Of a stretch of 41,983 nucleotides of DNA, positions 1-41,983 are shown one piece after another. The notes beneath the pieces were generated by a model. That model searched no databases and was not told the origin of the DNA. It was given only the letters and a program-made list of their open reading frames with translations. Within the stretch, counting starts at the first letter, position 1. The number at the start of each line of letters is the position of its first letter. Source of the stretch: Tyzzerella sp. (lineage in GTDB: Bacteria; Bacillota; Clostridia; Lachnospirales; Lachnospiraceae); contig JAFUOS010000011.1 in NCBI GenBank assembly GCA_017472665.1, positions 1-41,983 of the forward strand. Direction: 5' to 3'. The translations under genes and the position numbers were made by a program.

Positions 1-71
1 CTCTCCTTTCCATCCAGATACAGATTTACAGCATAAATTTTATCCTCAACCGATACTTTTCTTTTAGACAT
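1..71 (-). CDS. IS3-family transposase OrfA, N-terminal fragment (cut by window edge)
   Basis: Reading leftward from the ATG at 71, the frame begins MSKRKVSVEDKIYAVNLYL and is open to the window edge. This is how helix-turn-helix OrfA proteins of IS3/IS150-type elements usually start, with a basic N-terminus and a recognition domain that binds the IS ends. The ribosome binding site AGGAGGGAG lies at 80-88 with normal spacing. It falls inside one arm of the IS terminal hairpin (75-89 / 123-137), which could limit translation when transcription enters from outside. Only about 23 residues are visible, so the family call is moderate. Confidence 0.6.
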   Translation of the reverse strand, partial: MSKRKVSVEDKIYAVNLYLDGKE

Positions 72-74
72 AAA

Positions 75-137
75 ATATGCTCCCTCCTAAGTGACAAATT
101 TTTATTATTTCACTTGTCTACCTAGAAGGGAGCATAT
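75..137 (-). repeat. Inverted repeat at the IS end that covers the transposase RBS
   Basis: Arms 75-89 and 123-137 are complementary over 15 positions, 14 Watson-Crick pairs plus one G-U in the leftward transcript, with a 33-nt loop. The inner arm contains the AGGAGG of the transposase gene. Such RBS-masking terminal hairpins are known from several other IS elements as protection against read-through transcription. That role is inferred here. Confidence 0.7.
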
Positions 138-206
138 CAGTCTACTGGAGTAACAGCCCTTTTTGTCTGCAGTCTGAAATCCCTTCCAGCTAGGGAGCCA
201 TTTTAT

Positions 207-740
207 TTAGTATAAAGGTTTCAATGCCTTAACTGCATTTTCTAAAACACGAATGATAGTTTCAGTATCCGCAGTTGGATTACTAAGACTGGCATTGTAA
301 GCACCATGAATACAGTAAGAGAGTAGAATATTCTTTTCAATATCATTTTCGTATTCAGGATATTTGGCATAAATTAATTTCTTAATGATTGTTTCTAAAT
401 GAATTGCCAGATGACTTTGGTTCTTGCCGGAAAATATAATTTTGATTTGTGGCATATAATTAGCAAAAGCTAAAGTGACTTCTCGCGTAAATGCTTCCGG
501 GTTGGTAAAAGTATAATCGAAATCCCTTGGAATACTTGAGATAATTGAAAGAACCAATTCATATTCTAATGCATCAGATAATGCGTAAATATCTTCGTAG
601 TGTGAATAAAATGTAGATTTATTGATATACGCAATTTCGCACAACTCTTTGACAGAAATTTTTTCCAAAGATTTTTTGGTGCGAAGTTTTATAAAGGCTT
701 CTTTAATTGCCTTTCGAGTCTTTTCAATTCTTTTATCCAT
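207..740 (-). CDS. TetR/AcrR-family transcriptional regulator
   Basis: A TetR-type DNA-binding protein of 177 residues. The N-terminal ~50 residues carry the TetR helix-turn-helix, with SVKELCEIAYINKSTFYSHY as the recognition region. The rest is the ligand-binding and dimerisation part, whose ligand cannot be read from sequence. The start is put at the internal ATG at 740 (MDKRIEKTRK) because GGAG lies six bases upstream. An upstream in-frame start adding seven residues has no such site. It is transcribed away from the GH13 gene at 897, so it probably represses itself and perhaps that glycosidase through the shared intergenic region. A candidate operator AACG-N4-CGTT lies at 760-771. Confidence 0.88.
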   Translation of the reverse strand: MDKRIEKTRKAIKEAFIKLRTKKSLEKISVKELCEIAYINKSTFYSHYEDIYALSDALEYELVLSIISSIPRDFDYTFTNPEAFTREVTLAFANYMPQIKIIFSGKNQSHLAIHLETIIKKLIYAKYPEYENDIEKNILLSYCIHGAYNASLSNPTADTETIIRVLENAVKALKPLY

Positions 741-759
741 AGAATTCTCCAAATAAAAC

Positions 760-771
760 AACGTTTTCGTT
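760..771. promoter_or_regulatory. Candidate TetR operator (AACG-N4-CGTT)
   Basis: A short perfect dyad AACGTTTTCGTT sits just upstream of the TetR start and between the divergent genes. A second dyad, ATAGAC/GTCTAT, lies at 842-868 just downstream of the GH13 promoter. Either could be the operator. The assignment rests only on position and symmetry. Confidence 0.35.
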
Positions 772-809
772 AAAAAGGTGTTTATCCACCAAACATAGAA
801 AAAAGTTGG

Positions 810-838
810 TAGACATTATCATTTAATTTAGTTATTAT
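810..838 (+). promoter_or_regulatory. Sigma-A-type promoter of the GH13 gene
   Basis: TAGACA at 810-815 and TATTAT at 833-838 are separated by exactly 17 bases, about 60 bases before the GH13 start. The dyad at 842-868 covers the expected transcription start, so a repressor there would block initiation. Confidence 0.6.
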
Positions 839-896
839 ATTATAGACGGGAAAACAACCGTTGTCTATTATTTTTTGAAACTAGGGGGCAGAAAAC

Positions 897-2567
897 ATGG
901 CGTGGTATGATGAGGCAATATTTTATCACATTTATCCATTGGGGCTTACAGGAGCACCGAAACAGAATTCTTATGGAGAACCGGTACATCGGTTAAATAC
1001 ATTACTTCCATGGATTTCGCATATTAAAGAAATCGGATGTAATGCAATTTATATTGGACCGCTTTTCGAATCGGTAGGGCATGGCTATGAAACGACAGAT
1101 TATAAAAAATTGGACAGCAGACTTGGAACGAATGAGGATTTGACTAATTTTGTAGCAGAATGTCATAAACAGGGGATTAGAGTAATTTTAGATGGAGTGT
1201 TTAATCACACAGGTCGTGATTTCTTTGCATTTCAGGATATTAAACACAATAGAGAAAATTCACAGTACAAAGACTGGTACTGCAATGTAAACTTTTTTGG
1301 AAATAACTCATTTAATGACGGATTTTCCTACGAAAATTGGGGAGGGTATGACCTTCTGGCAAAATTCAACCAGCACAATCCGGCAGTGAAGGATTATATC
1401 TGTGATGTAATTCGCTTCTGGGTAAGAGAATTTGATATTGACGGTATTCGACTGGATGCAGCGGACGTTATGGATTTTGAGTACATGAAAGCACTTCGTC
1501 ATGTGGCAAATGAAGTGAAACCAGAGTTTTGGCTCATGGGTGAGGTAATTCATGGAAACTATTCACGCTGGGTAAACGAAGGAACTCTTCATTCGGTTAC
1601 AAACTATATGCTTCACAAAGCATTATATTCCGCTCACAACGAGCACAACTACTTTGAAGTAGCTCACACCATCAAATATGTCAGCGACATGGTTGGGAAC
1701 AATTTGAATCTTTACACTTTCGTAGACAATCATGATGTAGAACGTATCTATACAAAACTGAAAAATAAAGCACATTTTGTACCGGTACATGTGATGCTTT
1801 ATACATTGCCAGGAATACCATCTCTTTACTATGGATCTGAGTTTGGGATGGAAGGACGTAAGGAACGTTTCTCGGATGATTCCTTAAGACCAGCATTGAA
1901 TTATGAAGATTATAAGAATTCGGTGGAAACAAATCCTTGTACAAAACTTATTGCTGCTTTGGGTAAAATTCGCCAGAATACACCGACGCTTATGTTTGGG
2001 GATTATAAAGAATTGGAGTTGCAGACAACATATTTTGCATATGCGAGAGTTTTAGATGGAAAATATGTGATTACAACAGTGAATAATGGAGACAATGATG
2101 TTTCCATGAATCTGGAAGCGGGATGTTCGGCAGAATATGTTGGCGCATTGACAGGAGAGAGAGTAGCTGTAAACGGTGGTCGCATTCAGGTGAGAGTACT
2201 TGCTAACTTTGGGGAAATCTGGATTCCTTCAGAACTCTGTAACGAAAGCTTTGCGCCGATTAAAACTGTGGAAATTGAGAAAGCAGCAGAACCAGAGAAA
2301 GAAGAAATTGTAAAAGTGGAAGTTCCTAAAGTAAAACCACTCGAGCAGCCGAAAGCAGAGTCTGTAGAAGTAAAGGAAGAAAAGAAGCCTGAAAAAGTAG
2401 TCGTAGACTGGAACAAGTCCTATGAAGATATGTCTGTAGAAGAACTTCAGGAAACGATTCTCGAAAAAATGAGAAGAAACGGTCCGGTAACAGACTATAT
2501 GATAGGAACTGTTAGAGAAAATACACACCATGGTTCATTGGTAACTTGGGTTAGAAGTTTTGGGTAA
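897..2567 (+). CDS. GH13-family alpha-glucosidase / alpha-amylase with C-terminal tail
   Basis: A glycoside hydrolase of family 13, acting on alpha-glucosidic bonds of malto-oligosaccharides or starch fragments. All four GH13 signatures are visible: DGVFNH (99-104), GIRLDAAD with nucleophile Asp187, the acid/base Glu216 in GEVIHG, and FVDNHD with His279-Asp280. There is no signal peptide, so the enzyme should be cytoplasmic and act on imported maltodextrin. The catalytic part ends near residue 440. It is followed by a Lys/Glu/Val/Pro-rich linker (about 445-500) and a short conserved-looking tail (about 505-556, SYEDMSVEELQETILEKMRR) not explained by GH13. The start is supported by AGGGGGCAG upstream. 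The divergent TetR gene is the likely regulator. Exact substrate is not determinable. Confidence 0.9.
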   Translation: MAWYDEAIFYHIYPLGLTGAPKQNSYGEPVHRLNTLLPWISHIKEIGCNAIYIGPLFESVGHGYETTDYKKLDSRLGTNEDLTNFVAECHKQGIRVILDGVFNHTGRDFFAFQDIKHNRENSQYKDWYCNVNFFGNNSFNDGFSYENWGGYDLLAKFNQHNPAVKDYICDVIRFWVREFDIDGIRLDAADVMDFEYMKALRHVANEVKPEFWLMGEVIHGNYSRWVNEGTLHSVTNYMLHKALYSAHNEHNYFEVAHTIKYVSDMVGNNLNLYTFVDNHDVERIYTKLKNKAHFVPVHVMLYTLPGIPSLYYGSEFGMEGRKERFSDDSLRPALNYEDYKNSVETNPCTKLIAALGKIRQNTPTLMFGDYKELELQTTYFAYARVLDGKYVITTVNNGDNDVSMNLEAGCSAEYVGALTGERVAVNGGRIQVRVLANFGEIWIPSELCNESFAPIKTVEIEKAAEPEKEEIVKVEVPKVKPLEQPKAESVEVKEEKKPEKVVVDWNKSYEDMSVEELQETILEKMRRNGPVTDYMIGTVRENTHHGSLVTWVRSFG

Positions 2568-2572
2568 ATAAT

Positions 2573-2626
2573 AAGATATATCCTGAAGCGGAAGTCAATG
2601 GAGCGTTGGAGTGAAGGATATATCTT
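2573..2626. repeat. Stem-loop after the GH13 gene
   Basis: AAGATATATCCT (2573-2584) and AGGATATATCTT (2615-2626) form a perfect 12-bp stem around a 30-nt loop. It begins five bases after the GH13 stop. The following AATTTCTTCG is only weakly T-rich, so terminator activity is possible but not convincing. The loop contains GAAGCGGA and TGGAGCG, words also present at the base of the long repeats at 9858 and 16955. Confidence 0.55.
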
Positions 2627-2748
2627 AATTTCTTCGTCCGTTTATGAGTTCAACAAATTCCCATTTGCCAAACTGAATCTGATGAAACATAGCAAATATG
2701 CTTTCTAGTTGGCAAAAAAAGATATACAAAAAGGTTTAAGAGAATAGA

Positions 2749-2777
2749 TTGCTAAAATGGCTTTCAATCGGTATAAT
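2749..2777 (+). promoter_or_regulatory. Promoter of niaR
   Basis: TTGCTA (2749-2754), a 17-base spacer and TATAAT (2772-2777) lie 30 bases before the chosen niaR start. An in-frame upstream ATG at 2758 would fall inside this promoter, which supports the downstream start. Confidence 0.65.
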
Positions 2778-2807
2778 ATTCTTAAATACCGAAGGAGAGG
2801 GATAAGA

Positions 2808-3362
2808 ATGGCGATAGGTGGACAGGAAAGAAGAGAACAAATTTTAAAAATATTAAAGAATAGTGATAAGCCAGTTGCGGGCACAGAACTTGCAAAACAG
2901 CTTGATGTAAGCAGGCAGGTGATTGTGCAGGATATGGCATTGATTCGCGCAAACGGAATTCAGATTTTGTCTACCAACCGCGGCTATATCATAGACGAAG
3001 AGAAGACAGTCAGTCGTGTGTTTAAGGTGATTCACACCGATGAACAAGTGGAAGAAGAACTCAATCTGTTTGTGGACCTTGGCGGAAAAGTGGAAGATGT
3101 CTTTGTGTTCCATAAAGTGTACGGCGTGATTAAAGCGGAGATGAATATCAAATCCCGCAGGGAAGTGAAGAAATACATGGAAGGGATTTCAACTGGAAAG
3201 TCTACAAACTTGAAAAATTTGACTTCCAATTACCATTATCATACGATTACAGCCGACGATGAGCAGACCCTGGACATGATTCAAGAAGAACTCCGTCAGA
3301 GAGGATTTTTGGCAAAATTACAAGACTATGAGCCTGTTGATTTCTGGGGAGAGAACGCATAA
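2808..3362 (+). CDS. niaR: Niacin-responsive transcriptional repressor NiaR
   Basis: A 184-residue protein with an N-terminal winged helix (about 1-60, helix-turn-helix around AKQLDVSRQVIVQDMALIR) and a C-terminal 3H domain. The 3H domain shows the expected conserved histidines near VIHTDE, VFHKVYG and NYHYH, which in this family bind metal and nicotinic acid. NiaR represses NAD precursor uptake and synthesis genes when niacin is available. No such genes lie beside it here, so it probably acts at distant loci. The ATG at 2808 is chosen because AAGGAGAGG lies at ideal distance. The longer frame to 2757 overlaps the promoter. Confidence 0.88.
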   Translation: MAIGGQERREQILKILKNSDKPVAGTELAKQLDVSRQVIVQDMALIRANGIQILSTNRGYIIDEEKTVSRVFKVIHTDEQVEEELNLFVDLGGKVEDVFVFHKVYGVIKAEMNIKSRREVKKYMEGISTGKSTNLKNLTSNYHYHTITADDEQTLDMIQEELRQRGFLAKLQDYEPVDFWGENA

Positions 3363-3364
3363 TA

Positions 3365-3395
3365 AAAAGCACGGCGAAAACTTCACCGTGCTTTT
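3365..3395. terminator. Bidirectional intrinsic terminator
   Basis: AAAAGCACGG (3365-3374) pairs with CCGTGCTTTT (3386-3395), and GAA/TTC extends the stem past one mismatch. The A-run on the left and T-run on the right let it work for niaR (+) and for the convergent small gene (-). Confidence 0.85.
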
Positions 3396-3397
3396 CA

Positions 3398-3622
3398 TTA
3401 TTTCATTTCTTTGATACTCTGGAATAATTCCATATCCTCTTTTGCAACCTTTAAATTGGTCGAAAATTCTTTTCCATCTGGTCTTTTGATCTGAATCTCA
3501 ATCACGCTGCCTTCTGTGATGCCGTGGGAACCCACCGCATTTAAAAACAGCGGAAATTTCGGATGACGGGATGTAAAGTCTTTCCACATGGATTGAAATT
3601 TCATAAGGTGTGTTAGATTCAT
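3398..3622 (-). CDS. Small conserved protein, function unknown
   Basis: A 74-residue protein with no signal peptide, membrane segment or recognisable catalytic motif. It has a hydrophobic patch near FPLFLNAVG and a basic/acidic C-terminal half (KRPDGKEF, NLKVAKEDMELFQS) that could be a small alpha/beta fold. It lies six bases downstream of the DUF6465 gene on the same strand, so the two probably share a transcript. No strong ribosome binding site precedes either the first ATG (3622) or the next one (MKFQ, 3604), which suggests translational coupling. I do not recognise the family. Confidence 0.65.
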   Translation of the reverse strand: MNLTHLMKFQSMWKDFTSRHPKFPLFLNAVGSHGITEGSVIEIQIKRPDGKEFSTNLKVAKEDMELFQSIKEMK

Positions 3623-3628
3623 AATGAA

Positions 3629-4075
3629 TTAAAACTCTACCTTTCCTGTATCTGTGCCGTTGATTACATAGTAAACAGCAGCTTCTTCAGGTTTTACGTA
3701 TAATGTAATAGTCTTGATGTCTCCAACCTTTTTGCCATTTTCTTTTGTCCAAGCTTTTTTTACAGAAGAGATCATGTCTTTTTCTTCTACTTCTTTTCCA
3801 AAGCATTGTACAAATAAAGAAGTTTTGATTTCTTTCTTAGCAGTAGCTTTTTTTGCTTTTTTTACAACTTCTTTTGTTTCTTCAGCAACTTTGTCTGCAA
3901 CAACGCCAGCTGTTTCTTTTACGTCTTCTACTGCATCCTTTACTTCTTCAGCAACTTTGTCTGCAATTACTTCAGCAACTTCCTTTACATCTTCAACTGC
4001 TTTCTTTACAGATTTTTTTGCTTTTGTAACATCTACTTTATTTTCTGTCTTGTTTACTGTTTTTTTTGTAGCCAC
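3629..4075 (-). CDS. DUF6465 family protein with histone-like basic N-terminal half
   Basis: A 148-residue protein. Residues 1 to about 100 are a low-complexity, helix-forming stretch of Lys, Ala, Val and Glu with repeated units such as VADKVAEE and VEDVKE. This resembles LEA- or H1-like charged segments. Residues about 105-148 form the DUF6465 domain, with SLFVQCFGKEV and ALYV/LYVKPEEAAVYY-like beta strands. No function is established that I know of. The start codon is GTG at 4075, with GGAGG upstream, and the promoter lies at about 4116-4150. A leader hairpin at 4095-4126 could affect expression. Confidence 0.8.
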   Translation of the reverse strand: MATKKTVNKTENKVDVTKAKKSVKKAVEDVKEVAEVIADKVAEEVKDAVEDVKETAGVVADKVAEETKEVVKKAKKATAKKEIKTSLFVQCFGKEVEEKDMISSVKKAWTKENGKKVGDIKTITLYVKPEEAAVYYVINGTDTGKVEF

Positions 4076-4094
4076 GATATAAATACCTCCTAAC

Positions 4095-4126
4095 TATCGC
4101 TTTTTGTTAACACACTACAAGCGATA
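4095..4126 (-). promoter_or_regulatory. Leader hairpin before the DUF6465 gene
   Basis: TATCGCTT (4095-4102) and AAGCGATA (4119-4126) form a perfect 8-bp stem in the transcript leader, with the gene's RBS just downstream. The upstream promoter region has TTGGCA-17-TATGTT and an overlapping extended -10 TGTTACAAT. Function unknown. Confidence 0.4.
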
Positions 4127-4196
4127 TTGTAACATATTTTGGAAAGAAAATGTTGCCAATAATTTTCTAGAAAAAAACGGCATTTTTGGGCATTTT

Positions 4197-5225
4197 TTAT
4201 ATAATGCGGAAATATATTCCATCTCTTCCCATAAAGAAACCTTCGTCCTGCATATCTAGAGGAGCGAGTTTCAGAGAATCCACAATGGAGCTAATGGTGA
4301 TGTCATCCGAATAACGCCCTTGATTATATTGAAAATAGCCGAGAATATCTTTCGGAACACCTAGCTTAATGCGGCGTTTTCTTAAATATTCATCTTTATC
4401 AGAATTTTCAATATTTAGTCCAAAAAGCTCTAGCTCGATTTCCAAATAGCCTTCGATATAATCAATCACGCTGTCGAAAGGTTTGCGGCGGAGTGATTCA
4501 TCGAAAATCTCGCAAATATGGCGATAATATAAAGTCAAGAACTGTTCGCGGTCAAAGGTCATATTTGCCTTTTTGCCTGTAGCAGCATTTCGCAGAATTC
4601 CTTGCAGCTCCCCATGTTTTGTATCAAAGTAAGTCATACATGCCATGGCATAAGAAGGGGATTGTTCGTTTACGGTCTTAATCGCATACACTTGGTTGTA
4701 TGCGTCGTCCAATGCTTTTGGCGCATGGTCGCGTTTTCCAGTAGATTCCCAGATACTCCACTCTCCGCTATATTTCTGATATCCCACAAAAGAGGGTTTC
4801 TTTCTTCCGTCACAGGTCATGGCATCTTTTCCATATACCTGTTCAAAAATCGTCGTATGAAGGAAGTAGTCAATGTTAAATTCTTTCATACTGAAGAGCT
4901 TCGTAAAAATCAATCCAAGATAGTAAGAATTTACACTTTTTTCGCTGGCATCCAGGTATTCAGTAGCAGGAGATTTGATTAAATAACCATCACTAATTTC
5001 TAAATTGGTCTCGACCATGGAAATTTTGGAGATAAATTCCTGAGATCTCTTTTCGTGATGCCATGGAGATAAAAACTGGTTTGGCATACCACAAGTCAGA
5101 ATCGCATGTAATAATTCTAAATTAGTGCATTCTACGATTTTGGATGTGTAGAAGGGCCACTCCATGCCATTGCATCCTGTAATCTCTAGTGCAATTTTAT
5201 AGGTATCATTTTGTGTGAGCTTCAA
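4197..5225 (-). CDS. Hypothetical cytoplasmic protein
   Basis: A 342-residue protein with no signal peptide or membrane helix and no family that I recognise. It is rich in aromatic residues, with acidic and basic patches. The C-terminal half holds a helical segment (DSVIDYIEGYLEIELELFGL) and a basic KRRIKLGVPKDIL stretch. The predicted start is TTG at 5225, preceded by GGTGG. A good promoter (TTGTAA-17-TATAAT) lies upstream. It is monocistronic, separated from the DUF6465 gene by about 120 bases with no clear terminator between them. It might be a nuclease- or phage-abortive-type protein, but nothing in the sequence establishes this. Confidence 0.7.
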   Translation of the reverse strand: MKLTQNDTYKIALEITGCNGMEWPFYTSKIVECTNLELLHAILTCGMPNQFLSPWHHEKRSQEFISKISMVETNLEISDGYLIKSPATEYLDASEKSVNSYYLGLIFTKLFSMKEFNIDYFLHTTIFEQVYGKDAMTCDGRKKPSFVGYQKYSGEWSIWESTGKRDHAPKALDDAYNQVYAIKTVNEQSPSYAMACMTYFDTKHGELQGILRNAATGKKANMTFDREQFLTLYYRHICEIFDESLRRKPFDSVIDYIEGYLEIELELFGLNIENSDKDEYLRKRRIKLGVPKDILGYFQYNQGRYSDDITISSIVDSLKLAPLDMQDEGFFMGRDGIYFRII

Positions 5226-5269
5226 TTGTCCACCAACTTTCTTCTGTAAATTCTATATTTAATACTCTT

Positions 5270-5298
5270 ATTATATTAAATTTTTAGAAAGCTTACAA
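5270..5298 (-). promoter_or_regulatory. Promoter of the hypothetical gene at 4197-5225
   Basis: On the minus strand TTGTAA (5293-5298) and TATAAT (5270-5275) are 17 bases apart, about 45 bases before the TTG start. Confidence 0.65.
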
Positions 5299-5476
5299 TA
5301 TTTAAAAAAGATTTACCATAAAGAAAATGGAGGATTTATTAATTATTCTTATAAGATTTCTTTAAAAATATTTAGAAGTAAATGACTTTCAAAGTTTGCG
5401 TTCTGCGAAAAATCATGCTAGACTATCACTGTTAAAAAAGAAAATAAGCAATTTATATAGAGAAAAGGAGACAGAT

Positions 5477-6886
5477 ATGGGTGGATTTTTTGGTGTAGCA
5501 TCAAAGAAAAATTGTATTTTAGACTTGTTTTATGGCATAGATTACCATTCACACCTGGGAACCAGACGCGGAGGAATGGCAGTATATAATGGAAATGGAT
5601 TCAGCCGTGCGATTCATAATATCGAAAATTCTCCATTTCGTACCAAATTTGAACGAGATGTGGAGGAGATGAAAGGAAATATCGGAATTGGCTGTATTTC
5701 TGATTACGAACCACAGCCACTTTTGATTCAGTCCCATTTGGGAAGCTTTGCAATCACAACAGTTGGCAAAATTAATAATTTAAGAGCATTATTAAAAATT
5801 GTATATGAAAATGGACATACCCATTTCCAAGAGATGAGCGGTGGACAGATTAACGCAACAGAGCTTGTTGCCTCTTTGATTTGCAAGAAAAGTTCCATTG
5901 TGGAAGGCATTCAGTATGTGCAGGAAGTGGTAGATGGTTCCATGACCATCTTGATTATGACAGAGGGAGGAATCTATGCAGCCAGAGACCGTTATGGAAG
6001 AACTCCGGTTGTCATTGGGAAAAAAGAGGATGCATATGCAGTCGCATTCGAAAATTTTGCATATAAGAGTTTAGGATACGACGATTATAAGGAATTAGGA
6101 CCAGCGGAAATCGTTTATATCACACCAGAAAGTGTAGAAACCATTTCTGAGGCTGGAAAAAACATGAAGATTTGTTCTTTCTTATGGGTATATTACGGAT
6201 ATCCATCCGCTTCTTACGAAGGCGTAAACGTAGAAGAAATGCGTTATAAATGCGGTAGTATGCTGGCTAAGAGAGATAAAGATTCTGTAAATCTTGACTT
6301 GGTAGCAGGGGTACCGGATTCCGGGCTTGCCCATGCCATTGGTTATGCAAATGAATCAGGCGCTCCATTTATGAGACCATTTATCAAATATACACCGACT
6401 TGGTCAAGATCCTTCATGCCGACCAATCAGGAGCAAAGAGAACTGGTTGCCAGAATGAAGCTGATTCCGGTTCCGTCATTGATTCAAGATAAGAGCCTGT
6501 TACTCATTGACGATTCCATTGTACGTGGAACCCAATTAAGAGAGACGACGGAGTTCTTATATAACAGTGGAGCAAAAGAGGTGCATGTAAGACCAGCATG
6601 TCCACCATTGTTGTACGGCTGTAAATATTTGAATTTCTCACGTTCCAAATCAGAGTTGGATTTGATTACGCGTCGTGTCATTTTAGACAAAGAAGGAGAA
6701 AATGCAGAAAAGACATTAGAAGAGTATGCAGATCCAAACAGCGACCGTTATGAATATATGTTAGAAGAAATTCGCAAGATACAAAACTTTACGTCGTTAA
6801 GATATCATCGTTTGGATGATTTGGTTGCTTCGATTGGAATCGAACCATGCAAATTGTGTACGTATTGTTTTGATGGAAAAGAATAA
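5477..6886 (+). CDS. PurF-like amidophosphoribosyltransferase homologue lacking the glutaminase cysteine
   Basis: A 469-residue homologue of glutamine PRPP amidotransferase, the first enzyme of purine synthesis. The N-terminal half has the Ntn glutamine amidotransferase fold (GTRRGGMAVYN, RDRYGRTPVVIG). However, the position after Met1 is Gly (MGGFFGVASK) where active enzymes have the nucleophile Cys (MCGIFG). The phosphoribosyltransferase half is intact, with the PRPP loop LLIDDSIVRGTQLRE at about 342-356, and cysteines near the end (CPP, CKLCTYC) recall the Fe-S ligands of Bacillus-type PurF. It may therefore use ammonia or another amide donor, or be regulatory. The start at 5477 is set by AAGGAG. 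No other purine gene is adjacent. The PHP gene follows after 78 bases, with its own promoter. Confidence 0.85.
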   Translation: MGGFFGVASKKNCILDLFYGIDYHSHLGTRRGGMAVYNGNGFSRAIHNIENSPFRTKFERDVEEMKGNIGIGCISDYEPQPLLIQSHLGSFAITTVGKINNLRALLKIVYENGHTHFQEMSGGQINATELVASLICKKSSIVEGIQYVQEVVDGSMTILIMTEGGIYAARDRYGRTPVVIGKKEDAYAVAFENFAYKSLGYDDYKELGPAEIVYITPESVETISEAGKNMKICSFLWVYYGYPSASYEGVNVEEMRYKCGSMLAKRDKDSVNLDLVAGVPDSGLAHAIGYANESGAPFMRPFIKYTPTWSRSFMPTNQEQRELVARMKLIPVPSLIQDKSLLLIDDSIVRGTQLRETTEFLYNSGAKEVHVRPACPPLLYGCKYLNFSRSKSELDLITRRVILDKEGENAEKTLEEYADPNSDRYEYMLEEIRKIQNFTSLRYHRLDDLVASIGIEPCKLCTYCFDGKE

Positions 6887-6901
6887 TACCAAAAGATTAC
6901 A

Positions 6902-6930
6902 TTGCGACTTAGCCTCCTGAGATGTATAAT
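6902..6930 (+). promoter_or_regulatory. Promoter of the PHP gene
   Basis: TTGCGA (6902-6907) and TATAAT (6925-6930) have a 17-base spacer, 35 bases before the ATG. The -10 element lies inside a large dyad (6912-6957). Confidence 0.75.
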
Positions 6931-6957
6931 ATAAATATATTATATAGCAAAGGAGGC
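6912..6957. promoter_or_regulatory. 46-bp dyad spanning -10 element and RBS
   Basis: GCCTCCT (6912-6918) and AGGAGGC (6951-6957) enclose a second perfect arm pair, TATAATATA (6925-6933) and TATATTATA (6936-6944), with symmetrical 6-base gaps. In read-through RNA from the PurF-like gene the outer arm would pair with the RBS. In RNA starting at the local promoter that arm is absent. It could be an operator or a device that silences read-through translation. Confidence 0.55.
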
Positions 6958-6964
6958 CATTTTT

Positions 6965-7798
6965 ATGAAGATAGATATGCACTGTCATGTAAAAGAGGGG
7001 TCACCGGATAGTAAGATCGGTTTAGACGAATATATTACTATTTTGAAGGCAAATGGATTTGGCGGGATGTTAATTACAGACCACGATACGTATAATGGAT
7101 ATAGACATTGGAAGCATACGATGCAAGGAAAGAAGCATCAAGATTTCGTTGTGTTAAAAGGGATTGAATATGACACTTGCGACGCCGGACACATGCTTGT
7201 GATTATGCCGCAGGGTGTAAAGATGAGACTATTGGAATTAAAGGGGCTTCCTGTATCAGTGCTAATTGATTTTGTGCACCGCAATGGCGGGGTATTGGGT
7301 CCTGCACATCCGTGTGGAGAGGCTTACATGAGTTTCGCAAATACCAAACGATACTTTAAAAATCCGGAGATTATGAAACGTTTTGATTTTGTAGAAGTAT
7401 TCAATGCATGCGAATCATTAGAATCTAATGAAAAAGCAGCAAAACTTGCATATAAATATCATAAAATTGGAGTTGGGGGAAGCGATGCACATAATCCAAA
7501 TAGTGCAGCTATGGGGTATACAGAACTTCCAGAGCCAGTGACATGCGAGACAGAATTGATTGAGCTGATTCGTAAGAAAGAAGGATTTGAAGTAGGCGGT
7601 ATGCTCTACAACAAGACGTTAAAAGACCGATTGGGAAAGGCGAATAAGATTCTGGTATATTCGTTCTGGATTTACAATAAAACGGGGGCGCTTATTAAGA
7701 GACGTGCCAGACGAAGAAAATCATTATTGGAAAATCCACTGGATGCCATTGACCCAATCGAAATTGAATTTTTAGCAAGCTATAAAGTAAGGGCATAA
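6965..7798 (+). CDS. PHP-domain metal-dependent phosphoesterase
   Basis: A 277-residue PHP (polymerase and histidinol phosphatase) protein. The metal-binding signature runs through MKIDMHCHVKE at the start, ITDHDT near 40, GIEYD near 70, GPAHPCGE near 115 and GGSDAH near 170. This is the full set of His/Asp ligands expected for a trinuclear site. The family hydrolyses phosphoesters, for example of 3',5'-nucleoside bisphosphates, and the substrate here is unknown. The C-terminal ~60 residues are basic (KRRARRRK) and may bind nucleic acid or membrane. It is followed after 12 bases by the DUF975 gene and likely cotranscribed with it. Confidence 0.85.
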   Translation: MKIDMHCHVKEGSPDSKIGLDEYITILKANGFGGMLITDHDTYNGYRHWKHTMQGKKHQDFVVLKGIEYDTCDAGHMLVIMPQGVKMRLLELKGLPVSVLIDFVHRNGGVLGPAHPCGEAYMSFANTKRYFKNPEIMKRFDFVEVFNACESLESNEKAAKLAYKYHKIGVGGSDAHNPNSAAMGYTELPEPVTCETELIELIRKKEGFEVGGMLYNKTLKDRLGKANKILVYSFWIYNKTGALIKRRARRRKSLLENPLDAIDPIEIEFLASYKVRA

Positions 7799-7810
7799 GG
7801 AGGAAAGATT

Positions 7811-8671
7811 ATGTGGACCAGACAATTGTTAAAAGAAAATGGAAAGACAGCATTTAGACGGAATTATTGGGCGTGCGTTGCAGTCAGCTTGATTCTGATG
7901 ATTCTGGTTGGAGGTGGAAACACTGGTTTCAACTTCAACTTTGATTTAGATTCAAGCGACAATTATAGTACAGGACTGGGCAACTCGATATATTCTTACG
8001 ATAGCGGGAACTATGGGTCTTTGGACTCTTATGATTACGACGTTGATGTCAGTGTTTTGCGATATGTGGCAGTGCTTTTGCCTGTCATAGTAATTGTTTG
8101 CTTGGTAGTAATTGCAATAGCGATTGCAATTTCCGCTTTTTTGACAAATATCATTGATATCGGTGGAAAACGTTATTTCTTAGAAAACCGCGAACACAAG
8201 ACAAAGGTATCACAGGTGTTATACGGATTTAGTAATGGAAATTACATGAATGGTGTGAAAATCATGTTCTGGAAAGGCTTGTATATATTTGGATGGAGCC
8301 TGCTATTTATTGTTCCAGGGATTGTTAAATCCTATGCCTATATGATGGTTCCATACATCTTGGCAGAAAATCCAGGCATTTCAAAAGAACGCGCGTTCCA
8401 AATCAGTATGCAGATGATGGACGGACACAAGATGGAAGCATTTATTTTAGAGTGGTCATTCTTTGGATGGAATCTTTTGAATTCACTTACATTTGGAATT
8501 CTTGGTATTTTTTATGTGAATCCGTATAGGAATGCGACATATGCAGAGTTCTATTCCGCAATCAAAGCAGAAGCGATGCAGCGAGGCATTACAGATTCGA
8601 TTGAACTGCCGGGAGTGGGGTATCCAGAATTTGCGCAGCAGTTTACAGAACAATCGACAGAGCAGTTCTAA
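7811..8671 (+). CDS. DUF975 family membrane protein
   Basis: A 286-residue integral membrane protein. A hydrophobic segment at about 20-40 is followed by an Asp/Ser/Tyr/Gly-rich loop (about 40-80, probably outside the membrane). Further helices lie at about 85-120 (VAVLLPVIVIVCLVVIAIAI), 155-180 and 215-240. The sequence GIVKSYAYMMVPYILAENP is typical of DUF975. Function is unknown for the family. AAGGAGG precedes the ATG, and the gene follows the PHP gene closely. A bidirectional terminator ends it. Confidence 0.82.
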   Translation: MWTRQLLKENGKTAFRRNYWACVAVSLILMILVGGGNTGFNFNFDLDSSDNYSTGLGNSIYSYDSGNYGSLDSYDYDVDVSVLRYVAVLLPVIVIVCLVVIAIAIAISAFLTNIIDIGGKRYFLENREHKTKVSQVLYGFSNGNYMNGVKIMFWKGLYIFGWSLLFIVPGIVKSYAYMMVPYILAENPGISKERAFQISMQMMDGHKMEAFILEWSFFGWNLLNSLTFGILGIFYVNPYRNATYAEFYSAIKAEAMQRGITDSIELPGVGYPEFAQQFTEQSTEQF

Positions 8672-8729
8672 GTGTGGCGTACTTAAAGAATCGTTGAACT
8701 TTCTTACATGTGCAATAAAATAGAAAAAG

Positions 8730-8774
8730 AAGAACACGGTCAAATTCAACTTAGAATTCCGACCGTGTTCTTTT
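8730..8774. terminator. Bidirectional intrinsic terminator
   Basis: AAGAACACGGTC (8730-8741) and GACCGTGTTCTT (8761-8772) form a 12-bp stem ending in TTTT, between convergent DUF975 (+) and FUSC-like (-) genes. Confidence 0.85.
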
Positions 8775-8786
8775 GTTAATGAAATA

Positions 8787-9362
8787 CTACATTGATTCTG
8801 TATCATTTAATTTTGTGTCATTCAACTCATCTAATTCATGAACGCCAATCTTGTTTAAAAATCTCACTACTCGTTCGCGTGGAAAGAGCACATTGATTGC
8901 GATTGCCAGTACAACACCAAAACCGGTGTCAAACATACGATTGAGTGAATATTGTATGTAAGTTTCTACCGGAGTGTTAAATAAAATAATACATAATACA
9001 ACACCGCCTGGTTGGATGGCACCTGGCCAGCGGAAAAAGAGGCTGGTTAAAACTAACAGAACCGTACCGATAAAAAGGAATATCAAAAGTGGATAGTGTA
9101 TGCCTCCCTCTGGATAGAAGATGAGGTATATCGGAAAAAGAAGCATCCCAATCACACCACCGATAATCGTTCCAAAGAGACGATTTCCTCCATTTAATTT
9201 GGAATTGTCCGTATCACTGCCCATACCGAAGATGGCTCCGATACAAGCAAAAGTTGGATTGCGGTCAATTAAAAAATATATAAGCGCGCATAGTGTTGCC
9301 GCTATTGCGGTTTTTACGTTTCGCATACCGATGTGTAGGCGAAAACTAGACACATTTTTCAT
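8787..9362 (-). CDS. FUSC / aromatic acid exporter-like membrane protein
   Basis: A 191-residue membrane protein with about five to six hydrophobic segments, including TAIAATLCALIYFLIDR, LFGTIIGGVIGMLLFPIYLI and LLIFLFIGTVLLVLTSLFF. The pattern RNVKTAIAATLCALIYF...P.FACIGAIFGM...S...G..R..GT..G matches the N-terminal membrane half of FUSC/ArAE family efflux proteins. Those proteins usually add a long cytoplasmic domain, which is absent here. The start is the ATG at 9362 (MKNVSSFRL) with AGGGGG upstream, not the longer frame to 9431. Substrate unknown. Confidence 0.8.
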   Translation of the reverse strand: MKNVSSFRLHIGMRNVKTAIAATLCALIYFLIDRNPTFACIGAIFGMGSDTDNSKLNGGNRLFGTIIGGVIGMLLFPIYLIFYPEGGIHYPLLIFLFIGTVLLVLTSLFFRWPGAIQPGGVVLCIILFNTPVETYIQYSLNRMFDTGFGVVLAIAINVLFPRERVVRFLNKIGVHELDELNDTKLNDTESM

Positions 9363-9503
9363 AATAATAAATCCCCCTGTCTGAAAATAAATAGCCTCAC
9401 TTATTATAAACACTTGAGGTTGTAAAGACAAGACTTTTTTTCGAAGGTGAGGCGCGATATAATGAATTTATCAGTGAGAAAATGATAGAAGGAAGCGATT
9501 GTA

Positions 9504-9734
9504 ATGCGAGAGGAATTATTTAAAATGGAACGAAAAGGGCTCGTGACGGAGGGACAGGAAGTGAAAGTGACGGAGCGAGTCAACGGAAGTCTTTATAGTT
9601 ATTTAGTGGAACCTTCGGTGGCAATGTCAGGGATTTACCGGAGTAATCAGAGGATTAAGTCTAAGACGGGGGTTATCAATGAGATTCGGGAGACGGAGAG
9701 GGGATTCTATCTGGTCGTAGGATTCGATGAGTAA
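9504..9734 (+). CDS. Small conserved-looking protein, function unknown
   Basis: A 76-residue basic protein (MREELFKMERKGLVTEGQEV). It has a predicted beta-rich pattern (VKVTERVNGSLYSYLVE, GVINEIRETERGFYLVVGFDE) and no membrane segment. AGAAGGAAG precedes the ATG, and TATAAT at 9459-9464 could be its -10, though no good -35 is seen. I do not recognise the family. The rising and falling strand pattern would suit a small barrel fold, which is a guess. The gene is isolated, with the long repeat at 9858 downstream. Confidence 0.6.
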   Translation: MREELFKMERKGLVTEGQEVKVTERVNGSLYSYLVEPSVAMSGIYRSNQRIKSKTGVINEIRETERGFYLVVGFDE

Positions 9735-9857
9735 AGGAAGTTTGAATTTATAAATGGACTCAGTTACGAAGATTACAGAATCTAAAAATGACTAAAGATT
9801 TCAATTTGTTAATTAGTCTGATAAGCCATAGATAGTATAAAATGTCTTATAGAATCA

Positions 9858-10035
9858 GAAAAAACGTCCAGCTATGATAAAATGAGGTTAAGTGGAGCGC
9901 TCCGAAGATACTTGCCGAAGATGTTAGTCTGTGAGAGACGAGCCTCACACGGCGACTCTCTCAGAGGCTTACATATTCGTGCAAGAGCTAAGGAGAAGCG
10001 GAGCCTCGAGTTTTGTCATAGCTGGACGTTTTTTC
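9858..10035. repeat. Rod-like palindromic repeat, copy 1 (178 bp)
   Basis: This fills most of the gene-free stretch 9735-10053 between convergent genes; 9735-9857 shows nothing else clear. The outer arms 9858-9877 and 10016-10035 are perfectly complementary over 20 bases. Inside, CTTGC (9911-9915) pairs with GCAAG (9981-9985). A further 23-position stem (CGAAGATGTTAG... against ...TTACATATTCG) carries three symmetrical mismatches and is capped by GCC-N6-GGC. The whole element can fold as one long rod. The outer stem ends in T6 on one strand and A6 on the other, so it may also terminate transcription from both sides. Copy 2 is at 16955-17131. Confidence 0.85.
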
Positions 10036-10053
10036 GTGAATATATAATAGATT

Positions 10054-10722
10054 TTACAACTTAATATTCTTAAACAAATCCCCAAGGCTTGTACCAATCT
10101 CTTCCGCCTTCGGAATCTCAACCTTTTCCACGACCTCTTCTTGCGGTTCAAGGAGTGCCTTTCTACTAAGGCTAATCTTACCATTGTTGATTCCAATGAC
10201 TTTCACATCTACCTTATCACCAACTGCGAGCACCTCTTTTGCAGCCTTGATACGTTTATCAGAAATCTGAGAAATGTGAATCAGTCCTGAAAGACCATTT
10301 TCTAAACGAACAAAAGCACCATAAGATTGCAGGCTCTCTACAGTTCCGGTCAGTACAGAATCAATTTTCACACTTGCAAGCAAAGCTTCTTTCTCTTGTC
10401 TTTCCTTTTCTTTCAAGATATTTCGTGCAGATAAAATGAGACGGTTACTTGCCTGATCTGCTTCAATTACCTGTACTTCGATGTCTTGTAATAAATAGTC
10501 TTCCAAGTTTTCAATATAAGATAAAGATAATTGAGAGGCAGGGATAAAACCACGAATCCCTTCAACCATAGCGATTACGCCCCCATTTACAATTCCTTCT
10601 ACTTTTACCCGGAGAACGGTACCTTTTTCCAGATAGTCCGCCACGCGGTTCCATGGATTGGCATCATCGAAATGTTCTTCGTAATCTGCCATTGTTTCTG
10701 TCTGTAATAATTCTTCACTCAT
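10054..10722 (-). CDS. S1 RNA-binding domain protein
   Basis: A 222-residue protein with two S1 (OB-fold) domains, at about 30-100 (GTVLRVKVEGIVNGGVIAMV, GFIPASQLS) and 115-185 (GTVESLQSYGAFVRLENGLS, GLIHISQIS). An acidic lead-in precedes them and a short Lys/Glu-rich tail follows. It resembles the internal repeats of ribosomal protein S1 (RpsA) but is much shorter than a full S1. It should bind RNA, perhaps on the ribosome or in decay complexes. The start ATG at 10722 has GAGGT upstream, and a promoter (TTGTTA-18-TATACT) lies near 10762-10791 on the minus strand. The downstream repeat probably ends its transcript. Confidence 0.85.
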   Translation of the reverse strand: MSEELLQTETMADYEEHFDDANPWNRVADYLEKGTVLRVKVEGIVNGGVIAMVEGIRGFIPASQLSLSYIENLEDYLLQDIEVQVIEADQASNRLILSARNILKEKERQEKEALLASVKIDSVLTGTVESLQSYGAFVRLENGLSGLIHISQISDKRIKAAKEVLAVGDKVDVKVIGINNGKISLSRKALLEPQEEVVEKVEIPKAEEIGTSLGDLFKNIKL

Positions 10723-10868
10723 GTTTCATACCTCGTCAACTTTCGGTTATTTTTATAATATTCTAAGTATAGCATATTTTTTAAAATTGTAACAACAATT
10801 CTGGAAAAATGTTTGACAAAAACGTAAAAAAATGGCAACCTATAGTATAAGTAGGAGGAGGTGTTTTT

Positions 10869-12518
10869 TTGGAAGGCAAAAAGACAAAAAAAGTATATAT
10901 TGTAGGGCATAAAAATCCAGATACAGACTCTGTTTGTTCCGCGATTGCATATGCAAATTTAAAACGGCAGATTTCAGAGGATGCATACATAGCGAGGCGT
11001 GCCGGACTTCTAAATGAAGAGACGCAGTATGTTCTAGACCATTTCGGTGTGGAACCACCGAAGTTGTTGGCGGACGTACATCTGCAGGTAAAAGATGTGG
11101 ATGTAAACCGTACACCAGGTATCAAAAGCAATACTTCTATTAAAGAAGCCTGGGCAATGATGAAAGAACAAAATGTATACACGCTCGCGGTTACGAAAGA
11201 ACAGAAACTGGAGGGGGTTATTGCAACCGGAGATATTGCGACTTCCTATATGGACGTGTATGACAGCCGTATTTTGGCAACTGCAAAGACACAATTTCAA
11301 AATATTGTAAACACATTGGATGGGGAGATTGTGACAGGAAATCCAAATGGATATTTTGACAGAGGAAAAGTGGTTGTAGCTGCATCCAGTCCCGATATGA
11401 TGGAAAACTTTATTGAAAAAGGTGATTTGGTAATCTTGGGCAACCGTTATGAAGTGCAGCTTTGTGCTATCGAGTTAAAGGCAAGCTGTATTGTTGTTTG
11501 CCAAAGGGCACAAGTTACAAGAACGATTCGAAAATTAGCAGAAGACCGTAATATTGTTGTGATTACGACACCACATGATACGTTCACGGCAGCCAGATTA
11601 ATTAACCAAAGTATTCCGGTAAAACATTTTATGAGCAAGGAAGGACTTACGGTTTTCAATTCGACAGACTACGTGGAAGAAATCAAACATGAGATGGCGA
11701 AGAAACGTACCCGAGATTTCCCTGTTGTTGATAAAAAGGGTAATTTCTACGGATTGATTTCCAGCAGGCGTTTGATGGACGCAAGCAAAAAACGCGTTAT
11801 TTTAGTAGACCACAATGAAAAGACGCAGGCTGTAGACGGCGTGGAAGAAGCAGAAGTATTGGAAATCATTGACCACCACAGACTAGGCGGTCTTGAGACA
11901 TTAGGACCAGTTTATTTCCGAAATCAGCCGGTAGGCTGCACTGCGACGATTGTCTACGAAATGTACAAAGAAAATCAGATAGCGCCAGACAAAACGACAG
12001 CTTCGCTTTTGTGTGCGGCGATTATTTCAGATACATTGCTATTCCGTTCACCGACATGTACATGGATGGACGAGAAGGCAGCGAAAGAACTGGCGACAAT
12101 TGCAGAAATCGATATGGAAGAATTGTCGCGCAATATGTTCCAGGCAGGAAGCAATCTGAAAGGAAAGACCGCGGAAGAAATCTGTTTTCAAGATTTCAAA
12201 CAGTTCACCGTTGGTGATGTGAGATTTGGTGTAGGTCAGATTAACTCCATGAATGCAGACGAACTTGGTGAAATCAAAGGAACTCTGCTTCCGTACATGG
12301 AAAAGGCGGCATTGGTGCAGAAGGTGGATATGGTATTTTTCATGTTGACCAATATCGTAGAAGAATCCACGGAACTGCTCTGTTATGGAAAAGGTGCGAA
12401 GGAACAGGTAATAGAGGCATTTGATTTGCCGGCGGATATGGGTGATATCTGTTTGAATGGCGTGGTGTCTCGTAAGAAACAGTTTATTCCTACGTTTGTG
12501 GTTTCATTCCAACAGTAA
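10869..12518 (+). CDS. Manganese-dependent inorganic pyrophosphatase with CBS and DRTGG domains
   Basis: A 549-residue family II inorganic diphosphatase, hydrolysing pyrophosphate in the cytoplasm. The DHH domain starts at the N-terminus (YIVGHKNPDTDSVCSAIAYA) and resumes after an inserted regulatory block of about 230 residues. That block is composed of CBS motifs (KSNTSIKEAWAMMKEQNVYT; VKHFMSKEGLTVF) and a DRTGG domain. The DHH signature IIDHHRLGG lies near 340, and the DHHA2 part forms the C-terminus. In this family the CBS domains bind adenine nucleotides and tune activity. Start is TTG at 10869, since AGGAGGAGG lies just upstream and no in-frame ATG or GTG is better placed. The flavin reductase-like gene follows after 22 bases. 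Confidence 0.9.
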   Translation: MEGKKTKKVYIVGHKNPDTDSVCSAIAYANLKRQISEDAYIARRAGLLNEETQYVLDHFGVEPPKLLADVHLQVKDVDVNRTPGIKSNTSIKEAWAMMKEQNVYTLAVTKEQKLEGVIATGDIATSYMDVYDSRILATAKTQFQNIVNTLDGEIVTGNPNGYFDRGKVVVAASSPDMMENFIEKGDLVILGNRYEVQLCAIELKASCIVVCQRAQVTRTIRKLAEDRNIVVITTPHDTFTAARLINQSIPVKHFMSKEGLTVFNSTDYVEEIKHEMAKKRTRDFPVVDKKGNFYGLISSRRLMDASKKRVILVDHNEKTQAVDGVEEAEVLEIIDHHRLGGLETLGPVYFRNQPVGCTATIVYEMYKENQIAPDKTTASLLCAAIISDTLLFRSPTCTWMDEKAAKELATIAEIDMEELSRNMFQAGSNLKGKTAEEICFQDFKQFTVGDVRFGVGQINSMNADELGEIKGTLLPYMEKAALVQKVDMVFFMLTNIVEESTELLCYGKGAKEQVIEAFDLPADMGDICLNGVVSRKKQFIPTFVVSFQQ

Positions 12519-12540
12519 AACTAGTAATAGGAGGCATAAT

Positions 12541-13116
12541 ATGGCAAAACAAACTTGGAAACCAGGGAATATGGTGTATCCGCTCCCAGCAGTGATGGTA
12601 AGCGTGGGTGATAAAGAAGGAAATACCAATATTATTACGATTGCATGGACAGGCACGATATGTACAAATCCTGCCATGTTATATATTTCTGTCAGACCTG
12701 AGCGCTATTCTTACAACATGATTCGTGAGTCGGGAGAATTTGTAGTCAATCTTACGACAGAGGCACTGGCGAAAGTGACAGATTACTGTGGCGTACGTTC
12801 TGGTAGAGATGTGGATAAATGGAAAGAGACAGGGCTGACACAGGGGAAGGCAAATGAACTTGCTTATGCACCGATTATTGAGGAGTGTCCGGTAAATATC
12901 GAGTGTAAGGTGACGGAAGTGAAAGAGCTTGGAAGCCATCATATGTTTATGGCTGAGGTGGTGTCTGTGCAGGTGGATGATAAGTATCTGGATGAGAGTG
13001 GAAAGTTCTGTTTGAATGAGACGGGGCTTTTGGCTTATTCTCATGGTGAGTATCTGGGGCTTGGAGAAAAGCTCGGAACGTTTGGGTATAGTGTGAAAAA
13101 GAAGACGAAGAAGTAG
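12541..13116 (+). CDS. Flavin reductase-like FMN-binding protein
   Basis: A 191-residue protein of the flavin reductase / FMN-binding split-barrel family. Typical segments are MVYPLPAVMVSVGD, NIITIAWTGTICTNPAMLYISVRPERYSYNMI and GEFVVNLTT, which form the FMN site, with ECKVTEVKELGSHHMFMAEV in the second half. It probably reduces or carries FMN, and partner enzyme and substrate are unknown. AGGAGG lies upstream of the ATG at 12541. The longer frame to 12457 overlaps the pyrophosphatase gene and lacks such a site. Likely cotranscribed with the pyrophosphatase. The basic tail KKKTKK is followed by a strong terminator. Confidence 0.85.
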   Translation: MAKQTWKPGNMVYPLPAVMVSVGDKEGNTNIITIAWTGTICTNPAMLYISVRPERYSYNMIRESGEFVVNLTTEALAKVTDYCGVRSGRDVDKWKETGLTQGKANELAYAPIIEECPVNIECKVTEVKELGSHHMFMAEVVSVQVDDKYLDESGKFCLNETGLLAYSHGEYLGLGEKLGTFGYSVKKKTKK

Positions 13117-13131
13117 AAATAATAGAAGATT

Positions 13132-13170
13132 AAAAAAGCTTCGGTTCCTATTGTGGACCGAAGCTTTTTT
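13132..13170. terminator. Bidirectional intrinsic terminator
   Basis: AAAAAAGCTTCGGT (13132-13145) pairs with ACCGAAGCTTTTTT (13157-13170), giving a 14-bp stem with A- and T-runs, between convergent genes. Confidence 0.9.
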
Positions 13171-13184
13171 AAGTAATGATAGTC

Positions 13185-14558
13185 TTATGCATTTTGATCT
13201 TCTATAGAAGATACCTTTTCCTTAAAAATACGCTTTAAGAAAATCGTACAAACTACAACAGATACAACCTCCGCAATCGGATATGACCACCATACCATGC
13301 CAAGTCCAAACAGTTTTGCAAAAATGAATGCGACTGGAATGATGACAACAATCTGTCTTGCAATGGAAATAATCAAGCTGTACACACCATTTCCAAGTGC
13401 TTGGAACACAGCACTGCAAACGATAGAATATCCTGCAAAAATAAAGCTTAAGCTAATGATACGAAGTGCAGGAACGCCGATTTCAATCATCAGTTCCGAA
13501 GCATCAAACATACGTAACAAGGTGATTGGAATCATCTGGAATACGATGACACCGATGAGCATAATACCGACCGCAATTCCAATGCTGAGTTTGAGCGTAT
13601 CTTTGATTCGTTTTTTGTTGCGAGCACCATAGTTGTAGGCAACAATTGGAATCATACCATTTGTAAGACCGAATACTGGCATGAATACAAAACTTTGCAA
13701 TTTAAAGTAAACCCCAAATACAGTTGCCGCAGTAGAATTAAACATCAATAAGATGTTGTTCATGGCAAATGTAGTTACGGAACCAATCGATTGCATAATA
13801 ATGGATGGCACACCAATCTTGTAAACAGCACCGATTGTTTCCTTGCAAGGTCTGAACCCCTTCATGCTCGCATTGATTTCCTTGTTAAATTTGTGATTAA
13901 AGATAATCCCAAGGAGTGCAGCAACCCATTGTCCGACAACGGTAGCGACAGCAGCACCAGTTACGCCCATCTTTGGAAAACCGAACCACCCGAAAATAAG
14001 GATTGGGTCTAAAATAATATTAATGATGGCACCTGTACCTTGCGTAATCATGTTAAAAATAGTCTTTCCAGTTGATTGCAGGAGACGCTCAAAAGTAATC
14101 TGCATAAAAACTCCGAGCGAAGCGATCGTAACTACGGACATGTATTGCGTGCCGTATTCCACAATCAACTCATCTGTCGTCTGCACCTGGAAAAACAGGC
14201 GGGAACCGATAAGGCCTAAAATGGCAAATACCAGGCAGCTCAAGAGTGCCAGAAAAATGCCGTTCCGCGCGATGGCATTTGCCTGTTCCTGTTTTTTCTC
14301 TCCTAGACTTTTAGAAAGAAGTGCATTGATACCGACACCAGTACCCGCTGCTACTGCGACCATCAGGTTCTGCACTGGGAAGGCAAGAGAAACCGCTGTG
14401 AGTGCCTGTTCATTTAATTGTGCGACGAAAATACTATCGACGATATTGTAAAGTGCCTGCACGAGCATGGATATAATCATAGGCAGGGACATGGATATCA
14501 ATAATTTTGGAACGGGCATGATGCCCATCTTGTTTTCTTTTGATCCTGTATTTGACAT
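13185..14558 (-). CDS. MATE-family efflux transporter
   Basis: A 457-residue, 12-helix membrane protein of the MATE family, which exports drugs or metabolites in exchange for Na+ or H+. The start MGIMPVPKLLISMSLPMIISMLVQALYNIVDSIFV is the usual first helix. The sequence then shows the family's two related bundles of six helices, the second starting near VYKIGVPSIIMQSIGSV. No acidic active-site assignment is attempted. It is monocistronic, reads leftward into the shared terminator, and its RBS (AAAGGAGGA) precedes the ATG. Substrate unknown. Confidence 0.92.
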   Translation of the reverse strand: MSNTGSKENKMGIMPVPKLLISMSLPMIISMLVQALYNIVDSIFVAQLNEQALTAVSLAFPVQNLMVAVAAGTGVGINALLSKSLGEKKQEQANAIARNGIFLALLSCLVFAILGLIGSRLFFQVQTTDELIVEYGTQYMSVVTIASLGVFMQITFERLLQSTGKTIFNMITQGTGAIINIILDPILIFGWFGFPKMGVTGAAVATVVGQWVAALLGIIFNHKFNKEINASMKGFRPCKETIGAVYKIGVPSIIMQSIGSVTTFAMNNILLMFNSTAATVFGVYFKLQSFVFMPVFGLTNGMIPIVAYNYGARNKKRIKDTLKLSIGIAVGIMLIGVIVFQMIPITLLRMFDASELMIEIGVPALRIISLSFIFAGYSIVCSAVFQALGNGVYSLIISIARQIVVIIPVAFIFAKLFGLGMVWWSYPIAEVVSVVVCTIFLKRIFKEKVSSIEDQNA

Positions 14559-14675
14559 AAAATTCCTCCTTTAAACATACTAAATCATTCTATCATTAAT
14601 CGTGTTCATATGCAATTCGTTTTCATCATATTTTAGAATAATAATGGGCAGAGGTTCTGAGAGGAATTTTAATAT

Positions 14676-15464
14676 ATGGAAATAAGAAGATGGGATAGGA
14701 AACAAAGTTTTGGGAAGGGGGTCTATGGGATTTTGATTATGATGTTGGTTCTAGAGGCGGTTGTGCTTGGCAGGAGCGTGAGCGGAACAACGGAAAATAT
14801 TTCAATATCTGAGAGTGCGGTGGCAAATGGAGAATCTCAGAAAGATATGGAGAAGAAAAGTGGGAAAAATGTGGGAAACGTGGCAGGTCAGGAAAATGAC
14901 ACACAGAGCGAACCTGCACCGAGAATCGCGTTAACCTTCGATGATGGCCCGAGTATTTACACCGAGAAATTGCTGGACGGCTTGAAAGAACGTGGTGTGA
15001 AGGCCACCTTTTTTATAATAGGCGAAAGCGCAGAAGTGTATCCGGAAATTGTAACGCGCGAGGCTGCAGAAGGACATATTGTAGGAAATCATACCTATCA
15101 TCATGTGGAGATAACTAAACTAAGTGTCACGGCGGCACGGGAAGAGATAGAGAAGACGAATGAGATTTTAGAAAAACTGACACAGAAAAAAACAGAATAT
15201 GTACGTCCTCCGTTTGGCGTTTGGGAGGAGGAACTGGAGGATTTGGAGATGATGTCGGTTATGTGGACCATAGATCCACTGGACTGGACAACAAAAAATG
15301 CAGACGAAATTGTAAATAAAGTAGTGACGCAGGCGGAGGAAAATGATATCATTTTATTACATGATTGTTATAAAAGTTCTGTACAGGCAGCGCTTCGTAT
15401 CATTGATATTTTGCAAAGCGAAGGGTTTGAGTTTGTGACAGTGGACCAACTGTTTATAGAATGA
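14676..15464 (+). CDS. Membrane-anchored or secreted polysaccharide deacetylase (CE4)
   Basis: A 262-residue carbohydrate esterase family 4 protein. An N-terminal hydrophobic segment (about 17-33, YGILIMMLVLEAVVLG) acts as signal or anchor. It is followed by a Ser/Glu/Lys-rich linker to about 80 and the NodB domain. NodB motifs are visible: TFDDGP (87-92), metal histidines in NHTYHH (138-143), RPPFG, DPLDW and LLHD. Such enzymes remove N-acetyl groups from peptidoglycan or other surface glycans and raise lysozyme resistance; the precise substrate is not shown. GAGAGG precedes the ATG. The rarA start follows 27 bases after the stop, so the two are probably cotranscribed. Confidence 0.88.
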   Translation: MEIRRWDRKQSFGKGVYGILIMMLVLEAVVLGRSVSGTTENISISESAVANGESQKDMEKKSGKNVGNVAGQENDTQSEPAPRIALTFDDGPSIYTEKLLDGLKERGVKATFFIIGESAEVYPEIVTREAAEGHIVGNHTYHHVEITKLSVTAAREEIEKTNEILEKLTQKKTEYVRPPFGVWEEELEDLEMMSVMWTIDPLDWTTKNADEIVNKVVTQAEENDIILLHDCYKSSVQAALRIIDILQSEGFEFVTVDQLFIE

Positions 15465-15491
15465 TTGACAGGTAAGAAAGAGGAAAAATAC

Positions 15492-16814
15492 ATGGATTTA
15501 TTTGACTATATGCGAGAACAGACATCAGAAAAAGAATCGCCGTTGGCATCCAGATTGCGTCCGACTACTTTAGAAGAAGTAGTGGGGCAGCAGCATATTA
15601 TAGGAAAAGACAAGTTACTTTATCGCGCGATTAAAGCGGACAAGCTGAGTTCCATTATCTTTTATGGACCTCCGGGAACGGGGAAGACGACGCTGGCAAA
15701 AGTCATTGCAAATACGACGAGTGCGGATTTTCAGCAGATCAATGCGACCATCGCCGGCAAAAAAGATATGGAACAGATTGTGCAGCAGGCGAAAGATAAT
15801 CGCGGCATGTACGGAAAGAAGACGATTCTGTTTGTAGATGAGATTCATCGGTTTAATAAAGGGCAGCAGGATTATTTGCTGCCATTTGTGGAAGATGGCA
15901 CGTTGATTTTGATTGGTGCGACTACGGAAAATCCATATTTTGAGGTAAATGGCGCTTTGATTTCCAGATCCAGCGTGTTTGAACTGCAGCCATTATCTGT
16001 GGAGGATGTGAAAACGCTTCTCAAACGTGCGGTGTACGATGTTCAGAAAGGTATGGGAAGTTATCATGCGGAAATCGACGAGGATGCCCTGGAATTCTTA
16101 GCCGACATCGCTGGAGGAGATGCAAGAAATGCATTAAATGCGATTGAACTCGGAATTCTTACGACGCAGCGAAGTGACGATGGAAAGATACATATTACTT
16201 TAGATGTGGCGCAGGAATGTATTCAAAAACGTGTGGTTCGCTATGATAAAACAGGGGACAACCATTACGATACGATTTCAGCATTTATTAAGAGTCTACG
16301 CGGTTCTGACCCGGATGCGGCGGTGTATTATCTTGCGAAGATGCTGTATGCTGGAGAAGATATCAAATTTATTGCGAGAAGAATGATGATTTCTGCATCA
16401 GAAGATGTGGGAAATGCGGACCCGAACGCACTCACTGTGGCGGTTTCTGCGGCGCAGGCTGTGGAACGCATTGGTATGCCGGAAGCTCAGATTGTTTTGG
16501 CGCAGGCGGCGACTTATATTGCGAGTGCGCCGAAGAGCAATGCATCTTATTTATCAATTGCGGCAGCTATGGAAAATGTGAAGAGTGTAAAGACGACAGT
16601 ACCTGCGCATCTGCAGGATGCACATTATAAAGGCTCTGCAAATCTGGGACATGGCATTGGATATAAGTATGCACATGATTATCCAGAGCATTATGTGAAG
16701 CAGCAGTATTTGCCGGATGAGATTCGGGATGCGAGATTTTATGAGCCGACGGATATCGGGTACGAAAAGGAGATTCAAGAGAGACTGGAGCGCTTAAGAA
16801 ATCGTGAATTGTAA
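15492..16814 (+). CDS. rarA: Replication-associated recombination protein RarA (MgsA) AAA+ ATPase
   Basis: A 440-residue AAA+ ATPase of the RarA/MgsA/WRNIP1 family, which acts at stalled replication forks. Walker A GPPGTGKTT is at about 59-67 and Walker B ILFVDEIHRF at about 111-120. Sensor GATTENP and the arginine region SRSSVF follow, with the clamp-loader-like C-terminal tetramerisation domain (YHDTISAFIKSLRGSDPDAA type) after that. ATG 15492 is chosen because AGAGGAA lies upstream. The frame extends to a TTG at 15465 without better support. The last codons form the left arm of a terminator hairpin. Confidence 0.93.
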   Translation: MDLFDYMREQTSEKESPLASRLRPTTLEEVVGQQHIIGKDKLLYRAIKADKLSSIIFYGPPGTGKTTLAKVIANTTSADFQQINATIAGKKDMEQIVQQAKDNRGMYGKKTILFVDEIHRFNKGQQDYLLPFVEDGTLILIGATTENPYFEVNGALISRSSVFELQPLSVEDVKTLLKRAVYDVQKGMGSYHAEIDEDALEFLADIAGGDARNALNAIELGILTTQRSDDGKIHITLDVAQECIQKRVVRYDKTGDNHYDTISAFIKSLRGSDPDAAVYYLAKMLYAGEDIKFIARRMMISASEDVGNADPNALTVAVSAAQAVERIGMPEAQIVLAQAATYIASAPKSNASYLSIAAAMENVKSVKTTVPAHLQDAHYKGSANLGHGIGYKYAHDYPEHYVKQQYLPDEIRDARFYEPTDIGYEKEIQERLERLRNREL

Positions 16815-16839
16815 GTTTTATAAATTCACGATTTCTTAA
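16796..16839 (+). terminator. Terminator overlapping the 3' end of rarA
   Basis: The 15-base arm 16796-16810, including the last rarA codons, is perfectly complementary to 16825-16839, with a 14-nt loop. The tail is AAAAC rather than T-rich, but the arm itself ends in TTTCTT. Intrinsic termination is likely but not certain. Confidence 0.6.
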
Positions 16840-16865
16840 AACAATTCAACGTATATAGTTCTTTT

Positions 16866-16893
16866 TGCTAGTTCGCAGACTCCCCAAACTAGC
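16866..16893. repeat. Short inverted repeat in the rarA/DUF4364 intergenic region
   Basis: GCTAGTT and AACTAGC form a 7-bp stem within 16866-16893, preceded by TTTTT on the plus strand. No T-run follows it in either direction of transcription, so it does not look like a terminator. Confidence 0.4.
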
Positions 16894-16902
16894 CCTGCTC
16901 GT

Positions 16903-17180
16903 GAATTCATATACGGTCATAAAAGAAAATCAATATTAGAAAATTAGAAAGTCAGAAAGAACGTCCATCTATGATAAGGCGAGGTAAGTGGAGCGTTCCG
17001 AAGATACATGCCGAAGATGTTAGGCTGCGAGAGACGAGCCTCTCACGGCGACTCTCTCGGAGTCTTACATATTCGTGCATGAGCTAAGGAAAAGCGGAGC
17101 CTCGAGTCTTATCATAGATGGACGTTCTTTCGTGAGTTTATGAATATTTAATATTTACTTCTTCGTCCGTATAAGAATTC
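16903..17180. repeat. Outer inverted repeat framing the rod-like repeat copy 2
   Basis: GAATTCATATACGG (16903-16916) is inverted, with one mismatch, at 17167-17180, symmetrically around the 177-bp repeat at 16955-17131. The right arm reaches the DUF4364 stop codon. CTTCGTCCGT-type sequence next to the right arm recurs at 2634-2643, after the GH13 stem-loop. Confidence 0.5.
16955..17131. repeat. Rod-like palindromic repeat, copy 2 (177 bp)
   Basis: Most of the gene-free stretch 16815-17178 is occupied by this element, about 85% identical to copy 1. The outer arms 16955-16978 and 17108-17131 are perfectly complementary over 24 bases. Compared with copy 1, paired positions change together: A-T to G-C in the AAAAAA/AAAGAA part, G-C to T-A in CCAGC/CCATC, and CTTGC/GCAAG to CATGC/GCATG in the inner stem. 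Inner stem, three symmetrical mismatches and the GCC-N6-GGC cap are kept. Like copy 1, it sits between convergent genes. Confidence 0.87.
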
Positions 17181-17691
17181 ACAGCAGATTCGCCATTATC
17201 TGCGCATAAATCTCCTGATGCCTCTTGTTCCAATTATTCGCCACCGAAGCAGCCTCCTCTTCAGTCGGCACACTAATCGTCAAATCAATAAGTGAAGTAT
17301 CCCCCTCGCAAATCTGACACCTCACCGAAAACTCATTCGCCTTATTCGGATAATAATCCGCTTTCACGCCAACCTCGCTCTTCAGCTCATAAGCCTTCTC
17401 CTTCAAAAACGTATCAATATCCTTACGAATTGCCTGTGAAATATTCGACTTAAAAAACTGAATCGTCTCCGCACCTTCTTCTGTCAAATGATACATCGTA
17501 CGGTTGTGTGTGGACTCCTCCCGGATAAATCCCGTTTCTACCATCTCCGAAATCGCCTGCTGCAGCGTAAAATAACTCGTATATCCTTTGTCCAAAATAA
17601 ATTCAGAAATCTGTCCATTTGTAAGCGGAAAATCAACCTTTTCCAACATATATAAAACAATCAATTTATAAAGTGTAAATGCTTCTGACAT
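17179..17691 (-). CDS. DUF4364 family protein (winged-helix regulator-like)
   Basis: A 170-residue protein. Residues about 5-80 form a winged-helix domain, with LYMLEKVDFPLTNGQISEFI and TLQQAISEMVETGFIREE followed by the wing NRTMYHLTEEGAETI. The C-terminal half is an alpha/beta segment (FSVRCQICEGDTSLIDLTIS). The family is common in Lachnospiraceae and assumed to be DNA-binding, with no established target. It lies 12 bases downstream of the radical SAM gene on the same strand, so both are probably in one transcript. Confidence 0.85.
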   Translation of the reverse strand: MSEAFTLYKLIVLYMLEKVDFPLTNGQISEFILDKGYTSYFTLQQAISEMVETGFIREESTHNRTMYHLTEEGAETIQFFKSNISQAIRKDIDTFLKEKAYELKSEVGVKADYYPNKANEFSVRCQICEGDTSLIDLTISVPTEEEAASVANNWNKRHQEIYAQIMANLL

Positions 17692-17703
17692 AAAATCTCC
17701 TTT

Positions 17704-18675
17704 CTAAATAGGTGGGAAATATTCCTTTCCCTGCCATATATCAGAATCTTTGAAGTGCTTTTGTATCCTATTCAGCACGAGACGCTTATTTCCCGTCCAA
17801 AGTGGTGCGATAAGGAGTGACTTTGGTCCATCCCCCGTAATGCGGTGCACGACAATATCCGGTCGCAAATGACTAATCATACATCCTAGCAGTTCCAGAT
17901 ATTCTTCCAAATCAGGAAGATGAAACGGATGCTTTTCGTAATAATCCGCAAGGTCCGTACCCCTTAAAATATGTAATAATTGTAACTTGATGCCGTTGAT
18001 TGGCAGCTCGTTCAAATAAGAAATTGTTTCCAGCATCATGTCCTTCGTCTCATTAGGGAGATACAAGATTGTATGGACAATGACGGAAATTCCTCTCTTT
18101 TTTAAATCATAAACCGCTTTTTCGAAAACGTCAAGTTCATACCCGCGGCGAATAAAATCGGCACTGGATTTGTGAATCGTCTGCAAGCCAAGTTCTACCC
18201 AGACAGGTTTGATTTGGTTTAAACGTTCCAAAAGTGCGAGCGTTTCTTCCGAAAGACAGTCAGGTCTGGTAGCAATAGATAGCACTTTTACCTCTGGCTC
18301 ATTGATGGCTTCCATAAAAATGTGTTCCAAATAGGAAACAGGAGCATATGTATTAGTATAGGCCTGAAAATAGGCAATATAGGAAGAACCGCTATATTTC
18401 TTCTTGACGAGTGCTTTTCCAGATGCCAATTGCTCTTTGATAGACACATTTCGGTCGCCCGCAAAGTCGCCAGAGCCACCCACGCTGCAAAAAATGCATC
18501 CGCCGGTTCCCAGTGTTCCGTCGCGGTTTGGACAGCTCATGCCGCCATCGAGGGAAAGCTTGTACAGTTTTTCACCGAAGGTCTGTCTGATATAATAATC
18601 GAGAGAGTAGTATCGTTTTTCACACCAATGTTTTGGAGTATCGGCCATCAGTGCTGTAGTTTCATCGGTTACCAC
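17704..18675 (-). CDS. TIGR01212-type (YhcC-like) radical SAM protein
   Basis: A radical SAM enzyme of the YhcC/TIGR01212 family. The N-terminal part has the conserved YYSLDYYIRQTFGEKLYKLS and the cluster motif CPNRDGTLGTGGCIFC, whose cysteines hold the [4Fe-4S] that cleaves SAM. Later parts include SIATRPDCL, WVELGLQT and HRITGDGP. No substrate is firmly known for the family. The GTG at 18675 is preferred as start (323 residues) because AAAGGAGGGG lies eight bases before it. An ATG at 18723 with a weaker site would add 16 residues. It reads leftward, divergent from rho. Confidence 0.87.
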   Translation of the reverse strand: MVTDETTALMADTPKHWCEKRYYSLDYYIRQTFGEKLYKLSLDGGMSCPNRDGTLGTGGCIFCSVGGSGDFAGDRNVSIKEQLASGKALVKKKYSGSSYIAYFQAYTNTYAPVSYLEHIFMEAINEPEVKVLSIATRPDCLSEETLALLERLNQIKPVWVELGLQTIHKSSADFIRRGYELDVFEKAVYDLKKRGISVIVHTILYLPNETKDMMLETISYLNELPINGIKLQLLHILRGTDLADYYEKHPFHLPDLEEYLELLGCMISHLRPDIVVHRITGDGPKSLLIAPLWTGNKRLVLNRIQKHFKDSDIWQGKEYFPPI

Positions 18676-18800
18676 AACTTCCCCCTCCTTTAATATATTC
18701 ATTCTTTTCGTTTTATATGCCATTTATCATATCACCGTTAGAAATTCAAATCAACCGAAAAAAAGACTTTATTTTTCTGGGAAAATAGTGTATACTGTTA

Positions 18801-18820
18801 AAGTAAAAATCGGTTGGTCG
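18801..18820 (+). promoter_or_regulatory. Extended -10 promoter of rho
   Basis: Within this stretch TGTATACT forms an extended -10 element. The -35 region is T-rich (TTTATT) and weak. About 80 bases of leader follow. They contain AATCG-N6-CGATT and GGTC/GACC mini-dyads, which could take part in Rho autoregulation; that is an inference. Confidence 0.4.
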
Positions 18821-18889
18821 ATTCAGACCATAATTCCCTTTGACAACACAGTTGAATAAGAAAAGTTCAAAAGGAGAAAGGAAGATTGT

Positions 18890-20215
18890 ATGAGAGAAAA
18901 GTATGAGTCTCTTTCATTAGTGTCACTTCGTGATGTTGCGAAAGCAAGAGGTTTAAAAGGTGTGAGCACAATGAAAAAGGCAGATATCGTGGATTTAATG
19001 CTTGCAGAAGATGAAAAAGATAAAGCAAAAGAAGTAAAAGAAGAAATTAAAAATGAAAAAGCAGGAGTGACTGATATTGATCAGTTAGATAGTGGTATCA
19101 CAGCGCATGGTATTTTGGAAGTGCTCCAGGATGGCTATGGTTTCATTCGTTGTGAGAATTATCTCCCAGGGGAAAATGACGTTTACGTTGCACCTTCCCA
19201 GATTCGTAAGTTTGGATTGAAAACAGGAGACATTATCACTGGTAATACGAGAATTAAATCACAACAAGAAAAGTTCAGCGCACTCTTATATGTAACAAAG
19301 ATTAACGGAGTACATCCGTCAGAGGCGATGCAAAGAACTAATTTTGAGGATATGACTCCGATTTTCCCAAATGAAAGACTGCGTTTGGAAAATGGAAAGA
19401 GCAGCGTTGCCATGAGAGTTGTGGACTTGCTTTCCCCAATTGGAAAAGGACAGCGTGGTATGATTGTATCACCTCCGAAAGCAGGTAAGACAACCCTGTT
19501 AAAACAAGTTGCACAGGCAGTACTCAAAAATAATCCAGAAATGCATTTGTTGATTCTTTTGATTGACGAACGTCCGGAAGAAGTTACAGATATTAAAGAA
19601 GCCATTGTAGGAGATAATGTAGAAGTAATCTACTCTACATTTGATGAATTGCCAGAACATCACAAACGTGTTTCAGAAATGGTAATCGAGCGTGCAAAAC
19701 GTCTCGTAGAACATAAGAAAGACGTTATGATTTTGCTTGACAGTATTACAAGGCTTGCAAGAGCTTACAACTTAATCGTTCCACCAAGTGGTAGAACATT
19801 ATCTGGTGGTCTTGACCCTGCAGCTCTTTATATGCCAAAACGTTTCTTTGGTGCAGCAAGAAATATGAGAGAAGGCGGAAGCCTTACAATTCTTGCAACG
19901 GCATTGGTAGATACCGGAAGCAAGATGGATGACGTAGTTTACGAAGAATTCAAAGGTACTGGTAACATGGAACTGGTACTTGACCGTAAATTACAGGAAA
20001 AACGAGTATTCCCTGCTATCGATATTCCAAAGTCTGGTACGAGAAGGGAAGACTTACTGCTTACCAAGGAGGAACAGGAAGCAACTTATATTATGAGAAA
20101 AGCGTTAAATGGCATGAAGCCGGAAGAAGCAGTGGACAACATTTTGAATATGTTCTCGCGCACGCAGGATAACAATGAATTTGTACAACAGGTAAAGAGA
20201 ATGAAGTTCTTGTAG
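18890..20215 (+). CDS. rho: Transcription termination factor Rho
   Basis: A 441-residue hexameric RNA helicase that ends untranslated or unwanted transcripts. The N-terminal Rho_N/SAP-like helix bundle (about 5-40, [25 protein letters not shown]) is followed by a short charged insert rich in Lys and Glu (40-60). The cold-shock RNA-binding domain (about 70-140, GYGFIR) comes next. The RecA-like motor has Walker A PPKAGKTT (195-202), the Q/R-loop region and [13 protein letters not shown]. Length is normal for Firmicutes. The start has GGAGAAAGGAAG upstream. The rpmE gene follows after a separate promoter. Confidence 0.96.
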
Positions 20216-20257
20216 AGACTTTTATAGAAAAGTTGATAGAAAAAGTTTAAGAAAAAC

Positions 20258-20286
20258 TTGCAAAGACTTATTATCTGTGATACAAT
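20258..20286 (+). promoter_or_regulatory. Promoter of rpmE
   Basis: TTGCAA and TACAAT with a 17-base spacer lie about 140 bases before rpmE, at the beginning of the structured leader. Confidence 0.7.
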
Positions 20287-20302
20287 AAATAAGCTGTTTA
20301 AA

Positions 20303-20395
20303 CGTAGAACTCATCGCAGGCATCGTTTTTCGATTGCTGACATGCGTGAAAGGGTTGGAAATCTTTTCTGGCGCAATGAGAAGACGATGGCTACG
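20303..20395 (+). ncRNA. Structured leader of rpmE (candidate L31 leader RNA)
   Basis: The ~140-nt leader can form nested stems: CGTAG (20303-20307) with CTACG (20391-20395) and CATCGT (20321-20326) with ACGATG (20384-20389), with further short helices inside. It lies directly before ribosomal protein L31, and cis-regulatory L31 leaders are known in Firmicutes. I cannot check membership in a published model, so the call rests on position and pairing. Confidence 0.5.
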
Positions 20396-20427
20396 CAGAA
20401 ATAAAAAATTGACGAGAGGTGAAAATC

Positions 20428-20628
20428 ATGAGAGAAGGAATCCATCCAGAATATCATCAAGCAACAGTTACATGTAACTGCGGAAACACATTTGTAACAG
20501 GATCTACAAAGTCTGATATCCACGTAGAAATCTGTTCAAAATGTCATCCATTCTACACAGGACAACAAAAAGCTGCTCAAGCTCGTGGTCGTGTTGATAA
20601 ATTTAACAAGAAATACGGAATGCAATAA
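20428..20628 (+). CDS. rpmE: 50S ribosomal protein L31
   Basis: A 66-residue L31 protein of the large ribosomal subunit. It begins [20 protein letters not shown] and keeps the zinc-binding cysteines (CNC near 16-18, then CSKC near 36-39), so it is the zinc-containing (C+) form used when zinc is sufficient. It ends in the basic [12 protein letters not shown] tail. The start ATG at 20428 has GAGAGGTG upstream. A GTG at 20419 is less likely. A strong terminator follows at 20650. Confidence 0.96.
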
Positions 20629-20649
20629 GCATAAAATCCAAGATTTACG

Positions 20650-20678
20650 GGTTGAGGTCATCGAGCCTCAACCTTTTT
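20650..20678 (+). terminator. Intrinsic terminator of rpmE
   Basis: GGTTGAGG (20650-20657) and CCTCAACC (20666-20673) form an 8-bp stem followed by TTTTTC. Confidence 0.9.
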
Positions 20679-20759
20679 CACTTTATAGGGATGTGGTCTC
20701 GCAGAGTCCGTTGCCACCAAAGTGCAATCTTATGATATGGGTAATAGGAGATGTTTAAT

Positions 20760-21689
20760 ATGAAATCATCAAATATCGGTGGTCAAGCCGTTTTAGAAGG
20801 CATTATGATGAAGAATGGTCCGAAATATGCCGTTGCCGTCAGAAAACCTGATGGAGAGATAGAAGTAAAAGTAGAAGAATATAAAAGCATCGTGAAATGG
20901 GAAAAACTTACCAAGATTCCATTTGTAAGAGGCGTGTTTAATTTCATTGATTCCCTGGTGTTGGGGATGAAAACACTGACTTATTCTGCCAGCTTTTGGG
21001 AAGACGAGGAAGAGGAAGGCGTTATTTTAACCGAGGAAGAAATCAAAAAGAAAGAGAAACAAGAAGATTTAATCATGACGATTACCATGATTGTTTCTGT
21101 GATTCTCGCATTGGGACTTTTCATGGTTCTTCCATATTTCATTTCCAATTTGTTTAGCGGAATTGTGAAATCAAGATTTTTAAAGACTGTGATTGAGGCA
21201 ATTGTGCGCATTACCTTGTTTATTGTGTATATTGTATTGATTTCCCAGATGAAGGATATTCAGCGCGTGTTCATGTATCATGGGGCAGAACATAAATGCA
21301 TCAATTGTATTGAACATGGTATGGAATTGACAGTAGAAAATGTAAGAAAGAGTTCAAAACAACACAAACGTTGCGGAACAAGCTTTCTGTTCTTCGTTGT
21401 ACTTGTAAGTATCGTCGTATGTTTCTTTATTACCGTAGAATCGCCAGTGCTTCGTGTTTTAATCCGTATTGCATTGCTTCCAGTGATTGCAGGCATTTCA
21501 TATGAATTGATTAAACTTGCAGGAAGCAGCGATAATCCAGTGATTGGACTCTTAAGCAAACCAGGTTTGGCGATGCAGAATCTAACTACAAAAGAACCTG
21601 AAGATGACATGATTGAAGTTGCGATAAAAGCGGTGGAAGAGGTATTTGATTGGAAACAATACCTTGCAGAGAATTTTGGAGAAAAATAG
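20760..21689 (+). CDS. DUF1385 membrane protein (YqhQ-like)
   Basis: A 309-residue membrane protein of the DUF1385 family. The conserved N-terminus SSNIGGQAVLEGIMMK is followed by an acidic charged region (EDEEEEG) and by about four hydrophobic segments, including ITMIVSVILALGLFMVLPYF and FLFFVVLVSIVVCFFI. The family motif YHGAEHKCINCIEHG contains His/Cys residues that could bind metal. In Firmicutes it is often next to rpmE, prmC and prfA, as here. Function not established. AGGAG lies nine bases before the ATG at 20760. One base separates its stop from the prmC start, implying coupling. Confidence 0.88.
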   Translation: MKSSNIGGQAVLEGIMMKNGPKYAVAVRKPDGEIEVKVEEYKSIVKWEKLTKIPFVRGVFNFIDSLVLGMKTLTYSASFWEDEEEEGVILTEEEIKKKEKQEDLIMTITMIVSVILALGLFMVLPYFISNLFSGIVKSRFLKTVIEAIVRITLFIVYIVLISQMKDIQRVFMYHGAEHKCINCIEHGMELTVENVRKSSKQHKRCGTSFLFFVVLVSIVVCFFITVESPVLRVLIRIALLPVIAGISYELIKLAGSSDNPVIGLLSKPGLAMQNLTTKEPEDDMIEVAIKAVEEVFDWKQYLAENFGEK

Positions 21690-21690
21690 C

Positions 21691-22614
21691 ATGACATTAC
21701 GTGAAGCATATGAGTATGGGCAAGGCGAATTGAAGCTTGCGGGTATTGAGGATGCGGCTGTAGATGCATGGTATCTCTTGGAATTTGTGACAGGAATCAG
21801 CAGGGCGATGTATTTCTTGAATATGCAGGAAAAAATGTCGGGTGAACAGGAAGAAGTATATCGTTCTTATATAGAAAGAAGAGCATCCCATATTCCGCTA
21901 CAGCATATCACAGGTGTGCAGGAGTTTATGGGACTGGAGTTCTGTGTGAATGAACATGTGCTTGTGCCAAGACAGGATACAGAGATTTTGGTGGAGAGCG
22001 TGTTGGACGTGCTGGAGCCGGGAATGAAGGTGCTCGATATGTGTACTGGTTCAGGGTGCATTTTAATTAGTTTGTTGAAGCACAGTCAGCCAGAAGGTTG
22101 TCAACCAGTATGCAGCCAGTTTAAAAACAGACAGTCAGCGTGCGGTCAGTTAGCAATCGACGAAAATAATGTTAGTGGTGTGGGCGTCGATGTTTCAGAA
22201 GAAGCTCTTCAAGTAGCAAGAAAAAACCGTGATAAAATCGGCGTGCAAGCAGAATTAATACAGAGCGACCTGTTTGAAAATGTCAGCGGGCGATACGATA
22301 TTATCGTATCCAATCCGCCATACATCCGTACAGCAGTGATTGAAGAATTAAAAGAAGAGGTGAAGTTCCACGACCCATTCCTTGCCTTGGATGGAAAAGA
22401 AGACGGACTCTATTTCTATCGAAAGATTGTGGAAAAAAGTCCGGAGTTTTTAAACCAAGGTGGAAAACTTTGTTTTGAAATTGGTCATGACCAGGGAGAA
22501 GTTGTAAAAAGATTGATGGAAGAGGCTGGTTTTGTGGGAGTCACAATCAAAAAAGACCTTGCGGGACTTGACCGAGTAGTGTTTGGTAAGTATAATATGA
22601 AAGAGAAATTTTAA
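21691..22614 (+). CDS. prmC: Peptide chain release factor N5-glutamine methyltransferase PrmC
   Basis: A 307-residue SAM-dependent methyltransferase that methylates the glutamine of the GGQ motif of release factors, here the product of the next gene. It has the N-terminal helical domain (1-85), the SAM motif [15 protein letters not shown] (about 114-128) and the catalytic NPPY (208-211). Residues 131-162 ([11 protein letters not shown] to DENNVSG) form an insert between SAM motif I and the acidic loop VGVDVS, where typical PrmC proteins have only a few residues. The insert is rich in Gln, Ser and Cys and is encoded by repetitive CAGTCAGC-type DNA. The start follows the DUF1385 stop by one base. 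Confidence 0.93.
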
Positions 22615-22621
22615 GTGTTTT

Positions 22622-22658
22622 GAACAGCAGGAAAAAGATGGTCTGTGGTCTGCTGTTC
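22622..22658 (+). repeat. Inverted repeat between prmC and prfA
   Basis: GAACAGCAG (22622-22630) and CTGCTGTTC (22650-22658) form a perfect 9-bp stem eight bases after the prmC stop. There is no T-run, so it is more likely an RNA-processing or stability site than a terminator. Confidence 0.5.
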
Positions 22659-22685
22659 CATAAGAAAACATATGGAGGAAATAAC

Positions 22686-23756
22686 ATGTTTGATAAATTA
22701 GACGATTTGCTCATTCGCTTCGAAGAAATCTTAAGCGAATTGCAAGAGCCAGATGTAGCAAATGACCAAAACCGTTTTCGTAAATTAATGAAGGAGCAGG
22801 CAGACCTGACTCCAATCGTTGATGCATATACAGAATATAAAAACGCAAAACAGGCTATCATCGACAGTGAAGAAATGCTGGAGATGGAATCTGATGAAGA
22901 AATGCGTGAGCTTGCGAAAGAAGAATTATACGAATCTAAAAAACGTGTCGAAGAATTAGAACACGAGTTAAAGATTCTCCTTCTTCCAAAGGACCCTAAC
23001 GACGACAAAAACATCATGGTAGAAATTCGTGCAGGTGCAGGTGGAGACGAATCCGCACTGTTCGCAGCAGAAGTTTACCGTATGTATGTACATTATGCAG
23101 AAAGCAGAAGATGGAAAACAGAGCTTATTTCATTTAATGAAAATGGAATCGGCGGTTTCAAAGAAGTTGTATTTATGGTAAGCGGTCAAGGCGTTTACTC
23201 AAGAATGAAATACGAAAGTGGTGTACACCGTGTACAACGTGTTCCAGAAACAGAATCTGGTGGACGTATCCATACATCTACAATTACGGTAGCTGTTATG
23301 CCAGAGGCAGAAGAAGTAGACGTTGTCATTGACGAAAAAGATATTCGTATTGATGTTATGCGTGCTTCAGGAAATGGTGGACAGTGTGTCAACACAACTG
23401 ACTCGGCTGTACGTTTGACTCACTACCCAACGGGTATTGTAATCTATAGCCAGACTGAAAAATCACAGTTACAGAACAAGGAAAAAGCGTTCCGCTTACT
23501 TCGTTCAAAATTGTATGAATTGGAATTAGAGAAACAGCAGTCTGCAGAGGCAGAGGCAAGAAGAAGCCAGATTGGTACTGGGGACCGTTCTGAGAAGATT
23601 AGAACATACAACTTCCCACAGGGACGTGTGACAGAACACCGTATCAAACTTACATTATATAAGATTGATAATGTTATGAATGGGGATTTGGACGAGATTA
23701 TTGATAGTCTTATTGCGGCAGATCAGGCAGCGAAGCTGGCACAGATGAATGATTAA
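22686..23756 (+). CDS. prfA: Peptide chain release factor 1
   Basis: A 356-residue RF1, which recognises UAA and UAG stop codons and releases the peptide. The codon-recognition loop has PET (187-189), as in RF1 proteins. The catalytic GGQ is at 231-233 within [16 protein letters not shown], the substrate of PrmC. Length is normal. The start ATG at 22686 has TGGAGGAA upstream. The longer frame to 22620 would run through the inverted repeat and has no site. LysR follows 43 bases later. Confidence 0.96.
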
Positions 23757-23799
23757 TCAAAGTCAATGCGTGTTTCAATAGAAGAGGGGGAAATGCGAT

Positions 23800-24708
23800 A
23801 TGACATTACAGCAATTACGATACGCAGTGGCTATTGCAGAACACAAATCCATGAATAAAGCGGCAGCTGAGCTGTTTATCACCCAGCCAAGTCTTTCCAA
23901 CACAATCAAAGATTTGGAAAACGAGATTCATACAGAGATTTTCTCTCGTTCTAATAGGGGAATTGTCATCACTCCAGAAGGAGAAGAATTTTTAGGATAC
24001 GCCAGACAGATGCTGGACCACTATCGATTGATTGAAGAACGTTATGTGGAAAATGCGACAAGCAAAAAGAAGTTCAGCGTATCCATGCAACACTACACAT
24101 TTGCTGTGGAGGCATTTATCCAAATGGCAAAAACTTTTGACATGGATGAATATGAGTTTGCAATCCATGAAACGAAAACGAGTGAAGTCATTGAAAATGT
24201 TCGTCTGAATAGAAGTGAAGTAGGCATTATCTATAAGAACGAATTCAACGATAAATTTCTAGACAAAATTCTGAAGGAAAATGGACTGGAGTTTATTCCT
24301 CTATTTGATTGTGGGATTTATGTATATATGAGTAAAGAAAATCCGTTGGCGGGTAAAAAAGTAATTGATTTTGAAGATTTACAGCAGTATCCATGTCTGT
24401 CTTTCGAACAGGGGGATAATAATTCTTTCTATTTTGCGGAAGAAGTATTAAGTACATATGATTACAGACAGATCATAAAGGCGGATGACAGAGCAACACT
24501 ACTCAATCTCATGGTAGGACTGAATGGTTATACCTTATGCTCCGGTATTATCTGTTCAGAATTGAATGGGGATGAGTATGCGGCAGTACCTCTTAATACA
24601 GAGGAAACGATGACAATAGGATATATTAAGCACAAGAAAATGCCACTTAGTGTTTTGGGTGTGAAGTATATTGAAGAATTGCAAAAGTATAAAGAAAAAA
24701 TATTATAA
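23800..24708 (+). CDS. LysR-family transcriptional regulator
   Basis: A 302-residue LysR-type regulator. The N-terminal helix-turn-helix is at about 1-60 (MNKAAAELFITQPSLSNTIKDLEN). The co-inducer domain occupies about 90-300, with two alpha/beta lobes. It lies upstream of a C-S lyase, a cystine-like transporter and the encapsulin sulfur array, so it is the best local candidate for controlling sulfur amino acid uptake. Both downstream operons carry a similar box (CTATAAC-N3-YYATAA) 14 bases before the -35 hexamer, the position where a LysR activator would bind. The gene ends in a strong terminator. Co-inducer unknown. Confidence 0.9.
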   Translation: MTLQQLRYAVAIAEHKSMNKAAAELFITQPSLSNTIKDLENEIHTEIFSRSNRGIVITPEGEEFLGYARQMLDHYRLIEERYVENATSKKKFSVSMQHYTFAVEAFIQMAKTFDMDEYEFAIHETKTSEVIENVRLNRSEVGIIYKNEFNDKFLDKILKENGLEFIPLFDCGIYVYMSKENPLAGKKVIDFEDLQQYPCLSFEQGDNNSFYFAEEVLSTYDYRQIIKADDRATLLNLMVGLNGYTLCSGIICSELNGDEYAAVPLNTEETMTIGYIKHKKMPLSVLGVKYIEELQKYKEKIL

Positions 24709-24725
24709 AATGAATGTATCAATGC

Positions 24726-24767
24726 ATAACTTGCTATAGGACAAAACTATAGCAAGTTATTTTTTTT
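24726..24767 (+). terminator. Intrinsic terminator of the LysR gene
   Basis: A perfect 14-bp stem (24726-24739 with 24747-24760), a 7-nt loop and a run of seven T bases. Confidence 0.93.
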
Positions 24768-24772
24768 GCGAA

Positions 24773-24821
24773 TTAACACTCTAGGAGCAAAATCTATATA
24801 ATCAAATCATAGTAATTTGAT
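24773..24821 (+). promoter_or_regulatory. Promoter and dyad upstream of the C-S lyase gene
   Basis: TTAACA (24773-24778) and TATAAT (24797-24802) with an 18-base spacer overlap the dyad ATCAAAT (24801-24807) / ATTTGAT (24815-24821). The dyad covers the expected start of transcription, so it may be a repressor operator. Confidence 0.5.
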
Positions 24822-24854
24822 AGGAATTATCTAATTAAAAAGTGAGGAAATGTT

Positions 24855-26060
24855 ATGGGAGAAAAAAATCTTAACTTTAATATTGTTGTGGATCGAAGAA
24901 ATACGCGGAGCTTGAAATATGATTTTGCGGAAGAGAGGGGAAGGCCAAAGGATATTTTGCCACTCTGGGTAGCGGACATGGATTTTAGAACATCCTCTTA
25001 TATTATAGAGGCTTTGACAGAAATGAGTGCTCATGGAATCTTTGGTTACAGCGAGGCAACAGAAAATTATTTTTCTGCGCTGAAAAATTGGATGAAAAGG
25101 CGCCATGGATGGGAGATTAATGAAAAGTGGCTAGTGAAAACACCTGGTGTTGTGTTCGCACTAGCTATGGCAGTCAAAGCATATACAAAAGAAAATGAAG
25201 CAGTATTAATTCAACAACCGGTGTACTATCCATTTGCAAACATCATAGAGAATAACAATCGAAAACTGGTAATAAATGAGCTTAAGCAAAGAAAAGATGG
25301 AAAATACTATGTAGATTTTGAAGACTTTGAGAATAAGATAGTGGAAGAAGATGTAAAACTGTTTTTCCTTTGTAATCCGCATAATCCGGTGGGAAGAGTG
25401 TGGACAGAAGAGGAACTTCGGAAAATGGGAGATATCTGTTTAAAGCATCATGTGTTAGTAGTGAGTGATGAGATACATGCAGATTTTGTGTTCAAACATG
25501 CACACACAGTATTTACTAAAGTAAGAGAAGAATATAAAGATATCGGCATTGTATGTACATCCCCAAGTAAGACTTTCAATATAGCAGGTCTTCAGGTATC
25601 CAACATTTTCATTGCCAACCATGAATTACGTCGGAAATTCCGCAAGCAGGTAAATGCATCAGGATATAGCCAGTTAAATCTGCCGGGACTAGTTGCATGT
25701 GAGGCTGCATATCAGCACGGAGACACATGGCTGGATGCGGTCCTCCAGTATATCAAAAAGAATGCAGAATATGTGGATAAATTCTTAAAAGAAAGGCTTC
25801 CAAAAGTGAAGATGACAGAACTGGAGGGGACTTATCTTCTTTGGCTTGATTTTAGAGCATATGGACTCAGCGATTCAGAATTGAATCAAAGAATCATTCA
25901 TAACGCGGGATTGTGGCTGGATAGAGGAAGCATGTTTGGAAAGGCGGGGGAAGGATTTCAAAGAATCAATATCGCCTGCCCAAGAAGCGTTTTGACAGAA
26001 GCGCTTGAAAAACTGGCTTCTGCTTTTGAAGATATAGGAAAAAGCTATAACGGGTTATAA
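24855..26060 (+). CDS. MalY/PatB-type PLP-dependent cystathionine beta-lyase (C-S lyase)
   Basis: A 401-residue fold-type I PLP enzyme of the MalY/PatB group. It opens the C-S bond of cystathionine, cystine or cysteine conjugates to give a thiol or sulfide, ammonia and pyruvate. Recognisable parts are LPLWVADMDF, the substrate-domain region HGIFGYSE, FLCNPHNPVGRVW, VSDEIHADF and the PLP lysine in SPSKTFNIAGLQ. The context (LysR, cystine-like transporter, cysteine desulfurase operon) fits a role in releasing sulfur from imported amino acids. Its 3' end overlaps the upstream box of the transporter promoter (26045-26060). GTGAGGAAA lies before the ATG. Confidence 0.88.
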   Translation: MGEKNLNFNIVVDRRNTRSLKYDFAEERGRPKDILPLWVADMDFRTSSYIIEALTEMSAHGIFGYSEATENYFSALKNWMKRRHGWEINEKWLVKTPGVVFALAMAVKAYTKENEAVLIQQPVYYPFANIIENNNRKLVINELKQRKDGKYYVDFEDFENKIVEEDVKLFFLCNPHNPVGRVWTEEELRKMGDICLKHHVLVVSDEIHADFVFKHAHTVFTKVREEYKDIGIVCTSPSKTFNIAGLQVSNIFIANHELRRKFRKQVNASGYSQLNLPGLVACEAAYQHGDTWLDAVLQYIKKNAEYVDKFLKERLPKVKMTELEGTYLLWLDFRAYGLSDSELNQRIIHNAGLWLDRGSMFGKAGEGFQRINIACPRSVLTEALEKLASAFEDIGKSYNGL

Positions 26061-26141
26061 TTTTTCTGTTATTGACAATTTATGGAAGCATGAATAAAAT
26101 ATAGTGAAAACAAACCTACTAAACAAGTAGGTAAAGTAGGT
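26045..26141 (+). promoter_or_regulatory. Promoter of the transporter operon: upstream box, TTGACA/TAAAAT, downstream palindrome
   Basis: Box CTATAAC-GGG-TTATAA (26045-26060) contains the dyad TATAAC-GG-GTTATA and is followed after 8 bases by TTATTGACA. The -35 is TTGACA (26072-26077), the spacer is 17 and the -10 is TAAAAT (26095-26100). Palindrome ACCTACT-N5-AGTAGGT (26114-26132) lies at about the start of the transcript, with an extra half site AGTAGGT at 26135-26141. The same parts, at identical spacing, recur before the encapsulin operon (29267-29356). The box fits a LysR activator and the palindrome a repressor; the latter resembles what I recall for clostridial Rrf2/IscR-type sites, not verified. 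Confidence 0.75.
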
Positions 26142-26160
26142 AAAAGGAAGGCGTAAAGGG

Positions 26161-26820
26161 ATGGATACTGAATTTATAGTCGAATATATTCCACATTATG
26201 TGGAAGCAGCCAAGCTTACATTTCGTATTGGATTGATTGGTATTGTCCTCTCCCTGATTGTAGGCCTGGTGATTGCATTTATTCAATATTTTAAAATTCC
26301 GGTTTTAAAACAGATTGCATCAGCATATATCGAACTGTCGAGAAATACACCATTATTAGTGCAATTATTTTTTCTCTACTTCGGGTTGCCAAAAGCTGGT
26401 ATCTGTATTAGCTCCGAAGGGTGTGCCATTATAGGTCTTTGTTTCTTGGGAGGCAGTTACATGGCTGAGGCTTTTCGGAGTGGTATCGAATCGGTGGAGA
26501 AAGGTCAGGAAGAATCCGCATTGGCTTTGGGATTTAAGAAAAGGCAGGTTGTAGGGTATATCATTTTACCGCAGGCCTTGTCCGTTTCCATCCCGGCATT
26601 GTGTGCGAACATGATATTTCTCATTAAAGAAACATCCGTATTTAGCGTGGTTGCACTGGCAGATTTGATGTACGTCGCAAAAGACTTGATTGGTCTTTAT
26701 TATAAAACAGACGAAGCATTGCTGATGTTAGTTGTTTCATACTTGATTATACTTTTGCCGATTTCCATTGTTGCAGCAGTATTGGAAAGGAGGCTTCGTT
26801 ATGCAGGATTTGGGAATTAG
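26161..26820 (+). CDS. Polar amino acid (probably cystine) ABC transporter permease 1
   Basis: A 219-residue inner-membrane permease of the His/Gln/cystine (HisM/TcyL-like) type. About five hydrophobic helices are present, starting with LTFRIGLIGIVLSLIVGLVI. The family signature IELSRNTPLLVQLFFLYFGLP and the EAA-type coupling loop (GQEESALALGFKKRQVVGYIILPQA) contacts the ATPase. It forms a heteromer with the next gene, which overlaps its end by 20 bases. Substrate specificity cannot be read from the permease. Cystine is inferred from the sulfur context. Confidence 0.88.
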   Translation: MDTEFIVEYIPHYVEAAKLTFRIGLIGIVLSLIVGLVIAFIQYFKIPVLKQIASAYIELSRNTPLLVQLFFLYFGLPKAGICISSEGCAIIGLCFLGGSYMAEAFRSGIESVEKGQEESALALGFKKRQVVGYIILPQALSVSIPALCANMIFLIKETSVFSVVALADLMYVAKDLIGLYYKTDEALLMLVVSYLIILLPISIVAAVLERRLRYAGFGN

Positions 26821-27481
26821 AGTTTTGTTTATGGGAAATAACTTTGCAAGACTTATGGAAGGCCTTTGGATTACCATCCGAATCTCATTGATTGCAGTTG
26901 CACTTTCCATCGTGTTTGGTATTCTGTTGGGAATGCTGATGACGGTAAAGAATCCGATTATCAGGGCGTTGACAAAGGTATATTTGGAATTTATCCGCAT
27001 TATGCCACAGTTGGTTCTTTTGTTTCTGGTATACTTTGGACTTACGAAATCCTTTGGGATTAATCTTTCCGGTGAAGTAAGTGCGGTGATTGTGTTTACG
27101 CTCTGGGGAACAGGAGAGATGGGAGACCTCGTCAGAGGCGCATTAATCTCGATTCCAAAACACCAGTATGAAAGCGGTGAGGCAATCGGACTTAGCAAAT
27201 GGCAAGTTTACTATCACATCATCATTCCGCAGATTTTAACAAGACTTGTGCCGCTGGCAATTAACCTGACAACACGAATGATTAAAACCACTTCGCTTGT
27301 GGCGCTCATCGGTGTTGTGGAAGTATTAAAAGTAGCACAGCAGATTATCGAGGCAAATCGATACACCGTGCCGGATTCGGCATTGTGGATATATGGAACC
27401 ATCTTTTTCTTATACTTCATTGCATGTTGGCCAATTTCCTTGGTTGCAAAAAGATTAGAGAAGAGATGGAAGACAGCATAA
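26801..27481 (+). CDS. Polar amino acid (probably cystine) ABC transporter permease 2
   Basis: A 226-residue permease homologous to the previous one, with YLEFIRIMPQLVLLFLVYFGLTK and the EAA loop YESGEAIGLSKWQVYYHIIIPQI. The start is the ATG at 26801, preceded by AAAGGAGG. The longer frame to 26768 has no such site. It overlaps the upstream gene by 20 bases, which points to coupled translation of the two permease subunits. Confidence 0.88.
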   Translation: MQDLGIRVLFMGNNFARLMEGLWITIRISLIAVALSIVFGILLGMLMTVKNPIIRALTKVYLEFIRIMPQLVLLFLVYFGLTKSFGINLSGEVSAVIVFTLWGTGEMGDLVRGALISIPKHQYESGEAIGLSKWQVYYHIIIPQILTRLVPLAINLTTRMIKTTSLVALIGVVEVLKVAQQIIEANRYTVPDSALWIYGTIFFLYFIACWPISLVAKRLEKRWKTA

Positions 27482-27520
27482 AAGAAGCAGACAGCTTCTG
27501 ATGAAAAAGAGGTGAGATAT

Positions 27521-28270
27521 ATGGCGGAGCAGCCAATCTTATTGGAAGCAAAAAATATTATAAAGGATTACGGCAGCGGACCAGTATTAAATGAAGTTTC
27601 TCTACAGATACACAAAGGCGAGGTCATCGTTCTGATTGGGCCGTCTGGCTGTGGAAAGAGCACGTTTCTCCGATGTATGAACGGATTGGAGTCGATTCAA
27701 TCCGGACAGATTCTGTTAGATGGGGAAGTTATTACAGAAGGGAAGACTGACTGGCCTAAGGTCAGACAAAAAATTGGTATGGTCTTTCAAAACTATGAAT
27801 TATTCCCACACATGAGTGTGATAGATAATATTGTTCTTGGTCCTGTCAAAGTACAGGGAAGAGATAAAAAAGAAGTAATCAAAGAAGCAGAGAAACTCCT
27901 TGAACGAGTTGGACTTCTTGAAAAAAAGGATGCTTTTCCAAGACAGCTCTCTGGAGGGCAAAAGCAACGTGTTGCAATCGTCAGAGCATTGATTTTAAAA
28001 CCTGAGATTCTTTTGTTCGATGAAGTAACTGCAGCACTTGACCCGGAGATGGTAAGAGAGGTCTTAGATGTAATCTTAGAACTTGCTTCTGAAGAATACA
28101 CGATGTTGATTGTGACACATGAGATGCAATTCGCGAGAGCGGTTGCAGACAAAATTGTTTTTATCGATGGCGGAAAAATCGTGGAAAGCGGTGAGCCGGA
28201 GAAATTTTTTACCCAGCCAGAAACCGATCGAGCAAGACGGTTTTTGAATACATTCATATATGCGAAATAA
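27521..28270 (+). CDS. Polar amino acid (probably cystine) ABC transporter ATP-binding protein
   Basis: A 249-residue ABC ATPase energising the two permeases. Walker A is GPSGCGKST (40-48). The Q-loop FQNYELFPHMSV follows. The signature is LSGGQKQRVAIVRAL, Walker B ILLFDEVTAALDPE, and the switch histidine lies in VTHEMQFAR. The ATG at 27521 is preferred over the GTG at 27512 because GAGGTG then lies six bases upstream. The closest relatives by motif are GlnQ/TcyN-type ATPases of amino acid uptake. Confidence 0.92.
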   Translation: MAEQPILLEAKNIIKDYGSGPVLNEVSLQIHKGEVIVLIGPSGCGKSTFLRCMNGLESIQSGQILLDGEVITEGKTDWPKVRQKIGMVFQNYELFPHMSVIDNIVLGPVKVQGRDKKEVIKEAEKLLERVGLLEKKDAFPRQLSGGQKQRVAIVRALILKPEILLFDEVTAALDPEMVREVLDVILELASEEYTMLIVTHEMQFARAVADKIVFIDGGKIVESGEPEKFFTQPETDRARRFLNTFIYAK

Positions 28271-28285
28271 AAGGAGGAAAAAAGC

Positions 28286-29167
28286 ATGAAAAAATTATTA
28301 TCATTATTATTAACAGTTGTCTTAGCACTGGGAGTTCTCGCAGGCTGTGGCAACACAGAAGAAGCTTCTAATGAGGCAGAAAGCAACACAGAAAAGGCTA
28401 GTAAAGACGTGGTATACCGCACACTTGATGAAATCAAGGAAAGTGGTACTATTAAAATTGGTGTTTTCAGTGACAAGAATCCATTTGGTTATGTAGATGA
28501 GAAAGGTGAGTATCAAGGTTATGATGTATACTTCGCTGAACGTATTGCAAAAGACCTTGGTGTAGAAGTTGAGTATGTTTCTACAGATGCAGCTAACCGT
28601 GTGGAATACTTGAAGAGTGGTAAGGTAGACATTGTACTTGCAAACTTCACAGTTACAGAGGAAAGAGCAGAATCTGTTGATTTCGCACTTCCCTACATGA
28701 AAGTAGCTCTTGGTGTTGTTTCACCAGATGGTGCACTTATTACAGAACCAGAACAGTTAAATGGTAAGAAACTGATTGTTACAAAAGGAACAACAGCAGA
28801 GACATTCTTTACAGAAAACTATCCTGAAATTGAACTTGTAAAATTCGACCAATATACAGAAGCTTACAACGCATTGTTAGATGGTCGTGGAGATGCATTC
28901 TCTACAGATAATACAGAAGTATTAGCTTGGGCTTTACAGAATGATGGTTTCAGTGTTGGTATCGAATCAATCGGTAACTTAGACACGATTGCACCTGCAG
29001 TATCGAAAGGAAATGAAACATTATTAGAATGGATTAATGATGAGATCGTTTCTTTAGCAGATGAAGAATTCTTCCACGCAGATTACAAAGAAACATTAGA
29101 GCCAGTATATGGTACATCAGTTGATATTGACAGCTTAGTTGTAGAAGGCGGAGTTATCGAAGAATAA
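28286..29167 (+). CDS. Amino acid ABC transporter substrate-binding lipoprotein
   Basis: A 293-residue family 3 solute-binding protein. It has a signal peptide with a lipobox, LAGC with Cys21, so it should be anchored to the outer face of the membrane. An acidic/Ser/Asn linker (22-45) leads to the binding domain. Typical segments are GTIKIGVFSDKNPFGYVDEKG, YDVYFAERIAKDLGV, KVDIVLANFTVTEERAESVDF and DGRGDAFSTDNTEVL. Homologues bind cystine, glutamine or arginine. Cystine is inferred from promoter sharing with the sulfur operon. A terminator follows. Confidence 0.9.
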   Translation: MKKLLSLLLTVVLALGVLAGCGNTEEASNEAESNTEKASKDVVYRTLDEIKESGTIKIGVFSDKNPFGYVDEKGEYQGYDVYFAERIAKDLGVEVEYVSTDAANRVEYLKSGKVDIVLANFTVTEERAESVDFALPYMKVALGVVSPDGALITEPEQLNGKKLIVTKGTTAETFFTENYPEIELVKFDQYTEAYNALLDGRGDAFSTDNTEVLAWALQNDGFSVGIESIGNLDTIAPAVSKGNETLLEWINDEIVSLADEEFFHADYKETLEPVYGTSVDIDSLVVEGGVIEE

Positions 29168-29177
29168 TTCAGGAAAC

Positions 29178-29222
29178 CGGAGGTTATTGTAGAGAATATT
29201 CTATAAGAAGCCTCCGTTTTTT
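29178..29222 (+). terminator. Intrinsic terminator of the transporter operon
   Basis: CGGAGG (29178-29183) pairs with CCTCCG (29211-29216), followed by six T bases. TAGA/TCTA pairs further inside. Confidence 0.88.
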
Positions 29223-29266
29223 ACAAAAGTCATATGGAAAACATTTCCTGCGGATATAGATAAAAA

Positions 29267-29356
29267 CTATAACCAGCCATAAAGTTTGTGTTATTGACAA
29301 CTACTCAGAACAGGAATACAATAGAGTGGACTAAAACCTACCGAGTTGGTAGGTTT
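29267..29356 (+). promoter_or_regulatory. Promoter of the encapsulin sulfur operon, same architecture as the transporter promoter
   Basis: Upstream box CTATAAC-CAG-CCATAA (29267-29282) is followed after 8 bases by TTATTGACA. The -35 is TTGACA (29294-29299), spacer 17, -10 TACAAT (29317-29322). The palindrome AAACCTACC-N5-GGTAGGTTT (29334-29356) follows. Distances from box to -35 and from -35 to ACCTACY (42 bases) equal those at 26045-26132. The two promoters are therefore very likely co-regulated by the same proteins. Confidence 0.8.
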
Positions 29357-29399
29357 AAACGGTATCATGCACAGATAAAATAGGGATGATGAGAAAAAC

Positions 29400-29831
29400 A
29401 TGTTAATTCTTCAAGAAGACACAATGGAAAAGCTTTGTTCTCATGCACAAATGGAATATCCAAAGGAATGCTGTGGAATTATGTTGGGTAAGCGACAGGA
29501 TGAACAAAGAATTACATACAAAGTAATTCCGACAAAGAACATAATAGACGAAAGCAAAAATACAACTCACTTTTTGATAAATCCTCTTGAAATCCTAGAG
29601 GCTGAATTATTGGCAGAAAAGGAAAAACTTGAGATTGTAGGATTCTATCATTCACATCCTGATTATGAAGCGATTGCTTCAGAGGAAGATATGCTTTATA
29701 TGATGGAAGGGTATTCCTATTCAATTATTTCTGTGAAAAATGGAACCAGCGTCAGAATAAGCAGCTTTGAAAAAGTCTCACAAGCAGACACTGACGCAAA
29801 AGAGGAGGATATCTTGGTAAAGGAGAAGTGA
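29400..29831 (+). CDS. JAMM (MPN+) metalloprotease, first copy
   Basis: A 143-residue JAB1/MPN+ zinc peptidase. All ligands are present: Glu23 (KECCG), His84-Ser-His86 (FYHSHP), then seven residues to Ser94 and two more to Asp97. In bacteria, small JAMM proteins such as Mec+ and QbsD cut extra residues from sulfur-carrier proteins to expose a terminal Gly-Gly. The next gene, starting one base after this stop, encodes a carrier fused to its E1 at a Gly-Gly junction, which is the likely substrate. First gene of the operon, about 70 bases after the predicted transcription start. Confidence 0.88.
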   Translation: MLILQEDTMEKLCSHAQMEYPKECCGIMLGKRQDEQRITYKVIPTKNIIDESKNTTHFLINPLEILEAELLAEKEKLEIVGFYHSHPDYEAIASEEDMLYMMEGYSYSIISVKNGTSVRISSFEKVSQADTDAKEEDILVKEK

Positions 29832-29832
29832 A

Positions 29833-31296
29833 ATGCAGATTTCAGTATATGTATCAGCAACTCTACGGTCTTTTGTGAATCGACAAGCAAGGATTGAATT
29901 AGAAGGAACGACTGTCAGAGAAATATTACAGCATTTGCAGGATGAATATCCTGAAAGCAAAAAAGCTTTATTCGAGGAAGATGGAACGCTCAGACCTTTT
30001 GTAAGTGCGTATGTAAATGACGTTAGAATTTTGGGAGAAGCAGAACTAGAGGTTTCTTTGAAGGAAGGAGACCAGATTTTGTTGTTGCCTGCAATTGCGG
30101 GAGGGGCACCTGTAGCGAGTGTCATCTCAGATGAACGTAGAAAGGCAGTGTCTCTGGATGATTCTGAAATTGAACGATTTAACAAACACCTGATGCTTCG
30201 GGATATTGGAGTGAAAGGGCAAAAAAGGATAAAAGCAGCAAAGGTTCTGGTGATTGGACTGGGTTCTCTTGGTGCTCCGGTAGTACAATATTTGGCTGCA
30301 GCAGGAATCGGAACGATAGGAATTGTCGATTTTGACGAGGTTTCCCTGGGGAATTTACAAAGTCAGGTGATCCATGGAACCAGAGATGTACATCGACCAA
30401 AGACCGCATCAGCAAGGGATTCCATTAAGGCAATTAATCCTAAGATTAAAATTGAAACAGTCAATGAAAAAATAGAGGCAGATAACATTGCAGAAATTAT
30501 AGGAGATTATGATATCGTTGTAGATTGCACAGATAACTATAAGTCACGATACTTGATCAATGATGCTTGTGTACTTTTAGGAAAACCAGTAGTGTTTGGG
30601 GCTATGTACCAATTTGAAGGTCAGGTAAGTGTATTCGATGCAACATCAGGCCCGTGCCTGAGATGTCAGTTTTCAGCCCCACCACCGGCAGGATTAGTTC
30701 CTACCTGTGCTGAAGGAGGAGTCATTAGTCCATTGCCAGGAATTGTTGGAAGCATTCAGGCGAATGAAGTACTGAAGCTGATTATTGGTGGTGGAGAAAG
30801 CTTAAAAGGGAAAATACTTGTAGTGGATACGTGGAATATCCGTACCACGATTCTTCCGATACATAAGGATGAAAATTGTCCAATCTGTGGAAAGAATCCA
30901 TCCATTTTGGAAATAGAAAACTTTGACTACGAAGATTTCTGTGGATTAAAACAGGATGAAGATGAGATTCCTGTGGAAGGAATCGAAGCAGAAGAATTGG
31001 CTGCGAGAATTGAAAGAGGCGAGCCAATGACACTTGTAGATGTAAGAGAACCGCATGAGAGAGCCATTCATCGTTTTCCAAATGCGATTGTAATACCAAT
31101 CGGACAGTTGGCTAGACGACAGAAAGAGTTAGATCCTGATGTGGATACGATCTTTATCTGCAAGGAAGGAAAGAGAAGTATTTTGGCAATCAATACTTTA
31201 AGAGAAGCTGGCTACAAAGGACCAATGTATAACCTGAAAGGCGGCATTGAGTCAGCAAAGAATATTATTTTCTCCCATGAGGGAGCATGGTTATAA
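29833..31296 (+). CDS. MoaD/ThiS-like carrier - ThiF/MoeB E1 - rhodanese triple fusion
   Basis: A 487-residue three-domain protein. Residues 1-91 form a beta-grasp sulfur carrier (MoaD-like) ending LLLPAIAGG, with Gly90-Gly91 inside the chain. Residues about 105-360 form an E1-like adenylating domain, with GLGSLG, DCTDNY, zinc cysteines C275/C278/C349/C352 and candidate catalytic Cys292 (TCAEGG). Residues about 380-487 are a rhodanese with Cys443 (CKEGKRS). Such parts usually activate the carrier as acyl adenylate and make a thiocarboxylate. Cleavage after Gly91 by the adjacent JAMM would be needed. Two E1 residues that contact ATP in MoeB appear replaced (Lys118 and Ser177, see findings). 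Confidence 0.88.
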   Translation: MQISVYVSATLRSFVNRQARIELEGTTVREILQHLQDEYPESKKALFEEDGTLRPFVSAYVNDVRILGEAELEVSLKEGDQILLLPAIAGGAPVASVISDERRKAVSLDDSEIERFNKHLMLRDIGVKGQKRIKAAKVLVIGLGSLGAPVVQYLAAAGIGTIGIVDFDEVSLGNLQSQVIHGTRDVHRPKTASARDSIKAINPKIKIETVNEKIEADNIAEIIGDYDIVVDCTDNYKSRYLINDACVLLGKPVVFGAMYQFEGQVSVFDATSGPCLRCQFSAPPPAGLVPTCAEGGVISPLPGIVGSIQANEVLKLIIGGGESLKGKILVVDTWNIRTTILPIHKDENCPICGKNPSILEIENFDYEDFCGLKQDEDEIPVEGIEAEELAARIERGEPMTLVDVREPHERAIHRFPNAIVIPIGQLARRQKELDPDVDTIFICKEGKRSILAINTLREAGYKGPMYNLKGGIESAKNIIFSHEGAWL

Positions 31297-31334
31297 ATAA
31301 AAAATATGTGAATAAGAAATAGGAGGTCATGAAC

Positions 31335-32282
31335 ATGGCAAAAGAAGAACAAGGAATCAATGCATTAGGAGCTCAAGCAGCATATAATTTGTCTAATGTG
31401 ACAAAAACAAAACCACAGTATGGTGCACTCACACCAAAGTGGTTAACAAAATTATTGGAATTTAAAGGATTAGAGACAGGTATTTATCGTGTCAATAAGG
31501 TTGTAGAAGGAGAAACACCACTGGATGTTTTATGCAGCCAGACAAAGAAGTCTGATATTATTCCAGACGGATACATAGAGTATGAGACAGAACCAAGAGA
31601 ATATCGCTTGAATTCGATTTCTACTATTATTAATGTCAATACAGCAATTGAAGATGTATATAGCGCTCCATACGATCAAGTAAAGGAACAGTTATCTTTG
31701 GCAATTGAAAGTTTGAGAGAGAGACAGGAAAGTCAATTGATTAATAATGATGATTATGGCCTTCTTAAAAATGTGCCTGATTCTCAGAGAATTCAATCAC
31801 GCACAGGAGCACCAACACCAGATGATCTTGATGAACTGATCACAAAAGTATGGAAGGAACCTTCCTTCTTCCTTGCTCATCCAAGAGCGATCGCTGCATT
31901 TGAAAGAGAATGCACAAAGAGAGGAGTTCCACCTGTAACTGCAAATATCGCTGGAGGCACATTTATTCTCTGGAGAGGAATTCCAATCATTCCAACAGAT
32001 AAGCTTTTAGTTGACGGACTGAAGAATCCAAAGAGCCAGAGCGGTAAGACAAATATTCTTTTGGTTCGTACTGGAGAAGCAAAACGCGGTGTTATTGGAC
32101 TTTATCAGGCAGGCATGAAAAATGAACAATCAAGAGGTTTATCTGTAAGATTTAGAGGAATTGATGACAAGGGAGTCGCATCTTATCTTTTATCTTTATA
32201 CTGCTCAGCAGCAATTTTAGCAGACGATGCAATCGCAGTGTTAGAGGATGTTGAGGTAGGTGAATACTATGACTACGAATAA
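31335..32282 (+). CDS. Family 2A encapsulin shell protein
   Basis: A 315-residue HK97-fold nanocompartment shell protein of encapsulin Family 2A. Conserved family segments are visible: ARNL-like AAYNLSNVTKTKPQ, LTPKWLTKLL, GIYRVNKVV, DYETAPREY-like YEYETEPREYRL context, GAPTPDDLDELITKVWK, GVPP, WRGIPIIPTDK, ILLVRTGE and the C-terminal AILADDAIAVLEDVEVG. No cyclic-nucleotide-binding domain is inserted, which excludes Family 2B. Published Family 2A shells enclose cysteine desulfurase, encoded here by the next, overlapping gene. AGGAGG lies eight bases before the ATG at 31335. An ATG at 31329 is too close to it. Confidence 0.92.
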   Translation: MAKEEQGINALGAQAAYNLSNVTKTKPQYGALTPKWLTKLLEFKGLETGIYRVNKVVEGETPLDVLCSQTKKSDIIPDGYIEYETEPREYRLNSISTIINVNTAIEDVYSAPYDQVKEQLSLAIESLRERQESQLINNDDYGLLKNVPDSQRIQSRTGAPTPDDLDELITKVWKEPSFFLAHPRAIAAFERECTKRGVPPVTANIAGGTFILWRGIPIIPTDKLLVDGLKNPKSQSGKTNILLVRTGEAKRGVIGLYQAGMKNEQSRGLSVRFRGIDDKGVASYLLSLYCSAAILADDAIAVLEDVEVGEYYDYE

Positions 32283-33927
32283 TTTTGAAGGCAATGCCAC
32301 AGACTTGGGTTTACCTTCAGAGCTGGAATTGGAAGGACTGGCGAATCAATTGTTTTCGGATATTGATGGAAGTCTTTTTGAACCAGAGGTATGTGCGGAA
32401 GGTATTGAAAAACTCGTTACATCTGGTGACACTGGAGTGTTTGATACCGCTGCAAATAAAGCAACGAGGTTATTTGGCGGACAGCTTGGCGTGCAGGATT
32501 TTGAAAATATTCTTGGTGAATTAAAAGAGTATGCTGCAGGATATGAATTTGTAGATTCTGCAAGTGAGAAAAATCAGCATACCGGATACGCACCTCAGGT
32601 GATTTCAGAACAGCAGGCAGAGTCAGGAAATGAAATAAGAATACAAACTGCCGCAAAGGAAAATAATGGTACCAGTTTTGGCACGGTAGGCGGACAGAAA
32701 AACAACAGTCAGATCTTTGTCGGAACGAAGACTCTGGAGCAGATTCGTCAGGATTTTCCGATCTTGCAGGAAAAAGTGAATGGAAATCCACTGATTTGGT
32801 TAGATAATGGGGCGACTACTCAGCGTCCGAAGCAGGTCATTGACAGACTTAGCTACTATTATGAACATGAAAATTCCAATGTTCATAGAGGAGCCCATAC
32901 ATTGGCAGCCAAATCAACAGATGCTTACGAAGGGGCAAGACAGATTGTTGCAGACTTTATAGGTGCTCCTTCTAAAGACAATGTTGTTTTTGTAAGAGGT
33001 ACCACAGAAGGAATCAATTTAGTTGCACATTCCTATGTAAAACCATTGCTGCAGCCAGGAGATGAGATTATTGTTTCTTTATTGGAGCATCATGCGAATA
33101 TCGTTCCATGGCAGTTGGTGGCACAGGAAACGGGTGCAGTGATTAAGGTGATTCCGGTAGATGAATCCGGACAACTGATTCTTTCTGAATATGAAAAATT
33201 ATTTACCAAAAGAACAAAATTTGTTTCTGTGACACATGTTTCCAATGTACTTGGAACCATTACCCCAGTGGCTGAATTGATTGCAATTGCCCATTGTCAT
33301 GGCGTACGTATCCTGATCGATGGTGCACAGTCAATCGCACACATTCCAGTGAATGTGACTGCTTTGGATGCCGACTGGTTCGTATTCTCAGGACATAAGA
33401 TTTATGCTCCGACAGGAATCGGTGCTGTCTATGGTAAAAAGGAAGTTCTGGAGGAAGCAAAGCCATATCATGGCGGCGGTAACATGATTAAAGATGTTAC
33501 ATTTGAAAGAACAATATATAATCCGGCTCCGAATAAGTTTGAAGCGGGAACAGGAAGTATTGCGGATGCAGTAGGCCTTGGAGCAGCACTCGAATACTTA
33601 AATGGAATTGGAATGGCAGACATTAGTAAATATGAGCATGAACTTGTAAGTTATGGCATGAAGGAACTTGGCAAGATTAAAGGTCTTCATTTGGTTGGTA
33701 CAGCTGCAAATAAATCCAGTGCTTTGTCATTTGTGTTAGATGGCGTTTCCAATGACGCTGTTGGACAAAAACTGGATCAGAATGGCATAGCTGTACGTGT
33801 TGGCCATCATTGTGCACAGCCGATTTTAAGACACTATGGTTTAGAAAGCGTTGTGCGCCCTACCTTGGCGCTCTACAACTCATTTGAAGAGATTGATACT
33901 TTGGTAAAAGTGCTTAGGTCATTATAA
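32269..33927 (+). CDS. SufS-type cysteine desulfurase with N-terminal encapsulin cargo-loading region
   Basis: A 552-residue protein. Residues about 155-552 form a group II (SufS-like) cysteine desulfurase, which removes sulfur from cysteine to give alanine and an enzyme persulfide. PLP Lys377 (SGHKIYAP) and catalytic Cys515 (RVGHHCAQP) are present. Residues 1-155 are extra: a helix-rich, acidic part (about 15-93) and a low-complexity Gln/Asn/Ser/Gly part (about 95-150). N-terminal extensions of this kind direct the desulfurase into Family 2A encapsulins. The start ATG at 32269 has GAGGTAGGT upstream and overlaps the shell gene by 14 bases, implying coupled synthesis of shell and cargo. Confidence 0.92.
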   Translation: MTTNNFEGNATDLGLPSELELEGLANQLFSDIDGSLFEPEVCAEGIEKLVTSGDTGVFDTAANKATRLFGGQLGVQDFENILGELKEYAAGYEFVDSASEKNQHTGYAPQVISEQQAESGNEIRIQTAAKENNGTSFGTVGGQKNNSQIFVGTKTLEQIRQDFPILQEKVNGNPLIWLDNGATTQRPKQVIDRLSYYYEHENSNVHRGAHTLAAKSTDAYEGARQIVADFIGAPSKDNVVFVRGTTEGINLVAHSYVKPLLQPGDEIIVSLLEHHANIVPWQLVAQETGAVIKVIPVDESGQLILSEYEKLFTKRTKFVSVTHVSNVLGTITPVAELIAIAHCHGVRILIDGAQSIAHIPVNVTALDADWFVFSGHKIYAPTGIGAVYGKKEVLEEAKPYHGGGNMIKDVTFERTIYNPAPNKFEAGTGSIADAVGLGAALEYLNGIGMADISKYEHELVSYGMKELGKIKGLHLVGTAANKSSALSFVLDGVSNDAVGQKLDQNGIAVRVGHHCAQPILRHYGLESVVRPTLALYNSFEEIDTLVKVLRSL

Positions 33928-33956
33928 ATTAGATATGGTACGGATTGGAGCTTAAT

Positions 33957-35186
33957 ATGGAATTTAGTACAAAAGTATTGCATGGAAAATCGGTAAGGCG
34001 ATTTCAGGATGGTGCCACACTTCCGCCAATTTCTCAAGTGAGTGCATTTTCCTATGAAAGTGCAGAAGAACTGGAAAAAGTATTTGCGAACAGGGCCCCA
34101 GGATTTGCCTACACAAGAATTGGAAACCCTACCGTGGATGCTTTTGAAAAAAGGGTATGCGAGCTGGAAGGCGGTCTTGCTGCAACGGCATGTTCATCAG
34201 GAATGGCAGCGATTACAGCAGCATTACTAAATATTTTGCAGTCTGGAGATGAAGTGATTGCAAGTTCTGGATTGTTTGGAGGAACCATCGATTTGTTTGG
34301 GGATCTTGAAGTGTATGGGATTGAGACGAAATATGTTACACATGTAAATGTCTCCGAAATCAAACCACTTATTACAGACAAAACAAAGGTAATCTTTGGT
34401 GAATTGATTGGAAATCCGGGACTTGACGTAATGGATATTTCGAGCGTTGCAGAACTTGCTCATGCAAATCGGATACCACTTATCGTGGATGCAACGACGG
34501 CTACACCGTACCTTATCAACCCGATCCAATATGGGGCTGATATCGTTATACATTCGTCATCTAAATATATGAATGGAAATGGCAATTCTATTAGTGGGAT
34601 TATTGTGGATGGTGGAAAGTTTCAATGGGATTTTGATAAATATCCTGTATTGAGAAAATATAAGAGGTTTGGAAATTTTGCTTTTTCCGCCAGACTTCGC
34701 AATGATATATGGAGAAATATGGGAGGATGTTTATCGCCCCTAAATGCATATTTGAACTTAATCGGTTTGGAAACATTAGCATTAAGAATGCAGAAGATAT
34801 GTGACAATGCATTTGCTATTGCCAAGGCTTTGGAGCATATAGATGGCGTTAGTGTCAATTATCCGGGACTGGAAAGCAACCCTTATTACTCACTTGTGCA
34901 AAGACAATTTGGCGGTAAGGGTGGAGGAATTGTAACACTTAGAGTCGGCTCCAAAGAGAGAGCATACAAACTGATGAATTCCCTTCAGTATGCGCTGAAT
35001 GCAACGAATATTGGAGATACAAAGACATTGGTGATTCATCCTGCTTCTACAATTTATATACATAGCAGTGAAGAACAGAAAAGGAATGCAGGTGTATATG
35101 ATGATACGATTCGAGTTAGTGTTGGGATAGAAGACTCGAAAGATTTAATCGAAGATTTTACGCAGGCAATCAATCAGCTGAACTAA
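33957..35186 (+). CDS. Cys/Met metabolism PLP-dependent enzyme (O-acetylhomoserine sulfhydrylase / gamma-lyase type)
   Basis: A 409-residue PLP enzyme of the Cys/Met metabolism family. Signature parts are AYTRIGNPTVDAFEKRV, the glycine-rich SSGMAAITAALL and PLP Lys203 (HSSSKYMNG). The C-terminal half contains TNIGDTKTLVIHPASTIY, which recalls O-acetylhomoserine sulfhydrylase. Family members join sulfide to O-acetylhomoserine or split methionine and cystathionine; the sequence alone does not decide. ATG 33957 is preferred over TTG 33945 because GGAG lies six bases upstream. It lies 29 bases after the desulfurase, so it may consume or supply sulfide for the compartment system. Confidence 0.85.
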   Translation: MEFSTKVLHGKSVRRFQDGATLPPISQVSAFSYESAEELEKVFANRAPGFAYTRIGNPTVDAFEKRVCELEGGLAATACSSGMAAITAALLNILQSGDEVIASSGLFGGTIDLFGDLEVYGIETKYVTHVNVSEIKPLITDKTKVIFGELIGNPGLDVMDISSVAELAHANRIPLIVDATTATPYLINPIQYGADIVIHSSSKYMNGNGNSISGIIVDGGKFQWDFDKYPVLRKYKRFGNFAFSARLRNDIWRNMGGCLSPLNAYLNLIGLETLALRMQKICDNAFAIAKALEHIDGVSVNYPGLESNPYYSLVQRQFGGKGGGIVTLRVGSKERAYKLMNSLQYALNATNIGDTKTLVIHPASTIYIHSSEEQKRNAGVYDDTIRVSVGIEDSKDLIEDFTQAINQLN

Positions 35187-35205
35187 AACGAAAAGGAGAA
35201 AAATC

Positions 35206-35451
35206 ATGGCAGATTATAAAATTAATGACACAGTAGACATTACGACTGTTAATTGTCCTGTCACATTTGTGAAGGCAAAAGTAGCATTAGAGGAACTTGA
35301 AGAAGGGGAAGTGTTAAAGGTTCATATGAATGGTGGAGAACCTGCGAATAATGTACCGAGAAGCATTAAGGAGGAAGGCCATGAAATTCTTGATTTTATC
35401 GAAAATGGAGATGGTACTTTTGATTTGATTGTAAGGAAAGTTGGTGAATAA
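35206..35451 (+). CDS. TusA/SirA-family sulfur carrier protein
   Basis: An 81-residue TusA-like protein. The Cys-Pro motif (Cys17 in TTVNCPVTFVKAKVALEEL) starts the first helix and is the persulfide-carrying residue. The body keeps the TusA beta-alpha-beta-alpha-beta-beta pattern (VLKVHMNGGEPANNVPRSI). TusA proteins accept sulfur from cysteine desulfurases and pass it to downstream thiolation enzymes. The upstream desulfurase and downstream rhodanese/TusA/DsrE and TtcA-like proteins fit that relay. AAAGGAG precedes the ATG, and the next gene starts three bases after its stop. Confidence 0.88.
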   Translation: MADYKINDTVDITTVNCPVTFVKAKVALEELEEGEVLKVHMNGGEPANNVPRSIKEEGHEILDFIENGDGTFDLIVRKVGE

Positions 35452-35454
35452 TGC

Positions 35455-35772
35455 ATGGCTGAGAGAGTGACATACAGCGAATTTAATGAAAAAGTAATTG
35501 GTTTTTCTGGAGTGGCAATCGTTGATTTTTATTCTGACATCTGTATACCATGTAAAAGAATGTTGCCGATTTTATCAGCACTAGAGAAGCAGTATACGGA
35601 AGAACTTTATGTTGCTAAAGTGAATGTTGCATATGAAGAGGAATTGGTAGAAAAATATCAGGTCAGATCCACACCAACATTTTTAATATTCAAAAATGGC
35701 CAGCTTGTAGAACAATTTTCTGGTGTAAAGACACAAGAAGAGCTGGAAGAGATCATTGAAGTAAACAAATAG
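35455..35772 (+). CDS. Thioredoxin-like protein with CIPC active site
   Basis: A 105-residue thioredoxin fold. The redox motif is Cys30-Ile-Pro-Cys33 with SD-I before it instead of the usual Trp-Cys-Gly-Pro-Cys. The cis-Pro loop STPTF and the C-terminal strand and helix are kept. It probably reduces persulfides or disulfides in this sulfur operon, releasing sulfide or resetting the desulfurase or rhodanese. The start at 35455 lies three bases after the TusA stop. Confidence 0.85.
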   Translation: MAERVTYSEFNEKVIGFSGVAIVDFYSDICIPCKRMLPILSALEKQYTEELYVAKVNVAYEEELVEKYQVRSTPTFLIFKNGQLVEQFSGVKTQEELEEIIEVNK

Positions 35773-35789
35773 AAGATTGGAGAAAAAAG

Positions 35790-35996
35790 ATGAGAATTAT
35801 AGTATCAGGTGAAACGAAAGAAGTTAAGGAAGAAATCACAATAGCAGAACTAATCGAACTGGAGAATGTTGAGACGCCAGAGTACGTATCAGTATCTGTC
35901 AATGATGAGTTTGTGAATGGAGAAGATTTCGCTACATATAAATTGAAAAATGGAGATGTTGTGGAATTCCTGTATTTTATGGGAGGTGGACAGTAA
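35790..35996 (+). CDS. ThiS/MoaD-like sulfur carrier protein ending GGGQ
   Basis: A 68-residue beta-grasp, ubiquitin-like carrier (MRIIVSGETKEVKEE, VSVSVNDEFVNGEDF, GDVVEFLYFMGGGQ). ThiS and MoaD must end in Gly-Gly to be adenylated and thiocarboxylated. Here one Gln follows the glycines, so the protein should be inactive until the last residue is removed, as for CysO/QbsE-type carriers that need a JAMM protease. A JAMM gene lies two genes downstream. Its TAA overlaps the ATG of the E1 gene. No other thiamine or molybdopterin gene is nearby, so its final acceptor is unknown. Confidence 0.85.
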   Translation: MRIIVSGETKEVKEEITIAELIELENVETPEYVSVSVNDEFVNGEDFATYKLKNGDVVEFLYFMGGGQ

Positions 35997-36802
35997 TGGC
36001 ATTTTCTGATGAACAGTTAGAACGCTATTCAAGACATATTATTCTCAAAGAAATTGGCGTGAAGGGACAGAAGAAACTTCTTAATGCAAAGGTGCTCATT
36101 ATTGGAGCAGGAGGCCTTGGCGCTCCGGCAGCCATGTATCTTGCGGCAGCAGGCGTTGGAACAATTGGTATCGTTGATGCTGACGAGGTGGATTTGTCAA
36201 ATCTTCAGAGACAGATTATTCATGCTACAGAGGACGTTGGAAAGCCTAAGGTAGAGTCTGCAAAAGAAACGGTGACGAAGATGAATCCAGATGTAACAGT
36301 AAATGCATATCATGAATTTGTGTCATCCGAAAATATCTTGGAACTTATTAAAGATTATGACTTTATTATAGATGGAACAGATAATTTCCCTGCAAAATTT
36401 TTGATTAATGATGCCTGCGTTATGGCTAAGAAACCATTTTCTCATGCGGGAATTATTCGGTTTAAAGGACAGCTTATGACATATGTGCCGGGAGAAGGTC
36501 CATGTTATCGCTGTGTATTTAAAAGTCCACCACCGAAGGATGCGGTACCTACCTGTAAACAGGCGGGAGTAATAGGCGCTATGGGAGGTGTCATTGGAAG
36601 CCTTCAGGCAATGGAAGCTATTAAATACATCACAGGTGTAGGTGAATTACTTACAGGCTCACTACTTACTTTTGATGCAATTAAGATGAATTTCCATAAA
36701 ATTAAACTGCCAAAAGCAGATGGCCATTGTGCAGTATGCGGAACCAATCCAACCATAACAGAAATGATTGATTATGAACAGAAAGAATGTGATGGTATAT
36801 AA
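35996..36802 (+). CDS. ThiF/MoeB-type E1-like adenylyltransferase
   Basis: A 268-residue E1-like enzyme that adenylates the C-terminal glycine of a sulfur carrier. Hallmarks are RYSRHIIL (Arg13), IGAGGLGAP (36-44), NLQRQ (Arg72), DGTDNF (126-131), zinc cysteines C170/C173 and C-AVC near 246-249, and the candidate catalytic Cys187 (PTCKQAGV). All ATP-contacting residues known from MoeB appear present, unlike the E1 in the fusion at 29833. Its ATG overlaps the stop of the ThiS-like gene, marking that protein as its partner. The JAMM gene follows after 14 bases. Confidence 0.9.
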   Translation: MAFSDEQLERYSRHIILKEIGVKGQKKLLNAKVLIIGAGGLGAPAAMYLAAAGVGTIGIVDADEVDLSNLQRQIIHATEDVGKPKVESAKETVTKMNPDVTVNAYHEFVSSENILELIKDYDFIIDGTDNFPAKFLINDACVMAKKPFSHAGIIRFKGQLMTYVPGEGPCYRCVFKSPPPKDAVPTCKQAGVIGAMGGVIGSLQAMEAIKYITGVGELLTGSLLTFDAIKMNFHKIKLPKADGHCAVCGTNPTITEMIDYEQKECDGI

Positions 36803-36816
36803 GGAGTAGAATTACT

Positions 36817-37230
36817 ATGGTAAGGATATCAAAAGAAAATTATCAGAAAATAGTAGAACATGCGATTGCAGAACTTCCAAATGAAGCCTGCGGACTTATT
36901 GCAGGCAGGGTTGATGGAACAGATAAGTTTATTGAAAAGGTGTACCTGCTTACGAATGTAGACCATTCCAATGAACATTTTTCGTTAGACCCTAAGGAAC
37001 AGCTGGCAGCTGTCAAGGAGATAAGAAATTTGGGATATATTCCTCTTGGTAACTGGCATTCTCATCCAGAATCGCCATCAAGACCATCTGAGGAAGATAA
37101 GAGACTTGCCTATGACAAGAACGCAAGTTATTTGATCTTGTCATTAATGGAGCAGGAAAATCCTGTGCTGAATTCTTTTCATATTGAAGGCACAGATGCA
37201 AGCAAAGAAGAACTGATTATCGAAGAATAA
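36817..37230 (+). CDS. JAMM (MPN+) metalloprotease, second copy
   Basis: A 137-residue JAMM peptidase paralogous to the first (29400). Ligands are Glu23 (NEACG), His81-Ser-His83 (NWHSHP), seven residues to Ser91 and two more to Asp94. The likely substrate is the ThiS-like carrier with its surplus C-terminal Gln, encoded two genes earlier, or later conjugates of that carrier. TAAGGAGTAG precedes the ATG. The array therefore holds two complete carrier/E1/JAMM sets. Confidence 0.88.
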   Translation: MVRISKENYQKIVEHAIAELPNEACGLIAGRVDGTDKFIEKVYLLTNVDHSNEHFSLDPKEQLAAVKEIRNLGYIPLGNWHSHPESPSRPSEEDKRLAYDKNASYLILSLMEQENPVLNSFHIEGTDASKEELIIEE

Positions 37231-37243
37231 AGAGGGCGCTAAC

Positions 37244-38290
37244 ATGGGAAATAATAGTAATGTGGAAGAAATTGAAGTAAAAAATATTTCTGTCGAAGAT
37301 TTTGCTGAATTGGACTTTTCGAAAGTAACTTTGTTGGATTTAAGAGAAGCAGATGAAGTATTGGTTGCAGGAATAGAGGGAGCAATCAATATTCCTTTTT
37401 CTCAGATTAGCAAAAAGCTGAGTGATGTACCAATGGATTTACCTGTGTATGTGTATTGCAGAACAGGCGATTGGAGCGAAGAGGTTGCAGAAATACTGTT
37501 AGAGCGTGGCTATGAGGTATATAATGTTGCTGGTGGGTTCAAAGCCTATAAAGAATACATAGCAAATAGAAAGCCTATTGAAATCGATGCAAAGGGATTA
37601 AAATGTCCAGGACCGATTGTAAAGGTCGCAGATACTATCCGAAATCTGGCAGATGGACAGAAAGTATTTGTGGAAGCAACGGAAGACGCTTTTGCTTCTG
37701 ACATTGCTGTGTGGTGCCAAAGAACAGGTAATTATCTGGAAAAATTAGAAGTGAAGCCTGACGTTATTCAGGCAACGATTGAAAAACGAACAAAACAGAG
37801 TGAAAATGTGACAGCTCTGCCGGACGGAAAAACCTTTGTGGTCTTCAGCGGAGACCTGGATAAGACTATTGCCGCATTTATTATGGCCAATGGAGCTGCT
37901 GCAATGGGAAGAGAAGTTACGATATTTTTTACATTTTGGGGATTGAATATTTTAAGAAAACCGAATAAGATAAAGACGAACAAAACATTTATTGAAAAAA
38001 TATTTGGCATTATGATGCCGCGAGGAACCAAAAAGCTTGGCCTTTCCAGAATGAACATGGGAGGAGCCGGAGCGAAAATGATTCGGGCTGTTATGAAGAG
38101 TAAGGGAGTATCCTCACTTGAGGAACTGATTCAAAATGCGATAGATCATGGAGTACGTCTGGTAGCCTGTCAGATGTCCATGGAAATCATGGGAATAAAG
38201 AAAGAAGAATTAATTGATGGAGTGGAATTAGGCGGAGTAGCGACTTTCTTGGGTTCAGGTGAACAGTCCAATATGAGTTTGTTTATTTAA
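37244..38290 (+). CDS. Rhodanese - TusA - DsrE fusion protein
   Basis: A 348-residue protein joining three sulfur-transfer modules. Residues about 15-108 form a rhodanese with Cys72 (YCRTGDWS). Residues about 112-180 form a TusA domain with Cys121 in GLKCPGPIVKVAD. Residues about 195-348 form a DsrE/F-like domain (FSGDLDKTIAAFIMANGAAA, FTFWGLNIL, VACQMSMEIMGI with Cys309). Each cysteine can carry a persulfide, so the chain could pass sulfur internally. Similar module sets occur attached to NADH-dependent CoA-disulfide/persulfide reductases, but no flavoprotein domain is present here. No transmembrane signal. Confidence 0.88.
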   Translation: MGNNSNVEEIEVKNISVEDFAELDFSKVTLLDLREADEVLVAGIEGAINIPFSQISKKLSDVPMDLPVYVYCRTGDWSEEVAEILLERGYEVYNVAGGFKAYKEYIANRKPIEIDAKGLKCPGPIVKVADTIRNLADGQKVFVEATEDAFASDIAVWCQRTGNYLEKLEVKPDVIQATIEKRTKQSENVTALPDGKTFVVFSGDLDKTIAAFIMANGAAAMGREVTIFFTFWGLNILRKPNKIKTNKTFIEKIFGIMMPRGTKKLGLSRMNMGGAGAKMIRAVMKSKGVSSLEELIQNAIDHGVRLVACQMSMEIMGIKKEELIDGVELGGVATFLGSGEQSNMSLFI

Positions 38291-38321
38291 AGATAAGAAG
38301 TAAGACTGAATGGAGACTAAG

Positions 38322-39488
38322 ATGAAGTCCATAGAAATAAAAGAAATAGAGAAACTAGAGCCTGGCCAGGTTACCATTGTTGATGTACGAGGCCAGGACG
38401 ATTATAAGAGAAATACAATTCCCTATGCGATCAATATTTCCATAGAGGAATTTCAAAATGGCTTGCCGGATTTGGATAAGGCAAAGCCAGTATATGTTTT
38501 ATGTTACACAGGAGAGAAAAGCGAACTCATTGTGGAACAGTTAGAAGAGGCAGGGTATGATGCCGCAAATATTAGCGGCGGATATCGGGCCTTTTTGCGG
38601 TTACAGCTAAGTCGAATCGTTCAAGAAGAATCAAGTATTGAAGAAAAGACGAAGGAAATCGAGAGAAGTATCATTAAGAAGTTCCGAAAGCCAATTTGGA
38701 GAAAATTTACAAAGGCCGTGACGGAATATCAATTAGTTCAGGAAGGCGATAAGATTGCGGTCTGTATCTCTGGCGGAAAAGATTCTATGCTTATGGCAAA
38801 ACTTTTTCAGGAACTGCAGAGGCATGGAAAGATACCATTCGAGGTGGTATTTTTGGTGATGAACCCTGGCTATAATCAGGATAACTGGAAAATTATTCAG
38901 GACAATGCAAAGATTCTCGGCATCCCTCTGACTGTGTTTGAGAGTGACATTTTCAACATTGTTGCAGGGGTTGAAAAAAATCCTTGCTACTTGTGCGCAC
39001 GTATGAGAAGAGGATATCTATATTCACATGCAAAAAAATTGGGATGCAATAAGATTGCATTGGGACATCACTTCGACGATGTAATTGAAACAGTTTTGAT
39101 GGGCATGCTTTATAGTGGAAAAGTAGAAACGATGATGCCGAAACTCCATAGTACAAATTTTGAAGGAATGGAATTGATTCGTCCTTTGTATATGGTGAAA
39201 GAAGCCGATATTAAAGCATGGCGTGACTATAACAGACTCCATTTTATCCAATGTGCCTGCAGATTCACTGAAAATTGTGCAACCTGTGGAGGCGGCAGAG
39301 GCTCTAAGAGGGATGAGATGAAAGAGTTGATTGCGAAGTTCCGTGAAACCAGTGATGTGATAGAGTATAATATATTTAAAAGTGTTCATAACATTAATTT
39401 GCGGAAGGTGATTGGATACCACAAAGATGAAATGAGTTATAATTTCCTGGATGATTATGACTCAGTAGGCAGTGACGAAGAAAGGTGA
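38322..39488 (+). CDS. Rhodanese - TtcA-like PP-loop ATPase fusion
   Basis: A 388-residue fusion. Residues 1-95 form a rhodanese with Cys61 (VLCYTGEKSE). Residues about 140-340 form a TtcA-type adenine-nucleotide alpha-hydrolase with the PP-loop SGGKDS (150-155), a cysteine pair at C222/C225 (PCYLC) and further cysteines at 311, 313, 319 and 322. These could hold an Fe-S cluster. TtcA thiolates C32 of tRNA; related enzymes modify other tRNA bases or cofactors. The rhodanese would supply the sulfur directly. ATG 38322 is preferred because TGGAG lies six bases upstream; an ATG at 38310 is in frame. HydE starts seven bases after its stop. Confidence 0.87.
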   Translation: MKSIEIKEIEKLEPGQVTIVDVRGQDDYKRNTIPYAINISIEEFQNGLPDLDKAKPVYVLCYTGEKSELIVEQLEEAGYDAANISGGYRAFLRLQLSRIVQEESSIEEKTKEIERSIIKKFRKPIWRKFTKAVTEYQLVQEGDKIAVCISGGKDSMLMAKLFQELQRHGKIPFEVVFLVMNPGYNQDNWKIIQDNAKILGIPLTVFESDIFNIVAGVEKNPCYLCARMRRGYLYSHAKKLGCNKIALGHHFDDVIETVLMGMLYSGKVETMMPKLHSTNFEGMELIRPLYMVKEADIKAWRDYNRLHFIQCACRFTENCATCGGGRGSKRDEMKELIAKFRETSDVIEYNIFKSVHNINLRKVIGYHKDEMSYNFLDDYDSVGSDEER

Positions 39489-39495
39489 GACGAAT

Positions 39496-40533
39496 ATGTC
39501 TTTGATTGATAGATTTGTAGAATCGCACAATCTTTCAAAAACAGAATATGTGGAATTACTAGAGTGTAGGGAAAATGAAGAGACAGCAAGGCGCCTCCGA
39601 GATGAGGCAGTGAGACTCAGAAAGCAATATTATGGAAACAAAGTATTTACGAGAGGGCTCATTGAATTTACAAATTATTGCAAGAACAACTGTTACTATT
39701 GCGGGATTCGAAATGGAAATCGCCATGCTACGAGATATCGTTTGACGGAGGATGAAATTCTTGCGTGCTGCCAAAATGGATATACGCTGGGATACCGCAC
39801 TTTTGTTTTGCAAGGCGGGGAAGACCCTTATTATACAGATGAAAGAATGGTGAAAATCATTCAAAGAATAAAGAAAGAATTTCCGGATTGTGCACTCACG
39901 TTATCAATTGGAGAAAAGTCTTACGAAAGTTACCAGTTATTTCGAAATGCAGGAGCCGACCGGTATTTGCTTCGTCATGAAACAGCCGATGAAACTTTGT
40001 ATCGTTCCCTGCATCCAGAAGTGATGAGCTTAGAAGCTCGAAAACAATGCTTGTACAATTTAAAGGAATTGGGTTATCAGGTAGGCGCTGGATTTATGGT
40101 TGGTGCTCCGGGACAAACGATTTCTCACATTGCGGAGGATTTGTTGTTTTTACAGGATTTACAGCCACAAATGGTAGGAATCGGACCTTTTATTCCGCAT
40201 CATGATACGATTTATGCAGAAGAAAGGGCGGGCAGTGTAGAACTGACGCTGTTTTTGCTATCTGTCATCCGCATTATGCTCCCAAAAGTACTGCTTCCAG
40301 CAACAACGGCATTGGGAACACTGGACCCAAGGGGCAGAGAAAAAGGACTGTCTGCTGGGGCAAACGTGGTAATGCCTAATTTGTCTCCAGTGGAAAATCG
40401 AAAGTTGTATGAACTTTACGATAATAAAATCTGTACTGGGGAAGAAGCTGCCGAATGTAGAGGTTGTTTGAGCAAGAGAGTAGAAAGTATCGGATACCAG
40501 CTGGTTACTGAGCGGGGCGATGCACTGCAGTAA
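39496..40533 (+). CDS. hydE: HydE, [FeFe]-hydrogenase maturase radical SAM enzyme
   Basis: A 345-residue radical SAM protein of the HydE type. The cluster motif is Cys62-x3-Cys66-x2-Cys69 (NYCKNNCYYCG). HydE-specific stretches follow: RGLIEFTNYC, TFVLQGGEDPYYTD, LSIGEKSYESYQ and YLLRHETADETLY. HydE helps build the H-cluster diiron unit. HydF, HydG and hydrogenase are not in this window. The ATG at 39496 has GGTGAG upstream; the GTG at 39472 would overlap the previous gene. Its place in a sulfur operon may reflect only cotranscription, or a sulfur link to its cofactor substrate. A HydE-like paralogue cannot be excluded. Confidence 0.87.
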   Translation: MSLIDRFVESHNLSKTEYVELLECRENEETARRLRDEAVRLRKQYYGNKVFTRGLIEFTNYCKNNCYYCGIRNGNRHATRYRLTEDEILACCQNGYTLGYRTFVLQGGEDPYYTDERMVKIIQRIKKEFPDCALTLSIGEKSYESYQLFRNAGADRYLLRHETADETLYRSLHPEVMSLEARKQCLYNLKELGYQVGAGFMVGAPGQTISHIAEDLLFLQDLQPQMVGIGPFIPHHDTIYAEERAGSVELTLFLLSVIRIMLPKVLLPATTALGTLDPRGREKGLSAGANVVMPNLSPVENRKLYELYDNKICTGEEAAECRGCLSKRVESIGYQLVTERGDALQ

Positions 40534-40558
40534 GTAGTGGAAAGGAGATAAGTACATT

Positions 40559-41146
40559 ATGGACAAGTATATATCAAGAGAAGAAGCATTTAAGTTATTA
40601 AAAAAATATAATCAGGATCGGTTTCACATCCAGCATGCGCTGACAGTAGAAGGTGTTATGAAATGGTACGCCAATGAACTGGGCTATCAAGAGGAGGCAG
40701 AATACTGGGGAATCGTGGGATTACTTCACGATATCGATTTTGAACAGTATCCAGAAGAACATTGCAAAAAAGCACCAGAACTTTTGAGTGCTGCAGGAGT
40801 CGGCGAGGATATCATTCATGCCGTCTGCAGCCATGGATATGAATTGACGGTGGATGTAAAGCCTGAACATGAGATGGAAAAAGTTTTGTATGCGGTGGAT
40901 GAATTGACTGGATTAATCGGTGCAGTCGCACTCATGCGTCCATCAAAAAGTGTTCAGGACATGGAAGTGAAATCAGTAAAAAAGAAATATAAAAGCAACA
41001 ATTTTGCAGCTGGTTGTTCCAGAGAAGTGATACAACGAGGTGCGGATATGTTAGGTTGGGAATTAAACGACCTGATCGAGAAGACAATTTATGCAATGCG
41101 TTCCTGTGAAACAGAAATCCAGGAAACAATGGAGGCGGAATGTTAA
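40559..41146 (+). CDS. HD-domain hydrolase
   Basis: A 195-residue HD-superfamily phosphohydrolase. The metal motif is visible as FHIQHALTVEG, GLLHDIDFEQYPEEH (the HD pair) and AVCSHGYE, and VDELTGLIGAVALMRPSKSV follows. Such proteins hydrolyse nucleotides or related phosphates, with the substrate unknown. AAAGGAGA precedes the ATG, 25 bases after hydE. Its last 7 bases overlap the start of tcdA, so the two are probably cotranslated. No link to sulfur chemistry is evident. Confidence 0.82.
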   Translation: MDKYISREEAFKLLKKYNQDRFHIQHALTVEGVMKWYANELGYQEEAEYWGIVGLLHDIDFEQYPEEHCKKAPELLSAAGVGEDIIHAVCSHGYELTVDVKPEHEMEKVLYAVDELTGLIGAVALMRPSKSVQDMEVKSVKKKYKSNNFAAGCSREVIQRGADMLGWELNDLIEKTIYAMRSCETEIQETMEAEC

Positions 41147-41472
41147 ATCAATTTTCAAGAACAGAGTTATTACTAGGTAAGGAAGCCATGCAGGTATTAG
41201 AAAATTCGAGGGTTGCCGTTTTTGGTATAGGCGGCGTCGGAGGATATGCGGTAGAGGCTTTGGCGAGAAGCGGCGTGGGCACGTTTGATTTGATTGATGA
41301 TGATAAAGTGTGTTTAACCAATCTGAATCGTCAGATTATTGCAACCAGAAAAACCGTTGGAAAATATAAAGTGGATGTGATGAAAGAGCGGATTTTGGAG
41401 ATTAATCCAGAAGCCATTGTAAATACACATAAATGCTTTTTCCTTCCAGAAAACAAAGATGAATTTGATTAG
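41140..41472 (+). pseudogene. tcdA: tcdA (csdL), tRNA t6A dehydratase, interrupted after codon 110 by a group I intron/IStron
   Basis: The first 110 codons encode the N-terminal part of TcdA/CsdL, a ThiF/MoeB-fold enzyme that cyclises t6A37 of tRNA with ATP: FSRTELLLGKEAMQVL, the nucleotide loop GIGGVGGYAVEALARSG and NLNRQI. It is not the Clostridioides toxin gene of the same symbol. Reading then meets TAG at once, because a group I intron begins directly after the codons for EFD (TTGAT, 41465-41469). Normal TcdA is about 240-250 residues. If the intron splices, the full protein may still be made, so the gene is interrupted rather than necessarily dead. GGAGG lies four bases before the ATG. 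Confidence 0.85.
41465..41469 (+). promoter_or_regulatory. Probable IStron/IS605-type target site TTGAT
   Basis: The intron begins immediately 3' of TTGAT. IStron CdISt1 of Clostridioides difficile inserts 3' of this pentamer, as I recall. In this element class the pentamer also stands just before the 5' splice site. Confidence 0.6.
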
Positions 41473-41983
41473 AAAAACCTCACGCACACTCGTTACTTCA
41501 GTGAAGAGTTAGTGAGACGCAAATAGTCAGCATATACAGAAATGTGTATGTAGTGATGGGCGACTACACCCATCCAATACTACCTGAATTGCTGGAAACC
41601 CCTAAAGACAACAAAACTACAACGTACTACCTGAGACGGCAGAAGCGTGAATGTGGCGAAAGCAGAAAAAATTTGTTGTATGGTGCAAGGTTAAACCCTA
41701 AACACTAATAAACAATGGGCAATCAGCAGCTAAGACCGAAAGGTAAAGTTCAACGACTATTCCTCTTGAGGGAAGTACACTGCAAGCTATTGGCAGCGGA
41801 AGTGGGTAGCCCCTAACAGGTAAGGCTGAGGGAGAAGATATAGTCTGTGCTTATGTGAAAGCATAAGAAGTTCATGAGAGAACTGTACGAAGCGTAGCGG
41901 CTTTGTATGAACGACAACCTCTACACGACAAACAGGACCTTAGGGTTCTTATATATGTTAGTTATGTACTTTGCTTCTATAAC
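41470..41983 (+). mobile_element. IStron left part: group I intron inserted in tcdA, runs off the window
   Basis: Everything from 41470 to the window end is non-coding and matches a group I intron. The position after TTGAT, inside a protein gene, fits an IStron, whose 5' part is a group I intron and whose 3' part is an IS605-type tnpA/tnpB element. The transposase part and the 3' splice site would lie beyond the window, so IStron versus plain group I intron is an inference. Confidence 0.65.
41470..41983 (+). ncRNA. Group I self-splicing intron (5' part, catalytic core complete)
   Basis: All four classical core elements are present in order: P, AATTGCTGGAAA (41587-41598); Q, AATCAGCAGCTAAG (41721-41734); R, GTTCAACGACTA (41748-41759); and S, AAGATATAGTC (41835-41845). 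GCTG of P pairs with CAGC of Q (P4), and GACTA of R pairs with TAGTC of S (P7). Upstream hairpins include CATATAC/GTGTATG (41531-41550) and GATGGG/CCCATC (about 41555-41574), the latter probably P2. After S, CTTATG/CATAAG and GTTCAT/ATGAAC form P9-region helices. The catalytic core is thus complete, and no ORF is seen before the edge. Confidence 0.9.

Follow-up and report, generated by a model that had tools for sequence, protein, structure and literature searches.

The window (the whole 41,983-nucleotide stretch of gut bacterial DNA analysed here) carries a collinear run of forward-strand genes from 29400, in which a Family 2A encapsulin shell and an overlapping cysteine desulfurase (CyD) lie together with two JAMM proteases, the fusion protein UE1R, an O-acetylhomoserine sulfhydrylase (OAHS), TusA, a thioredoxin, ThiS and ThiF (Table 1). 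The run is rather likely to be an operon for sulfur amino acids centred on a caged CyD, from which sulfur would pass along two thiocarboxylate lines to cysteine and methionine. Domains were called by Pfam and NCBIfam profile searches of ORF translations, and these confirm the Family 2A shell and overlapping desulfurase in a collinear sulfur-relay run that were reported in a preliminary description made from the sequence alone. The Cys/Met PLP enzyme reported there is present and is more exactly an OAHS. Intergenic gaps measure 1-32 bases, rather than the 0-46 bases first given, and two gene pairs overlap (shell/desulfurase and ThiS/ThiF). Nor does the run visibly end at 39488, as a HydE gene begins at 39472 (39496 by ATG), with genes for an HD protein and for a fragment of the ThiF family after it. 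The earlier statement that the run lacks a terminator holds only between genes: terminator-like matches exist on the forward strand at 30051, 31539 and 31852, all intragenic. The promoter-like pair ahead of the run is suggestive only, because promoter-like counts in this region do not exceed those of shuffles. Cystine transporter was dropped as a name for the upstream ABC transporter because the lysine/arginine, glutamine and cystine models all scored below their own cut-offs.

Table 1. Features of the encapsulin run and its upstream flank (positions in the window).
Feature	Position	Strand	Evidence
Operator-like site, second copy, upstream of amino-acid ABC transporter	26114..26132	.	motif match
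Amino-acid ABC transporter (2 permeases, ATPase, binding protein); possible co-regulon	26161..29167	+	ORFs, profiles
Likely intrinsic terminator of upstream ABC transporter operon	29168..29226	+	hairpin then T run; -21.1 kcal/mol, z -4.8
Promoter-like pair TTGACA-17-TACAAT	29294..29322	+	11/12 consensus positions
Palindromic operator-like site ACCTACCGAGTTGGTAGGT, upstream of encapsulin run	29336..29354	.	perfect palindrome; motif also before related runs
JAMM1, Prok-JAB metalloprotease (Mec-like role proposed)	29400..29831	+	PF14464 74.2 bits
UE1R, MoaD-like Ubl + E1 (ThiF/MoeB) + rhodanese fusion	29833..31296	+	Pfam, NCBIfam
Family 2A encapsulin shell	31329..32282	+	NF041162 487.6 bits; PF19307 315.5 bits
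CyD, cysteine desulfurase, SufS type, presumed cargo	32260..33927 (likely start 32269)	+	NF041166 779.5 bits
OAHS, Wolinella-MetY type	33945..35186	+	TIGR01326 421.2 bits; tree; loop
TusA sulfur-transfer protein	35206..35451	+	PF01206 63.2 bits
Thioredoxin, CIPC	35455..35772	+	PF00085 85 bits
ThiS-type sulfur carrier (HcyS-like), C-terminus MGGGQ	35790..35996	+	TIGR01683 63.6 bits, cut-off 37.45
ThiF-type E1 without rhodanese (HcyF-like)	35996..36802	+	PF00899 304.4 bits
JAMM2 metalloprotease (HcyD-like)	36817..37230	+	PF14464 82.8 bits
Rhodanese-TusA-DsrE2 fusion	37244..38290	+	domain profiles; 11/80 related loci
Rhodanese + TtcA-like PP-loop protein (Rhd-TtcA), peripheral	38310..39488	+	TtcA 202.1 bits, below cut-off 272

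The shell passes the Family 2A profile NF041162 (487.6 bits, cut-off 380), the check proposed in the preliminary description, and falls under the cut-off of the Family 2B profile (373.6 bits, cut-off 400). PF19307 is its sole Pfam domain and there is no cNMP domain. CyD is probably the cargo. It narrowly misses the curated cargo profile NF041166 (779.5 bits, cut-off 800), which aligns residues 120-555 and leaves the first 119 residues, a variable region, unaligned; the N-terminal extension is variable and about 155 residues long. Cys518 and Lys380 are invariant in an alignment of 31 rows, as is M4, and the ATG at 32269 is therefore the likely start. The loading motifs LARLANEFFS and AASPYYFLDG are given for the N-terminus of 2A cargo in the sections of PMC8049743 on which we draw. 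CyD has a looser form of the first, LEGLANQLFSD, in which L27, A28 and N29 are nearly invariant, and inspection of its N-terminus by eye revealed no AASPYYFLDG motif. The shell is the most conserved of the seven proteins compared (median identity 91%). Recent transfer was rejected as the cause, because identity at fourfold sites is only 0.38 for the shell and 0.28-0.34 for the six other genes. A candidate Ubl-specific shell insertion, GLKNPKSQSGK, was also rejected, having a counterpart in shells without nearby Ubl genes (e.g. L103).

Conservation was assessed in 80 related loci, mostly of Lachnospiraceae type. UE1R shares the run of the shell in 78 of these, and in the remaining two the contig ends first. 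Other partners are CyD (77), JAMM1 (66), OAHS (54), serine acetyltransferase (CysE, 51), ThiF (46), ThiS (43), JAMM2 (43), TusA (41) and cysteine synthase (CysK, 17), counts to be read with 46 of the 80 runs touching the locus end and with the names CysE and CysK, as well as Rrf2, resting on one member each. The three loci missing CyD, like the two missing UE1R, do so at locus ends; JAMM1 is absent from 3/29 loci with full flanks. Shell, desulfurase and both E1 enzymes occur in a single run at 44/80 loci, and 51 distinct core gene orders were found across the set. Gene content and relatives thus support the earlier claim of a link between the shell and two ubiquitin-like thiocarboxylate carrier systems. 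The cage can do without such modules, because in 5/6 other shell-bearing genomes of a phylum sample the stretch read contains shell and CyD but no Ubl gene.

Both carriers mask their GG tail. In UE1R the GG (residues 90-91) is internal to the chain and precedes a variable linker in 87/87 rows (85 distinct), and in ThiS at least one residue follows FMGGG in 53/53 rows (51 distinct); JAMM trimming would therefore be needed. The JAMM catalytic residues are conserved in 72 rows of JAMM1 and 53 rows of JAMM2, the latter having 2kks as its best solved chain (over residues 1-137). UE1R and JAMM1 together supply a GG-ended Ubl, an E1-rhodanese and a JAMM of the CysO/MoeZ/Mec type. ThiF (268 aa) has PF00899 alone above the Pfam cut-off, marking it as an E1 without rhodanese. 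A partial look at thiamine use of ThiS/ThiF located a second stand-alone ThiS elsewhere in two Pseudobutyrivibrio genomes.

The OAHS scores under the cut-off of TIGR01326 (421.2 bits, cut-off 495.1). In a tree, 59 operon-linked OAHS form one clade, sister to Wolinella succinogenes MetY (3RI6) with support of 0.985 and excluding 8SF5, 7KB0 and in-genome paralogs, the two ordinary OAHS of the window's genome among them. This assignment to the MetY type rests on one tree and one solved member, 3RI6, whose branch is long and which ranks only third by bit score among solved structures, after ordinary OAHS. The [ST]YHG loop is present in 0/59 operon OAHS and 18/20 fetched paralogs, and 3RI6 also lacks it. 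Loop absence alone was rejected as diagnostic (2/20 paralogs and 7/12 other Cys/Met-type proteins are also without the loop), and the tree was used instead. The window's own run contains neither cysteine synthase nor acetyltransferase, both of which sit on other contigs of the genome, the synthase downstream of the same operator-like motif. Scored in a relative and in the window's genome, the synthase matches the CysK type (458 and 459 bits) and stays under the cut-off for the CysM type (295 and 300 bits, cut-off 394), so thiocarboxylate use in the cysteine line is putative.

We infer the transfer steps, the direction of flow, any storage and the regulator as follows. The shell would enclose CyD through its N-terminal extension, as the family suggests, and CyD would convert cysteine to alanine and persulfide sulfur, with sulfane sulfur perhaps stored in the cage. 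In line A (CysO/Mec-like) the UE1R rhodanese domain would accept sulfur; JAMM1 would cut after the GG, whereupon UE1R could adenylate and thiocarboxylate its own MoaD-like domain. Cysteine synthase would then couple the carrier with O-acetylserine, and JAMM1 would free the cysteine. In line B (HcyS/HcyD/MetY) sulfur would travel via TusA to ThiF, which would thiocarboxylate ThiS once JAMM2 had trimmed its tail; OAHS would apply this sulfur to O-acetylhomoserine, and JAMM2 would release homocysteine for methionine. A CymR/IscR-like Rrf2 repressor probably derepresses the operon, together with amino-acid and methionine-type uptake, at low sulfur. Against the pathway, CyD would use cysteine while contributing to its synthesis, a circle that is broken only if sulfur is stored or passed to methionine. 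One possible extension, which we put forward tentatively, is that the cage acts as a sulfur bank from which docked E1-rhodanese and TusA withdraw stored sulfane sulfur without free sulfide, JAMM proteolysis of the masked carriers gating the bank. If true, a nanocompartment would here supply the sulfur for amino-acid biosynthesis, and we know of no other organism with an amino-acid route fed in this way.

The operator-like site has the form ACCTAYY-N5-RRTAGGT. Such sites number 54 in 1.41 Mb (89 loci), compared with 1, 0 and 1 when Markov controls are scanned, and 40 of the 54 precede a gene of the sulfur set by no more than 350 bases. Three occur in the window's genome, before the ABC transporter, the encapsulin run and a Met-type ABC-cysK run. 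A stricter pattern gave 17 matches in 11 other genomes, below the 53 of the reversed control, so that site counts alone were rejected as proof there and only placement is telling. The only Rrf2 gene found in the window's genome adjoins an ordinary OAHS. The operator-like site fits common regulation, and the cage and the Ubl modules could simply be co-regulated sulfur-starvation genes, with sulfide or the reduction of sulfite feeding the carriers and the cage separately serving cysteine handling or storage. In favour of this, a 2006 survey (PMC1779556) connects module B with the reduction of sulfite and sulfate, cages without nearby Ubl genes exist, and a sulfite-reductase-like gene sits in the run at 4/80 loci (the name resting on one member; TIGR02912 167.9 bits, below its cut-off of 324.1). 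We nevertheless regard this as unlikely, since UE1R with its sulfur-accepting rhodanese is kept in the shell-CyD run at 78/80 loci despite the shuffled order, and few runs carry a sulfite-reductase-like gene.

The preliminary description inferred a coupling of the shell to tRNA or cofactor thiolation, and a relay that chiefly delivers its sulfur there (through Rhd-TtcA, DsrE or HydE) would account for the Rhd-TtcA and Rhd-TusA-DsrE2 genes in the window's run and for the operator-like site preceding Rhd-TusA-DsrE2 in L074 and L082. That destination is poorly supported and we think it improbable: Rhd-TtcA is found at 5, Rhd-TusA-DsrE2 at 11 and HydE at 1 of the 80 loci, the TtcA match is below cut-off, and the frequent partners are amino-acid enzymes (OAHS and serine O-acetyltransferase). 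It is less probable still, and very much so, that Ubl, E1 and JAMM tag and untag the shell or its cargo, an idea prompted by archaeal desampylase being the NCBIfam model that each JAMM protein matches best (66.5 and 77.3 bits, well under the cut-off of 130) and by the high conservation of the shell, given the rhodanese and TusA sulfur-transfer domains, the thiocarboxylate type of the OAHS and the lack of any E2-like gene noticed among the annotated run genes.

A sulfur-amino-acid operon of this kind has a close parallel in the protein-thiocarboxylate methionine pathway HcyS/HcyF/HcyD/MetY, reportedly described in Wolinella succinogenes by Krishnamoorthy and Begley in 2011. That pathway shares the ThiS-like carrier with residues past GG, the rhodanese-free E1, the JAMM and the MetY-type OAHS; the window differs in its added desulfurase cage and second Ubl line. 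A 2A encapsulin with desulfurase from Acinetobacter is also said to store elemental sulfur, which would support the storage idea. The TusA/SirA partner of the window's methionine module appears in row 4e of PMC1779556, and each Ubl module alone was described there (rows 4b, 4c and 4e). Line A resembles CysO-MoeZ-Mec-CysM (PMC3227635; PMC1779556 rows 4b, 4c), as far as these sources were consulted, in its GG-ended Ubl, E1-rhodanese and JAMM, with cysteine synthase in some relatives. It differs in that the Ubl is fused to the E1, the synthase is CysK-type and outside the window's run, and a desulfurase cage adjoins the modules; in PMC3227635 (2011) the origin of the sulfur used by the CysO pathway was called unknown.

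The new part is the encapsulin link to the Ubl modules. As the preliminary description had supposed, the combination was not found as a described system in the literature searched, and ThiF and 'ubiquitin' are absent from the main texts (supplements aside) of PMC8346489 and PMC8049743. According to the sections of PMC8049743 used here, the srp locus of S. elongatus is raised in sulfur starvation, a storage cage is proposed, and the acceptor of Family 2A desulfurase sulfur is left open, carrier or storage. That locus (L099) shares the shell and N-extended desulfurase, with cysK, epsC, rhodanese and Rrf2 nearby, but its shell is 53% identical to the window's and the 14.8 kb read contain no Ubl, E1, JAMM or OAHS. 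Plasmid pACIB of Aliarcobacter cibarius (L098) is closer, with cysteine synthase, M67/JAMM, MoaD, an E1 part, rhodanese, 2A shell (71%), CyD, cysE and cysK in one stretch; it differs in that no methionine module was seen there, MoaD is separate and an IS5 element interrupts the E1 gene. The loci described here bring the cage and its desulfurase together with candidate acceptors in a single run, and suggest where caged sulfur goes. The arrangement is not a quirk of a single assembly, as the related loci show. Such loci are also present in named strains such as Pseudobutyrivibrio xylanivorans DSM 14809 (L022) and P. ruminis CF1b (L023), which makes both the 2A acceptor and the CysO sulfur-source questions directly testable.

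The encapsulin run lies in the window, which is one whole contig (C2, 41983 bases) of a genome that is 65% complete, and its neighbouring genes overlap or are 1-32 bases apart. The first half comprises a Prok-JAB metalloprotease (JAMM1), a fusion of a MoaD-like ubiquitin-like carrier (Ubl) to E1 and rhodanese (UE1R), the Family 2A shell, a cysteine desulfurase (CyD, the presumed cargo), O-acetylhomoserine sulfhydrylase (OAHS) and TusA. The second half comprises thioredoxin, ThiS, ThiF, a second metalloprotease (JAMM2), a rhodanese-TusA-DsrE2 fusion and a rhodanese-TtcA-like protein. Between the run and the amino-acid ABC transporter upstream of it lie a likely hairpin terminator, a promoter-like pair and a palindrome. 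The preliminary description had named the shell as Family 2A, and the shell scores 487.6 bits against the 2A profile, above the cut-off of 380. CyD aligns to the 2A cargo profile except for residues 1-119 of 555, and scores 20.5 bits below the cut-off. It retains a LAN motif, resembling the LARLANEFFS reported for Family 2A cargo in PMC8049743.

Positions of features in the window and in related loci
Feature	Source	Position	Observation
PatB-type C-S lyase	Window	24855-26060	Between LysR gene and ABC transporter
Start of encapsulin run	Window	29400	Plus strand
Family 2A shell	Window	31329-32282	
HydE, HD-domain protein, 110-residue ThiF-family fragment	Window	39472-41472	After the run, no clear break
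Operator-like site	L043, a related encapsulin locus	~14003	Directly upstream of second desulfurase-like gene
E1 gene between MoaD and rhodanese	L098, Aliarcobacter cibarius plasmid pACIB	~6266-8659	Apparently interrupted by an IS5-family transposase gene

Searching genome contigs with the shell gave 498 relatives, of which the best 80 were kept, so that the sample leans to close relatives. UE1R is in the shell's run in 78 of these 80 loci and CyD in 77, the exceptions falling at locus ends. Other genes found in these runs were OAHS (54/80), CysE (51/80), ThiF (46/80), ThiS and JAMM2 (43/80 each), TusA (41/80) and CysK (17/80), with 46 of the 80 runs reaching a locus end. Where each flank spanned 9.5 kb or more (29 loci), UE1R and CyD were found in all 29, JAMM1 in 26, OAHS in 24, ThiF and TusA in 23, JAMM2 in 22, CysE in 21, CysK in 5 and ThiS in 19, the short ThiS frames being easy to miss. 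Core gene order is shuffled, with 51 different orders across the 80 loci, which argues for a shared function of these genes and not just an inherited block.

Shell identity across the same best 80 was 86-98%, with a median of 91% against 68% for the presumed cargo and 64% for the E1 fusion. Fourfold-site agreement is poor in all three genes alike, and such strong shell conservation despite it hints at dense surface contacts. The closest named records by shell identity are MAGs titled Lachnospiraceae, Clostridia or Eubacteriales, and deer gut is the source of several. Some genomes have a second Family 2A shell locus (L049 and L057; L054 and L068; L066 and L080; contigs C26 and C40 of genome G135). 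In G135 one shell copy has the full set; for the other, UE1R, shell and CyD are the neighbours recognised in a stretch of about 5 kb.

Within the family sample, 6 of 299 genomes passed the shell cut-off, and UE1R was beside the shell in all 5 other than the window's own. The phylum sample yielded 7 of 398, again including the window's own. One of the six others, from another family (G634), carries UE1R and the ThiS-ThiF-JAMM2-TusA-OAHS set with no recognised JAMM1; in the stretches read from the other five, Ubl genes were absent beside shell and CyD. A plasmid search matched 32 records, of which 5 were examined. The Aliarcobacter cibarius plasmid carries cysteine synthase, JAMM, MoaD, E1, rhodanese, shell, CyD, cysE and cysK; its E1 gene is apparently interrupted by the IS5 element, which probably leaves the plasmid's cysteine module inactive. 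Records from Synechococcus, Azospirillum, Methylosinus and Variovorax had no Ubl genes by the shell.

Two Ubl operon types were known from a 2006 survey, earlier than Family 2A. They are row 4c (Ubl, JAMM and E1-rhodanese plus cysteine synthase) and row 4e (Ubl, JAMM, rhodanese-free E1, OAHS and SirA, of the TusA family) of PMC1779556. The window unites both around the cage. ThiS has at least one residue beyond FMGGG in 53/53 rows, and the GG of the UE1R MoaD domain is followed by a variable linker to E1 in 87/87. The GG end is thus hidden on both carriers and each requires cleavage; motif residues are conserved in JAMM1 and JAMM2. The 59 operon-linked OAHS copies form a single clade, sister to Wolinella succinogenes MetY 3RI6 (FastTree support 0.985). 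On bit score alone 3RI6 ranks third among solved structures, and it sits on a long branch. The [ST]YHG loop is absent from all 59 and present in 18 of the 20 paralogs retrieved from ten of the same genomes, the remaining two being shorter enzymes. By clade and loop, the operon OAHS is different from ordinary OAHS. W. succinogenes reportedly makes methionine via a protein thiocarboxylate; the title of that study appears as reference 34 of PMC5764234.

The palindrome ACCTAYY-N5-RRTAGGT, with no more than one mismatch, was counted 54 times over 1.41 Mb from 89 loci, against 1, 0 and 1 sites in first-order Markov copies. For 40 of the 54, an OAHS, Rrf2a, JAMM1, CysK, rhodanese-TusA-DsrE2 or ABC binding-protein gene lies no more than 350 bases downstream. 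Such placement is seen in 33/89 loci, and therefore the majority lack it at the strictness used. The prevalent form, ACCTATTGACATAGTAGGT, includes a TTGACA that resembles a -35 element. Three sites, one of them with a mismatch, are present in the window's genome, against no reversed-control matches; they precede the ABC transporter, the encapsulin run and a MetQ-MetN-MetI-like plus cysK run, whose Met models fell under cut-offs and cysK over. Across 11 other genomes a stricter pattern gave 17 sites against 53 for the reversed control; for 5 of the 17, an OAHS gene follows at a distance of no more than 400 bases. In the window's genome, the single Rrf2 gene found is directly behind an ordinary OAHS. 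One Rrf2 type, with matches including IscR and CymR (both under cut-offs), is inside 9 of the best 80 runs, and an Rrf2 protein may bind the site.

We think that caged CyD supplies sulfur for two carrier lines, which lead to cysteine and to methionine; what was computed is the gene neighbourhood, the tails of the carriers, the clade of the OAHS and the operator-like site. According to the main rival reading, the cage and the carriers are just co-regulated. Under the sulfur-source reading, sulfur would pass from CyD to UE1R or TusA, with the order of transfer steps, and sulfur storage, likewise presumed. A cysteine-consuming CyD beside cysteine-making enzymes is circular, unless sulfur is banked or passed to methionine. 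Sulfur storage is reportedly known for an Acinetobacter cage. A storage role for the Family 2A cage is proposed in PMC8049743. No title among the literature matches listed names the cage and two-carrier combination; supplementary neighbourhood tables may list ThiF-type neighbours.

Lastly, of the genes following the run, HydE scores 584.3 bits (cut-off 254.6) and, among the best 80 loci, stands near the shell in one, and the ThiF-family fragment matches TcdA at 107 bits, under cut-off. The PatB-type lyase (480.1 bits, cut-off 340) is a further sulfur-amino-acid gene a little way upstream.
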